A DNA stretch of 64,000 nt. Source: Alitta virens. Taxonomy: Eukaryota; Annelida; Polychaeta; Phyllodocida; Nereididae. The notes below the pieces were generated by a model. It saw only the letters and a program-made list of their open reading frames with translations, ran no database searches and was not told the origin of the DNA. Positions 1 through 64,000 of the stretch are shown here, piece by piece (positions within the stretch are counted from its first letter, which is position 1; every line of letters starts with the position of its first letter). Location of the stretch: NCBI GenBank assembly GCA_932294295.1, contig OW028585.1, positions 27,280,177 through 27,344,176 of the forward strand, read 5' to 3'. Made by a program: the position numbers and the translations under genes.

Positions 1-750
1 ATTTTTCGCCACTCAGTTGTTGCCAAGTGTTTCTTGGTTTGTTTTCACCTTTAAGTGAAGTAGGGTTAATGCGAAAAAATGAAATAAAAATCCTAAGTAG
101 TTTCTGAGAAATGAAGATATTGAATTTTCTGTATTTTCAAGGTCATAATGGCCAATTATTTATTTACATGCTGTTTTCTGATGTTATCAGAATTGTGGTC
201 AACATCAAGGGATTAATGGCTGAAACACCCAAGCTTAAGTCATAAAAAACCCAAATATTGAGGCCATAAGCGGCAGAATACATATATGGGAAAGTGTGTT
301 GAGGGAGGCTCTATTGCCCATTACTGTAACCACGGTTTTGACTCTTGAATTTCTACATTTTTAGATAAACAGCTAATTAACAAGTAAGTGCAGCTTGGTG
401 AAATTCCACACAACCTGTCTATGAATGGTAAAGATGGGATGGGAGTGTTTCCACATATTCAGTGCTGACTCCCGAACTTCATATTGCTATAAATGATCAA
501 TCATTGGGATACATTTTTATCAGCCTGTATAACTGGTCAGGAGTAACTGACCAGCTTATAGTAGGATTCAATATAAATTTCTGCCTGTTTTTTGGTCATA
601 TCTTTTCATAAATGGCATAGAGCAGCACAAAATGTACAGACATGTTTGCCACAATTCAACCTTTTTAGCTAAGATTTACCTGGTCAGCTAAAAACCTGAA
701 TAATAAATGAGTTTTCAACTTGACTACCTGAATGAAAATCAGAGTGAGGG
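1..750. other. No feature recognised
   Basis: AT-rich sequence with no supported ORF, repeat or RNA. Confidence 0.5.
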
Positions 751-756
751 ACCTAT

Positions 757-910
757 TGACTAACTGACTGACTGACTGTGACTGACTAATGGTGATTGAC
801 GGAGACTGACGGTGACTGAGACTGACTGTGACTGACTGTGACTGACTGTGACTGACTGTGACTGACTGTGACTGACTGTGACTGACTGTGACTGACTGTG
901 ACTGTCTGTA
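757..910. repeat. Microsatellite/minisatellite, (GACTGACTGT)n
   Basis: About 150 bp, built from a regular 10-bp unit in the right half and degenerate GACTGA in the left. The frames open through it are low-complexity (VTVSHSQSQS) and not genes. Confidence 0.95.
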
Positions 911-1464
911 TGATACAACCTGTGACTGCATCTCTGACACGCTGTCTGGCTGTCTATCTTACTGTCTTTCTGACTGATAAATTGAGTGCCTGCCATTATC
1001 TATGTAGATCTTTATTTAAGCAAAAAAGCAGGTCTCCAATCAAAACAGTGTAGCAATTATAATGCAAATCTAAACAACGTCTTTGCTTATTTGATATTTT
1101 GTTTCAGAATTTCCCGTCAACAGTAACACAACAATAGTGGATTTACACGGCAGGTTCTCTGTATTTCCACCAGGTGGCTACGACAGAATACTGCAATTCG
1201 ATCGGCTGAAAATGTTGCCGCCCTTGACTGTGATTGGCTGAAGCAAAGTGCATCCTAGCAGCAGTATTTTTAGTGCATTTTAATGTATATTTGACATCTT
1301 ATCATTTAGTTGATTCCTATTATTTCCCAGAGAAAATTATATTTATGGAATCAGTTAGTTATGACCTACTATGTCTGAAAAGCAAAATGAGTAATAAGAA
1401 GATAAGAAAGACTTATGTCTTGCTGAATTCAGGGCTGCTCAAGGAAAAGATACTATTATCTCCA

Positions 1465-1560
1465 CTGAAGTTCCAGGTTCAATCCTGGCCCAGGCACTCT
1501 TCATGAGCTACATCCCTGCTGGATATCGGTCTCACTCAGTGTCTATGCTGGGACAAATGA
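1465..1560 (+). mobile_element. SINE-1 fragment (tRNA-derived)
   Basis: Starts with a box-B-like GGTTCAATCCTGGCCC followed by the family block AGGCACTCTTCATGAGC and CAGTGTCTATGCTG. Internally deleted. Confidence 0.75.
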
Positions 1561-1754
1561 AATCCTCCATCCATGTGGAAATTTTTGCGCTAGGTAACAT
1601 TATCAAGACCACCTGTATCAAAACTAATGATTATATAATAAGGCCTCATTCAGGTCACCTTCGTATTAAGACCACTTCAGAATTGTAGGCTTCATATCAG
1701 CTGGAAATTTATCAATTGTATACGCTACCTTTCTGCTGCAAAACCCTGCTACTT

Positions 1755-1955
1755 CTTTATGAGCAACATTCAAGCTGGATGTCATCTGGATGAGATGTTA
1801 AATTGGCGGTCCCTTGTACTCAGTGTCTGTGCTGAAGCAAGTAAAAGATCCTACCCATGGGGTAAATGTGTAACATGGGTGGACTCCTCCACTCTCTCGC
1901 CTCATCAATCAAGCCTCGATAGTGGCAAGAACTTGCCTTAGAGGGCTGCACTTTC
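1755..1955 (+). mobile_element. SINE-1 copy, subtype A, running into a TATC tail
   Basis: Contains the family blocks GAGATGTTAAATTGGCGGTC, GCTGAAGCAAGTAAAAGATC and CCCATGGGGTAAATGTGTAA. The 3' end CTTGCCTTAGAGGGCTGCAC runs straight into the (TATC)n array, as in the copy at 58.3 kb. Confidence 0.9.
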
Positions 1956-2036
1956 CATATATATCTATCTATCTATCTCTCTCTCTATCTATCTATCTAT
2001 CTATCTATTTATCTATATATCTATTCAGCTATGCGC

Positions 2037-2074
<38 letters not shown>

Positions 2075-2150
2075 ATCTATCCATCTATCCATCTATCCAT
2101 CTATCCATCTATCTATCTATCTATCTATCCATCTATCTATTTCTACCTTC
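1956..2150. repeat. (TATC)n microsatellite, tail of a SINE-1A copy
   Basis: About 190 bp of TATC with interspersed CATC. It directly follows the SINE 3' end. Confidence 0.95.
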
Positions 2151-2159
2151 AGTCTTAGC

Positions 2160-2555
2160 TAGTTCCCTAGCTATTTCCATGTCAGTGCTAATAACCTGCA
2201 TCAAACACATAATTCCTTGTCTTTGTTAAACAAACATTGTGAGTAATTGGAGTTTACTTTGCAACAACTTGATATTTTGACTGCAAAGATAAAGAAATAG
2301 TCATTGTTTAGACTTGCATTCTTAGGGAGTCATCTCTGCACAAGTTTTCATCAAGTTTAGCGAACAAAAACATCACACCCTGGGGTCATGTATACTTAGA
2401 ACACTTGACTGCATGTTGGGTTGGTGTTCTTCGGTGTTCCAGGAATAGGTGTTCTATTAGTGTTCTCAAGATGTTTGAAAATTTGAGTGTTGGTTAAGAG
2501 GAAAATTATGCTGTGCAAGTGGATATCTGCGAGTACCACGACCAATGGGTCAGCA
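2160..2555. other. No feature recognised
   Basis: Unique-looking sequence; a short GGTGTTC-rich patch at 2420-2465. Confidence 0.4.
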
Positions 2556-2566
2556 TAAATGTAGTG

Positions 2567-2685
2567 CCCAGATAGTGTTCCAAATCGGCCCAGCATCGTT
2601 TCCACATAGGCCACTGTCATTGCAACATTGTATTTACATCGCCGACATCGCGCCGACGTTGAAATGATTTGGAATGCTACTCGGG
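2567..2685. mobile_element. TIR element family M1 (about 120 bp, palindromic)
   Basis: Ends CCCAGATAGTGTTCCAAATC and GATTTGGAATGCTACTCGGG are inverted copies. The core has GCCGACATCG. Related copies at 14.5 and 17.9 kb. Confidence 0.85.
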
Positions 2686-2744
2686 TGGTCATTATTGTTA
2701 TGTGGCCTTATATCTTAACAATTTACAATATAACAAAAGTGGAT

Positions 2745-2875
2745 GGCCAAAAGGCCAACATAGAGTTTTGTGGGATGAGGAAAAGTATACTGGCTCTGCC
2801 GTCCAACATATACCCATGCTGGATGACAATGAAGCATTCTGATTGGCTCATAGCAGCTGAGTGGAGAATATAGAC
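2745..2875 (+). repeat. Dispersed repeat also found inverted at 33.9 kb
   Basis: GTGGATGGCC...CCAACATA...ATACCCATGCTGGATG...TTCTGATTGGCTCA matches the complement of 33905-34010. Family unknown. Confidence 0.65.
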
Positions 2876-2879
2876 TGAT

Positions 2880-3985
2880 GATATTTGCACAAGATACATT
2901 TCTTGAAAAGCCCCTATTTGTTGCCATGAAAACTACTCTTTTTTCTCCATCAAAATGAGCAGAAATATTTAGTATATATAAACTTTGTGATATCTGAATC
3001 TTATTTTGTGCAAATATCATTTTTCTTAATGAATTATAACCATCTATATGAAGATAGAAAAAATGATCAGAACTTTGTGACCACCCCTCATGCAAGGTAA
3101 TATTGCACAATTTTCAGCCAATAAGTATACTTAAAATTTGTGCTAGACATATAATTTATCATATTACTAAATAATACTATGTACTATTTATCAACCTTTT
3201 TGTACTGTTATTCAATATAGGTCCAGTGTGCTTGGTCAGCATAGTATGCACTTGAACCAATCTACCTTTGCTACACTATATGATACTAAGTTGTGGAGAA
3301 ACTGCTAACAGTGTTTCCACAGCAAATGTCAAGCTCTTCAAACTAGCCCCTACATTCCACAGGGTTCAAGGAATAACCCCTTGCCCCTCAGAGCCACAGG
3401 TGGGTGCAGACAGAGTTGGGTGGGGTAAGAAATTGCAAGAAGTTAAGGGGTTAAATTACCCCTTGGTTGGGTACAGATGGGTGTCATTACTAGTCAACCA
3501 TGTGGAGTGAATTTAGTGACTGTAACAGGCAACTAAGAGATTTTGTGGGAGAGGCTGTACAATACAATACAACTAGCAAAGCAATTCAGAGCTATTGAGA
3601 AACCTGCTTGAAGCTACAACAACCTGCTGCTGGAGACAGCTAATAAAAATAAAATTGACATCGATGAAATAGATAAGCACATGAAATTATAGGCTGATGC
3701 CAAATAGGCAAAATTGTATAGGTACTTCTAACAAATGATGGTCTGTTTTCAGACAAATAAGTAATTCCCTGGTTTCCACTAAAAGTGTTTGCTTACAATC
3801 AGCCAACATATTTTGTGTTCTTAGACAATAATTTCAGGAATCAAACAGTGTTGTGGGTTGGCTTATATAGACAATCATTGTTTTCAGGACAAACAATATG
3901 TTATATTAAGATGCACAATTAATGTCATAATACTTTGTAAATGTTTTTTTTCTTTTGTCATGTTATATCATAAAAAGCTTGGTGC
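2880..3985. other. No feature recognised
   Basis: Non-coding. 3300-3500 is relatively GC-rich with a locally open frame, but has no recognisable domain and no splice context. Confidence 0.4.
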
Positions 3986-3989
3986 AGCA

Positions 3990-4295
3990 CAAAATGCAAA
4001 ACACAACTTTCTAATCTATGAAAACCCATTCTCTGTGCCAAAACAAGTAAAGTTACCTGTCTTTTCAATAATATATATACTTTTTTGGCTTTCGTCATTT
4101 GTCATAGTCACAGGGAAGCAGCAGAAATTGCAATGGAGAATATATAACATTTCCAAGATGTGTTTTTAGCAGCTAGAAGTTAGTGCTGACTTGTTGCTGA
4201 TGTTAAGGTCAATTTTGTGCTACTCCATGTCATTTAAAACAAAAAAAGCAGGTGGACATTTATTATGAATCCCATTATAGTTGTTAGAATGACAT
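3990..4295. repeat. Dispersed repeat shared with 51.06-51.35 kb
   Basis: Blocks such as CAATGGAGAATAT, GTGCTGACTTGTTGCTGA(T) and TGGACATTTATTATGAATCC recur in the same order at 51.06-51.35 kb. Likely a transposable element; type unknown. Confidence 0.65.
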
Positions 4296-4426
4296 GAATA
4301 CAATCTTAATTGAATGTAGCGGACTGTATAAGTGTTCAAGAGACATGTCAAGTATATAGAACTGAACATTTATTTGAGCAGATTATATATGACCATAAAG
4401 GATGTTAAAAATATTGGTCTTAATAG

Positions 4427-5292
4427 TGAGGTACATTGTGTCATGATAGTGTGTTGATCTTTATTGAGGTGGACTTAATAGTTAGGTTTTCTTAATAGTG
4501 AGGTAGTTTTAATAGTGAGGTGGTCTTAATAATGAGCTCGGTGGTCTTGATAGTGAGGTGGTCTTTGTAGTGAGGTGGTCTTAAAAGTGAGGTGGTCTAA
4601 TTAAATAAGGTGGTCTTAATAGTGAAGTGGTCTTAATAATGAGCTCGGTGGTCTTGATAGTGAGGTGGTCTTATTAGTGAGGTGGTCTTAATAGTGAGAT
4701 GGTCTCAATAGTGAGGTGGTCTTAATAGCGAGGTGGTCTTACAAGTGAGGCGGTTTTAAAAGTGAGGTGGACTTAATAGCGAGGTGGTCTTACAAGTGAG
4801 GTGGTTTTAAAAGTGAGGTGCTCTTTATAGGGTGATGGTCTTAAAAGTGAGGTGGTCTTAAAAGTGAGGTCATAAAAGTGAGATGGTCTTAATAGTGTGG
4901 TGGTCTCAATAATGATGTGTGTAATAGTGAGGTGTTATTGCAAGTGAGGTGGTTATAATAGTGAGGTGGTCTTAATAATGATGTGTTCTTAAAAGTGAGG
5001 TGGTCTTAAAAGTGAGGTGGTCTTAATAGTGAGATGGTCTTGATAGTGAAGTGGTCCTAATAGTGAGGTGGTCTTAATAGTGAGGTGTTCTTAATAGTGA
5101 GGTTGTCTTAATAGTTAGGTGGTCTTAACAGTGAGATTTTCTTAATAGTGAGGTGGTCTTAATAGTGAGGTGGTCTTAATAGTGAGGTGGTCTTAAAAGT
5201 GAGATGGTCTTAATAGTGAGGTGGTCTTTAACGTGAGATGGTCTTAATAGTGAGATGGTCTTAATACTGTGGTGGTCTTAATAGTGTGCTAA
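4427..5292. repeat. Minisatellite, 17-bp unit of TTAATAGTGAGGTGGTC type, about 50 copies
   Basis: About 865 bp of head-to-tail units with single-base variants. The same motif appears at the ends of the 2.2-kb element at 40.0-42.2 kb, so the array may have grown from transposon subterminal repeats. Confidence 0.95.
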
Positions 5293-5720
5293 GTCCCATA
5301 GTTTTCCCATAGTAAGAATGTAGAGATGCTATGGGCTCCATGAAATTAATAGCATAATGTATTGTTATGTATACACTATACTATTATTGTATCACGTATG
5401 CCCCAGAGTTAACAGCTGCTGTATGACTAATGATATTGCATATCCAAACTATCGCATATATCAAAGAGTATACATATAGCAATCTTATGCAGATATAATG
5501 CTGTATATACGTGTTGATAAGACATGTTTATCGCACCAGTATATTTTCTAATAATGCAGGATACTTGGCAACGCTGATGTGGTAACTGACTTGTCAAGAA
5601 TGTGGCAAATTATTGCATCATATAATAGCAACTACTTAAATAGCTAATTGTTTTTGGATATATTGTGAGAGTAGCTTAATTTAGCATTTGAAGTATGGAA
5701 TCTATGTCTAGTTAATTTGC
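5290..5720. other. No feature recognised
   Basis: AT-rich, no supported feature. Confidence 0.4.
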
Positions 5721-5721
5721 A

Positions 5722-5885
5722 TGAGATGTTCAATTGGTACCCTGTACTCGTGTCTGTGCTGGGGCAGGTAAAGACCCCACCCATGGGGTAAATGTGTAAT
5801 ATGGCGTGGATCCAAGCAGCCTTATCAACTCATACTTACGTCTGCCTCTGCGTGGTATCTGTTTATATCAGTCTGCAGTGCATTT
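5722..5885 (+). mobile_element. SINE-1 copy, subtype B
   Basis: GAGATGTTCAATTGGTACCC, CCCATGGGGTAAATGTGTAA and the B-type end CTTACGTCTGCCTCTG. The 5' head is missing. Confidence 0.85.
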
Positions 5886-5889
5886 GGAC

Positions 5890-6890
5890 ACATTTTATAA
5901 TTCAATAAAATTTAACTTGTCTAGATTTTTTTAGTAGTTTTGGAATTCTGATATCTTGCATATAAATTGTACTTCACTGTTAGTTTTGTAATTTGCTATC
6001 AGTTTTATAATTTACTTCATAATTAAAACCATATCAAAACCAGATAATAGTTTAAATATATATATATTGCTTAAAGCAATTACCTATTGTATATATTTCA
6101 GCTCTATGCAGTTCATAAAAACTTGGACGTTTATTACATGCAGTACTGTATGTTGCAATAATCATTCTTCAATCACCTAATATGCAAAATCTGTTATATT
6201 TATATAAAATAATCATTGCTGATTGTATGCATTTGCAACATGAAACTGTACTTTTTCATCGTCTGCACTTAACTGTCATTAATTCTACATCATGATTGCA
6301 TAATTTTGATTGGCTGCCATCTGCTGACATTTAATGATCATCTGAAGCAACACCTGTGCTGAGCTATGAAGCTGAAAAATGTTCAACGATTAATTGCAAA
6401 AGAATCTGATGTTTTTGCATCATTAATTTTGATTCATTGCATAAACAATTTTGCAAGTGCTTTCAATAATAAGAAGTCTGATAAAATGTTGTCATAAATA
6501 TTATGGACTGTTATTTATTATACTTTACTATAAGACCATTCACAGTTTTGTTTAATGTTTTTTTTTTTGCATTAAGTGATTCATTTTCAGTTCATTATTA
6601 TTTATCCTCGAATGATCATAAAAGTAATTTATGAAATGCCATAAAACTGTTTTCCAATATCACAATGTAATAAACTCACTAAATCATACAAAGAAAATAG
6701 ACCTATTGATTATATAATATTGTGAGCACACTATTTAAACGTATGCACAGTGCATGGAGTCACTATAGAGTGTGTATCAGAATCATTATATTACAACAAA
6801 AACACTTCAACGTAAACCAATGTGTTTATAATGTAAATACATGGAAATATTTCTCTCCTTGTGGTACACAATTTCTTTTCCATGTAAATA
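5890..6890. other. No feature recognised
   Basis: AT-rich non-coding sequence. Confidence 0.4.
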
Positions 6891-6892
6891 GC

Positions 6893-6974
6893 TACCTATC
6901 TGTCTATCTATTAGTTTTTCTACCTATCTATCTATCTATCTATCTATCTATCAATCTATCTATTGGTTTTTCTT

Positions 6975-7035
<61 letters not shown>

Positions 7036-7064
7036 GTATCTATCTATGTATCTATCTATCTATT
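6893..7064. repeat. (TATC)n microsatellite
   Basis: About 170 bp of TATC interrupted by TTAGTTTTTC-type spacers. No SINE directly before it. Confidence 0.95.
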
Positions 7065-7640
7065 TGAGAGACATATCTGCCTTTTTTATAGCCATTTTCC
7101 ACCCATGAGGTAATTACATAAAATTGAATATACTACAGTTTATCATGTAATCATTACGTCTGCCTCAGCCAGCTAGTCTCAGTAAGTTAGATCTAGTCCA
7201 GACTAATATGAAACAAAATAGTATACTATTACCAGAAAATTAATATGCATTCAATCATTAATGGAGTAAATAAAAACAATTTACAATTTACTCAATTTTA
7301 ATTTATATTGAACTATGGTTTATTTTGCTTGTGATGGCATGCTGCTCATATTTAAATTTAAATTATTTGTACAACGTCATAATTGTGATATTTAATAATA
7401 TAATAAAGGCATGCTAGGCTAACTGCCTAACTGCCTGTATGCAACTTAGTAACAATGCATGCAGTTACTGTCCTGCCACATTTCATAATCATATTATACC
7501 CATGTAATGCACTTATTACCATGTAACACATTATAATTTACTAACACTACAATGTATGATATAGCAATTTATATGTAAATTCACTTACCCTATTATGTAA
7601 TAACTTTACCCACACACAACAGCGTGAAGCGGGTATAACA
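7065..7640. other. AT-rich; no feature recognised apart from a possible SINE-1B tail at 7146-7180
   Basis: TCATTACGTCTGCCTCAGCC resembles the SINE-1B 3' end; the rest is unassigned. Confidence 0.35.
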
Positions 7641-7700
7641 GGAGTTAACAAAGGTGTTCCTCAAAGATATGCACTGGGTCCACTATTATTTTACACACGG
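7641..7700 (+). pseudogene. Decayed reverse-transcriptase fragment (non-LTR retrotransposon)
   Basis: In one frame the DNA reads GVNKGVPQRYALGPLLFYTR. This is RT motif GVPQGSVLGPLLF with 10 of 13 positions kept. The flanking frame is closed and no further RT motif was found, so it is a relic of a few dozen codons. Confidence 0.65.
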
Positions 7701-7709
7701 CTAAGAATA

Positions 7710-9350
7710 TCCGCTCGACCTGGCCATGTGCTACAGGTATATGCAAAAATACCAGACAAAATATTGCACAAAAATAAAGACTTTCGCACGGGTATTATGA
7801 AACAAACTGTATTGATGTACATATTTAATGATTTCAATTGTTTTTCAAGTATCTGGGTGTAATTGATTTAAATACTTATGCTTTTAATGTTGATGAGCAC
7901 ACAAATGTTTTTGCTGAGTTATTCTCACGAAATAATACATTTTAATATACATGTCATGATTGATGGAAAACCTGAGTTGAAACTAAAAATTGCAAAAAAC
8001 AATGATATAGAATAATGAACTAGCATATTTCCTCATATTGCTGATTTGATCGAAGTAATGTTAGTTCTTCGTGTACTCACCAGGCGGCGTGTACTCCAGA
8101 TTTTACACCATCTGGTGGAAAGTGAAGGAAACACTATCCAGCAGAAATGTCTAAAATTGTAAATAAATATTAATTATAAAAAATTACTATAAACTTCAGT
8201 ATCATAGTGTTATATATACAACAACTTTAGTAGCACAAAATAAAACTGAAAATCAGCACCGTAAAATAGTGAAAAAAATACAACCAAAAAAATGCATTTA
8301 TATCAAGAATTCGGTAAAACCACCGCACTCATGGCAGAGTTTCTGTAAAAATGTTTTAATAAATTGCCTTAGTTCGTTTCATATGTGAGAATATTAATGT
8401 ATATATTTTTTTTATTACAAATTGGATCACTTTCTGGTACCTCAAAAATGTTTAATAATAAATACTCAAATTGGATTTAAATTGTAATAATTCACATTAT
8501 AATGTTTTGACACTACAAACATATCTAATTATAAGAAGATATATGGTATTGATTTATGACGGTTCTACAGAAACCTGCAAATTAGCATTCAATTACATCA
8601 AACATGCCTTTTATTTATAGCTAAATACCCGCATTATAAGTTATATCAATTGATAATTATCATGTTAATGAAATTATTTTATATAATTAGTACATGTCAA
8701 AGTAAAAAATGCGGGCAATAGCATTTTAATTGATTAACTTCAAAGAAAATTGTCTTTAATAACCATGCCTTAAAAATTGCACTTAAGGCCTCTTAAGAAC
8801 TAGAGTCTACCTTAAATACTTAAATCTTTTAAAAAGGAACTTATTTAAGTTTAAAGAAGTTTAACTAGCATATGGGAATGACCTAGAAATATTGTATCGT
8901 GAAATATGACTTATGATCAGATGAATTTTAATTTGTCACTGGATAATATGGAATGTTATTTGTTGTTTATTTAGCAAGTAAGTCATTTTTAATATTTCTG
9001 TGGCTATTAATCCATTATATACCTCAACAAGATTGGCCAACAATTTTATTATTTGTTATTTGAGAAGTATTTCTTTAAATTTTCTAAATAGAATGACAGA
9101 AAAATATAATATAAATTAAACAACAGGGCAATATGAAATGACAAAACAGAAGAATAATGTTATTAATAACACATAGTAATGTTAAATTCAATTTAAAGAT
9201 ATAATAAAATAGATCAGACAAATTAAATAAGATTAAAAAAATATAAGGAAATAAAATAGAATATTAAATTAACAGAATATAATATAACAAAACTGAAATT
9301 CATATGATAAAATATAATATAATATCTTCAGCATGTTAATTTAAAGATAT
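7710..9350. other. Very AT-rich, no feature recognised
   Basis: No domain-bearing ORF and no clear repeat by eye. Confidence 0.4.
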
Positions 9351-9359
9351 AGAACAGAA

Positions 9360-9812
9360 TATAATATAATACTTTTATGTGAATAGAATAGAATAGAAGA
9401 TATATAATATAATATAATGTAATATAATATAATAATAATATAATATAACATGATATAACATAATATAACATAATAATATAATATAATATAATATAATATT
9501 ATATAATATAATATAATATAACATAATATAATATAACATAATATAACATAATAATATAATATAATATAATATAATATAATATAACATAATATAACATAAT
9601 AATAGAATAGAATATAATAGAATATAATGGAATAGAATAGAATAGAAAATAAAAGAAGATATAGAATATAATGTAGAATAGAATAGAATAGCTTCAGCAT
9701 GTTTATTAATAGAATAGAATGGAATAGAATGGAATATAATGGAATATAATGGAATATAATGGAATATAATGGAATATAATGGAATATAATGGAATATAAT
9801 GGAATATAATAG
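9360..9812. repeat. AATAT / AATGGAATAT microsatellite tract
   Basis: 9400-9640 is mainly (ATAAT)n with ATAACATAAT variants. 9715-9810 is (GGAATATAAT)n. Long minus-strand frames of I, L and Y are low-complexity. Confidence 0.95.
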
Positions 9813-10181
9813 AAAAGAATAGTTTCAGCATGGATTTTTGAATAATTGTACTATATTAGAGTTTCAAAGGGTCAAATAATGACAAGTACATTAGAGACAA
9901 ATAAAATGAAATTTAATATCTTCATTGTCAGGAATTCTTGTACAACAAAATATATGTATAGAATTACTCATGGGGGATGCAACTATACTTATAATGTATT
10001 AAGAATAATAAATATAAAGATAGCAAATAAAGTATAAGTAGACTATAAAAAATGTGCTAATTTTATCGTTTTATTTAATATATATTCTATTCTCATATTT
10101 TATTTCAACAATTCATTTTATGATCATCAAAAAACATTTAGTTATAATATAAGAATGATGATTATTTCGTAGTGACTGTCC

Positions 10182-10188
10182 TATAAAA
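10182..10188 (+). promoter_or_regulatory. Possible TATA box of the AOS-LOX-like gene
   Basis: TATAAAA lies 111 bases before the proposed ATG at 10299, a distance that would allow a start near 10212 and a leader of about 85 nt. In AT-rich DNA this motif is common, so the support is positional only. Confidence 0.25.
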
Positions 10189-10298
10189 TATTCCGACTTG
10201 AAAAGTGATATTGCCTTAATCTTAGATGAGTCTAGATTTACTATATTCACGAAACACTCCAAACCAGGGCATGAGACAGAAGTGTTTAAAATTGCAAA

Positions 10299-10313
10299 AT
10301 GTTCTCATACAGT
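10299..10313 (+). CDS. AOS-LOX-like gene, tentative first coding exon (MFSYS)
   Basis: The ATG has A at -3 and an in-frame TAA 12 nt upstream. It is followed after five codons by a strong GTAAGT donor in phase 0, which is what exon 2 needs. So short an exon cannot be proven by eye; another upstream exon could supply the start instead. Confidence 0.35.
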
Positions 10314-13300
10314 GTAAGTGAAAACTATTATATTGACATTAATTTTGTTAATTGTTTCCAATTGTTTGTCACCATGTTTTGTGTGTGATACGTGAAATTC
10401 ACTTAATTTAAATTAATGAGTTTTTTCTAACTGCCTTGATTTTATAAAATTAGCTTTGATTTACATAGATTGTGTCACGATTGTATATTTTACATACCTC
10501 AATAATTACAGCAACACAAAACGTTATTATAATATGATTATAATTCATTAATTATAATAATCATGTAGTAATCTAGCTATGCTTAAAACCATTGAATATG
10601 TATAATGGAACCAATATTGGTTTCACAAACATGATTAAACAATATTTTAATAAAAATAATTGATTTTATTTCGTGAAAAAGGTACATAATTATATACATA
10701 TAACATGTATATACAATATATTTACATGAATAATAGTTAGGAATCAAGTGGGTATGAAAATATAATCATGAAATAGATAAAATAAGTTAAAATCATGATG
10801 TACATCAAATGTCTAAAATATCATATATTTCATCATATTTTTTTTTTTTTTAAAGTATCACAATTGATAATTTTAATCATTTAATTCGACCTTTTTGATG
10901 ATATCTTAGACATTGTGTCATTGAATTTATTTTTATGGCCTATTTGTTTTGTTCAATTGACAGAAAGGTAAACAAAATGAGCAAAAAAGCTGGTCAGAAG
11001 AGCTTCTAAAAAGGAGAAATTGGCTGAACCCACCTCCAGCTCGTCCAATCGGTAAACCCTACCTGGAAATATATGGAGTCATGAAACCCCGAAAACAGGT
11101 CAGTCCAGTAAAACTTTTCTTTTTTATATCCTATTATTTATTAAAAAGCGATTACTGCATACACTTGTATTGCGTTGCCTCATTTACAAACTAACTTTGC
11201 GTGTAAGCACACTGAGCTGCCAACCACTGGGTCCTGGGTTTCAAATCCAGCCCATGTTGGAAGGTTGTTTCATCATTCGCCTCATTACCTTGGCACCTGC
11301 CTGTCCTGATCGGCCCTATCTGGTCACCAAACCCCCCCCCCCCCTCCCCCCTTCCGGATCCGCTACTGTTGTCTGACACCAATTGGATCTTGACCATAAA
11401 CTAAGGATGTACTTGTACTTGTACTTGAACAAATTTACTTGGACTTAAGTACTCAGACAGATAGCTGTACTTGGACTTGTACTTGCTATATTCTCATGTA
11501 CTTGTACTTGTACTTAAGTAACTTGTACTTGTACTTAAGTACATTGTGTTGTACTTGAACCCCAAGCCTGATTCTGGTGCAAAAATATGGAACGTAATGC
11601 CTCCTCACCCACCCACACTCAATGCCTTATATTAATGCCTCAATGTATAATAACTTTACCTAATATAATAAAAACAACATGCATAATAGAATTATATGTT
11701 TTAGAGAACAAACGTGAAGTTTAAGAATGAGGTATGGAAAAACGATTACATCAAAATCTTCAAAGAAGAACTTCCGGAAGAATACGACAAGAAACTGGAA
11801 CAACAAAATAAGATGTTTCAGGTAGAGATAAAATACTTATTGATTCTAATAATGGTTAACCCTACACTCCGAATAATAATATGCATTAAACCAAGAAAAT
11901 TACCAAATTAAAAAGAAGAGATTAACCTTACAACAGAGGAAAATGACTCCACCAATGACACTAATTTAGATAAAACAAACAACATGCATGGAAGGATTAA
12001 TTGTATTTACAATAGGTTAAATTGTACTCTCGATAGGAGTCATTGTCGACATGAGTACTCTGATACACAATCAAAATAATTATATGTGGAGTTCAGTTTA
12101 CAGAGTCAGTCCAAAAAGATGCTCAGGCACTTTATCATTCAGATCTGAATTGTTAAGCGATAAGCTTTAAAATGTATAATATACAGTCATGGGTTGTATT
12201 TAGCTATAGTTTTGCTACAATTGCTGATAACAAGTTATGCTAATCTAGTAAACCTAAAAAAAATTAAGAATAAAAAAGCTTGATATCATGCATGGCAAAA
12301 TGTGCCACGTGTGTCTTCCATGCAATCGGATAAATGCATGTAAAATGCATGGTTTCGCCTGATCATATTTAGCCAAAAACCATGCATTTTCCATGCATTT
12401 ATCCTTCTCATGGAAAGTGCACGTGGCACATTCAGCTGTGTAACGTCATCATAATGATAAGATTCAAACAATTTTTGCGTTTATCTAGAAAGCGCTCGGT
12501 ACAAAGACACCGATGACAGACTTTGCCATCAACATCATCGAAGACAAGTTCAAACCCAGTGCGGGATTAGTCGCTCTTCGTTTGCGGAACCAACTGAGTT
12601 ACCCCCACGGCATCGGAGCGGCAGGATTCGCAGTTGTACAAGAAACTGATCTCATTCCAGAGAATGATTTCTTCCTCCCTGGAAAGATGTTTGAAGTCAG
12701 GGTCATTCATTCCAATTTTCCAAGTAAGGGATTTATTTTTAAATTTTCACGTCAAATAAAATCCATCTTTATGATATTAGGTTGATTATATCAGTCATGT
12801 ATATTGGCCATATTCATTGACAGGGCAAGAATATTGAAAATATGTCAATTACCACTGATGTGCTTCTCTATTGTATTGTATTGTATTGTATTGTATTGTA
12901 TTGTATTGTATTGTATTGCATTGTATTGCATTGTATTGTATTTATTGTATCAGTGCTACTGGTCTGATGCTTAGCCAGCTTATATTATATATATGGCCAG
13001 CTACCAGAGACAGACGTAATGATGAGTTGATAACCTTGGGAGTCCACACCATGTTACAAATTCACCCCATGGGTGGGGTTTTTCGCTAGCCTCTGTATAG
13101 ACACCGAGTACAAGGCACTGCCAATTAGACGTCTCATGGCAATGTCAAACTTTCAGGGATATAATATCCTGATATTAAGATTTACATTATTTTCTGTTTA
13201 TTTAGATTCTTCAGACGATGCAGCTCCAGGGGTGAGATGTCTAGCACTGAAACTGTCTGATCATGACACAGAGAGTCCTTTGGACTTGTTATGCTACACA

Positions 13301-16300
13301 GGGTGTATAAGCCCGTTCTACAATTACCAGTCGGTTTTGGATTACATTTACGCCAACGAAGGCGACGAATCGGCTTACCGAAACTACTTGCTTAAAATGC
13401 CCGTTCAGTGAGTAAAAAGTGGACAATCTGATAAATTTAGTAGACTTCAGAAAGTTTATTTATTCAATATATGTGGAAGCCAGTAGAAGTTAATTATTCT
13501 TATCGATTGCAGCTGTCAGCAATAAATTATTTTCAACAAGTAAGGTTCCCACACTCGATATTTACGAAGAATGTTCACACCCATTAAACAAAGAAGAAAT
13601 GATAAACGTATGATTTTCATCGCATCTTCACCCTTGTATAGACACATGAAACATGCTCAATTGATAAATGTTCACTATGAAAAAAAAGAGAAGGTATCAC
13701 CTCATGTTAATTCGTCAATTTTACCTTAATTACATTTTGTCAATTGCATCCAGTCTACAGGCTCACCTAGAGGGAATTAGGCATCTTCCCGAGTCGTACC
13801 AAAACCTTCACTACTACCCGCAAGTGACTTACGACTTCGTCGGCAATGACGGAGAACCGCACCTTGCCAGGTTCCGGATTATTCCCACCGATGACAGGCC
13901 GGAAAGTGGTCGTTTGTCAAAAGAAAAACAAAGAACAGTTTGGTTAGTGAATTATTTTTGATTTTTGTAAATTCATTGTTCATAATTTTAAACAAGGTTC
14001 TTGGGTATCTTTATGTATGTAACATGTACTGTCAGTGGCTGTCTGTTGCTGAAATTGGCTGTCTATGTAAAAATTATGGGAAATTAGATGCTCATAAAAT
14101 ATCTGAATCTGAAACATTATTGGCGTGACTAGACGGTGTAGACACAACCAGGTGATTCAATCCGGAAAGGTACAAATTGAATGATGGAACTGAGGTTTTG
14201 TCGCTCGGTGATCTATGTTTTTTTCTTTACTTGCAGGAAGTTATCGAGACCTCTGAAGGAGAGTCGTGCCATGGATTACCTGAAGAACGAATATTCAGAG
14301 AGGTTTCATTATGGAACAATCGACTACTTTCTGCAGGTAAATGAATTTCTTCTTCTCTTTATTTCTTTTTTGTAATTATGAGACTATATTGTCTGAAGTG
14401 TGACTTACACATACAGTGGTGAAAAAAGTTCTGCACATAAGATTTTGATTTAAAATGCTTATTTATATGTTAATGTGCATTAGTTGTTGAATACCAATGC
14501 ATAGCCTACCCAGATAGCATTCCAAATCGGGCCAGCGTCGTTTCTACATTGTTTTGACATCGCCGACATCGTGCTGACGTTGATACAATTTGGAATGCTC
14601 TCTGGTCTAGTGTGCTTGACCAGGTCATTGGTGACCTTTCCTGCTCTTGATTGTCTCAGCATAGTTATTGTTTTTGTCACATACCGATTTATTAAAATTA
14701 CATAATTTATGTCTAATTTTTGGACCTTCTAAAGTTTTATTTATTACTATCAGATTCAACTTCACAAAGTCAAAGGTAAACAGTGTCATTCCATGTACAA
14801 CAACAGCATTGCCTGGGAGGAGAGCATGCACCCCTGGACAACTCTCATGAGGATTTCCCTCACGAGGCAACTCCCTGATGACGTCACTCAGGTCATGTCC
14901 TTCCACGTGACCAACTCGCCTGACACCTTGCGGTTGCCTAGTAAGTTGATTGATATATATATCTAGCATAAATGACCAACAGTTTATACAGTACCCAAGT
15001 CTTAGTGTCTCATCATAACATCTGCCTGGCAGCTGGTGGTAGGCCTAGGTACATATAATCTGAGCTTTTAACAGTAAAATATGGAACTTTAAAAATCTGC
15101 ACTCTCTCTGATAATTGCTCAATGTCTCAATGCTACTGCTCTGACATAGGCAGCTTGTATATATTACCAGCTTCCAGGGGCAAATGTAATGATGAGATGA
15201 TAAGGCTGCTTGGAGTCCACACCATGTTAAACCTTCACCCCATGGGTGGGTTCTTTGACTTGCCTCTGCATAGAAACCGAGTACAAGGCACCTACAATTT
15301 AGAGTCTCATCCGAACGACATCCAGCTGGGATGTACCTCGGGATTTTCTGGCTCCGTAGCTCTTCCCGAGCTACATCCTAGCTGGATGACCATAGGATGA
15401 GACGTTAAATTGGAGGTGCCTTTTACTCTGTGTCTGTGCTGAGGCAAGTAAATGGACATGTAAGACTCTGGTCAAATTATATCCTATACATTTTATATTG
15501 TATTTGACCTAGCCCGAGGAACTCTTCCTGACCGCACACCCCTGTCGGCTCTTATACATTACGTTTATAGTGGGCAGCCACTCACAAAATATAAGATAAT
15601 AAATAAGAGCTAAGCGAACATCTGATTTCTCAGGCTAAATTTGACCTTGCATGATAAAATCAGCAATGTCCCATGTTGCCATTTAAGAAAAAAAATCCAA
15701 TGTCTCATGTCACATTTAACTATATATATAAGTTATAATAACTAGGAATATTAAAACTGTTGCCTGTCACTTTTTAAGGAAATAGAGTCTTATGTCTATC
15801 ATTAAAATAAGAGCTTCAGTGTCACTCCGGTTAAGAAGGGCAATGACGCACTGTCGATTTTGTCGATTTTACCCGCCTCGAGCCATGGTGGAGACACAGA
15901 AGCGTTATTATATCATACTTTTACTACGTACAATTCTTTTCCAGAACCCAACACAATTAACGACTTCAACGTTGTTGGAACTATCTTGTCTGACGCTAGC
16001 GACATGTACTTCACTGCCCAACCACAAGAGTTTGTTGATATTCAAGATGGTGATGTCACAGAGTATATTATCCACCTGGTGGTTGGTGGCAGTAGTACTA
16101 AAGGGGGCACTCAGGTGGATGTGTCTATTGCTTTAATTGGTTAGTAATACATTCTTGCCAATGTTTTTAAAAGAAATTCTAAAAGTTTTGTAAAAGTCTG
16201 ACTTGCCATGTCAACAATAATAAATGTTCCAAACCCTTACAGTTAGTTTCATTTAAAACGGTCAATTCTAAACAGCTGTTGCGGCCTATACCTGACTGTG

Positions 16301-19300
16301 GTCTGAACATGCTAAAGCCAGCTGCTTCTGTCCACTTCTATAGCTAATAGTCGGCTTATATTTATCACCAGAAAAGTGTAAACATTGGCAAATGTAGAAA
16401 TTAGTGTAATACATCACAAATATGTACTTTTAGATCCAGTTTTTAGCAGCCAGCTATGACAAATTTGGCTGGGTTTCAATTTGACAGGCTGTTTTTAATG
16501 AAACTAGCTGTAGCTACTGTTGCTAATTTTTTAACCAGCTTGTAAAATTATTACTTACCTTTAACTTATACATTATGATACATATTATGAAGCCGAAGCC
16601 ACAAACAGCCACAGACATATTTTATATTATTTGTGCCATAGTCAGAGACTTTGAGAACAATAGGCCATTAAATTTACTATAGAGTTATACTTAATTAAAA
16701 AATTAAAATAAACAAACAAACAACAAAACAAAGTTCTGTATGACACTTTAACAAAATGGCATTTGAAACAATGGAATGAGTGCCTAGATTTGAAAGGAAA
16801 CTTATTGTTTGATATAAAAAAAAATAATTGCTTTCTAAAAATATCGCTTAATAGCATAGTTCATTTACACAATGTTTTGTCATTAATGTAATTTTGTGTT
16901 CATGGTTTCTAGGTCTGGACAATTGCACAAGATATCGAAAACTGTCACCAAGGCAACCAAGCGATTTATCTAGCAGATCCAAAAACACTTTCACCTTCAT
17001 GGACAGACCTGTGGGACTCTTTCAATGCGCTAAGGTAGCTAAAAATATCAGTACAATAATTTATTGTTGTAGAGGCTATTAGAATTATGAGTCAATTATA
17101 GGGGGGGGGGGGGGCATTGTAGGGGGTTCTGACCAAATTAATAGCCATATCCCTCTATTTTTGAAGGTACATGTACTACAGAACATTTAGCAATGTCAGT
17201 AGCAGATTTAGTGGGGGTTGATTTCCCCCCCCCCCTCCCTTGGCCTAGTAAATTTTAATTTAAAAATATTAAAATATTCAGCAGTCCCAACAATACATTT
17301 CAATTTGTCAAACCCCCCCCCCCCCCGAAACATTTTATGGATCCGCCCCTGAGAATATACCTGAATCCGCCACTGGGAAATATATAGATAACTGATAGTC
17401 ATCTTTACTCTGTGTTATTCATTCAAAACATTGACTTCCCAAGTTAGAACATTTCTTCAAAGTCAGTTGCTTGCCAAATCAAGTAGACCATCTGAGATCT
17501 GTACATTTCTGGTGGTGGGGGCCTAGTTCAGTGGTAGCGCGCTGCTTCCAACCACTGGTTCACCGGGTTCAATTCTCAGTCGAGCCTATGTTGGATGGCT
17601 GTTTTATCCTTCGTCTCATTGCCATGGTCCCTGTCGGTCCTAATTAGCCCATCAGGTGCAGAAATACAGGACATAAAGCCCTAATCCACCACCACTGTAC
17701 ATTTCTCTTTGAAATTACCCATTAAGACTGCCATTAAAATGATACATTTATTGAAATTTATATGAATGTGAAATCTGAAGCTCTCTCTTATGACCATTAA
17801 CTAAAAACAAACTGAAGCGATCATCTTATACTGAGAGCAAATGTATGAAATATGCTTTCTTGAGTCGATTGGAGAAATGAACATACCCAGATAGCATTCT
17901 AAATCGGCCCAGCATCGTTTCCATATAGGCCACTGTTGTTACAACATCGTATCAACATCGCCGACATCGAACCGATGTTGAAAAGATTTGGAATGCTATC
18001 TGGGTAATGATGCATAATACTTTTGACATTGTCAAACAAGACAATTTTGTTGTGTGCGAAAGAACATACATAGTCGCCATGATATCGTTATAACTTTTCA
18101 TTTATATTAGCTTTCTACATCCATTTGTACATGTCGCCGTAACAAATTTCATGTTTTCATGACATGACGATATAGATTATCATTATCGACTGGGTGACAT
18201 AACAGAATATGTAATGTATTGATGACTGACACCTGTCAGTACTTGAACATCCCGCCATGGGATCAACCAAGGCCACCCGCTTTCCCTTTTGCTAAGTACT
18301 TTTATTTTTATGAGTTTCTGCTCAAAGAACATATCGAAGGCCAGGCATCTCGGATAGACTGTCAAGTCTGCATGGAAGAATACATGCTGGAAATACATTT
18401 CTGAGTTGCCTTCCATCATTAAAAGTTGTAGCTTAGCAAATGCTTATGTATTTCTGCAAGGTGTATCAAAAGTTTATGGAAGGCTATCATGGACATCAGC
18501 CTTGACTTGCTTGAAAACGTAGTGATTAGCCTTAGTATCGTTGATTGGAGAAAAGAATTAAAACTGGAATAGATCATAATTATCAACCCTGAATGGGTAT
18601 AAGCCTATATGATACTCCCTTTGAACTCATGCATAAGCTCACAACACTGGAAATGAATCAGCTAACAAATAAACACAAATGTATATGACAGTTCACTTGG
18701 GAGGCAGTGGGACAGCTCTAAAAGTCTGAAGAAAAACTGATTGCTTAGTCCATTCTGCGACTTGGCACTACACTACAGATATGTCAATCATCAGACACAG
18801 CAACTGGGCCAAGTTGGATTTAGCGACTACAGTTTCATGACCAATTCAGAGGTGACAATTAAGAATGCGGTACATGGCCAGTTGTGCCACATGCGTTTTC
18901 CACGCGTTTGAATTGCTAAAAACGCTAAAAACCATGCGTTTATCCTTCTCATGGAAAACGCACTTGGCACATTTGGCCATGTAGCAACAAAGATTCAAAT
19001 ACATTATCATAAGCTCATAATACATTACCATACATCAAGTCTGTCTGCACTCTGATGAAATGACGCAGCTGATTCTGTGCAGTAGAAAACCCACGAGACA
19101 CAGGCTACTGGACCTGGGAATCTCAGATGGACAGGAAAAAAGCTTTATAATAGCTTATTTTATATCATTGCCGGGTATAAATAAAGTTGTATGTTATGTT
19201 CTGTTCTGTTATCTTATCTTATTTATCTTATCTTATCTTATCTCATATCTTATATTATCTTGTCTTATATTATCTTATATCTTATCTTATCTTATCTTGT

Positions 19301-22300
19301 GTTGTCTTGTCTTATCTTATCTTATCTTATCTTATCTTATCTTATCTTATCTTATCTTATCTTATCTTATTCTTCTTGGACGATTTGGGTCTTCTGCTCA
19401 GCAGAAAATTGTAGGCTATTGGAAATTATCTAGGAGATCCTCAATATGAATTTAAAACCAGATGAATAGAATTTCCTGCTTGTGGTCCTAAAAATTGTTA
19501 ACAGACCAATCTGAAAGACACAGTAAAGTGAATGATTTTGCTTTTGGATAACAAAGTCACAGCAGGTGAACTTAGAAAGTATTTCAAACTTATTTTGGAG
19601 ACATTGGATGTGCTTGACAGCAGCAAAAGATTATGACAAGGACACGTTCAATTGCTTTGAATAAATATTCTTACACTATCCTGAGCTATGGCATTTTCGA
19701 AGAGAGTCAAATTACCTGGTGTACCTCAAATGGAGGGAAAACGAGTTGTTACTTTGCTTATGAAACACGTAGCCTAAAATTTCTTTACTTTATGAATGTT
19801 GGACCTCTTGTTTCAAAGAAGCAAGAATGGGAAATAACCTATACAGCTTATATGATATATGCCACCTGAATGAAACATGTTTTAATACAAAAAAAAAAAA
19901 AACACTATATTGCCTTGCTCTTTGCTTTCTACACGAAATAATATTGACATTATTATCCATGCAATAATTACGTGGAATGGAAACTTTTTTTTTGCTCTCA
20001 GTTGACAGCTGACATCATACATTTCAGGGCATGATGTAAAGAACTGAACATGAAAAAAAACCAGAAATTTACGAATCATTTCCTTTATTTGGTTGTTTTG
20101 TTCTTTATGGTTGTTATCTGTTGGATTGTTCATAGGTATCTTATGATATTTGTTGTTATAATTTGTTCATGAAATTTGGAATATATAACAGCAAATAGGG
20201 ATTGAAATGGGATTAGTAGACAAGAACTTAATATGTCATATTCCAGATCTGTGCACAATTCCAATTTGAATTCTACATAATTCTAACTGGAATAATAATG
20301 AAGAAGGAATTAATTTCTATGATATGCTAGTCTTTGATTTTTTGGGGTTAAAGCAAATATTGTCAATCCAGTGACACTTCTGGTAGAATTTAATTACATA
20401 TTATCCATACATATGTATAATTAAGAGGTTATGTAATGTCCTGACTGATTTTACTTTAATACGCACTGTTGTTGACCGTTAGATCATGGCAGTTTCCAGA
20501 GTGTCCTTCAAATAGTTTGTTAGTTCATCCATTGAGCAATTGATGGCTCTTTCAGATACTGATATCCAGAGATGGCATTGCCAACCACACAGACTGATGC
20601 AGGTGTTGTGGTCATCAAACTCTGAAATATATTTCAGTCATCAATGCATTAATGTCCAGTTATGTGTTAATGTCTAACAGGCGACTAATAAGTGTATGAA
20701 AGAATAGTCACTGTTGAGACATGAAATTTATTCCCAAATTTCCATTGATCTCTATGTAGCTTCAACTAAATCCTAAAATTATATTTTATGAGATTTGTTT
20801 TGCATTAATCTTACAGTATTAGAATAAATATTATTTATTATATCCGAACAGCTTTACGTTAAATCAGATGAAGATGTTTACATTGACTACCTGATAGTGG
20901 CGACACCTTACGACGGGAGGTGCTACACCCTCTTATGTCACAGATGGATGGGCACAGCTTGTGTCCTCACAGTGCTGACTGAAACCACAGGTACAGTAGA
21001 ACCAATAAAAAGCTGCTTGTCAAAAAGGGTGGGTTGGGGGTGGATTAGGGTTTTATGTCCTGTATTTCTGCACCTAGTGGGCCAAGCTTGTTAAAAAGGA
21101 ACTTAACTGATGTAACAAATTCTGCTACATCTGTTTTATTCAAACTGCTATAAGATTGGGAATTTTGAATTTGATACTTCAGAGCGAAAAAAGAAAACGA
21201 ACATTTTTTTTATACAAATAACAAGGGAAGATTAAATTACTTTTAGACAAGTTAGATAGTAGATAGATAGACAGACAGCATAACAAACAGGTAGATAACC
21301 AGAGCAAAATTTAAGAGATGGGAATCATAAATAGGGCACATAGGAATTTTTTTTTAATAAAATACAGGATATAAACAGACCATAGGGAAAAGATAATATA
21401 TTAGTTAAAAATAAAAATAAAAGCTAAATTTTTTATAATTTTTTTAGAAACCACACCACTCAAGAGAGGAACTTTCCTTCAACTTCAGCGCCATCTCGAG
21501 TTGCAGGAACAACGCGCCATCTATCAGTGGGCTAAGAAACCGGCAGATTCCCTCATGGCTGAGCTTCCGGGTCATATGCAAATAGATGACCTTGCCAAAG
21601 TGCCACGTGACCTGAAATTTGAAGGATTTAAGGAAATGGTTAATGAATGGGAAACATTATGCAATCAAGACCAAGAAGGTATTTATAATCACTGTTATCA
21701 GTATTGGAAAATTGACCATTGCTTAGCATTTCACTTTGAAATCAAAGATATGTACAGTATTTAAAAAAAATAATAGTATATATGTAATGATTGATAAAAG
21801 TAATGATTGAAATGTAACATCAGAGTAGATTAACATGTTAGCTGCATACATTTACACAACTAAAATTAGTGCCTTGCATGATAAATACTTTACACCGTTT
21901 TAGCACGGCAGCTATGTTAGCATTTTTGCCTCGTTGACCTAATTTTGATTATGTCATATATTTATGACATCATTACACCTCCATTGTTCTTGCACTCTGT
22001 GACCTCACCATGGCCATTGTCTACTGATGACGTCACAATAATATATCTGAGTACAAAGAGAGGTCAATGAGGCAAAAACTCCAACATGGCTGCCGTGTGA
22101 AAAGGGTGTATACCTTACATGACGGTATGCCTTCTTCCGTGTAACCCATATTGAAGCATCTGAAAGTGGTCTTTTAATGATTGCTTTGAATTGGATTTTG
22201 TATTGAATTGACATTATTGTCAACTGCAAAACAGTACAGCAACAAGCATAGAAGGGTGTAATAATAAATTGATTAATTAATTAATTAATCAATTGATTGC

Positions 22301-25300
22301 AATCGTGCAATGTTCACTTTAGCGGGTTACAAAAGAGTTACATATACAATACAAGAAATTGTAAGAAGTTGTACGTTGGACCTTCTTCATTTTGAAATTG
22401 TAGGAAAGAGCATGTTCGATGCCATGGTGTCGTTCCTGAGATCGAAGACACCGCTGGAAAAGTACGAAGACATCGTCTCCGGTTTTATCAACAGATATCC
22501 CGGTTTGAAGACAACTATAGATGGATGGAAAGGACAGAGCGATGAGGAGTTTGTCAGACAGGTAAGATTCAAATCAGGGGCGTTGATTCAGGGGGGGGGG
22601 GGAGGGATGTGGGGGATATATACCCCCCACTTTCTGAGAATGTAATTATCCCCCCCCCCCTGAAATTCACAAACGAAAATTACCCTTATTCACGCACATT
22701 TGTTTTGGAACATTTGTGCTTTGTTAAACAGCTTTACACTTGATATCACATATCGGTACAAGTTTATAAGTTTGGCATAAGTGATACACCATTAATTTAC
22801 CTCTTGGCCAGTGTCCGCGCATTAATTGCTAATACTTGTCAGGCGAGGGAAAGTCAGTGGGACAGAGAAAGTAAGCCTGCATCCCCCCCCAACCGTCAAG
22901 AGAAATCGACGCCCCTTATTCAAATCGAAGTTTTAGCATGAGCAGAAAAAAAACTACTGACGAAGCGGCAAGTCTGTATTATAATTTTTCTGGCCTGATT
23001 ACACAGACACACTCATTTTGTTGACTTTACACGTGATTTAAAATTGGGCCCCGACTTAGTTGTAAAACCGGATACATTCACTCGCCACTATGGCTTCCGG
23101 TCAGCGTAACAGCAGTAACTTGAATGCTTTGCCTGCCACCAGACATAACATGGAACGATTCTTTTGTTCTTCAGATTGTGTACGGTCCAAACCCATTAAA
23201 GATAACACGCCTGACCGAGCTTCCAGAAAACTTCATGCTTCCGGAAGATTTTGAAGATATACTGACCCCTGGGACAACCCTTCAACAGGAACTTCTGGTA
23301 AATAATTTTATATACGTTTTTTTGATTCAGTTAATCAAACAAACTAGTTGTTGATTGTTGGCTGGCTACTGCACGCTATTCGAATGGACCTTTGCTGCCA
23401 TCTTGTGGATTGCATCAAAACATTAGCTTATTTTCCTATTTCAACTTGAATTTAGGCCTAATGAAAAAAAAAATTTATAAAATAAATATTTGGAATTTAT
23501 GACTTAATTTAGTTGTATGTAAAGAGCTTGCTGAAATATCATATTATATGAATACAGTAATACAAACTATCAATTTTGTCATTCAAAATTAATTTTATAA
23601 ATTTATCAATAAATGTATTGTTTTCTGAGCAGTTGGAAACTAGTTTTTTTATTGTTGCAGGATGGCAAGCTGTTTATGGTGTCCTACCCAGAACTTTTGG
23701 ACTTGGCCGAACCTTTCTGGGAAGACCCTCACAAATACTTATGCACACCGATGTGCATCTTCGGTGTCCGATTCGGAAAACTGGTTCCTCTCGCGATACA
23801 ACTGACACACACTCCTTCTGTGTTTACGCCTGTGCTCACACCGTTAAACAAAAAGGTACCTGTCTCATCAATTATTTCAAAGAGATAACTGATAACTATA
23901 GTCAGGGTTTTTAAGCTCCAAAATTTGGCAACATCGTTCACTTTGTGACACCACTCTCCTTGCACAATGGTATAGATGGGCAATAATTTTGGATATGTAT
24001 GGAGCATGTTTGTCATGGAAACGCAATTTTTCATTTTTCAACATTACACAGAAATTGTGAAATAACAAGTACAACTTATTATCCATGCAAAAATTACGTG
24101 GAATGGAACTATTTTTTTTTGCTCCCAGTTGACAGCTCACAGACTGACAGGACTAGACATCATGGGCTGTGTGTATACATCTAAAAACAGAGTTTGACCA
24201 ATCATGTGCTTTGTTAGATAGTTTTATTGTATAGAGTGGTTATCCGTTTGATAGTTTATAGTTATTCTTTGAGATTTGTTTATATTATTTTGTACTTTTT
24301 AATTGTTTTCCAAGTTTCTCATAAAAATTTGAAACTGTAACAGCAAAATAGGGATTTAATATAGGATTAGCAGACAAGATCTGAAGTGATGTCATGTTCT
24401 GACTCTAAAATTTCAATTTGAATTCTATTTAATGATTGCATTGATATTTAGAGGCCTTATAGATTACTAATGCCAGTTGGCTTGTCGTTTTGAGATAATC
24501 AAGCAATTATGTCATGGAGTGCAGTTGATGACATCACTTTAGATGTTTTCATTCAAACAATCCTTGGATCTTCCGCCTGTGCTAGTTACAAGATGACCAT
24601 AAACGTCTTGATGTTATAACAAATTTTTTTCCGCAGGGTGAAATATCGGAGTGGCAGATGGCCAAATTGTGGGTTCGAACCTGTGACCTCCAGATCCATA
24701 TTCTCTCAGTTTTCCTACTGGGCTCCTATCTTTTGATGGAACCTGTCACGATTGCAATTGCCAGAAATTTGCCCGCAGAACACGCCATCTACCGTTTATT
24801 GTGGCCACACTTCCGCCATCTGCCTGCAATCAACGCCATCTGGAGGAAATATCTGTTTGGTGATGACGGATTACTCTGCAAGGTAACATTATAGTATTTT
24901 TCTGCAATTGTATTTAAAAACCTAATTCAGGTTCAGTTTTTGTAGATATCCAAAAACCTCAATAGTTTTATAAAATCAAATGTAGTCTCGTGCATCTGAG
25001 TAGTCTAAAGGGGCGTTCACACTATCAAGTATAAGAGCTACGTATGACCACGTATGAAAATATTTTTTCACTCCTGTTTATCCTTGGCCATACGTGATTC
25101 ACTCACCGAGTGTTTTACGTATACTTGGGCTAATTCGTAGATCACTCCTGGTTGCGCTTGACCACTCACGGGCATACGTGAAGAGAGAAAAACATTTTAA
25201 AAATGTTTAAAACTACGACGGACATTCTACGAGTAAATTGTTTATAGTTACATAACTTGCTCGGGGTCCATTGGCGAGCATCCTATGTACGTTCTACGTA

Positions 25301-27999
25301 CGTTCTACATACGTACGTGCCATATGTAGCCATACGTAGCCACTGTCCATCCGTATATACTCATCATCCACTCGCATCCACTCTCAGGACGATCGTTAAA
25401 TGCTCGACGGTGATCCGTCTGACATCCATCGCACGCCCATGGTCTTCCGTGCCCATCTTTGTCCATCCTTAAACCAATCGCACGGGCAATCTACGAGCGA
25501 TCTAGAAGTTATATGTGATTAACAGAGCCATGAGTGAGCACGTATAGCCAATTTTTGACATACGTGGTCATACGTAGGTCTTATATGTGATAATGTGAAT
25601 GTCCCTTAATAGTTACGACACTCTTTGTGAGCTTCGTCTCAGCTGGATGTTGGTAACATGATAGATAGATTTATAGATAGATAGAAACGTAGATAGATAG
25701 ATAGATAGTAAGATAATTTGGCAAGTTCTTGCTGCTATCGAGGGTTGATTGATGAGGTGAGGGAGAGAGGAGTCCATCCATGTTACACATTAATTACCCC
25801 ATAAGTAGGATCTTTTACTTGTTTTACTTGCCTCAGCATAGACATTGAGTACAAGGGACCGCCAATTTAACGTCTCATCCAAACGACATCCAGCTGGGAT
25901 GATGCTCATGAAAGGTGCCCGGGCCTGGGATTGAACCCGGGTCCTTCAGAGGAGCAGGCGAGCATATTACCACTTTAGTTGCCTATAGAGACGTTAAATA
26001 GGTGCTATGTACTCATTGTCTGTGCTGGGCAAGTAAAATTCGTCACACATCGGGTAAATTTTGACTTATCATTATGTCTGCCTCTGGCAGTTCATCATAT
26101 AAACTGACTAAGCTTGAGACGAGTGCAAATTTATAATACATTATAATACATACTCTTGCAAACTTTGTCTTCTGTTCATATTAGGTTCTCCATTCTGGTC
26201 CCACGAGAACTGAACATTTATCATTCATGGTGAAGCAATACAAGAGATTCCGGTGGTCCTATCTCAGTCTTCCGGAAAACATTGATGACCGCGGACTACA
26301 TGAACTGCCCAATTTTGATTACAGGTGTAAAAAAAATGCCCGAATTAGATTAAATTCACTACTTTATTAAAAAAAATTTCAGTATTTAATTTATCTTTTT
26401 GTTACTGTAAAGGAATTCTGGCTTGAAATTATGGGATATCATCAATAGCTACGTGTGTGACATCATCCATTTGTGCTACCCAAGAGATGATGACGTGGCA
26501 AGAGATATGGAATTGCACAACTTCCTGTCTGACCTAGCAACCAATGGTTACCATGAGGTCTGTTGCTTTCGTTATTGCCATGGTTATCAAATGTTACGCA
26601 TAAATGGAAATGTGTCAAATGTTATCCGCTATTTGATTGTATCACTCGACATTGAATATTTTTGAAAATGAAATTTCAGAAATGTGAGCTGCCGAAGAGC
26701 TTTGATAATCGGTCAGAGTTGATCAACTTCTGTACGATCATCCTTTGGCGAATCTTGGGACAGCGATCGGCAGTGTCCAAGGATCTCCTGAGTAACTACG
26801 GATTCATTCCCGCTTCACCGCCTTTCATGAGAGAGCCACCGCCAGCAACCAGGTATTGTGGTATTATATTGTAAATATATTATATTATCACCAGGAGCTG
26901 AAACTATTTTTATTTATTTTTTATGCCAAGTGGGAGATGTTGATTGATGGATTAATTTTTGAATTAGGCGCCAAGATGGCTGGACTGAAGAAGAGTTCTG
27001 TACATCTCTGCCCCCTGTAGGAAAAAGCCAGCAGTTCATCAAGATGTGCCATCTGCTGGGAGACAGCGACAAAAGCTCTGTATGTTAACTATCTAAATAT
27101 CATCATTTTAAAATATCAATAGCACTATGAAAACTTGACCTGATATCGCATCCGTGCTTCGACTTCCCACACTATCTTCAAAAATTTTTTATTTTTATAT
27201 TGAGAATGAAATTTAAAACACTATAAAAGTGGTCGAAGCACGTAATAAATGAATAATCAGTTTCATGGCCGTTCATCCAATCAGACATTTCATCAAGAGA
27301 CGCGCCCGCTGAACACCTCAGAATAGGCGAATACTGAAGTTTAGACCAGAATGTATATTAATCGTTACATGTTCGTATGCAAAGTCGCAGACAATAATAA
27401 TGATATCCAGGTACACACCTGGATGTTGTTATTTTTGCCTCACAACTTCATGGACGGTTACAACTCCGCTGACAGAGTATCTAGAACTGTAAAGGCGTTA
27501 TAGGTCTATATTAGCCTAGGTCTATATTAGCCTTGGTCTATATTAGCCTAGGTCTATATTAGCCTAGGTCGATTGGAAAAATTCGAAAGAACGACAATGT
27601 GAAAGATAAATTCCCAATATTGAACTGCTAATATCAATAACAAAAGTTTTAATAAATATGGATACCCAGTATATAAGTCAAGCCTTGAATATTTCCCCTT
27701 GTAGTGTCTTTCAATGTTTTTGTTGGTTCACCCTGTACATCGTTAAAAGCCAAAATGTACTAAACATTAATATACAGAGATTTTGTATGTATTTATTGTT
27801 AAATTTCATAATTTTTTAGGTGCCCTTGACCAAGATGACCAATGACAACTGGACAGATATTAGAACGAAGGATGCTTTCCACAGTTTTCATATGTCCTTG
27901 ATCGACTTGCAGGTTGCCATGGAAACACAAAATGAAAACTCCAACAACACCGTTAATGTATCTCTTCTTCCACAAAATATCTCGACGTCATGCGCGTGA
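10299..27999 (+). CDS. Catalase-related (AOS-like) / PLAT / lipoxygenase fusion protein, 21 exons, predicted inactive in both catalytic domains
   Basis: Joining 21 GT-AG exons (listed separately) gives 3339 nt: 1112 residues plus TGA. Residues 1-60 are an unassigned basic N-terminus. Residues about 60-425 match the catalase-related allene oxide synthase of corals; residues about 430-545 look like a PLAT domain; about 550-1112 are a lipoxygenase domain. Coral AOS-LOX turns arachidonate into 8R-hydroperoxide (LOX part) and then allene oxide (heme part). Here the cofactor residues are changed: Y127 replaces the distal heme His, Y198 the active-site Asn, L408/S412 the proximal Arg/Tyr; in LOX H802 is kept but F807, R987, S991 and C-terminal A1112 replace iron ligands. 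Fold motifs (DYLKNEYSERF, GPNPLKITR, LPKSF, MREPPPATR) are kept and no stop or frameshift was found. Length is near the coral protein (about 1066). Domain identity is strong; loss of activity is inferred; the first exon is tentative. Confidence 0.92.
10964..11098 (+). CDS. AOS-LOX-like gene, exon 2 (N-terminal extension)
   Basis: Acceptor TTGACAG, donor GTCAGT, phase 0-0, 45 residues beginning KGKQNEQKSW and containing NPPPARPIGKPYLEIYG. It has no in-frame Met start and a TGA just upstream of the acceptor, so a further 5' exon is required. No domain recognised. Confidence 0.75.
11200..11345 (+). mobile_element. SINE-2 copy in intron 2 of the AOS-LOX-like gene
   Basis: CCAACCACTGGGTCCTGGGT, GCCCATGTTGG, GTTTCATC and CCTGCCTGTCCTGATC match SINE-2 at 17.5 and 57.2 kb. 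It ends in a C tract at 11331-11350. Confidence 0.75.
11408..11560. repeat. Degenerate (TACTTG)n array
   Basis: About 150 bp of 6-bp units with TTAAGTA breaks, in intron 2. Confidence 0.9.
11705..11821 (+). CDS. AOS-LOX-like gene, exon 3
   Basis: Acceptor TTTTAG, donor GTAGAG, phase 0-0, 39 residues (RTNVKFKNEVWKNDYIKIFK...). Lys/Glu-rich and probably helical; it leads into the catalase-like domain. Confidence 0.8.
12289..12440. mobile_element. TIR element family M2 (palindromic, about 150 bp)
   Basis: Ends ATGTGCCACGTG... and ...GCACGTGGCACAT are inverted copies, with internal CATGCATTTATCC motifs. Related copies at 18.87 and 60.61 kb. Intron 3. Confidence 0.85.
12489..12723 (+). CDS. AOS-LOX-like gene, exon 4: catalase-like domain, distal heme side
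   Basis: Acceptor ATCTAG, donor GTAAGG, phase 0-1, residues 90-167. It holds the catalase distal motif HxxGxGxxG as Y-P-H-G-I-G-A-A-G (residues 127-135), with the catalytic His changed to Tyr. IPENDFF..GKMFEVRVIHSN matches the next AOS block. Confidence 0.92.
12868..12948. repeat. (TTGTA)n microsatellite
   Basis: About 80 bp in intron 4. Confidence 0.95.
12950..13145 (-). mobile_element. SINE-1 copy, subtype B
   Basis: On the minus strand: GTCTAATTGGCAGTGCC, CCCATGGGGTGAATTTGTAA, and the B-type end CATTACGTCTGTCTCTGG. Intron 4. Confidence 0.85.
13206..13407 (+). CDS. AOS-LOX-like gene, exon 5: catalase-like domain
   Basis: Acceptor ATTTAG, donor GTGAGT, phase 1-2, residues 168-234. LALKLSD..ESPLDLLCYTG corresponds to the AOS strand that carries the active-site Asn; that position is Y198 here. 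Confidence 0.92.
13754..13942 (+). CDS. AOS-LOX-like gene, exon 6: catalase-like domain
   Basis: Acceptor ATCCAG, donor GTTAGT, phase 2-2, residues 235-297. LPESYQNLHYYPQVTYDF and ARFRIIP...ESGRLSKEKQR match the AOS domain closely. Confidence 0.93.
14237..14336 (+). CDS. AOS-LOX-like gene, exon 7: catalase-like domain
   Basis: Acceptor TTGCAG, donor GTAAAT, phase 2-0, residues 298-331. Carries the AOS-family signature DYLKNEYSERF and YFLQ. Confidence 0.93.
14508..14606. mobile_element. TIR element family M1
   Basis: ACCCAGATAGCATTCCAAAT at the left and ATTTGGAATGCTCTCTGG at the right. Core ACATCGCCGACATCG. Intron 7. Confidence 0.85.
14754..14940 (+). CDS. AOS-LOX-like gene, exon 8: catalase-like domain
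   Basis: Acceptor ATCAG, donor GTAAGT, phase 0-1, residues 332-393. IQLHK..., AWEESMHPW and LPDDVTQVMSFHVTN align with the coral IQIHEASP / ILWDKETHPW blocks. Confidence 0.94.
15120..15460. mobile_element. Fold-back pair of SINE-1 copies (minus then plus)
   Basis: 15120-15345 is a minus-strand SINE-1B, 15365-15460 a plus-strand partial copy. They meet head to head around a short loop: AGCTGGGATGTACCTCGGGA and TCCCGAGCTACATCCTAGCT. Intron 8. Confidence 0.85.
15945..16139 (+). CDS. AOS-LOX-like gene, exon 9: end of catalase-like domain and start of PLAT
   Basis: Acceptor TTCCAG, donor GTTAGT, phase 1-1, residues 394-458. NVVGTILSDAS sits where catalases have the proximal RxxxY heme motif, giving L408 and S412. 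Y434 to G459 resembles the first PLAT strand (YxIxVxTG...GT...VxIxLxG). Confidence 0.9.
16913..17034 (+). CDS. AOS-LOX-like gene, exon 10: PLAT domain
   Basis: Acceptor TTCTAG, donor GTAGCT, phase 1-0, residues 459-499. Weakly conserved; it fits the PLAT middle by position and phase. The Trp residues that coral LOX uses for membrane contact are absent. Confidence 0.8.
17101..17114 (+). repeat. G14 tract
   Basis: Uninterrupted G run in intron 10, 66 bp after the exon 10 donor. Confidence 0.95.
17198..17377. mobile_element. Short TIR element with internal C tracts
   Basis: Left end CAGTAGCAGATTTAGTGG and right end complement CAGTGGCGGATTCAGGTA are inverted copies. C tracts at about 17225 and 17312. 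No ORF. Confidence 0.6.
17515..17698 (+). mobile_element. SINE-2 copy (tRNA-derived)
   Basis: tRNA-like head with box A TAGTTCAGTGGTAGCGCGCT and box B GGTTCAATTC, then the family body GTTGGATGGCTGTTTTATCC and tail CATCAGGTGCAGAAATACAG. Intron 10. Confidence 0.9.
17885..18005. mobile_element. TIR element family M1, best-preserved copy
   Basis: ACCCAGATAGCATTCTAAAT / ATTTGGAATGCTATCTGGGT, 121 bp, with further internal complementarity around ACATCGCCGACATCG. Intron 10. Confidence 0.9.
18871..18983. mobile_element. TIR element family M2
   Basis: TACATGGCCAGTTGTGCCAC at the left, GTGGCA-like CTTGGCACATTTGGCCATGTA at the right, inverted copies. Intron 10. Confidence 0.88.
19198..19372. repeat. 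(TTATC)n microsatellite
   Basis: About 175 bp; all three frames stay open over it as low-complexity peptides. Intron 10. Confidence 0.95.
19890..20320. repeat. Dispersed repeat, intron 10 copy
   Basis: TATCCATGCAATAATTACGT, GTGGAATGGAA, GCTCTCAGTTGACAGCTGAC, ACAGCAAATAGGGATT and GGATTAGTAGACAAGA recur in order at 24.06-24.44 kb in intron 15. No coding capacity. Confidence 0.75.
20852..20990 (+). CDS. AOS-LOX-like gene, exon 11: end of PLAT domain
   Basis: Acceptor AACAG, donor GTACAG, phase 0-1, residues 500-545. DVYIDYLIVATPYDGRCYTL..HRW matches the PLAT end (D-W-F-V..VII...F-C-F-R-W), with the usual WF changed to VY. The 3.8-kb intron before it is full of repeats. Confidence 0.88.
21025..21095 (-). 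mobile_element. SINE-2 tail fragment
   Basis: Complement of the SINE-2 3' end: AGGGTTTTATGTCCTGTATT TCTGCACCTA. Intron 11. Confidence 0.75.
21448..21678 (+). CDS. AOS-LOX-like gene, exon 12: PLAT-LOX linker and first LOX helices
   Basis: Acceptor TTTTAG, donor GTATTT, phase 1-1, residues 546-622. HLELQEQRAIYQWAKKP and LAKVPRDLKFE match the LOX block R.KELE.R...Y.W...PRD..F. Confidence 0.93.
21891..22110. mobile_element. TIR element family M3 (about 220 bp)
   Basis: Roughly 50-bp inverted ends: ACACCGTTTTAGCACGGCAG ... TTTTGCCTCGTTGACCT and the complement at the right; flanked by TA. A copy in reverse orientation lies at 59.61-59.83 kb. Intron 12. Confidence 0.9.
22404..22561 (+). CDS. AOS-LOX-like gene, exon 13: LOX domain
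   Basis: Acceptor TTGTAG, donor GTAAGA, phase 1-0, residues 623-675 (GKSMFDAMVSFLRSK..., W...SDEEFVRQ). Corresponds to the LOX region before the FLNGxNP motif. Confidence 0.88.
22573..22918. mobile_element. TIR element with G/C tracts
   Basis: Left TCAGGGGCGTTGATT and right AATCGACGCCCCTTA are inverted copies. G12 and C12 tracts sit inside both arms. It starts 12 bp after the exon 13 donor. Confidence 0.6.
23175..23297 (+). CDS. AOS-LOX-like gene, exon 14: LOX domain
   Basis: Acceptor CTTCAG, donor GTAAAT, phase 0-0, 41 residues. VYGPNPLKITRLTELPENF matches FLNGxNPxxxxRCxxLPxxF of lipoxygenases. Confidence 0.95.
23661..23855 (+). CDS. AOS-LOX-like gene, exon 15: LOX domain
   Basis: Acceptor TTGCAG, donor GTACCT, phase 0-0, 65 residues. 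DGKLFMVSYPELL, YLCTPMCIF and KLVPLAIQL match the LOX G.IF.vD...L, yC.aPl.L and PiAIQl blocks. Confidence 0.96.
24040..24445. repeat. Dispersed repeat, intron 15 copy
   Basis: Second copy of the 19.9-20.3 kb repeat: TTATCCATGCAAAAATTACG, GCTCCCAGTTGACAGCT, AACAGCAAAATAGGGATT, GGATTAGCAGACAAGA. Confidence 0.75.
24637..24882 (+). CDS. AOS-LOX-like gene, exon 16: LOX iron-ligand helix with ligand lost
   Basis: Acceptor CCGCAG, donor GTAACA, phase 0-0, residues 782-863. WQMAKLWVRTCDLQIHILSV is the LOX helix. The first His is kept (H802), the second ligand His is F807, and the next conserved His is Y812. ARNLPAEHAIYRLLWPHF follows as in active enzymes. Confidence 0.96.
25008..25608. mobile_element. 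TIR element of about 600 bp, CACGTATG-rich
   Basis: Left AGGGGCGTTCACACTATCA...CTACGTATGACCACGTATG and right complement AGGGACATTCACATTATCA...CTACGTATGACCACGTATG. Many ACGTA motifs inside; no domain-bearing ORF. Intron 16. Confidence 0.85.
25655..26130. mobile_element. Fold-back pair: SINE-1A (minus, full length with tRNA head) then SINE-1B (plus)
   Basis: 25655-25730 is the GATA tail. 25731-25985 is a minus-strand SINE-1A; read in reverse it has box B GGGTTCAATCCCAGGCCC and the body GACGTTAAATTGGCGGTCCC. 25985-26130 is a plus SINE-1B ending TTATGTCTGCCTCTGGCAG. Intron 16, ending 55 bp before exon 17. Confidence 0.88.
26185..26324 (+). CDS. AOS-LOX-like gene, exon 17: LOX domain
   Basis: Acceptor TATTAG, donor GTGTAA, phase 0-2, residues 864-909. 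The usual GGGGH motif is replaced by SGPTRTEH. LHELPNFDYR matches LPGFYYRDDG. Confidence 0.92.
26413..26557 (+). CDS. AOS-LOX-like gene, exon 18: LOX domain
   Basis: Acceptor TAAAG, donor GTCTGT, phase 2-0, residues 910-958. NSGLKLWDII, YVCDIIHLCY and DDDVARDMELHNFLSDL match the LOX W.AI..F...Ii..yY..D..V..D.E...f..Dv block. Confidence 0.95.
26680..26852 (+). CDS. AOS-LOX-like gene, exon 19: LOX C-terminal iron-ligand helix with ligands lost
   Basis: Acceptor TTTCAG, donor GTATTG, phase 0-2, residues 959-1015. LPKSFDNRSEL is typical. The QHxAVN motif reads Q986-R-S-A-V-S991, so the ligand His and Asn are Arg and Ser. YGFIPASPPFMREPPPATR follows without gaps. Confidence 0.96.
26968..27079 (+). 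CDS. AOS-LOX-like gene, exon 20: LOX domain
   Basis: Acceptor AATTAG, donor GTATGT, phase 2-0, residues 1016-1053. RQDGWTEEEFCTSLPPVGKS corresponds to the LOX segment with a LP motif after the PPP block. Confidence 0.88.
27498..27572. repeat. Minisatellite, GGTCTATATTAGCCTA unit, about 4.5 copies
   Basis: Near-perfect 16-bp units in intron 20. Confidence 0.95.
27820..27999 (+). CDS. AOS-LOX-like gene, exon 21: terminal exon, no C-terminal Ile
   Basis: Acceptor TTTTAG, then 59 codons and TGA. Active lipoxygenases end in Ile, whose carboxylate binds iron, after a Y-x-YL.P..IPNS motif. Here the tail is Asn/Ser-rich and ends NISTSCA. Confidence 0.9.
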   Translation: MPLTKMTNDNWTDIRTKDAFHSFHMSLIDLQVAMETQNENSNNTVNVSLLPQNISTSCA

Positions 28000-28078
28000 A
28001 GTTTTGGATATGATTTTATCAAATTTATCAAAATTGAATGAAATGCAAACGTCCTTCAAAAATATTGGACTGTTTTAG

Positions 28079-28393
28079 CTGTTCACTTAAGCGCCATTAT
28101 TTATTATCGGTTATTTTGTGGGGACTCTTGTTTACAGTCAGAGGACAACCCTTGCTGAGTCGGCTCACCTGAAATTGCATGTTGCGGTGGGTTTGGCGTA
28201 ATTTAAAAACTTGTTAATTCCAAAAACTGTGTCGATTGATGATACTACTGTATACAAAAATTCATCGTCTGGTCATTTTTGTCCCCGTTTATTGATAAGA
28301 TTCGCGCCACCTCGGCCTATGCAGTGTCCTCTGACTGTGAATTAGCGCCCACAATGAATAACCGATAATAAAAATCTATGCACAAGTGAACAG
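28079..28393. mobile_element. Small TIR element (MITE) in the presumed 3' end of the AOS-LOX-like gene
   Basis: The two ends are inverted copies over about 70 bp: CTGTTCACTT...GCGCC...TTATTATCGGTTATT...ACAGTCAGAGGACA on the left and its complement on the right. No coding capacity. It starts 80 bp after the stop codon and contains an AATAAA. Confidence 0.85.
28367..28372 (+). terminator. Candidate poly(A) signal for the AOS-LOX-like gene
   Basis: AATAAA, 368 bp after the stop and inside the right arm of the TIR element. Another AATAAA is at 28897-28902. Which is used cannot be told. Confidence 0.25.
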
Positions 28394-28394
28394 T

Positions 28395-29815
28395 TCAGTA
28401 GCTCGGGCAAGTACACTTGAAGTCAAAAGTGCTTATATTTTTTGAGGGAGGAGTATATCGTTAAACTTCTTAAGTACTAAGTATTCAATTGTACTACATA
28501 ATGGATTATGAGATATTTGTTTATTAATCATAATTTTGTTCATGAAACATGATCAAACTTGACATTTTGATTATGAAAAGCTTGTATAGTCACTTGTTTG
28601 TTTCTGTTAAATACATATTATATTAAAAACCTCCTTGGTGATTATTTTTTACTTGATGGTGATTGAACTAATTTTGTCCTAGCTCTCCGTATTGGTAGGT
28701 ATGTACTGACGGAGATGCCGAAGGAGTAAACAGGGAAAATGTATGAAAAATCTCTAGTCACTGGTGGCAGTCTACAAGTTTTTAGCACATTTGCTTCATC
28801 CTTAACTGCACGACATTCTCATGGATGTTGATGTCCGGGAAGTCTTAACCATTTGCTGGTTTCGATTCAATGTTATGAGCATGACACCCTTACCCCAATA
28901 AAATTTTGTAACAAAAGTTTTATCTACAGAATAATCACATTTGGCTATCGAAACTGACAGTTCAAAAATCTAACTTTTGGCAGAAATGTTTTCATGAATA
29001 ATTAACCCCAGCTATATGTACTCCTGTAGTAGAAATGGTAAATTGATATTGATTTTATTTGCCAATTAACATATGCAAATGGTATAGGCACTTAAAAGAC
29101 CCAAAATTTAAAGCCATATACAAGAAAAGCAGACAGACCTTGGGGAAATTCCATGTTCATATTGTGATATCCTTGAATGAACAAGAATAGCATACATAAA
29201 TGCAGTATTATGTCTAACTTTTTAACTACATTTGCTACCGAGGGCAGTGTTGATGATGCTCCTATTCTATGAGGGCATTCGCTGAGGGTTTGCTGCTGAG
29301 GGTTTGCTGCTACGCAGCCATTGATTAATCTGCACGTTCTTATGAAATCAACAAGTTTAGCAAATACAGCAGTGAAAAAGTTTTGCAAATTGAGGCAATC
29401 ATATCACAAGCCTCATCTCAGGTAAAATAATTTTTTTCCTCCTACAAGAAAGCATGAGCTCAACAGAATATGAAATAAATATGTTTTAGCCAACACAGGT
29501 GATCTACAAACATTAGAAATCCTTATGTTTGCTCGATGGTTTGTTTGGTAAAAAAGGGTAGGCATGCTGACATGTTCCTGTCTTTTAGTAAATACAAGAT
29601 AGAGATATTGGGATGTCACATAAAAAGCAGTGCCGGATTTAAAAATGTGCTAAGTGTGCTGAAACATAGATTAAAAATAAAAGGTGCGATGCAGTGCTTG
29701 ACATTTAGTGGCTATCCTATTCATGGCACAATTTTGATTTCTCTTGTTGTCTGATGAACATATTGCAATTTGCAGGAAAGTATCTAGCAATTAATTCAAA
29801 CATATACTTTGAAAA
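28395..29815. other. No gene recognised downstream of the AOS-LOX-like gene
   Basis: AT-rich. A minus-strand frame at 29092-29388 is open for 98 codons but has no domain I recognise. GAGGGTTTGCTGCT is duplicated in tandem at 29283-29310. Confidence 0.4.
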
Positions 29816-29821
29816 TATGCG

Positions 29822-29910
29822 CCAGATGACATCACGTGAATCAAGAACGCCCATTGGCTAGGGAGGTCCTTCAACCAATGGGATTCCTGGATTCATATGA
29901 CGTCATCTGG
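29822..29910. mobile_element. Palindromic element, about 90 bp
   Basis: CCAGATGACATCACGTGAAT...CCCATTGG on the left and CCAATGGG...ATTCATATGACGTCATCTGG on the right, loop about 15 bp. Probably a very short TIR element. Confidence 0.75.
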
Positions 29911-29911
29911 T

Positions 29912-30605
29912 ACTTAGTAAGTCTATGAAATCTGCTGTAAACTGAATTGTAATCCTTGACTGTTAATTGACATATGCAGAGAGGTACATATCAGATGATT
30001 TAATGATATTGGGAGTGTGACTTATTACAACTTATCCAAAATAAATTAAAGTTATGCTGATACATGTTATTAATAATTTATTAAACAAGAATAAAAGTGA
30101 GGATTCATATAATTGTGAACTACTAATGTCGAGATTGTTTACAAAGTGCCTCAATTTGATTTATCATTCAGAATAAAAGTTACAATGTACATGAAAATGC
30201 CTTTTTCATACTAATTAAGTGTCCAATATGGCAGCTATGTTGACACGATTACTCAAAAAATAAATAAAATTAATTAATAGACCTAATTACAAAATAGCAA
30301 AATTTCTGTCACAAATTCTATGCTCTATAACAATAGGAAGAAAAAAATATTCCAACCATATGCATGACTCTCTCTGGATTCATGAACAAACATTCTGTCA
30401 CAACCTGCATTTTAGCTCTGAGGAGGATGTCCGGTATTTACACGGTGGCTCACTCTGACATTACCATTTATTGATCCATAAGATTCATATTCAAGATAAC
30501 ATCGTCACTTTAAAAAAATCCTTGCATCGTAGGATATTTTAAACCTGGCACAAAAAGTATATTTTTTTACAACAGTGTAATTAATGTGAAGCGGGAGAGC
30601 ATCTT
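29912..30605. other. No feature recognised
   Basis: AT-rich non-coding sequence. AATATGGCAGCTATGTTGAC at 30228 resembles an M3 end fragment. Confidence 0.35.
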
Positions 30606-30609
30606 ACCC

Positions 30610-30815
30610 TTCAGTGATGTGTGGTGGGTGATTAGGGCTTAACGTCCTGTATTTCTGCACCTGATGAGGTAATTAGGACAGGCAGGGACCATGGTAATGA
30701 GATGAAGGATGAAACAGCCATCCAACATAGGCTCGACCAGGCATCAAACCCGGGACCCAGTGTTTGGAAGTCCAGTGCGCTACCACGGAGCTCGGCCCCC
30801 CACCACCCCAAGGCC
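30610..30815 (-). mobile_element. SINE-2 copy
   Basis: Minus strand: head with GTAGCGCACTGGAC, box B GGGTTTGATGCC, body GGATGGCTGTTTCATCC and tail CAGGTGCAGAAATACAGGAC. The apparent ORFs on both strands here are SINE sequence. Confidence 0.9.
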
Positions 30816-30819
30816 TTAT

Positions 30820-31670
30820 CGAAGGTCTGCCATTCAGACATATCGCACATGCTAAAGCACGTATATGATCACTTAGGTTGCTGGCGCCAAGTACACATTA
30901 CACCCGGGTGCGTGAGGCAGTGGTTGAAATTGATCTACGAGGATAGCAAGATGACGAACCTGCTACATCACCGAAGTCTACGTGAAAGGGTCTGACGGAA
31001 TTCAGAGAAGTAAAATCCTAGTATAGGAGCAAGTAACATGATTGTTTAGACAAGTTTATTTTAATCACACGAATACAGCATGGCTAGTCCCTGTGCATAA
31101 TGAAATGATGCATCGCCGTGCCTGACGATAATCAAAGAACTATTTTGTATGCTGCCAAGTTAAATTTAACCAGCGAAGTGATTGACCTACTTTAATGTTG
31201 TATAGCTGTGTCTATTGAATTCACTCAGACCCTCGTCTTGCAGACTCACCTGGGGTCTTCATTCAAACTGGGTTAACCCAATTTTCAAAGCTCAATGCTG
31301 GCATATTGTCACAACGTGAAATGTACATGGACCCTTGTAAGCATCGTGGTATTGTACTGGAAGTAATTTCACAACACTTATCATAATAAATAATATCATA
31401 TCAGCATAGCCACAATGTTATTAGATTTTTCCTAACAACTGAATGCAAACCTTGTAATATGTTGAAAGTACTTGGTGTTTGCAGAGTGTATGGGCTTTCC
31501 TTATGTACTTAGCACACAGGCGGCTTCTAAAAAATGTTGACATGATCCAAGGTAAACGTCACAACAAGCGCGCGGTTTTCTTTGGTCGAATGGCTGCATC
31601 CGCGCAGACCAATGGATACTACTCAAACAGAAGCTTGTACGTAACTTTGATTAACGATATATGATTGTAT
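30820..31670. other. Upstream region of the GPCR
   Basis: No coding feature. A TTTGCAG at 31478-31484 could be the acceptor of a 5'UTR intron. A TTTAACCAG/GGTTAACCC-type unique sequence is otherwise unassigned. Confidence 0.35.
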
Positions 31671-31671
31671 C

Positions 31672-32814
31672 ATGGATACAGATAATATGTCTACAGGATA
31701 TTTGATTGAATTTGACAGCAATGTTACATCTCCAACTGAAGCACCATATTTTTTATTGGCTGAGACTGGATGGTACATTCAGTCAGTGGCATGCATTTTA
31801 ACAGTGTTACTCGGAGTCATAGGAAATGTTATGGTCATAACTGTTCTTTCATACAAGAATCCAATATCCTCCACGTCAGTGTACTTAATAAATCTTGCTT
31901 TGGCAGACTTAACAGCTTGCGTAAACGGGCAACTATTACGTAATCTTACGAGGGCCTTATTCAGGACTAACTGGTTCCTGGAAGAACCCATTGGCTGCAG
32001 GATATGGTTTTTCATAAACCACTCCGCTAGTACCATATCTTCGTGGTCGTTGGTAGCAGTCACATTGGAAAGAACTCTGGTCGTGTGTTTCCCATTACAA
32101 ACGTCGAAGTTCTGCAAAAAGTCATCAGCTAAAATTGCAGTTATACTTATCAACATATTGAGCTGCGCTTGTTATGTCCATTACTTTTGGAGTTATGGTA
32201 ATCGCTATACTTACAGCAATGGTGGAAAACATCTTATCGGTGTGTGTACTATAGCTTATGAGTATTCCAACCTTGACTATTACATGGATAACATCAGGCC
32301 TATGCAAGATCTGATTGTAAGATCCGCAGCACCATTTGTAATACTTCTGATCAGTAACACTATTATTGTCACTAAACTCTGTCAACATAGGATTAAGAGA
32401 CGTACTATAGTCTCATCAAAAACCCAAGATAACATGAAATCTGTTACTGTAATGCTACTGACTGTTAGTTTTGTTTATCTCATTTCCACATCACCTTTAC
32501 AAGTCTTGTATTTAGTGGATAAGCTGGACCCATTCAGCACCAAACCAACGAACAACAATCAAGCTAAAAGCATGCTCATTTGGAGCATTGCTACAAGCAT
32601 TTATTACGTAAATCATGCTATCAACTTCATACTTTATTGTATAACCGGTCAGGATTTCAGAGACAAAACAAAAATATTGATGAAAAAGTTATTTTCCCGT
32701 ATTAAGCGTAAAAATCAAACAGACGAACAATTTACAATGTCAAGGCCGTCCATGGTCTCACTCCCACATACATCAGCGAGTGATCATTGCTCAGAGTACA
32801 TAAAACATATTTAA
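31672..32814 (+). CDS. Class A (rhodopsin-like) G-protein-coupled receptor, peptide-receptor type, intronless CDS
   Basis: 380 residues, seven hydrophobic segments: TM1 about 35-60 with G51-N52 (N1.50), TM2 with LALAD (D79 = D2.50), TM3 from C109 (C3.25), TM4 about 153-173, TM5 with P221, TM6 with P275, TM7 about 303-325. C109 can pair with C192 in extracellular loop 2. N-glycosylation sequons at N5 and N17 fit an outside N-terminus. The DRY motif is E133-R134-T135, NPxxY is N318-F-I-L-Y322, and there is no Trp at 4.50. A basic helix-8 region (DFRDKTKILMKKLFSRIKRK) is followed by a Ser/Thr-rich tail; no palmitoylation Cys follows C323. The ligand is unknown. The sequence style suggests an invertebrate neuropeptide or chemosensory orphan receptor. 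A TTTGCAG acceptor at about 31484 may end a 5'UTR intron. Confidence 0.93.
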   Translation: MDTDNMSTGYLIEFDSNVTSPTEAPYFLLAETGWYIQSVACILTVLLGVIGNVMVITVLSYKNPISSTSVYLINLALADLTACVNGQLLRNLTRALFRTNWFLEEPIGCRIWFFINHSASTISSWSLVAVTLERTLVVCFPLQTSKFCKKSSAKIAVILINILSCACYVHYFWSYGNRYTYSNGGKHLIGVCTIAYEYSNLDYYMDNIRPMQDLIVRSAAPFVILLISNTIIVTKLCQHRIKRRTIVSSKTQDNMKSVTVMLLTVSFVYLISTSPLQVLYLVDKLDPFSTKPTNNNQAKSMLIWSIATSIYYVNHAINFILYCITGQDFRDKTKILMKKLFSRIKRKNQTDEQFTMSRPSMVSLPHTSASDHCSEYIKHI

Positions 32815-33007
32815 AGACTTATTTATTTATCAAGAATATTCTTTTTCAAAAAAAGAATAGATACCTGGTGTTGTGTATAGAATGCCAGCAGCACTAGGCC
32901 TACTAATGTAAACACTCAAATACAATATGATGGCTACTGCCTCATTGAGACCAATGTTTGTGCCTTGTATCTATTGTATAAATATAAATTGAACATATTT
33001 TCTTGAA

Positions 33008-33135
33008 CAATTCAGTCTTTATTTGACGAAAATCGGACCAATATTAGAAGAGCAGCAGCCTTTTAAAGTATATGAATACCTATGCCATAGCGAATGCATC
33101 CCCCTCCCTACCTACGCTGCCTACGCTGCTGCTGC
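33008..33135 (-). repeat. Dispersed repeat, inverted relative to 35.75-35.89 kb
   Basis: CAATTCAGTCTTTATTTGAC, AAAATCGGACCAATATTAG and CAGCCTTTTAAAGTATAT are the complement of 35820-35885. Confidence 0.8.
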
Positions 33136-33139
33136 GTTG

Positions 33140-33895
33140 ACCCATATATTGTCAAAACTCTGAGCGTTCATTCGCCTTAATATACCTGATCTGTCATAGA
33201 ACATAGTATGATAGTTCTATACTTGATAAAGGCCTAGGCCCAGGTATAAAAAATCCTACAATAACTGATTTTATTCTATATTTTGTGCATTTTTATATAT
33301 TATATATGTTTAAATATTCTTATATATACATATATTTTTAACTGTTTCATCTTTTTAATATATTAATATAAATTTTTTTAATATTCATATTTGAACAGCG
33401 CCTGAGGGCATTTTAAACGAATGAATTTGTCACTTTATAAATTTTGTAAAATATTACATAATATAATAATTAAACCTGAGAAATGTATTAAGACATGAAA
33501 TTGTGAATAAAATCACCAAAGTGAAATTTTTTTTGCTAAAGTCTTTGATTGAAATAAATGAAAATGGTTTTAATTGTTATTGGAGTGTAAAGAATGTTGA
33601 ATATCTAAAGAGTAAATATGTGAAAATTAAAGTAAACACATGTATGCCAAAAAGTTTGAACGACCACTTGAGGCTGTAATAACAATTTAGCTGTAGTTTT
33701 ATGTAGTTTTGGCTATCTCTAGCTAAAATTGAACAATATTTATAAGTTGTACTGTGCATCCAAATATATGTTGTTTGTGTGAGAGGTTAGAAATAACACT
33801 GCACTCAATGTTGACATATGTTTTAAATGTATATGTAACATGATAATGAATGTATTAAATCTGCCATTAATTTGGTTACTACACACTGTACATAT
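33140..33895. other. AT-rich GPCR 3' flank, with a possible fragment of the 40.6-kb element
   Basis: GAAAATGGTTTTAATTGTTA...GGAGTGTAAAGAATG at 33560-33596 resembles 40746-40782. Otherwise nothing seen. Confidence 0.35.
33506..33511 (+). terminator. Candidate poly(A) signal after the GPCR
   Basis: AATAAA about 690 bp after the stop in AT-rich DNA. Weak support. Confidence 0.2.
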
Positions 33896-33904
33896 CAACT
33901 TTAT

Positions 33905-34010
33905 GTTTTCTCAACGCAGTTGCTGTGAGCCGATCAGAACGCATCATTGCCATCCAGCACGGGTATATATTGGCTGTACAGTATGTTGGCTGGTTGCAAT
34001 GTGGATGGCC
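33905..34010 (-). repeat. Dispersed repeat, inverted copy of 2745-2875
   Basis: Complement contains ATACCCGTGCTGGATGGCAA and GTTCTGATCGGCTCACAGCA as at 2805-2860. Confidence 0.65.
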
Positions 34011-34021
34011 CTAGAGTATGT

Positions 34022-34245
34022 TGGGGGCCTAGCTGAGTGGTAGCGTGCTGGGCTTCCAGCCACTGGGTTCAATTGTAACGTCCTGTATTTCTGCACCTGA
34101 TGGGTTAATTAGGACAGGCAGAGACCATGGCAATGAGACGAAGGATGAAACAGCCATCCAACTTAGGCTCAACCAGGAATTGAACCCGTGACCCAGTGGT
34201 TGCAAGCCCAGCACACTACCACTGACCCAGGCCACCTTCGCCCCC
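34022..34245. mobile_element. Fold-back SINE-2 pair (plus head, minus full copy)
   Basis: 34022-34073 is a plus tRNA-like head (GGGGGCCTAGCTGAGTGGTA, GGGCTTCCAGCCACTGGGTT). 34075-34245 is a minus copy from tail to head. Confidence 0.88.
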
Positions 34246-34249
34246 CCCT

Positions 34250-35420
34250 CCCAGAGGATGCTGGGCAACTGTTTCCACAGTGTACAGGCTTTTATATTCA
34301 TTAAGCTACAGCAAACCAAATGGATAAGATTAGATAAGATAACATTTTATTTAAAGTCAGTGGTGAAATAAAAACAAAACAACACGAGCTAAAAGCTTTT
34401 CGCCGACAGAAAATATAACAAAGCAAGGTGAAATATTTGCAAATGAGTCAGTGAATTGAAATATGTATTTAAATACCATTAAAACTTATTACAAGGCATT
34501 TCTTTTACAGAGAATACAGTTGCCACATTGACAGGTACTAAGGATATTGTGCTAACTTTAAAATTGGTTTGTTGGTCACATTATGGCTAATTCAAATATC
34601 CAAACAAAACAAGCAATGCATGTGAAAAATAGCAGTCATCAAAAGTTCAGAAAGTTGACACTTGGTGCTCAGTCAGTCAGTGGCAGTTCTACACTTGACT
34701 GCCACCTTGTGGCATACTTTGCAGTGGGAAATGAAAGGTTGAAGAAAACCAAAACATTTACTTATGTATTTGAATGTACAATTGACAGCTGGAAAAAATA
34801 GAAGGAAATAGATTCATATGATACAAGTCTAATTATAAATTTAATCTGGGTTAATATAGGAATAATTTAGCACAAACCCACCTGGAAGGCCATGCTCTCC
34901 GAAATTAGTACCCCTGCACTGGCAGGGCCTTAATATTTGGTTAAGTTTTTGATCACCCACACTTCAAACTAAATCGGTTTAATTTTTTATTTTTCTACCT
35001 GTCTTCATTTATTCTAGGGCTTACATTAATTAATCCCATATCCAATGAGAATTCAGCTAATCATTAACTTCTTACCAAAGACCATAAGATCGGAAGCCAT
35101 CTGTGTAGAACTGCCACTGACTGACTGCGCACCAAGCGTCAACTTGCCGAATTTCTGAAGAGAGACTTCGACAGCAAAGCATAATAGATATCTATCTATC
35201 TATTATTCGGTTGAGGTGGAAGTTACCAACATCAACACAAGGGTATTGTCAGAGAGCAACACCAGACATATCCTTATTTGTGGGTTGTCTTAAATAGGAA
35301 GGTTTCAAACTGCTGTTGAGGATGTTTATCATTATTATGTAATTCAAAGCAACTGCCTTTAATTTTCTGTAATTATAGTGCAGGTATTTCACACTTGAAT
35401 CGCTTGCAATTTGTCGAGTA
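34250..35420. other. No feature recognised
   Basis: A CTCF-like match (minus) at 34699-34712 is treated under findings. The rest is unassigned. Confidence 0.4.
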
Positions 35421-35424
35421 ATTA

Positions 35425-35890
35425 AGCCTCTGTCACACTGGGCAATTTAGCCGTAGTGAACCCGTAGTATTACGCAATTGTTACGCAACGCGCTACCCGG
35501 CTCGAACTCGACGGCTACAAAACGGCTACCCGTGGATACCCGGCAAGCACCCGTGGGTAAGCCGGGAGTTTCGGGGCCAGTAGCTGGTTGTGCTTGCATG
35601 GCACAACCGTAGAAATCTCCGGCTGTTCAAAAAATAAAAAATACCCGTAGAAGCCGGCGGGTGACCCGTGGAAGCAGGCGGGTGACCCGTGGAAGCCGGC
35701 GGTTGACCCGTGGAAGCCGGCGAAATATCACCCCGGCGGCTTGTTGAGGGGTTCCACGGGTAACCCGCCGGCTTTTTGCTACCAGCGTCAGCGTAGGCAG
35801 GGAGTAGGGGTTGTATATACTTTAAAAGGCTGCGCCGCTCCTCTAATATTAGTCCGATTTTCCTCAAATAAAGACTGAATTGTAGTATAT
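35425..35890. mobile_element. GC-rich repeat element with a GGCGGGTGACCCGTGGAAGC tandem array
   Basis: Begins GCCTCTGTCACACTGGGCAA, a start typical of fold-back/TIR repeats. It has about four 21-bp tandem units at 35650-35725 and shares its right part with 33.0 kb in inverted orientation. Far more GC-rich than its surroundings. Minus ORF at 35526-35867 is repeat translation. Confidence 0.7.
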
Positions 35891-35894
35891 CCTA

Positions 35895-36820
35895 GGTATT
35901 ATCTATGTATAAAAAATGTCATAAATTTCTGATGTGAATTTAATCATTTAATCTTGTATGGTTTATAGCTTCATATATATGTATATACTGGTGATAACAA
36001 CAGCTGTGTTAAAACTCCCTCACATGCAGTTCTTCATAAGAGGGTATAGCTGGAATACAGACTAATTTAATATCTGTTCAGACACTTGCCTGAGTGATCT
36101 CATGCATCAAGGCTGAGAACCGGAAGTGCTCTATGAATGTTGCATGCTGGGTAACATAATACCGGGGGTAGACACTTCCATTTCCGGTAGCCCAGCGACT
36201 TCCTGTCTGGGGAAATCTGCTTGTCCGGAGAATGTCATGCGTAGTTTTGTGAAATATATAGGACCATTATGTAGTATTATGTAGTGACAGATTTTTCATA
36301 TTAATCATAAAAGATGGTTATTGTGGTATTACTTATTTGTGCAAAACAAGCAATAAATCGTTGAGGAAGTCGAATAGTTGTTGCTCTGTGAAAGAGTGAA
36401 TCCAATATGGCGGTTTTTTGTGTTGGAGAAGGTGCTCTCTGATTGGTTGATTAGGTCACATGGTTTTGTGAGGGGCCTCATAGGGGGGGGGGAGAACTTG
36501 ACAGAGGCCCTCAAGGGTTATGTTATATTGTTGCTTGATTTTGCACAAAAGTGCATTTGTCCATGCACAAATGTTTTAATGGTTTAAGTTATTTAAGTTA
36601 TTTAATAATCATAATTATAATTCTGTGCCCTTTCTTGTTTCAAATGCCATTCTAGACTTTCATTCAGGATTCAGGATTCTAAACTTTTGTAGGCTTCAAT
36701 TCAAACTTCTGATTCAATGTGAGACCTGTATGAATGTAATTCAATGACATGTGTGATTGTCATCTTATTTTCTCATATATAATATTATGTGTGTGTATAT
36801 TTCTAATAGTTGGGTTTCCA
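35895..36820. other. No feature recognised
   Basis: Unassigned sequence with a G10 run at 36484. Confidence 0.4.
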
Positions 36821-36821
36821 G

Positions 36822-36876
<55 letters not shown>

Positions 36877-37308
36877 GCAACCAGAAAATCAAACAATCAA
36901 CCAACCAATTAAGGAACCAAGCAACCAAACAATCAATCAATAAAGCAAGCAATCAAGCAATCAAGCAATCAAGCAATCAATCAATCAATCACCCAAACAA
37001 ACAATCAAACCATCAATCAATCAATCAACCAATCAATCAACCAATCAACCAATCAAAGCAACCAAACAATCAATCAATCAATCATCCAATCAAACAAACA
37101 AACAAACAAACAATCAATCAATCAATCAAGCAACCAAACAAGCAACCAATCAATCAATCAATCAACCAATCAAACAATCAACCAATCAAGCAACAAACAA
37201 ACAATCAATCAATCAAGCAACCAAACAAGCAACCAATTAATCAATCAATCAACCAATCAACCAATCAAACAATCAACCAATCAAGCAACCAAACAATCAA
37301 TCAATAAT
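36822..37308. repeat. (AATC)n microsatellite, about 490 bp
   Basis: Pure AATC at first, then mixed AATC/AACC/AAGC units. The open 165-codon frame (NQSINQSINQ) is low-complexity and not a gene. Confidence 0.97.
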
Positions 37309-37309
37309 C

Positions 37310-37990
37310 ATTGTCCGAGTGGTATATATGCGGATAGTGAGTGTCTTCTGTGTCATTAGACATACAGATCACCTTCTTAGTCAAAACATGTCTCACTAAA
37401 TGACACAAACGACTATAAGACTGATTTTTTGTCGGATGAATCTAAGCTAACATGTTAGTCAAAATTACTATTACATATGTAAGACTCAGATCAGGGGCCA
37501 GCCCCAAATCAGGGGCCAATCCCTAATCAGGGGCCAGAACATTGTTCATGATGTCACTAAACAATTGTCTAAACAATTTACGGGTCTAAAAACCCTGCAG
37601 TTTCTGCACAGAAAAAATAAAATAATCATTAGCCTAAGGACCTACCGAGGACTATTAAATGTTTTTAGCCCTGACTGCCTTCTTTTAATTGATAGGCTAG
37701 CTGATATTAGCTCAGGCTATTTTTGTCCAAAAAATTTCCCTTTTCCCCCTTTTTATTTCTTAAAAAAAGAAAATGTATTTCTGATGTTATTCTTTTTTTC
37801 AAGGTTGGATCTGCAGCACAAAATGTAAATGGTAAATACAAAGTGGTCCTTGATTAGGGACTGCCCCCCATTCTGAGTCTTACATATATATATATACAGG
37901 GGTTCAGTATATAGGGTTCAATCTATGGTGATCAATCTCTGGTGTTAAAGTTGAAAAAATAACTTATCACTTAAATGCTAATTATCATAG
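37310..37990. other. No gene; CAGGGGCCA repeats
   Basis: ATCAGGGGCCA occurs three times at 37490-37535 and, inverted, near 37855 (TGATTAGGGACTG). Possibly a decayed TIR element; otherwise nothing. Confidence 0.4.
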
Positions 37991-37997
37991 GACCTAT

Positions 37998-38155
37998 GGT
38001 TGGAAGTTTATATAGACCAAATGATATTGCTTTAATCTTGAAAATCTTGCACATTGAACTGTAGCAAAACGTCACTAATAAAATTGTGATGAAAATACAG
38101 GAAAAATGTAATGCCACAGGCACTGCAAATAAAGCGCATGTAAACTTTTGAACCC
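37998..38155. mobile_element. Possible short mariner-like TIR remnant
   Basis: GGTTGGAAGTTTATATAGAC at the left and complement GGTTCAAAAGTTTACATGCG at the right, about 158 bp. Confidence 0.45.
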
Positions 38156-38159
38156 GGCT

Positions 38160-38820
38160 TTAAGAATTACAATAAGCATGCCATGTGCCATTCTTGATAT
38201 CCCATGATCCCATTCCTTAGCAAATGAAACAAATCAGCTTATATCCCAAATACCCAATAAGTGAAATCAGGCATTATAGAATGCATTCTGCTGGAATAAT
38301 ATGGTTAATCAATTTGTCCTAAGCCCTTTTCATAACAACATGGCTTCACGTAAAACCTTAAGAAGGTCATGGACCTTTGACCTCATTATATAGGTCGTCA
38401 CGTGACAATGTCTTATCTTGACCTCTGACCTCCTTTCGTGACCTTTGGCCTCCTTTCGTGACCTTTGGCCTCATTTGTCCCTAACGATATGTCAGTTACA
38501 GTTAAGTTAGCACTGGGCATGCTAAGTACTTAATGGCCATTTAAGCATGAAATACATGTTTTGTAAGCATGGAATAATTCCTAATTGAGTAAGCAAGTAT
38601 TTAAGTTAACAATATTATTTCTTAGTACTTCTATGTGCATTTTCATGTAACTTACCATTCAATTAATATAATGTAATTTAATTGATATTGAATCAATTTT
38701 ACTTATTTTAATTGCATTATTTAGATTTTGTATTACGGACAATTATGGTCAATAAAATATTACTACTACTGCTATTAGGGATTATATGACGTTTTAAATT
38801 GCAATCTATGGAAATGAAAG
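38160..38820. other. Non-coding; cluster of TGACCT half-sites
   Basis: 38368-38482 holds repeated TGACCTTTGGCCTC-type units. The rest is AT-rich. Confidence 0.5.
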
Positions 38821-38822
38821 CT

Positions 38823-39837
38823 ACGGAGCCCCTATGAGGACATGGCAGAGTAAATTAAAGAAAAAAAAAACACAGGTTAAATTACGGCAAATATATATTT
38901 TTCCTCAGCGCACGAGTTAATTAACTCGTGTGCACGAGAAACATTTGGGTAGTTCTGCATTTGTGCACAAGTTAAAAAATGCGGTTCCTTGCAATGAAAA
39001 AATAGTCCCTGCAGTAAACTGCAATGAACAAATCAATCAATCAATCGCACATGTAGATGTTATATCAATTGGACAATCAATACCCATCAATCAATCTATC
39101 TATCTATCTATCTATCTATTTACCTATCTATCTATCTGTCTGTCTGTCTGTCTATCAAGATTCAAAAATATTTTATTTTGAACATACATTTACATATATA
39201 AATCTATCTGATGGTACAACTATATAAATTATCTGTCTATCTATCTATCTATCTATGGGTGTATAAGTTTAAGTCTGTATACTTGTTTATCGAAGATGTT
39301 TGTATATGTGACTACATGTATGTAAATGATTATTGAATTTACAGAGCAAAAGTACAAAAACATTTACATATACAAGATTGCCATCTTTAGGAAGAACATG
39401 TAATTTCATGCACTTAATTGAAAACCCCATCTTTCTTGCACTTTTAGTTGCTGAAATATAACAAAATAATCTTTGCAATCAAGATATACCTAATGAACTT
39501 TCTGACATATGTCCTAATTGGCTGGGGTCACTGAGTGCACCTTACTACAGAGGGCTTGGCCATTCAATGGAACAGCATTTTAAACTCCTAATAAGAAAAA
39601 CTATTAGGCCTAGATATAAGATAGTGATAGAAGTGTGCATCCCTTTTTCTCGTGTGCACTTAATTATCTCGTGCGCACCACTTAATTAAAAAGAAAAAAA
39701 TATTTTTGTACCACCAAATGTTTGTCGTGCGCACACTTAATTTACTCATGTGCAGGGAAAAAAATATGTTTCGTTAATTTACTCGTGCGCACTGGAAGAT
39801 TTAATTTTTTTCTGCCATGTCCTTTTAGGGGCTCCGT
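38823..39837. mobile_element. Non-autonomous DNA transposon, 1.0 kb, 27-bp TIRs
   Basis: Left ACGGAGCCCCTATGAGGACA TGGCAGA and right TCTGCCATGTCC..AGGGGCTCCGT are inverted copies. Subterminal CTCGTGCGCAC motifs recur in both arms. TATC/TGTC microsatellites at 39086-39155 and 39232-39256 are inside. No transposase frame. Confidence 0.88.
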
Positions 39838-40619
39838 AATAAGCTGCTTTTCAGCTAAAGAAAAATGAGAAAATAGACTTCATAACATTACTATGTTTTC
39901 ATATTTGTTATTATATTAACTGCAATTTGGAAACTTTTTTTATATCTTTGTATGTCATCTTCATTTTCATCATAATCATTAATCATATTGCAGAAAAACC
40001 CTCATGGTTTCCTATGGTCAAAGCAGGGTATTTGCAAGGTTTTTAATACAGTTGATCCACTCTTTAAGACCACTTCGCTGTTAAAACCATACGATTGTTT
40101 AACCAAATCTATAGTAACCAGATTAATTTCCCTCACAATTAAGACCACCTCGCTATTTGGACCATATTATAGTTCCACTATACTTTCCTTACATTCTTGT
40201 AATAGTATTTCACCTCTCCATTAAGACAACCTCACTATTAAGACCATTATGTAGGCCTATTGCACCATATATGTTTTCATCATACTGGCGAGGGTGTTAA
40301 TCTACTTTCATGTCATGCAACAACAAATACTAGATAAATCATAAATGATATGGTTATGAAATATTTAGCAGGAAAGATGATCTCCTTTTATCAGGGAACT
40401 AGCTCTTTACACACAGCTGATAAGATTGGGTTCGTTGACCCGAAATAGCCTGAGAATACATAAAGCCAATTTGGAAAGCCATGAATATTGATTGGTACTG
40501 GCTATGGGGGTTTAACAAGCAGAACATGGGTCCAAAAGAGACATTAGCCAATCAGGAAATCTGACCCTTTGTTCTGTATAACATTATTTGATGTAATGCA
40601 CCCACATAGGACTATAGAT

Positions 40620-40860
40620 ATACAGTTAGGTCCAAAAGTTTACATATGTCATTATATGCGCACAGCAATACTCCATACAAGAAACGTGAATGCAATTATC
40701 CAAGTGCATAAAGGTTGGATAGAAATAAACCATTATATTAAAGGAAAATGGTTTTGAATTTTTTATTGGAATTTAAAGAATGGTTATTATTTTATTAAAA
40801 GAAAGGAGCTGGAAATGGAAGTCTGCTTAAATGGATCTTAATTTTTGGACCTGACTTTAA
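40620..40860. mobile_element. Short Tc1/mariner-like TIR element
   Basis: Left TACAGTTAGGTCCAAAAGTT and right complement TTAAAGTCAGGTCCAAAAAT. No ORF. Nested in the 2.2-kb element. Confidence 0.75.
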
Positions 40861-40984
40861 TGTTAGCTATATGTAAAAGAGATTCATAAACTAGGAGGTC
40901 ATATTTACACATCAGCCCAGAGGTGGGGGTATTTCACCTGCGCATAGAGGTATGTAAGTCTTAAATAAACATTTTTCATATATT

Positions 40985-41280
40985 TGATAGATAGATAGAT
41001 ATGGGAAGTGCAGCCCTCTAAGGCAAGTTCTTGCCACTATCAAGGGTTGATTGATGAGGTGAGAGAGAGGAGGAGTCCACCCATGTTACACATTTACCCC
41101 ATGGGTGGGATTTTTAACTAGCCTCAGCATAGACACTGAGTACAAGGGACCGCCAATTTAACGTCTCATCCAAACGACATCCAGCTGGGATAATGCTCAT
41201 GAAAGGTGCCCGGGCCTGGGATTGTACCCAGGTCCTTCGGAAGAGCAGGCGAGCCTCTTACCACTAGACCACCAGGCTGC
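40985..41280 (-). mobile_element. SINE-1A copy, full length
   Basis: Reads, on the minus strand, from a tRNA-like head (CTAGTGGTAAGAGGCTCGCC, box B GGTACAATCCCAGG) through GACGTTAAATTGGCGGTCCC to AGAGGGCTGCACTTCCCATA and a (TATC) tail. Confidence 0.92.
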
Positions 41281-42429
41281 TTATGAAGTTGGTAAAATTT
41301 AGAACCTTAGCCACTTTTGAATGACTTAACAGCCTTAATAGTAAGGTGGTCTTTTTAGCGAGGTAAAATACTGTCAATATGACAGTTGAATTCTGAAGTT
41401 GGTCTTATAGTGAGGTGGCTGGCTGTCTTAATAGTGAGGTGATGTTAAATAGAGATGTGATCTTGATAGTGATTTCATTAATTATAGCGGTTTTGACTTT
41501 AATTTTTTAATTTTTATTCAATTGTAATTTAAAATGTAATTTTATTTTGATCTACGAAATGAAGTCAGTTCACAGCCATTTCTTTAAATTTTCTACAGCT
41601 ATTCCGACACTACTAGTCTTTTTATCATCCTTAGCTATGTTTTGAAACTTTTGTTTATATTTATTTTGCTCTCTAGTAAACTTTGTTATAATACCTACCT
41701 TAATATTTCAGTCTTGCGTGCAGTTTAATACAATACACGCTGCAATTTCCTCATTTTGACCTAAAGTCAACCTTTCAACAATGCCTGACTATAAATAATA
41801 CGTATTTTGAAATTGAGGCACGTTTTAGAAAGAGTGTGACATAAATATTTATAGGGAGTAGGAATTCACTGACATTTTAGTCATTCTAAAACTTCGCCAT
41901 TTCTTACGCTAGGTCAATTTTGGGGCGTTTAATTTCCGTGGTTTTATCGAGCTAGGGGCAAGGATTTATTCAAACAGTTGGGGCTCTTTGTTAGCCTATT
42001 CTGGCTTTGTATGAACTTTGGCTTAGAACGTGTGTGGTTTAAATGAGTGGTGCACAGTTGGAACTCTTCACAAGATTACATAACTATTAAGGCCACCTCA
42101 ATATTAAGGTTATTAAGTTATTGATTCAATTTTTTAAGGATCTATTATTACTCTTGCTATTGTATTTTACCTCATTATTAAGACCACCTCACCATTAAGA
42201 TTATTAAATATATCACCAATGCTGGTCTTAATGGGGAGGTTTCACTGTAAAGAGTTTGTTGACAAAAAACTAGTGAAAAAGTTTTAAAGAGGAAATCAGG
42301 TTTTTAGCATTTCTGAGGTTTGCCTGTTATTTGTTGTATATTTCTTCTTGTAAAGTTGATAACTTCTGAATTCCAGTGAACGAAACAAGACTTCAGCAGG
42401 AACTTTGGTCTATCTAATTCCACTGATTA

Positions 42430-42665
42430 ACCAACTAACTGACCGACCGTCTGGCTGACCGACTTATCACCAACACCCTAACCGACTGACTGACCAACTG
42501 ACCGACTGACTGACTGACGTGCTTACTGACTGACCGATTGACTGACCGACCAGCACACCGACGGACTGACCACCCGACTGACCGACCAACTTACCGACTG
42601 GCTGACCGACCAACTGACCGACCAACTTACCGACGTGCTGACCGACCGACCGACTGACCGACGGG
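42430..42665. repeat. (GACTGACC)n-type microsatellite
   Basis: About 235 bp of GACC/GACT units with ACTTACC variants. Confidence 0.95.
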
Positions 42666-42669
42666 CCCT

Positions 42670-43280
42670 CCAACAGAACATTACTTATGCAAGACAATAA
42701 AAAGGAACTTCAGTTTCATTAAAACAATTATTGTGTCATATTTTTATATGTGATCCATGTTAAAATTGTACAGGAAAATACCACATGTAATTACAACATC
42801 GTAACATCATTAAAACATCATCCTATAACTGTCTCAATATGTCAACAATACCTCGTAATATTTAGGGCAAAATGTCACACATTTAACCACCCTAAAACTC
42901 ACATACAACTGAAATACAACTGCAGTACAACAGCTTCAGGTCACTACTACTCAATCTGTTCCCCCCTGCCTTATCTGCACCATGCTTCCCTGAGCGAATG
43001 AATTGATTTGGAATCGCTAGATCCCGGATTAGACTCTGATTGCCTGGCTCAGAAGTAACTGGGCTGGAAGTGAGCTAATAGCGCCCAGGTATTGACTTTG
43101 AATTAAGGAGGACATAAGTAATACGACTGGGTAGTAATTTGTGTTGCTGGCTTACTATTATGATTACTATTTAGTTCAGTGTGACCCACTTCCATCAATT
43201 TGTATCTCAGTAAGTTTCGGAAATATATATTTTTTAACTACTTTGATGCTACTCGCCGGAATAAGTTTACTTAATCATCA
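42670..43280. other. No feature recognised
   Basis: Unassigned non-coding sequence. Confidence 0.4.
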
Positions 43281-43282
43281 GG

Positions 43283-43498
43283 CAAAAGGAAGGAAGGAAG
43301 GAAGGAAGGAGGGAGGGAGGGAGGGAGGGAAGGAAGGAAGGAAGGAAGGAAGGAAGGAAGGAAGGAAGGAAGGAAGGAAGGAAGATGAATCAATATCACT
43401 TACTCAATTAAAATATACCTAACTGATTCCAGAACTGATTGACCGACTGACTGACTGACTGACATGCTGACTGACTGATTGGCTGATTGGCTGATTCA
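43283..43498. repeat. (GGAA)n tract followed by (GACT)n
   Basis: 43283-43385 is GGAA with a short GGGA block. 43438-43498 is GACT/GATTGGCT. Low-complexity frames only. Confidence 0.95.
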
Positions 43499-43499
43499 A

Positions 43500-43925
43500 T
43501 TAATCAATTAAATCAACAAACTGTATAGTTATTTGATTACATTCGTGCCATGTAATTGGTCAATTTAACTAAAATTCTCACTTCATATACAAATTGGTTT
43601 ACTGGCCTCGCTCTACAAATGCAGACACCATGTCTTCGTTGCGACCCTGTGTGTGAGTGATAGAGAGTTCATATGCTGTATATGCAATACAACTGATCAT
43701 GTGCACAGAGTTTGTATTGGTAAGAGTGTTTGCCTGAAAATCTAAAATTGGACATAGAATGATGTGAGTTATTTCATGAATTAAGGTTATGTCGAAAAAA
43801 CTTATATTTCTTATTATTGAAGATTTTGGCATTACTTTAGAAATATACATCACTTTGTCAATGACCATAGATACCTTACCGCATATATATTTAAACACAG
43901 GTCAATAAATGAAATAAGATAGGAA
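43500..43925. other. No feature recognised
   Basis: A minus frame at 43599-43898 is open for 99 codons without a recognisable domain. Confidence 0.4.
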
Positions 43926-44547
43926 GGGTGACAATGAACAAAACATGCAATACTCTGCAAACTAATGAGTGTACCTGTAAAAAATTGTTAACAAAACTAA
44001 CATTATTTGCACAATTTCCGTGAGGCAATAATAAAATAATTTAGAAGTCTCAAACTGTGATGTTAATATCTTAACAAGATCTCATTCAAATGACATTAAG
44101 ATAATTATTAAGATTTATTTTGAAATATTAGTTTAGATTTAATCAAGTCTGGTCTGTCATGATGATACAGTTAAGACTAAATATGTTTCGGATCATAATA
44201 ACTCAATAAGTCTGATAACATTCACGTGAGTCAATTAGCTGATGAAAACTTCCTCGTAATTTCACATCAAAGCATCATATAAGGCAATTCTCCATCCTCT
44301 GAAATTAGATGTTATTAAATTTCTAACATTCCACATTCAAGATTCATCGCCATGGGAGTCATTAAGTGTAATTTAATGGATTTTAAAGGCATTAATTTAA
44401 TCTTATTCCAATCAGAATTCACGCCAAATGTGTTTCGCTATTATTCCCATCGTTTCCATTAACAGGTTAACCGCATGAGTAAGATTATTGTCTCCCAGCA
44501 GAAATTCGCATCTGTTATTTAATGCGTTTCAACCTAAGGATTTAGGT

Positions 44548-44784
44548 TTCACACCTCATTTATCCAAAGAATGCTTCATTAATTTCCCCCTAATTACTTC
44601 TAGATACCCCAAAGCAATTAAGAAAACCCTAAATATCAAGATAAACCCACATTGGAGGCTATTGATTTTCACACCTCGTTTATCCAGGGGGTGCTTCATT
44701 AATTTCCCCCTAATTACTTCTAGATACCCCTTAGCAATTAAGAACACCCTAAACATCAGGATGAACCCACATTGGAGGCTTGAG
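44548..44784 (+). repeat. Local tandem duplication within copy A (two units of about 118 bp)
   Basis: TTCACACCTC..TTATCCA... and GCTTCATTAATTTCCCCCTA ATTACTTCTAGATACCCC occur twice. Copy B (49372-49487) has one unit, closer to the second. Confidence 0.93.
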
Positions 44785-45114
44785 CATCAATTTGTATTCA
44801 TTTTGTCATTGCTTTGGAATTTATCAGTTTGCATTGAGGCTAAACGTTCCAGACGATTTAACATAAGCAGCCGGATTTAAGGGATTTGTCGGATTGTAGG
44901 ATTATTAATATTAGCAAATTGGGTCATTTTCCCTTTTTGACTTAAGAGGGATTGAATTATAATATCCTGTGATTTTCTTATGAAAGAATGCGTTTTGTGG
45001 AGGCATTTGATATTGGGGACACATTTATGCACATTTAAAAGAATTTGAGAAATGAAATTGGAATAATACATTTTAACTATCATAGAGTCAAAGGTCCCCA
45101 GAAATCCTGATCTA

Positions 45115-45285
45115 TTAATGACATCTGTGCCTGATGTTGGTTGCTTAAGATATTAATCTGTGCCTGTGCAAGTCAATATCCCACCAAAGTGGTTAATGTG
45201 TAACTCAAAAACCTTATCATGTTGTCATGTGTGCCCCTGGCAGCTGGTCATATAAGCTGACTGATCAGCTATGTCTATGTTACTG
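45115..45285 (+). mobile_element. Old SINE-1B within duplication copy A
   Basis: CTGTGCCTGTGCAAGTCAAT ATCCCACC, GGTTAATGTGTAACTC, CCTTATCATGTTGTCATGTG, GGCAGCTGGTCATATAAGCT. The counterpart at 49845-50000 shows it predates the duplication. Confidence 0.75.
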
Positions 45286-47639
45286 AGTTGAATGCCAATT
45301 GGGATGACAGACCTATGGGATCAACTGATTTGAGTCTGACATTCAATATTCTGTCACCACTTGACAAAACTAGTAAATGCACACCAAACTAGAAATTTAC
45401 ACTAAGTTCTCAAATAAACATCCCTTTAGCCATCTGTAGTGCTTAAAGCAATTGTTACAGTATGTTATTTGATAGTGAAACCAAACAACGTCATTTTAAC
45501 AGACTAAAGCCTGAAGAAGTCACAATCTTCAGTATAAAGAAAAACTATTTCTCACAGAAAATTTAATTCATTTCTTTTGCAGCCATTACGAATCAAGTAT
45601 CACTTTGTCAACTCAATTATCCGCTAGTGTTGCTTCAATTGAAGACGATTGTTGAAAGCAAATCATTTTTGAATTATTACATTGAATTCCTTTCAGCTGT
45701 GAGGATTAAATTTGCTTTTAAAGACTTAAGATCCTCGTTTATCATGGAAACTGCAGTTGCAGATGGATCATTTTCATTGACTCAGTGTCCATGTTTTACG
45801 CCAAAGAGAGAACTACGAGACACGTCTGGGAAATTTAACACTAATACATGCGCAATGAATTATCATTCAGATAATGCTAGTGGTGGGCTCATCTGAGTGA
45901 AATGCAAAACAGTGACTTGTTTTATATCTTATACATAGGCCCTGAAATTAAATATCAGGCATTATTGGCTCAGTGTATGGAAGAATTAAACATCAGTCTT
46001 GCTTGAAAATGGCTAAACCTGATTACAAATTGTATATTTGTTGTACTGTATTTGTAAAAAGTATAGTTGCTCATCTAAGTGGGTCACACTGAATGACCAT
46101 TGATGTGACTGTATATCATCTATCAATTGACTAACACTTCAAAGTGTCCTAGGCGTCCCTATGGCAATAGTGGTGGCACTGTGGGTGAAGATCTCAAACC
46201 AAAGTGGCCAACACAGGTCTGCAAAATGTCCACTCTAGCTATATCTCTGTAGCTCTCCCATACCCAGCACAGATGTAAGTAACTTTTCAGGCAAAACTGC
46301 AGTCGAACACTTTCACTTTGAGATACCCTAAGTGATAGGCTGAATGTTTTGGCCAACAAAGACAGAACATTGTTATATATAAATATTATTTGTAATGTGA
46401 CCGAAATGCATACATGTGCATGGAGAAATACAAATCTGAAAATATATAGGCAGAATGTATTTGTTGTTGAAATAAACATTGGTATCCTACGCATAGAAAT
46501 CTATTTTCACTGAACAAGAAACACAGACATTTGGATGTGAAGGAAACATTGATCATGTTGTCAATAGGATTGATAGCAGACCGGTTAATGGTTTTATCAC
46601 CATTTCATTGCCCTCTGTAACAATAGATCCTTGCTTGCAACAGGCAATAACACAAATTCCAGCTATTTGCACGTTTTTTCCCCCCTTGTTCTCTTTGTCC
46701 AATGTGCTGTCCAATGATTAGCAATAGTTTCACGAGTTTTACTCTTTCTAGCACAATTCAGTAAGCACAATACAGTAAGGTCCAAAAATACCTTAATGTT
46801 GGCTCAAACGGTGTGTTTTGGAATGTCTTTATCCGTGACAAATTCCAAGGAGGTTTTATCTGGGGAAAATTAACAAAGCAACTGCTATCAACCCTTCAAT
46901 ATGACCCAGCAGAACATTGCCACTGAGGATGTATTAAAGTATCGTCATTTGAAAGAACATACCAGGAAAGTGTGACGAATGATCAATCCTTTGAATTTCC
47001 TACATTCTTTCTAATTTTCTTATTTTGGTCTTTCTCTTACATGACTTTGCGTTTTTTCCTATTTTTCCATTTCTTACTCTTCTTAAGAGTTCTTTAGCAC
47101 TGCAGCTCCCAGAACTATTTCTATGCCATTTCTTACTTTTTTTTCTTGCAGAAAAAATTTTTTAGTCATTCTTTTGTACTTTTCACCATCCATTAATGTT
47201 TCCTTGGAGCTAGCAGTTGGCATGTCAAGCTGTCAAGATGTTCAATGTGGCCACAAACCTGAGCTTGCCTTTAGACTAAGGTTTGGAAACCATTGTCTGG
47301 ATTATTTAAGTGTTTAAGCACCTTATTATTAAGCAGACATATTTCCCAGCCAACATTTTTACAAGATACCTTGCTTGCCAAAGGTATTTGTCAATGCCAC
47401 CATTTTTACATGTAAATATAATAAATCATAGTAAACAATGATAAAATGAAAGTATTTTCCATTTATACACCATACATCTAAGGAATGAAATTCAGTGACA
47501 TTATATATGCCCTCATGGGTGGCTTATGTTTCCTTTTATGATGTCTATGTTGTAAAGTGCATGCCAATAAATAGGTAATGAACACAAATCCATCAGAAGT
47601 ACTGGTATTTTGTCATGTTATTTTTTAATAAACATTATG

Positions 47640-48125
47640 TTCAGATTATCGTCATCTGTAGCAGCTAGGAGCAACAACTTTTTTATATCTGGCGTCTAGA
47701 CCTATGACACAATAGATCTATAACTGATATGGTTTGTTTCAATGCCAGGTATTGTTACAAACGCTAGGTTGATTGGGTGAAAATAATAAGGTCAAGGACC
47801 TGGGCGGGTAGTCTTGCGGACTCTTTGACGGGTTCTTCATAACTGAACAACCCGTTGGGGAGCCTGTTCACTTATTTTAATGTATTCGACCCAGAAAGGC
47901 TCATGCACCACTAACCTAGGCAGTATTCACCTTAATTTTGGGTTAAAATCCTTGGTTACAACTTCCAAAGTTTATAAATGAAAGATTTAGGCATAATTGA
48001 ACTTGTAACTATGGAGTATCACTGTAGTAAAGAAAGTAAACACATCGCTTGTTCACTGCTCAGGCGAGCTATTTATAGAACACAGAGCCTACACTTAAAA
48101 AAACAACACTACAAATCACAACCAG
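47640..48125. other. Spacer between the duplicated segments; no feature recognised
   Basis: Unassigned sequence. Confidence 0.4.
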
Positions 48126-48127
48126 AT

Positions 48128-48215
48128 TTGTTGACACAGTGAATAGAGTGCTCGCAATGATGAGTGTGGTGACACTGTAGTGACAGTGGTTCAAATCCAG
48201 CACAGTTAATTTTTT
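48128..48215 (+). mobile_element. tRNA-like head of an unidentified SINE
   Basis: ACACTGTAGTGACAGTGGTT CAAATCCAGCAC has a box-B-like GGTTCAAATCC followed by T-rich sequence. It does not fold convincingly as a tRNA gene. Confidence 0.3.
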
Positions 48216-48755
48216 TTTCTTTCAAATATGACTGTTAATTAATTTGTAAGGACAAGCAATTCTTTCCAAATTCCTACTATCCTGACGATTACAAAATCAT
48301 GATAATTCACACAAGTGTCTGAAGTGAGCTGTAGACTAGACCAGTTACCATATTTTAGCAAATTTTTGATGAAGTCCTTCATTACCACTTTGAAAATGCA
48401 TAAATTAAATTTTTTGTATATTTCATAGTGGAGCTTTATTGCATAACAAGATGATTTGTCAAGCCTCTGATTAGCATTATGATATCCACACCATTTTATG
48501 CACATCATATCATTACTTTTTTTTTCATAGTATTATATCTAGTATTACATGTAATGATTGCATCTATTTGTTCATCTTTTCATTTATTGCTGATATTAAT
48601 GAAAAGTTATGTTTCCAGCAGTACAATTGAGCTTTTACTAAGAAAAACTCATACATAACTTGCTGAAAGTGGACATGCATGTGAGTTACATTATGGATAT
48701 TATTGTTAGGTGCTTTTTGACAAATGGTGTTACAGTCAAAGTATACATTTCAACA
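48215..48755. other. No feature recognised
   Basis: AT-rich non-coding sequence. Confidence 0.4.
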
Positions 48756-49844
48756 TAGCAGAGCACAATGAATCATATGCACAGTACTTATGTGCTTATG
48801 AGTGTAAAAAATTGTCAACACAAGGAATGTTTAGTATTATGGCTATTATTTACACTAATTCCGGTAGTAGGCCACAACAAAAATTTTAGAAGCCTCAGAC
48901 TGTGATTTTGATATGACATTTAGATAATTATTTTGATTTATTTTGAAATATTAGTTTAGATTTAATCAAGTGTGATCTGTCATAATGCTACAATTAAGAC
49001 AAGATGTGTTTCTGATCATAATAATTCAATAAGTCTGATAACATTCACATTCCCAATTTTCATGTCTATCAGCTGATGAAAACTTCCTAGCAATTTCACA
49101 TCGAGGCATAAGGGAATTCTCCATTCTTTGAAATTAGATGCAGCTATTAAATTTCTGACATTCCACATTCAAGATTCATTGCCATGGGAGTCATTAAGTG
49201 TAATTTAATGGATTTTAAAGGCATTAATTTAATCGTAGTCCAATCAGAATTCACACCAAATGTGTTTCGCCATTATTCCCATCATTTCCATTAACAGGTT
49301 AACCGCATGAGAAAGATTATTGTCTCCCGGCAGAATTTCGCATCGGCGTTTAATGCGTCTTAACCTAAGGATTTTCACACCTCGTTTATCCAGGGGGTGC
49401 TTCATTAATTTCCCCCTAATTACTTCTAGATACCCCATAGCAATTAAGAACACCCTAAACATCAGGATGAACCCACATTGGAGGCTTGAGCATCAATTTG
49501 TATTCATTCTGTCATTGCGTTGGAATTTATCAGTTTGCCTTGAGGCTAAACGTTCCAGAGGATTCTCCGTAAGACCCTGGGATTTAAGGGATTTGGAATA
49601 TTTTGGGTTATTATGGGAGAATTGGGTCATTTTTTTCCTTTTGACTTAAGAAGGATTAAAATATAATCTGCTGTGATTTTCGAATGGAAGAATGTATTTT
49701 GATGAAGACTTATAATAAAGACATAATGTATTGCGCATTTACCATCAAAAATAGTGGGAAATGAAGTTGATATAATGCATTAGAACTATCAAACAGTTAA
49801 AGGTGCCAGTTATATTTTTTGAATCTTGTTCTGTGGACTAAATT

Positions 49845-50000
49845 GCAACTGGATGTCATCGCCTGCCATGTTAAATTTTTGGTGTCTTTCAATCGGTGTG
49901 AGTGCAAGTCAATACCCAACCCGTGCGGTAAATGTAAAACTCCAGAGTATTATCATCATCATGTTTGCCACCTGGTAGCTGGTCACAATAGCTGACGGCT
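49845..50000 (+). mobile_element. Old SINE-1B within duplication copy B
   Basis: GGATGTCATC, GAGTGCAAGTCAATACCCA, GCGGTAAATGTAAAACTC, CACCTGGTAGCTGGTCACAA. Same place as 45115-45285 in copy A. Confidence 0.7.
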
Positions 50001-51059
50001 AATCATTAAAATGATACAAACATACTGTAGTTATTATGTCTATGTCATTGAGCTGACTACCGTTGTGATGGGACAGACTGGCAAAGAACCAATGGGACAC
50101 TGATGAGACAAACTGATTTGAGTGTACAACAAGCTCTCAAGTAAATTCCTTCTAGCCATCCCTAGCACTTAAAACAATTGTTACAGTATGTAATTTGATA
50201 GTGAAATTAAACAACGTCAAGTCGATCAGACTTAAACCGGAGAGGACGGACTAATAATTAAGTAATCTTAATCATTCCATTTGCAGCCATTAGGAATCAA
50301 GTATCATTTTGCAAAGTCAATTATCCGGCGTGTATTGCTTTTATTGAAGACGATTGTTGAAAGCAAATCATCTTTGAATTATTTCAGAGGGGATTACTTT
50401 GAAATCCTTTCAGCTCCAAGCAGCCTGTGAGGATTAAATTTGCTTTTAAAGATTTTAGTTTCTCGTTTATCATCGAAACAGCCTTTGCTGCAGATGGGAT
50501 AATTTTCATTGACTCAGGGTCCAGTTTCTATCTCAAATACACAAAATTCAAGTAGATTGAGGAAAGGGTACATTTAACATGTGAGAGCACTTTAACACCA
50601 TTATGCTCTGAAAGGTTATTAGTTTAGCTAAAACCCCACATTAGTACACTGTTATTGTTAACCTTATTTAAACTTTAAAATTTGTGAACTGTCTTATGAC
50701 TTAAGCACATGCCCTTAAATAAATATCTGTTCAGAATTAAATATCAATTTGCGGTCTAAATGGAAAACCTTGTCGATGTGCTGTCCAGCCTAATATTTTT
50801 TTAAATATTGATAATATTAATAAAAAAATAAAAATAAAAGGGTCTTAATCTATTTACTTGTAGCATTCTGTAAACAGCTGTAGCTGGATTGTTTGGTTAA
50901 GGTATTGCGGTGGTTTAGCTCAGTTTAGCTTGTAAACAACAACCTACAGTATATAAACCAAAATAAATGTCCACTTAGTTTTTTTGTCTTATTTTTCACA
51001 TGATATTATATATAATGTAGAAGCACAAAATAGATATGAAAAAGATATAAATGTTACCA

Positions 51060-51350
51060 AAAAAAAAACTTCCTAACTCATGGAAAGCCCCTCTCTGTAC
51101 AAATTAACTTTGCAATGATAATTCTGTTTTGCCACTTTGTCATCATTATAGCCATTTGTTACGGTCACACAGAAGCGGAAATCTCAATGGAGAATGTAGC
51201 AAAACTACTATTGTTTTTATCAGGTAGAAAGTTGGGCTCTGACTTGTTGCTAACATTTCTGTTCATTGTGCTCTGCTCCCATCATGTTTGTCAAAATATG
51301 CCCAAAAAACAAATGGACATTAATTATGGATCCTAGTATAATTCAGCTTC
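51060..51350. repeat. Dispersed repeat inserted in copy B
   Basis: CTCAATGGAGAATGTAGCAA, CTGACTTGTTGCTAACAT and TGGACATTAATTATGGATCC match 3990-4295; copy A has no counterpart. Confidence 0.7.
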
Positions 51351-51571
51351 TAATCAATGTGGCTATGCAGTGTGGTTTCATTGACTTATACTTCAAGTTC
51401 TGCACTTTAAAGTCATGGCACCTCATGGCAAGGGTGGTAACACTGTGGGTGAAGACTTAGAACCCCAGTGGCCAACACAGGGCTCTGCGCAATGCATGTG
51501 CCTGTCTAGCTATCCCATACCTAACACAGACGTGATATGACTTTGCAGGTTAACATGTTGTTCAATAATAT

Positions 51572-51705
51572 CACTCACTCACTCACCCACTCACTCACTC
51601 ACTCACTCACTCACTCACTCACTCACTCACTCACTCACTCACTCACTCACTCACTTACTGACTAGCTGACTCACTCACTCACTCGCTGACTCACTACTTT
51701 AAGAT
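51572..51705. repeat. (ACTC)n microsatellite, only in copy B
   Basis: About 130 bp; the equivalent point of copy A (about 46.3 kb) lacks it. Confidence 0.95.
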
Positions 51706-53229
51706 GCCCTAAATAACAGGCTGCATGCCAAGCCAACAAAAACGGAACATCGTTAAATTTATTGTTCTTAGTGTGACAGACTGGTCTCTGCATCCTCACT
51801 GAAATCACGTCGTCTCAGTGCACCCTGATAACAAATTGGGGTAAACATTGCCCAACCCGGCGCCGGGATTTGGGGCACTGTAGGGTTAGACCGGGTGCAA
51901 ATGTGTGGAATCTAACCCCCAATTGGCTGCTGCCTGTTTAGGTCAATGCATATGCATGACATCCAACTTCAGGCCAGCCTTGTGAATAGCGGTTGTTCAT
52001 TATGCATAGCTACCTCTGCGGTGGGAGAATGGGTATCTGGACAGGCATCAGAAAAATACAAATTTGACAAATATATATTGCCAGAAAGTATTGTTGTTAG
52101 CACCACAAACATCGGTATCCAACACATGGGAATCTATTTTCACTAAGCAAGAAACACAGACATTTGGATGTGAAGGAAAGAGTAATCACATTGTAAATAG
52201 GATTGATAGCACACAGATTAATGGTTTTATCACCATCTCATTGCCCTCTGTAACAATAGATCCTTACTTGCAACAGGCAATAACACAAATTCCAGCTATT
52301 TGCACGTTTTTTTCCCCCTTGTTCTCTCTGTCCAATGTGCTGTCCAATGATTAGCAATAGTTTCACGAGTTTTACTCTTTCTAGCACAATACAGTAAGGT
52401 CCAAAAGTACCTTAATGCTTGCGGAAACAGTATGTTTTGGAATGTTTTCCCAATGACGAATTCCCAGGATGTTTTAATGTGGAGGACAAGAACAAAACAT
52501 CTACTTTCAACCTTTACATATATCTTGACATTGCCACTGATGATGTATTGACGTTAGCCTTTCGAAAGAACATACCATAAACGTGTGACGAATGATCAAT
52601 CCTTTAAGTTTCGTACATTCTTTCTACTTTTCTATTTTGGTCTTTCTCTTACATTATTTCGGGCTGTATCCCTATTTTTCTATTTCTTACACTTCTTAAG
52701 TTCTTTAACACAGGAGCTGCCAGAACTATTTCCAAGCTATTTCTGACCTTTCATTTTTCAGTCATTGTTGTGTATCTTTCACCATCCACTAATGTTTCCT
52801 TGGAGCTAGCAGTTGGCATGTCAAGCTGTCTAGAGGTTCAATGTGGCCATAAACCTGAGCTTGCCTTTAGACCAAGGTTTGGAAAATATTGTCTGGACTT
52901 GTTTATGTTATTGCTTTAAATTTAAACACCTTATTTTCTAACCACATACATTTCCTAGACAATATATGTATATATTTTACAAAATACAGTGTTTGCCAAA
53001 GGTATTTGCTAAAAATAAAATTTTAACTTGTATATTTTAAAGTAGACAGTGATACAATGAAAGCATTTACCATTGATATGCAATATATTTAATCAATGAA
53101 ATGAAGTAACATGTCAGCCCTCATGCTGGATTTATGTCTCCTTGTGTGATGTCTATATTGTAAAACTACCTGTCAATAAAGACAGGATAAATAATTATTA
53201 ATATCTCATGTTTAGTTGTTTTACTTAAA

Positions 53230-53795
53230 AATATATATCCATCAGAAATTGTGTTATTTTTCACTATCCTATCATAACGATAAATATCAGCAACACGTTA
53301 TAATACAATACATGTGAAAGGTCTCGACTTTGACAGATTTAGTTAAACAACAACAATTTTATATCTCAAATTTTGATTATATTTGCTCCTCAGTTACTAA
53401 TTGGACCATTCGTATTCCAGTTGCTGAATTTCTCACTGATACCAGATGTTTATTGTCAGATTCCATGTATAAGGCAAATCTTGAAAGCACAGCAGATGAA
53501 GTTAGACATATCAGGTTGCCGTGGGAGAGGCAGATTGCCTTTAATTGCGATGTTCTGTGTCTTTCCTGATGCGTCTCCATGACTCCAGTGTCTTGTTGGT
53601 AGAGCGCAGTTAATCGAGTGAAACTGACAGAGAGATAAAGGGCCTATAGACAAACACAGATATCTGTTGGACAAGGTGAAACAGTGCTGCATAACTAAAA
53701 TACATCAAACTTGGTATCATGGATAATGTAAAGAAGTTTCAAATGTACTGTTCTACGTCTAAAATTGTCATTGATAAAGATTTAACTTTTGACAT
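53230..53795. other. No gene recognised
   Basis: 53380-53640 is less AT-rich, with overlapping short frames on both strands and no domain. Could be a regulatory element or unknown exon; no splice-based case could be built. Confidence 0.35.
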
Positions 53796-54060
53796 CGGTA
53801 GCTGGGTGGTCACGTGGTAAGATGCTTGCCTTCTCCTCCTTAAGACCCAGGTTCAATTCTGGGCCCAGGCACCCTTTATGAGTAACTTTCCAGCTGGATG
53901 TTGTTCGGGTAAGACATTAAATTGGCGGTACATTGTACTCTGAAGCTCTGCAGAGGCAAGTGAAAGATCCCACCCATGGGGTAAATGTGTAACATGGGCG
54001 GACTCTTATCTCTCACCTCATCAATCAACCTTTGATAGCAGTAATATTTAGCTGGCTATA
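53795..54060 (+). mobile_element. SINE-1A copy, full length
   Basis: tRNA-like head TAGCTGGGTGGTCACGTGGT with box B GGTTCAATTCTGGGCCC, body GACATTAAATTGGCGGTAC, CCCATGGGGTAAATGTGTAA, CACCTCATCAATCAACCTTT. Confidence 0.9.
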
Positions 54061-54064
54061 CTAT

Positions 54065-56540
54065 GGGCTAGGTGCGTGACTGTGGGATGTTACCATTTTT
54101 ACAGGTGAAACTTTACTTTTTAAAAATGTTTTATATCGATAGTGATTAAATATTTCTTGATTCATGGATATGCAGCATATCAATGACAACCCTTATTTAG
54201 TCCTTGAAAGTTGAAAAATTAAGAGTTTGTGGTATGCTGACCATCTTATAACTTTATACTGTAAACTTTGCCGTTGTACATTTATAAACTCTATACTACT
54301 ATACAACTGAAGCAATATCACCATTTAATCCTCTGCACATCAGTTTGACCACCAAACATCACAAAGGGTAATATGGAAATGTATTCTGCAACCAAAACTG
54401 TAATCAAATTCAATGGAATGGCATGAATATGGACAATGTTATTCAATGGTCGATGAATTGAATGTGCAATGGCAAACATGCTTCACGTGACAGGATGGCA
54501 ATATCATTTTACAGCATTTGCATACGGCATACAATACATTTGTAAATTTCATTCAATGAGAACAGCATCTTGGTGAATCAAGAGGAAACTAGGGCTATCC
54601 AAAAATTATTATTATTATTATTATGATTATTCGTACCTATATAGTACAAAATTATGGAAAAAATTAAATTAAACAGTTTATAGAAGCATCAATATAAAAA
54701 AAATATAAAGATTTTTGAAATTGAAAAGCATAATTAGTTACATTTTATTTATGAAATATGTAATTTCTGATGTAGTTCGGTGGTCATCTATATCTTTATA
54801 GAGAAACAGAAATCTCCAAATACGTTTAGTCATTATTGTTATGACGCCTCAAAGTTTCAGAATCAGACCTTTCTCAATGTTCATATCGATAACTTCCGTG
54901 ATGTGATTTCAAATGGTGGTCGTAATAGTAACTAAGTCGCAACAACTTATAAAGTGACCAAGTTTTGCTGGAAAAACAAAAATTTATCGTTACAATGATT
55001 CCTTTGTCGACTTATAGACCCATATATTGAGCATAGACTAGTTTGCTATAAGAAACCTTATCATTATTCATGAATATGAAAGAGTATCCCATAATTGGTA
55101 GAATTTCACATCCGGTATGATATCAGAAAAAGGCAGATTCACCTTTTTTTGCTTACATAAGAAATTACATATTTCGTGGGATGAAACTTGACATCAGGCA
55201 TGCGGAATTGATATTTGCATTTATATTTTTATAACTGTGTCAGGTTAGGACACCAATATTCTCGACTGAGCCGAAACATCGCCAAAGCCTCTCGGAGTCT
55301 CGGGCAAGTGTCTTTTGATTCTTCTCCTGAACGCCAGATGTCTGATTCATAAGACCTGAAGACGGAGGTGAGAATATTTAGATTCGATGCCAAAATGATT
55401 ACGCAGAACATCAAAGACTCATGGGCGACTCAGATATGGTTGCGAAACTGTTGCATTTGTGAAGCGTAAGGATAGGTCTATGGCAGGGGAGTTCTGACAT
55501 ATGCCAGCGAATGACGAGGGAATTGGATTCTGCAAAAACTCTCTTTGGTGCAACACATTTGTGAGACTTTCACTTTCTGACACCTTTGAACTTGCGATAA
55601 CTTTGAGGGTTTCATTGGAATATATTTGATGCGGGTGATGCTTTTGACGTAGAGATTCCAAGATTGCGATATCTTTGAAAAAGCATTGCGAGGACACATT
55701 CAAATATCCCTCGGTACAGATTTTGTCAAAGAGACACTGACTTCACCATTTTCTTGTATCAGAAAAATAGGTTTCCCTTTCAGATGAGATATTTGTGCCT
55801 AATGGCATCAAACTTGCTGCACCTGTATCATACTAACAGTGGTAAGGACAACTATTCAGCAACAGGACTCAAATGTATACGTTGTTTCAAGCACATTGCA
55901 TAAGCCAGCTGCACAGAGATATAATAACACATATATATTACTTACTTCAAAGTTACAGAATGTTAATAGCCCTGTAAATGTTATGGGTTTATTTCAGTCT
56001 GCGGGTGCATGGATCATCCTGCCAATTTACAACTACACATTTGGCAGGCCAACCAATAAATATTTCCAACTTCCATATGGAGTTAAACTTCAACAAGTGG
56101 TTGATCGTTGATCGCAAGAGCTGTAGAGCTCACACCAGTGCCATCGCTCATCCATGCCATACATGGTGGGGGTAGGATCCTGCTACACTGTAATTCCTGA
56201 TAATTGGGCAAATGCTTCAATCGCGGAATCTGAAAAGGAATTTTTAAAATAGTATGAAGTATAAAGTGTTCATCAGTGCCAGTTCTGGGAAATTAGTCAT
56301 CTCTGAAAGAATTAATGACACTGAACCCAATGAAGTTAATAATGATAACTAATTCAGGTCGCATTATTCCAGCAGTGGGCAACAGCTGGAATAATACAAC
56401 CTGAATTACTTTTACAATGCATTATATATAACGGCTCGATAAAATTAAACTCTGCCATTGCAATTTTATAGTTGTATTCAGTGTTTTATCTAACATTCAT
56501 AATAATAACATTCTTTGTGGCTTATCAAACATTTGATATA
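54065..56540. other. No gene recognised
   Basis: Contains (ATT)n at 54607-54625. 55200-55760 is less AT-rich, with minus frames of 61-94 codons lacking recognisable motifs; if there is another gene in the window this is a candidate place, but I cannot support one. Confidence 0.35.
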
Positions 56541-56547
56541 GAAGCAG

Positions 56548-56800
56548 CTGAGCGATCTAATGGTTAAGCCAATAGCTAACATGGTTCTGCATTGGGCACT
56601 CTTCATGAGCTACATCTCATCTGGATATTAGTCACATAAGACAACAAATGACATCGCTTTAAAACAAGTAAAGCACCCCACCCATGGGATGGATGTGTAA
56701 CATGGGTTTGCCTCTAAGCCTTATCATCTCACCATTACGTTTGCCTTAATAGCTGGTCATATAAGCTGACTATTGTCACTCTATCAAGTACATTGATTGT
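56548..56800 (+). mobile_element. SINE-1B copy
   Basis: Degenerate head (GCAGCTGAGCGATCTAATGG), GGGCACTCTTCATGAGCTAC, CCCATGGGATGGATGTGTAA, CTTATCATCTCACCATTACG, AGCTGGTCATATAAGCTGAC. Confidence 0.85.
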
Positions 56801-56804
56801 GTAA

Positions 56805-57155
56805 TATGAGACTGAAGTCACCAAATTTACACTACCGCCACAAATATGTAGTAGTTGGAATTCTGGGCACGAATGACACTTGGCAAAAGATGTGTGTGGA
56901 TTACAGAACACAGGGGTCACATTCTATCTGCCACAATGGCATAGTGGTGTCAACAGCTTTCACGATTATATCACCGGAGTGATGCCAGAGGTTCAAAAAG
57001 GACAATCCATCCCACTTTTGGGATTCTGGGACTAGGTTCCATTGTGTGAGTGTTGGTTCCATCAATGTGCAACTGAAGTTGTGCGAGATACGAATGTTGA
57101 TACAGTATATCATCAATACAGATATACTTCCCAATAGCATTCCATATCAGATTGA
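56805..57155. other. No feature recognised
   Basis: Unassigned; CCAATAGCATTCCATATC at 57130 weakly resembles an M1 end. Confidence 0.3.
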
Positions 57156-57157
57156 CA

Positions 57158-57345
57158 AGGTGTGGGGCCTAATTCAGTGATAGCGTGCTGGGCTTCCAAC
57201 CGCTGATCCTGGGTTCAATTCCTGGTTGAGCCTAAGTTGGATGGCTGTTTCATCCATCATCTCATTTCCATGGTCCCTGCCTGTCCTAAACAGCCCATCA
57301 GGTGCCAAAATGCAGGACGTAAAGCCCTACTCCACCCACCTTATC
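57158..57345 (+). mobile_element. SINE-2 copy, full length
   Basis: Head GGGGCCTAATTCAGTGATAG CGTGCTGGGCTTCC, box B GGTTCAATTCCTGG, body TTGGATGGCTGTTTCATCC, tail CATCAGGTGCCAAAATGCAG. Confidence 0.9.
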
Positions 57346-57349
57346 AGAT

Positions 57350-58335
57350 TGGAAATATTGCAACATTGGCTGATGGCCAACGTTGCGCCAATGTCTTGTC
57401 AATGTATCATATTTTGGAGTTGGTGTTTCACATAATAGTAACTACAGCCGATTCCACTCCAAGAAGTTTTTTTTTTACAGATATATAATGGTTACAGTAT
57501 CATTTTGTTTAATAATATTGTGTTGTACATGTACCAAACAATTCATAGACTTTTGAAAATATAGATATGTATGAGCCTAATTTCACATCATCATGGGATT
57601 GACTGTAGTACTGTTCAGGAAAGTGCCAAATTAAATGACAATGGCTGATTTTTAGATTAAGAAAGATTTATTTGTGATGTTCATCTAACCCTTAATTGAC
57701 CCGTTTATCAGTACGTGTTGATTTCTTCATATCATGACATATTACATGTCTAGGTTTTTATTTTTTCAGATTTTTTATTTTCAACCAGAGCAATTTACAT
57801 GCATATATCTTAATAAACAACAGTAGTATCAAAACAAGATAGCAACTGGTTGTCTATGTTAGCCTAATGGTGAAAAGTTCATTTGTAAAAAATTAAAGCA
57901 AGGATAGTGTGGCGGCAATACATGTTCTGGTTTCTCAGAAGTTTCTGTATTGGCCAGGCTTTTATTGTACAGAGCACATACGTAAGTGTTATTTTTGTGA
58001 GCACTTCATTTCCAGCTAAGAAATACATCTTTGTACATAAGATAGGCAAGTTACTTTTGCTTTGATATACCATGATGTTATAGCCAAAAATGACATCCAG
58101 TACCAATATATATCTCTTTGCGAACTTTGCATCAAAGGCTTTGATTCTTTGAAAATGGTGAAGCAGTGCTGTTCATCCTGAATATTTATATTTGATGGCA
58201 GGTCTCAGGGCATTATTTGTATATTAAAGATGAGAAAGATTGTCATTAACATGTTCCTTATTCCAACATGATGCACACTGTACATCATTTATTTTCCAAG
58301 GCTTTTTTTTTTGTGTAAGACGCCTCACTTCTAAG
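57350..58335. other. No feature recognised
   Basis: AT-rich non-coding sequence. Confidence 0.4.
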
Positions 58336-58339
58336 AAAT

Positions 58340-58622
58340 CCCCACAAATGTAGCTAGGTTGTCTAGTGGTAAGACACTTGCCTACCCCTCTGAACGACCC
58401 GTTTCAATCCTAGGTCCGGCACCCTTCATGAGGAATATCCCATCGGGATGTCGTTCGGATGAGATGTTAAATTGGTGGTCCCTTGTAGTCAGTGTCTATG
58501 CTGAGGCAAGTAAAATATCCCACCCATGGGGTAAAATGTGTAACACGGGTGGACTCCTCTCTCACCTCATCAATCAACCTTTGATTGTGGCAAGAACTTG
58601 CCTTAGAGGGCTGCACTTCCCA
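58340..58622 (+). mobile_element. SINE-1A copy, full length, with TATC tail
   Basis: Head TAGCTAGGTTGTCTAGTGGT AAGACACTTGCC, box-B-like GTTTCAATCC, then all family blocks to AGAGGGCTGCACTTCCCACA. Open frames over it are SINE translation. Confidence 0.93.
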
Positions 58623-58772
58623 CATCTATCTATCTATATATCTATCTATATATCTATCTATCTATCTATATATCTATCTATCTGTATATCTATCTATCTA
58701 TCAATCTATGAATCTACCTATCTACCTATCTATCTATCTACCTATCTCTCTATCTCTCTATCTATCTATCAA
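58623..58772. repeat. (TATC)n tail of the SINE-1A copy
   Basis: 150 bp of TATC with TATA, TGTA and CCTA variants. Confidence 0.95.
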
Positions 58773-58779
58773 ATGAACT

Positions 58780-59195
58780 TGAAACCATTCCTGAGGGAGG
58801 AGATAGTTCTTGAAAAACTGGTCATACTTAGTTAACTCATTCGAATCTACTGGGAAGAGACTTTCAGGCCATGCAAATGTGTCAGGCTAATTTCTGTCCT
58901 CTGCGTGCAAACATATATTTTCTTTGATAACTCAGCAAATTGAAGGTCTAGGAGAAAAATGATGGCTCCTTATCTCAGATCAGATCAATTTCTCCCATAC
59001 TTGAGTTGGTAATGCATTTTTCCTTAGCGTTCAAAAAACATGAATGGGATTATCATGAATGCTGAAATTTCTTTATCTGTCGGCTGCTTTCATGATTTAA
59101 ACAATCAGAATTGCGTCGCAGATCATAGTTTTTGATTGTAATGTCATGATGAATATAATGCTCCCATGTAAGGGAGCCACTGTACACTGTACAAA
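58780..59195. other. No feature recognised
   Basis: Unassigned sequence. Confidence 0.4.
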
Positions 59196-59196
59196 C

Positions 59197-59327
59197 TACC
59201 GTAACGGAGGGTATTATTAACAGTGCGGGTATTATCGACACTCACATTAGAATGTTAACAATTTTGTTAACAAACTAATTAAGTGTCGATAATACCCGCC
59301 TTGTCGATTATACCCTCCGTTACGGTA
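59197..59327. mobile_element. Palindromic TIR element, 131 bp
   Basis: TACCGTAACGGAGGGTATTA and TATACCCTCCGTTACGGTA at the ends, CGGGTATTATCGACACT and AGTGTCGATAATACCCG inside. Ends in TA. Confidence 0.9.
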
Positions 59328-59610
59328 TATATTTCATAATGGCAGGACTCAAATTCGTTGCAAAGGCGGACCACATTGCTGTGTTATATTCGCTAAAAGC
59401 TGCCAATATTCTCTTCAATATCATCATTTCCCTTTTTTGCTCTTTGCATCTCTTTAACTAATTACTTGATGTCTTTTTTTACACAAGTACAGTAATTTTC
59501 AAAACATTATTTCTACTTGTCACTCCTGTCGTGAATGGACCCTTGCAGTTTGCGCCACTATCAAATTTATCAACAATTATTAGCACCCAGCCATAAATAC
59601 CAATGAAAAT

Positions 59611-59828
59611 ACACGCTTTACACACAGCAGCCATGTTGGAATTTTTGCCTCATTGACCTCTCATTGCACCCAAATATAATATTATGACATCATCAGTAGA
59701 CAATGGCCATGGTGAGGTCACAGAGTGCAAGAACAATGGAGAAGTATTGATGTCATAATATATGACATAATCAAAATGAGGTCAATGAGGCAAACATTTC
59801 AACATGGCTGCTGTGTGAAAAGGGTGTA
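59611..59828. mobile_element. TIR element family M3, reverse orientation
   Basis: ACACAGCAGCCATGTTGGAA TTTTTGCCTCATTGACCT and its complement at the right. The middle (CAATGGCCATGGTGAGGTCA) is the complement of the 21.9-kb copy. Confidence 0.9.
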
Positions 59829-59829
59829 T

Positions 59830-60610
59830 GGGATGCACTATGTAGTATGTAACTTATTTCTATAGGTACACAAAATGCAATGTTTTTGTACGAAAAGTTT
59901 TGAACAACTCATTAAATCTGTGAAGTATTACCCTTTGCGGTATTCTGCACTCCTAATTACTCCTAATGAAGTCTGGGATTGCCGAAATTAACACATGAGA
60001 CAGTTGACAGTTTGAAGTAGAGCATTCTTCAGACTTATGGCATCACTTCATAATTGTACTTCCACCTCTGAGGTCGTTGACACCTGTTGACGCCAGAAAT
60101 CTCTTGTGGCAGACAAAATATGGCCCTTGGAAATATTCCTTAATATTTTGTCAAAATAGTTGTGGTGCGGAAATTACTTTTACAGCAAGAAGATTTGCAA
60201 TGAAGCTGCTATTAACATAAGGGAATAGAGGCTGAAACAGGGTTTATTGGTGGTAAAAATTTATGTCTGGGAAAAATATTAACTGAAATGCATCTATATA
60301 TATCTAAACTAATGTTAACTTCTATGTAAATACTTTAATTCTGTGGCTGGAACCATCTGTAACTATAGTCTTTGTTGTATTCCCTTTTTTTTAACTTTTA
60401 TTTTTAATTATTTTCTGATTGCTTTTATTTCTTTGTATCTTTTGTACTTGTGACATATATGTCTTTTCTGACATCTTCCGTCAATAAAAATTATATATAT
60501 ATATATCTGTATGTTTGACATGTTAGATGGATATGTTTAAGTTCATTGTGGGGTAACTACTGGAAGCTGGATGAAGAGGGTACCCTGACTTCGGGTAGTC
60601 CTCAGGGAAG
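59830..60610. other. No feature recognised
   Basis: AT-rich non-coding sequence, short (TA)n at 60493. Confidence 0.4.
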
Positions 60611-60611
60611 G

Positions 60612-60753
60612 TACATGGCCAAATGTCACATGCGTTTTCCATGAGAAGAATAAACGCATGGAAAACGCAGGGTTTTTAGCTAATTATAATGAGGCAAAAA
60701 CCATGCGTTTATCCAAATGCATGGAAAACGCACGTGGCACAATTTGCCATGTA
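60612..60753. mobile_element. TIR element family M2
   Basis: TACATGGCCAAATGTCACAT and GTGGCACAATTTGCCATGTA ends, with internal CATGCGTTTATCC / ATAAACGCATGG. Confidence 0.9.
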
Positions 60754-61114
60754 TATGTATTCAAACTGGTTACTCACCTTAAAGCAACCAGTTGCCATCC
60801 AGTCTATGGTATAAGCAATTGAAAAACCAATTGGTGGGGCATATCATAGCATAATCTTCTCTGCACCATTCTGCCCTTGAGAATCTATGCGCAATATATC
60901 AGTCTCTTCTTCGCCATTTGGGAATCAATCCATAACAAAAGGCTACAGAGTGAAATAACTTTGATTGTGTGGCATACAACAGGGAGTTCAGTGCAACAAC
61001 GACTATTTATTTGGAGTACTCTACAAAACACACTAGAGACCAGGGTAACAGACCTATATATTCCTATGCAAAATATATATGTATAATTCTTATATGGACA
61101 GTCTAGCAGTTATG

Positions 61115-61385
61115 GTGTGACCCGTTCCTCTGAAGGTCCCAGGTTCAAATCTATGTTAGCGCATCCAGCATTTTTTATGAAATCGACATCAGCTGAAAGT
61201 CGTTCGCATAAGATATTCAATTTCTGGTGCCTTGAACTGTGTCTACGCTAGGGCAAGAGAAAGATGTCACCTAATGGGTAGATGTATAACATAGTGTGGA
61301 CTCCCAAATCATCATTTTTTATACGTGTCATTACATCTGCCTAGCCGTCAACAGATAAACTTGCGATAAAGTGACACACTGCTTG
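61115..61385 (+). mobile_element. Diverged SINE-1B copy
   Basis: GGTCCCAGGTTCAAATCT, AAAGTCGTTCGCATAAGATA, CTACGCTAGGGCAAGAGAAA, CATTACATCTGCCTAGCCG. Confidence 0.7.
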
Positions 61386-61389
61386 CGAC

Positions 61390-62765
61390 TCATCCTTACT
61401 ATGTATATGTCTGCATATAGTGTCTCGAACGAATAAACTTATCCATTGTCACAGTAATTTCTTCGGCTCTATAGAAGTCTATATTTGTGAAATAGTCTCA
61501 AAACATATGAATGATATAAGGATTGCCCTCCTTTGAACTTCTTGCATGACTTTGAAAAATCTCATCTCGAAAGCTGACAAATTATGCAGACGAAACATGA
61601 CCCTTTTGTATCTTGTGCCATTCATGTTTGTTTTTTTGCTGATGTATTATTTTTCTTGTTTAATTTTTTAGTTTTTTGTACTGCACAGTATGTATTATGT
61701 TTGATAGACAAATTGGCTCAGGATGAATTTGAAATGACGAAAAATAAAAAAAACAATAGCACAACTGCTACAGAAAATCGTAAAAAAAATGAAAATGTAA
61801 AATACAATGCAACGATTTAAAAAAGGAAAAAAAACAAAAACATTTCTAAGCAGTGTAATTTATATATATTTATTTCAAACTCCATGGTTTAGCATAGGGG
61901 AAAATATTAATAAATACAAATAAAATTTAGTAAATCTGAAATATCAGGAAATTCTAAATATGGAATAGTAAGTTTGCAATTTAAATTGTCTTTCAATTCC
62001 CTCATAACAGAAAGGATCACTCGATCTTTGTCTGTCAAGTTTGTCCGATCATTCATTTTTCTCTCAATGAAAGATGTAAAGGAACAAAGCTTCGCATCAG
62101 CCAAACTCATTTCAGTAAATATGTTGGCCTATCTGATCCACAACTTTTCGAGTAATCTATAACGTTAATAAGCAGGGCAATGCAAGTTTTTATGTCTGCA
62201 TTGTTTCAAACCTAAAGTGGACTATTATAACTAGGGACATTTAATTGCCGAAACCATACTAGCTTTGCAAATCAAACTTTTATACCAGCTTTGATTCAAA
62301 TATTAATATACAGTAAGATACAAGCTAGTTTTGTACTTTCTAGGATACTGTTCCACATAATATACTTTTATATCTCCCAACTTGGGCGTTTTCTTGTTTT
62401 TTACATTCTTGTTTTAATGACTTTCTTGTTTTGCTGCATGTGATTTGTTAATTATAGTGTTTTTTGAAGAATAATTGAATGGGTTATCAAGGAACGCAGA
62501 TTCCCATTACCCAAGTGCTTATTAGCGTGAGTGAGCAGAAAGTGCTAGGCAATAATGACTCCTCATCTAGATTAAGGAAATGATCTCCTTTTTTGAATAA
62601 TTCAGAAATATTTGCAAATTACTGGTAGCGTAGGGATAATAAGTTGTCATCTTATAAATTTCCAATCTACGGAGAAAACAACAACCTCTACAGGGGGAAT
62701 GACAAAAATATGTTTTTTTTTCCAGCTTCAGTGGATAACTGATTTTGTTCACGAGCTTTTTCGGT
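61390..62765. other. No feature recognised
   Basis: AT-rich non-coding sequence with several A and T runs. Confidence 0.4.
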
Positions 62766-62769
62766 CATT

Positions 62770-62862
62770 GTGTTTTGCCTCTCGAACAAACTACCTGAGT
62801 GTGTTTTGCCTCTCGAATAAACTACCTGAGTGTGTTTTGCCTCTCGAATAAACTACCTGAGT
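62770..62862. repeat. Minisatellite, 31-bp unit, three copies
   Basis: TGTGTTTTGCCTCTCGAATA AACTACCTGAG repeated three times, first copy with GAACAA. Confidence 0.95.
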
Positions 62863-62934
62863 GCCTCAGTTGTGCATATGATGGCTTCAAAAGAAAAATA
62901 AGAACTTTTTTCTGAAAGTTGAAAGCTACAGGGG

Positions 62935-63840
62935 AAAGTATAGAGAACTGGGCCGTTTATCACATTTTGATTTTTCCCGATTCAAATAATAAAGCAAGGT
63001 CACTTTTTTCTTTCAAAATGATACTATAATCATTCCTCTAATAATGTTAGGTGCCTTTTTGAAAGAATTCTCAATAATTTCTCGTATAATGGGTAAATTA
63101 TACTTCAGAGAAAAGTGGCCCAGTTTTCCCGGATAACTGGGCCATGGGGGCGGGAGAACTGGGTCCTCCTGTCAGTTAAATGCAAACTGAAAAACTGAAA
63201 CAATTATTAATATGTTCATGAAGAATTATAAACAAAATGATTGCATTAAAAGAACAGAGATTAAATTAAAAAAAATACAAAGCCAAAAAAAAAGATATAT
63301 TTTTAAAAATTACATTAATTTTATGTTAAAACTTCATATATACAGTGTGAATACATTATATCATAGTTAACATTTATAAATTTAACGTTTTAACTTCATC
63401 TTAGCATAATTCTGTAAGTCTAATCAAAGCTCCATTGGAAAGTTTGCAGGATTTAAAGATTTTTCTGATGTAATCACCATAAATGTAGCTTGTAGGCCTG
63501 CTATATCTTAACTTTAGCTGTATTAAAACAGTAAATCACTGTCATGTATAGTAGACAAATGATTTAATGCAGGGGAAATATGCCTGCTGAATTTATGTTT
63601 GAATAATTAAAACTCTGAAAGTGCAAGCATGGGTTAAACCAAATTGTATTGTAAGCCATAAGTCAACTATGATGTGACATAGATTATGGTTTTCCTTTAG
63701 TTTTCTAAGAGTAAGCTGGTGTTTTGGAAGATTTTCTAATGCCAGGTGGTTTATAAGTTCTTTTCAAATATTTATAACAGAGGGAGGCCTAGGACAGGGG
63801 CCCAGTTCTCCCCACCTGAGGTGACCCAGTTCTCTCCAAA
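62935..63840. mobile_element. Possible TIR element with GGCCCAGTTCTC motifs at both ends
   Basis: GAGAACTGGGCC at 62943 is inverted by GGCCCAGTTCTCC at 63799, and further copies lie at 63118-63165 and 63825. No transposase frame seen. Confidence 0.5.
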
Positions 63841-64000
63841 GCTGTTGCTTGAAAGAAATGGCAACCATATTTTTTTACATGGCGTGAACAACATGTCAGT
63901 TACATGATTGTACTCTGATTTTGTGCTGATTATAACAATATATTTATTTCTATTATATCCTTTATCAATTTTTGTCAATGAATGATTGTATACAAAGTGA

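Follow-up and report, generated by a model that had tools for sequence, protein, structure and literature searches.

The AOS-PLAT-LOX architecture is known from corals. In the protein of Plexaura homomalla (PDB 3DY5), a catalase-related allene oxide synthase (AOS) domain is followed by a PLAT domain and a lipoxygenase (LOX) domain. Enzymes of this kind turn arachidonate into 8R-HpETE and an allene oxide, and the coral one produces hormone-like fats. The residues of the two active sites are named in excerpts from two articles. In the first, R64, R102 and R360 are heme-coordinating, T66, H67 and N137 are distal residues and Y353 is the proximal residue (PMC5617202). The second, a coral survey, lists H757, H762, H943, N947 and I1066 for the LOX domain and T66, H67, R349 and Y353 for the AOS domain (PMC5793058). 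According to the survey excerpts, T66 and R349 are altered in two stony-coral isoforms, and one isoform lacks T66 and H67 and carries Leu for Y353; all predicted coral sequences hold the LOX residues, one of them being without the C-terminal end. The same excerpts give Ile, Leu and Val at the Coffa position of stony-coral fusions and mention no AOS-LOX fusions outside corals and a sea anemone (PMC5793058).

Here we describe an AOS-PLAT-LOX gene of the annelid Alitta virens (king ragworm) in which the known architecture is combined with the loss of the active sites of both domains. The gene lies in a window of 64,000 nucleotides, the whole stretch of DNA that was analysed (C13:27280177-27344176, in a genome of 671,116,069 bases and 23 contigs). 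Among kinases and proteases, pseudoenzymes are a familiar phenomenon. Among the open-access papers listed, judged by title or the start of the abstract, no report of a LOX pseudoenzyme was found, nor was one of an AOS-LOX with both active sites replaced, which is a thin basis for claiming absence. Annelid and brachiopod fusions with replaced active sites, standing beside relatives that keep their ligands, raise a testable question: what is the role of the AOS-LOX architecture once its chemistry is absent?

Rebuilt from the DNA, the gene has a CDS of 3339 nt, and its 21 exons and 1112 encoded residues are those of the preliminary description (Table 1). The marks of a pseudogene are absent, as the spliced CDS has no internal stop and no frameshift and all 20 introns are GT-AG. 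The repeats of the window, compared by eye with the exons, are all intronic or outside the gene. Evidence independent of the exon model comes from a spliced alignment guided by a Lingula anatina protein, which scored 845 at the locus and contained no stop. Because control alignments to the reverse strand, to another part of the window and to three shuffles scored only 56-72, the gene is more than a product of chance and is real. The guided alignment agrees with the model in part, as it reproduces exactly 10 of the 21 exons and 25 of the 42 boundaries.

Table 1. Positions of the gene, its exons and neighbouring features in the window, and of related loci elsewhere in the Alitta virens genome
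Feature	Position	Strand	Basis or remark	Codons at active-site positions
Whole gene	10299-27999	+	rebuilt from DNA	
Exon 1 (MFSYS), start codon	10299..10313	+	exon model; no homology support, least certain exon	
Exon 2, N-terminal extension	10964..11098	+	exon model; outside 3DY5 match	
Exon 3, homology to coral AOS begins	11705..11821	+	exon model, 3DY5 match	
Exon 4, AOS; R64, T66, H67, R102 positions	12489..12723	+	model, Lingula-guided alignment	CAA 12591 (R64), AGT 12597 (T66), TAC 12600 (H67), ATT 12705 (R102)
Exon 5, AOS; N137 position	13206..13407	+	model, Lingula-guided alignment	Tyr TAC 13295-13297 (N137)
Exon 6, AOS	13754..13942	+	model, Lingula-guided alignment	
Exon 7, AOS	14237..14336	+	model, Lingula-guided alignment	
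Exon 8, AOS	14754..14940	+	model, Lingula-guided alignment	
Exon 9, AOS end and PLAT start	15945..16139	+	exon model	Leu TTG 15986-15988 (R349), Ser AGC 15998-16000 (Y353)
Exon 10, PLAT; altered loop positions	16913..17034	+	exon model	
Exon 11, PLAT	20852..20990	+	exon model	
Exon 12, LOX	21448..21678	+	model, 3DY5 match	
Exon 13, LOX	22404..22561	+	model, Lingula-guided alignment	
Exon 14, LOX	23175..23297	+	model, Lingula-guided alignment	
Exon 15, LOX	23661..23855	+	model, Lingula-guided alignment	
Exon 16, LOX core; H757, H762, Coffa (Trp) positions	24637..24882	+	exon model	Phe TTC 24712-24714 (H757), Tyr TAT 24727-24729 (H762)
Exon 17, LOX	26185..26324	+	model, Lingula-guided alignment	
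Exon 18, LOX	26413..26557	+	model, Lingula-guided alignment	
Exon 19, LOX core; H943, N947 positions	26680..26852	+	exon model	Arg CGA 26764-26766 (H943), Ser TCC 26776-26778 (N947)
Exon 20, LOX	26968..27079	+	exon model	
Exon 21, LOX C-terminus (...LLPQNISTSCA), terminal Ala, stop codon	27820..27999	+	exon model	
MITE-like element, copy in intron 7	14507-14605			
MITE-like element, copy in intron 10	17884-18006			
Inverted repeat	28079-28393		~80 nt past stop codon	
Single-exon class A GPCR, ~380 aa	31672-32814	+	downstream of gene; Pfam 7tm_1, 86 bits	
C11 fusion	C11:32184335-32198809	-	17 exons modelled, both ends incomplete	
C7 fusion	C7:~28519120-28554631	+	17 exons modelled, one intron ~21 kb	
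Conventional LOX genes in a tandem cluster, at least six	C5:24.856-24.934 Mb			
Two further conventional LOX genes	C7:24.719-24.800 Mb			

The encoded protein has the domain order of the coral enzyme, catalase-related AOS, PLAT and LOX, a likeness already pointed out and borne out by a match of residues 2-1062 of 3DY5 to residues 60-1109 (E = 3.4e-126; identity 32% in AOS, 27% in PLAT and 29% in LOX). The Pfam Lipoxygenase model PF00305 places the protein in its family at 163.6 bits against a cut-off of 23.6. The Catalase model PF00199 found nothing in the protein even at E as high as 1, and this model matches one of the seven members of the family alignment. An N-terminal extension sets the protein apart from 3DY5; residues 1 to ~58, together with the 15-nt exon 1, have no counterpart there and are without homology support. 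This stretch would suit an explanation of the unusual residues as an assembly or gene-model artefact. Such an artefact is scarcely credible, since the replaced codons sit in exons flanked by homology, the Lingula-guided alignment agrees there, and the Alitta virens assembly has a QV of 62.6 according to an excerpt from its description (PMC10352625).

None of the four side-chain iron ligands of the LOX domain is kept. Aligned with coral AOS-LOX, the positions of H757, H762, H943 and N947 carry Phe, Tyr, Arg and Ser. Likewise, none of the eight named heme-site residues is kept: R64 is Gln, T66 is Ser (a mild change), H67 is Tyr, R102 is Ile, N137 is Tyr, R349 is Leu, Y353 is Ser, and R360 falls in a gap. 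The replacement of almost all heme and iron ligands had been reported from a first reading, and the alignment extends it to every side chain named. Four of the replacement codons (TTC at 757, CGA at 943, TCC at 947 and AGC at 353) cannot be reached by fewer than two base changes, whichever codon for the original amino acid is taken as the start, and three (TAT at 762, TAC at 67 and TAC at 137) are one base away. The His that opens the HxxxxHxxxxH motif (column 752) was considered as an iron ligand and ruled out, the ligands being 757 and 762 in the survey excerpts (PMC5793058).

The protein ends in Ala, one residue short of its relatives. This change from the terminal Ile proves little on its own, because the fifth iron ligand of a LOX is the terminal carboxylate. 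The stony-coral isoforms described in PMC5793058 (excerpts) resemble the worm protein in the drift of their AOS site and differ from it in that the worm protein has lost the LOX site too. We infer from the replaced side chains that the LOX site probably cannot hold iron, that heme very probably cannot be held in the usual way, and that the protein would carry out no turnover.

Could the protein still be an enzyme, or at least a cofactor binder, with rearranged ligands? The nearest candidates noticed are a His two residues past the H67 column and a Tyr that follows the Y353 column by three residues, or about one helical turn; either would substitute for the lost residue and support an altered heme chemistry. 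Relatives lend this idea some plausibility, as three of them (Lingula, C11 and P0017, introduced below) have a His no more than one residue away from the H67 column and Lingula, C11 and P0016 retain Y353, so that some of these proteins may still bind heme. A rearranged enzyme is nevertheless improbable, because the eight of eight differing heme-site residues, as named in the excerpts from PMC5617202 and PMC5793058, include the arginines R64, R102 and R349, and because the LOX site has no iron-ligand side chain at all.

The PLAT domain has changed as well. Its stretch still aligns with the coral PLAT domain, and PF01477 gave no match in the protein at E up to 1, a model that matches six of the seven family members. 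At the loop positions D411, W413, H415, N416, D417 and E419 of the coral protein, the worm protein has Ser, Arg, Pro, Ser, Asp and Ser, so that only D417 is kept of the six. We take the coral loop around 411-419 to be a calcium- and membrane-binding loop, with which the titles of the entry 2FNQ and of the 413-417 deletion entries agree. Beside the LOX cavity, the Coffa position is Trp rather than Gly or Ala. These changes bear on the suggestion of the preliminary description that the protein might be a lipid sensor. A sensor or carrier that binds fatty acids or hydroperoxides without turnover would draw on the many conserved non-catalytic residues that are retained (89 of 122). The altered loop and the Trp weaken this suggestion and leave it with little probability; neither is decisive, given that W413 is absent from all six non-coral fusions and that stony corals also vary at the Coffa position in the excerpts from PMC5793058.

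Have the active sites been lost selectively, or is the whole gene decaying? Invariant columns were defined from 13 LOX sequences for the LOX domain and from the coral and six metagenomic fusions for the AOS domain. In the LOX domain, the protein keeps 39 of 50 other invariant columns and none of the three iron-histidine columns (p = 0.016); in the AOS domain, it keeps 50 of 72 other columns and none of four heme columns (p = 0.012). Pooled over both domains, 89 of 122 other columns are kept versus 0 of 7 catalytic columns (Fisher test, p = 1.9e-4), in a test that assumes independent columns, takes only the four invariant residues of the eight listed heme residues and leaves out the Asn or His that serves as fourth LOX ligand. 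In other words, the protein shows the pattern of a pseudoenzyme, in which the catalytic residues are lost from a member that is otherwise conserved and intact, and the selective loss of ligands from an intact structure claimed at the outset is supported. Two relatives show the same pattern: the Lingula fusion keeps 92 of 122 other and 1 of 7 catalytic columns (p = 0.0019), and the C7 fusion keeps 92 of 123 other and 2 of 7 catalytic columns (p = 0.017). No such effect was seen by this test in C11 (4 of 7 catalytic columns kept), P0016 (3 of 5) or P0017 (4 of 7).

Further evidence comes from the open reading frame. Had the whole branch of the gene been neutral, ~91 stops would be expected, a number calculated from 856 aligned columns, branch lengths from the trees and a stop/missense ratio of 0.0595. 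Because none is present, a long neutral history is ruled out, in keeping with the argument made earlier that a decaying pseudogene would gather stops first. A recent end of constraint is compatible with the same count, and this is the core of the main rival explanation, early decay, in which function was lost recently, the ligand changes reflect relaxed constraint, and stops and broken splice sites are still to come. The LOX end branch of the gene is 2.1, the longest in the LOX tree (the second is 1.16), its share of other LOX columns kept (39 of 50) is the smallest among the six non-coral fusions (42-47 of 51 in the rest), and the PLAT domain is eroded while both catalytic sites are gone. Early decay deserves a hearing and is unlikely all the same. 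The catalytic columns are lost far beyond the other invariant columns, four replaced codons are two or more bases away from those of the lost residues, and the C7 and Lingula fusions are also open and LOX-depleted, so that decay would have to have repeated itself.

We therefore lean, with somewhat more confidence than doubt, towards a pseudoenzyme that is retained intact by selection. Relatives in the same genome are informative in this respect. One Pfam scan for LOX loci gave 17 matches from the 33 candidates of a loose first pass, so that further fusions are possible, and reading the sequence around the LOX exons uncovered at least two further AOS-PLAT-LOX fusions, on contigs C11 and C7. Both resemble the window gene in architecture and in part of their introns, as eight introns of the window gene, out of 20, agree in phase and alignment column with C7 or C11, one of them to within 2 columns. 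The C7 fusion as modelled has no in-frame stop, and neither does C11 provided that one 48-base stretch counts as an intron. In both, N137 has become His and R349 has become Leu. The LOX ligands are R/H/N/T in C7, which thus keeps one of four and ends in Gln; in C11 they are H/H/H/T, so that, unlike the window protein, C11 keeps all three iron histidines, with Thr in the fourth position, as well as Y353. The reading that every AOS-LOX of the genome is LOX-dead was dropped because C11 retains its histidines at 757, 762 and 943. As a control, conventional LOX genes were read by the same method, six in the C5 stretch and two in the C7 stretch, and all eight have the three iron histidines and Asn or His in the fourth position. 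A one-residue deletion lies beside the third His in five of these eight, all on C5, and four of the five have His as the fourth ligand.

Homologue searches outside the genome gave 15, 9 and 6 proteins. Because the search with the window protein itself gave no hit exceeding 35% identity, no close orthologue of it is known. At least three of the homologues are AOS fusions with PLAT, namely Lingula anatina P0001, P0016 and P0017, of which P0016 has an incomplete N-terminus in its AOS part. The search with the family alignment returned six proteins, comprising five metagenomic fusions for which no PLAT domain is listed and one ankyrin/PLAT protein. The Lingula protein P0001, named 'allene oxide synthase-lipoxygenase protein', is 27% identical to the window protein and is likewise a LOX-depleted fusion. 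Its LOX ligands are R/R/Y/N, with none of the three iron histidines, and in its AOS domain N137 is Ser and R349 is Leu. Unlike the window protein, it keeps T66, Y353 and the C-terminal Ile, and its set of LOX losses is a different one. Its predicted model has a mean pLDDT of 71 with the AOS part largely low, and reaches a TM of 0.89 against 4QWT and 0.59 against 3DY5 (both by target length), which suggests that the LOX fold is retained despite the depleted ligands. The LOX ligands are H/H/H/H in P0016 and H/H/H/N in P0017, the latter with a C-terminal Gln. The chain of P0016 extends ~120 residues beyond the usual C-terminal iron-ligand carboxylate, with its LOX side-chain ligands intact.

Across the six non-coral fusions with PLAT (the window protein, C7, C11, Lingula, P0016 and P0017), N137 and R349 are lost in all six, and no His aligns at the H67 column in the five that cover it. 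The loss at H67 is alignment-dependent in the three that have a His within one residue. The metagenomic fusions without PLAT (P0002, P0003, P0005, P0007, P0025 and P0026), which are short, keep H67, N137, R349 and the LOX ligands H/H/H/N and lack Tyr at the 353 column. These six have Gln in place of the His that opens the LOX motif and is not a ligand.

Were the AOS sites lost once, in a common ancestor? The trees are in conflict. A tree of the AOS domain alone, in which the catalytic columns were left in, unites the six PLAT-containing fusions from outside the corals with support of 96/96. A concatenated tree without the catalytic columns does not group them, places the window gene weakly with the coral protein (46/57) and in its best form requires three changes. 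By the AU test, neither a clade of the six (p = 0.277) nor one uniting the three genes with depleted LOX sites (p = 0.156) is rejected. A tentative scenario, which we consider rather doubtful, is that bilaterian AOS-LOX is an old family that gave up its AOS chemistry before the split between brachiopods and annelids, that several members later dropped their LOX chemistry too, and that they have been kept since then as non-enzymatic regulators of oxylipin metabolism.

How would a protein retained as a pseudoenzyme work? Selection would maintain the fold and keep the frame open even though neither metal site survives and the membrane loop of PLAT is altered. If the protein is used, its job is probably a non-enzymatic one, in which it would catalyse nothing and serve as a scaffold or partner for other proteins. 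Of the roles proposed earlier, a retained non-catalytic job is partly supported, by the intact gene and the selective loss, and its lipid-sensor version has lost ground. A protein-protein role appears likelier than that of a fatty-acid sensor, given the altered membrane loop of PLAT and the change at the Coffa position. Conceivably, the partners tuned by the protein are found among its ligand-bearing relatives in the same worm, either the C11 fusion, which has all three iron histidines, or the conventional LOX genes. The suggestion of a partnership with an active paralogue is a possible one, as C11 and the eight conventional LOX genes carry all three iron histidines and may be active. The further LOX-depleted fusions, C7 (no stop as modelled) and Lingula, and the ligand-bearing relatives beside the window gene are both in support of a retained pseudoenzyme, which would presumably be expressed. 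An excerpt from PMC11014941 describes a cell type of the annelid Pristina that is marked by numerous lipoxygenases; thus, LOX-rich cells in which a partner could act do exist.

Several other features were seen in the window. Short MITE-like elements with terminal inverted repeats (CCCAGATAGCATTC...) are present as two copies in introns 7 and 10. The ORFs at 44479-44880 and 49311-49649 have the peptide FTPRLSRGCFINFPLITSRYP in common, apparently as part of an interspersed repeat; the first of the two has no Pfam match above a cut-off. A Pfam search of six other ORFs of the window, beside the gene and the GPCR, gave nothing above a cut-off. A reverse-transcriptase remnant was suspected at 7560-7862 and was not supported by the Pfam search, in which nothing exceeded the cut-off. 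Rfam gave no match in the window at gathering thresholds. The inverted repeat beyond the stop codon has 69-nt arms that are 75% complementary and 177 nt apart. The GPCR encoded downstream of the gene has its best PDB sequence matches in opioid receptors (E 6e-17), followed by the TRH receptor and rhodopsin.
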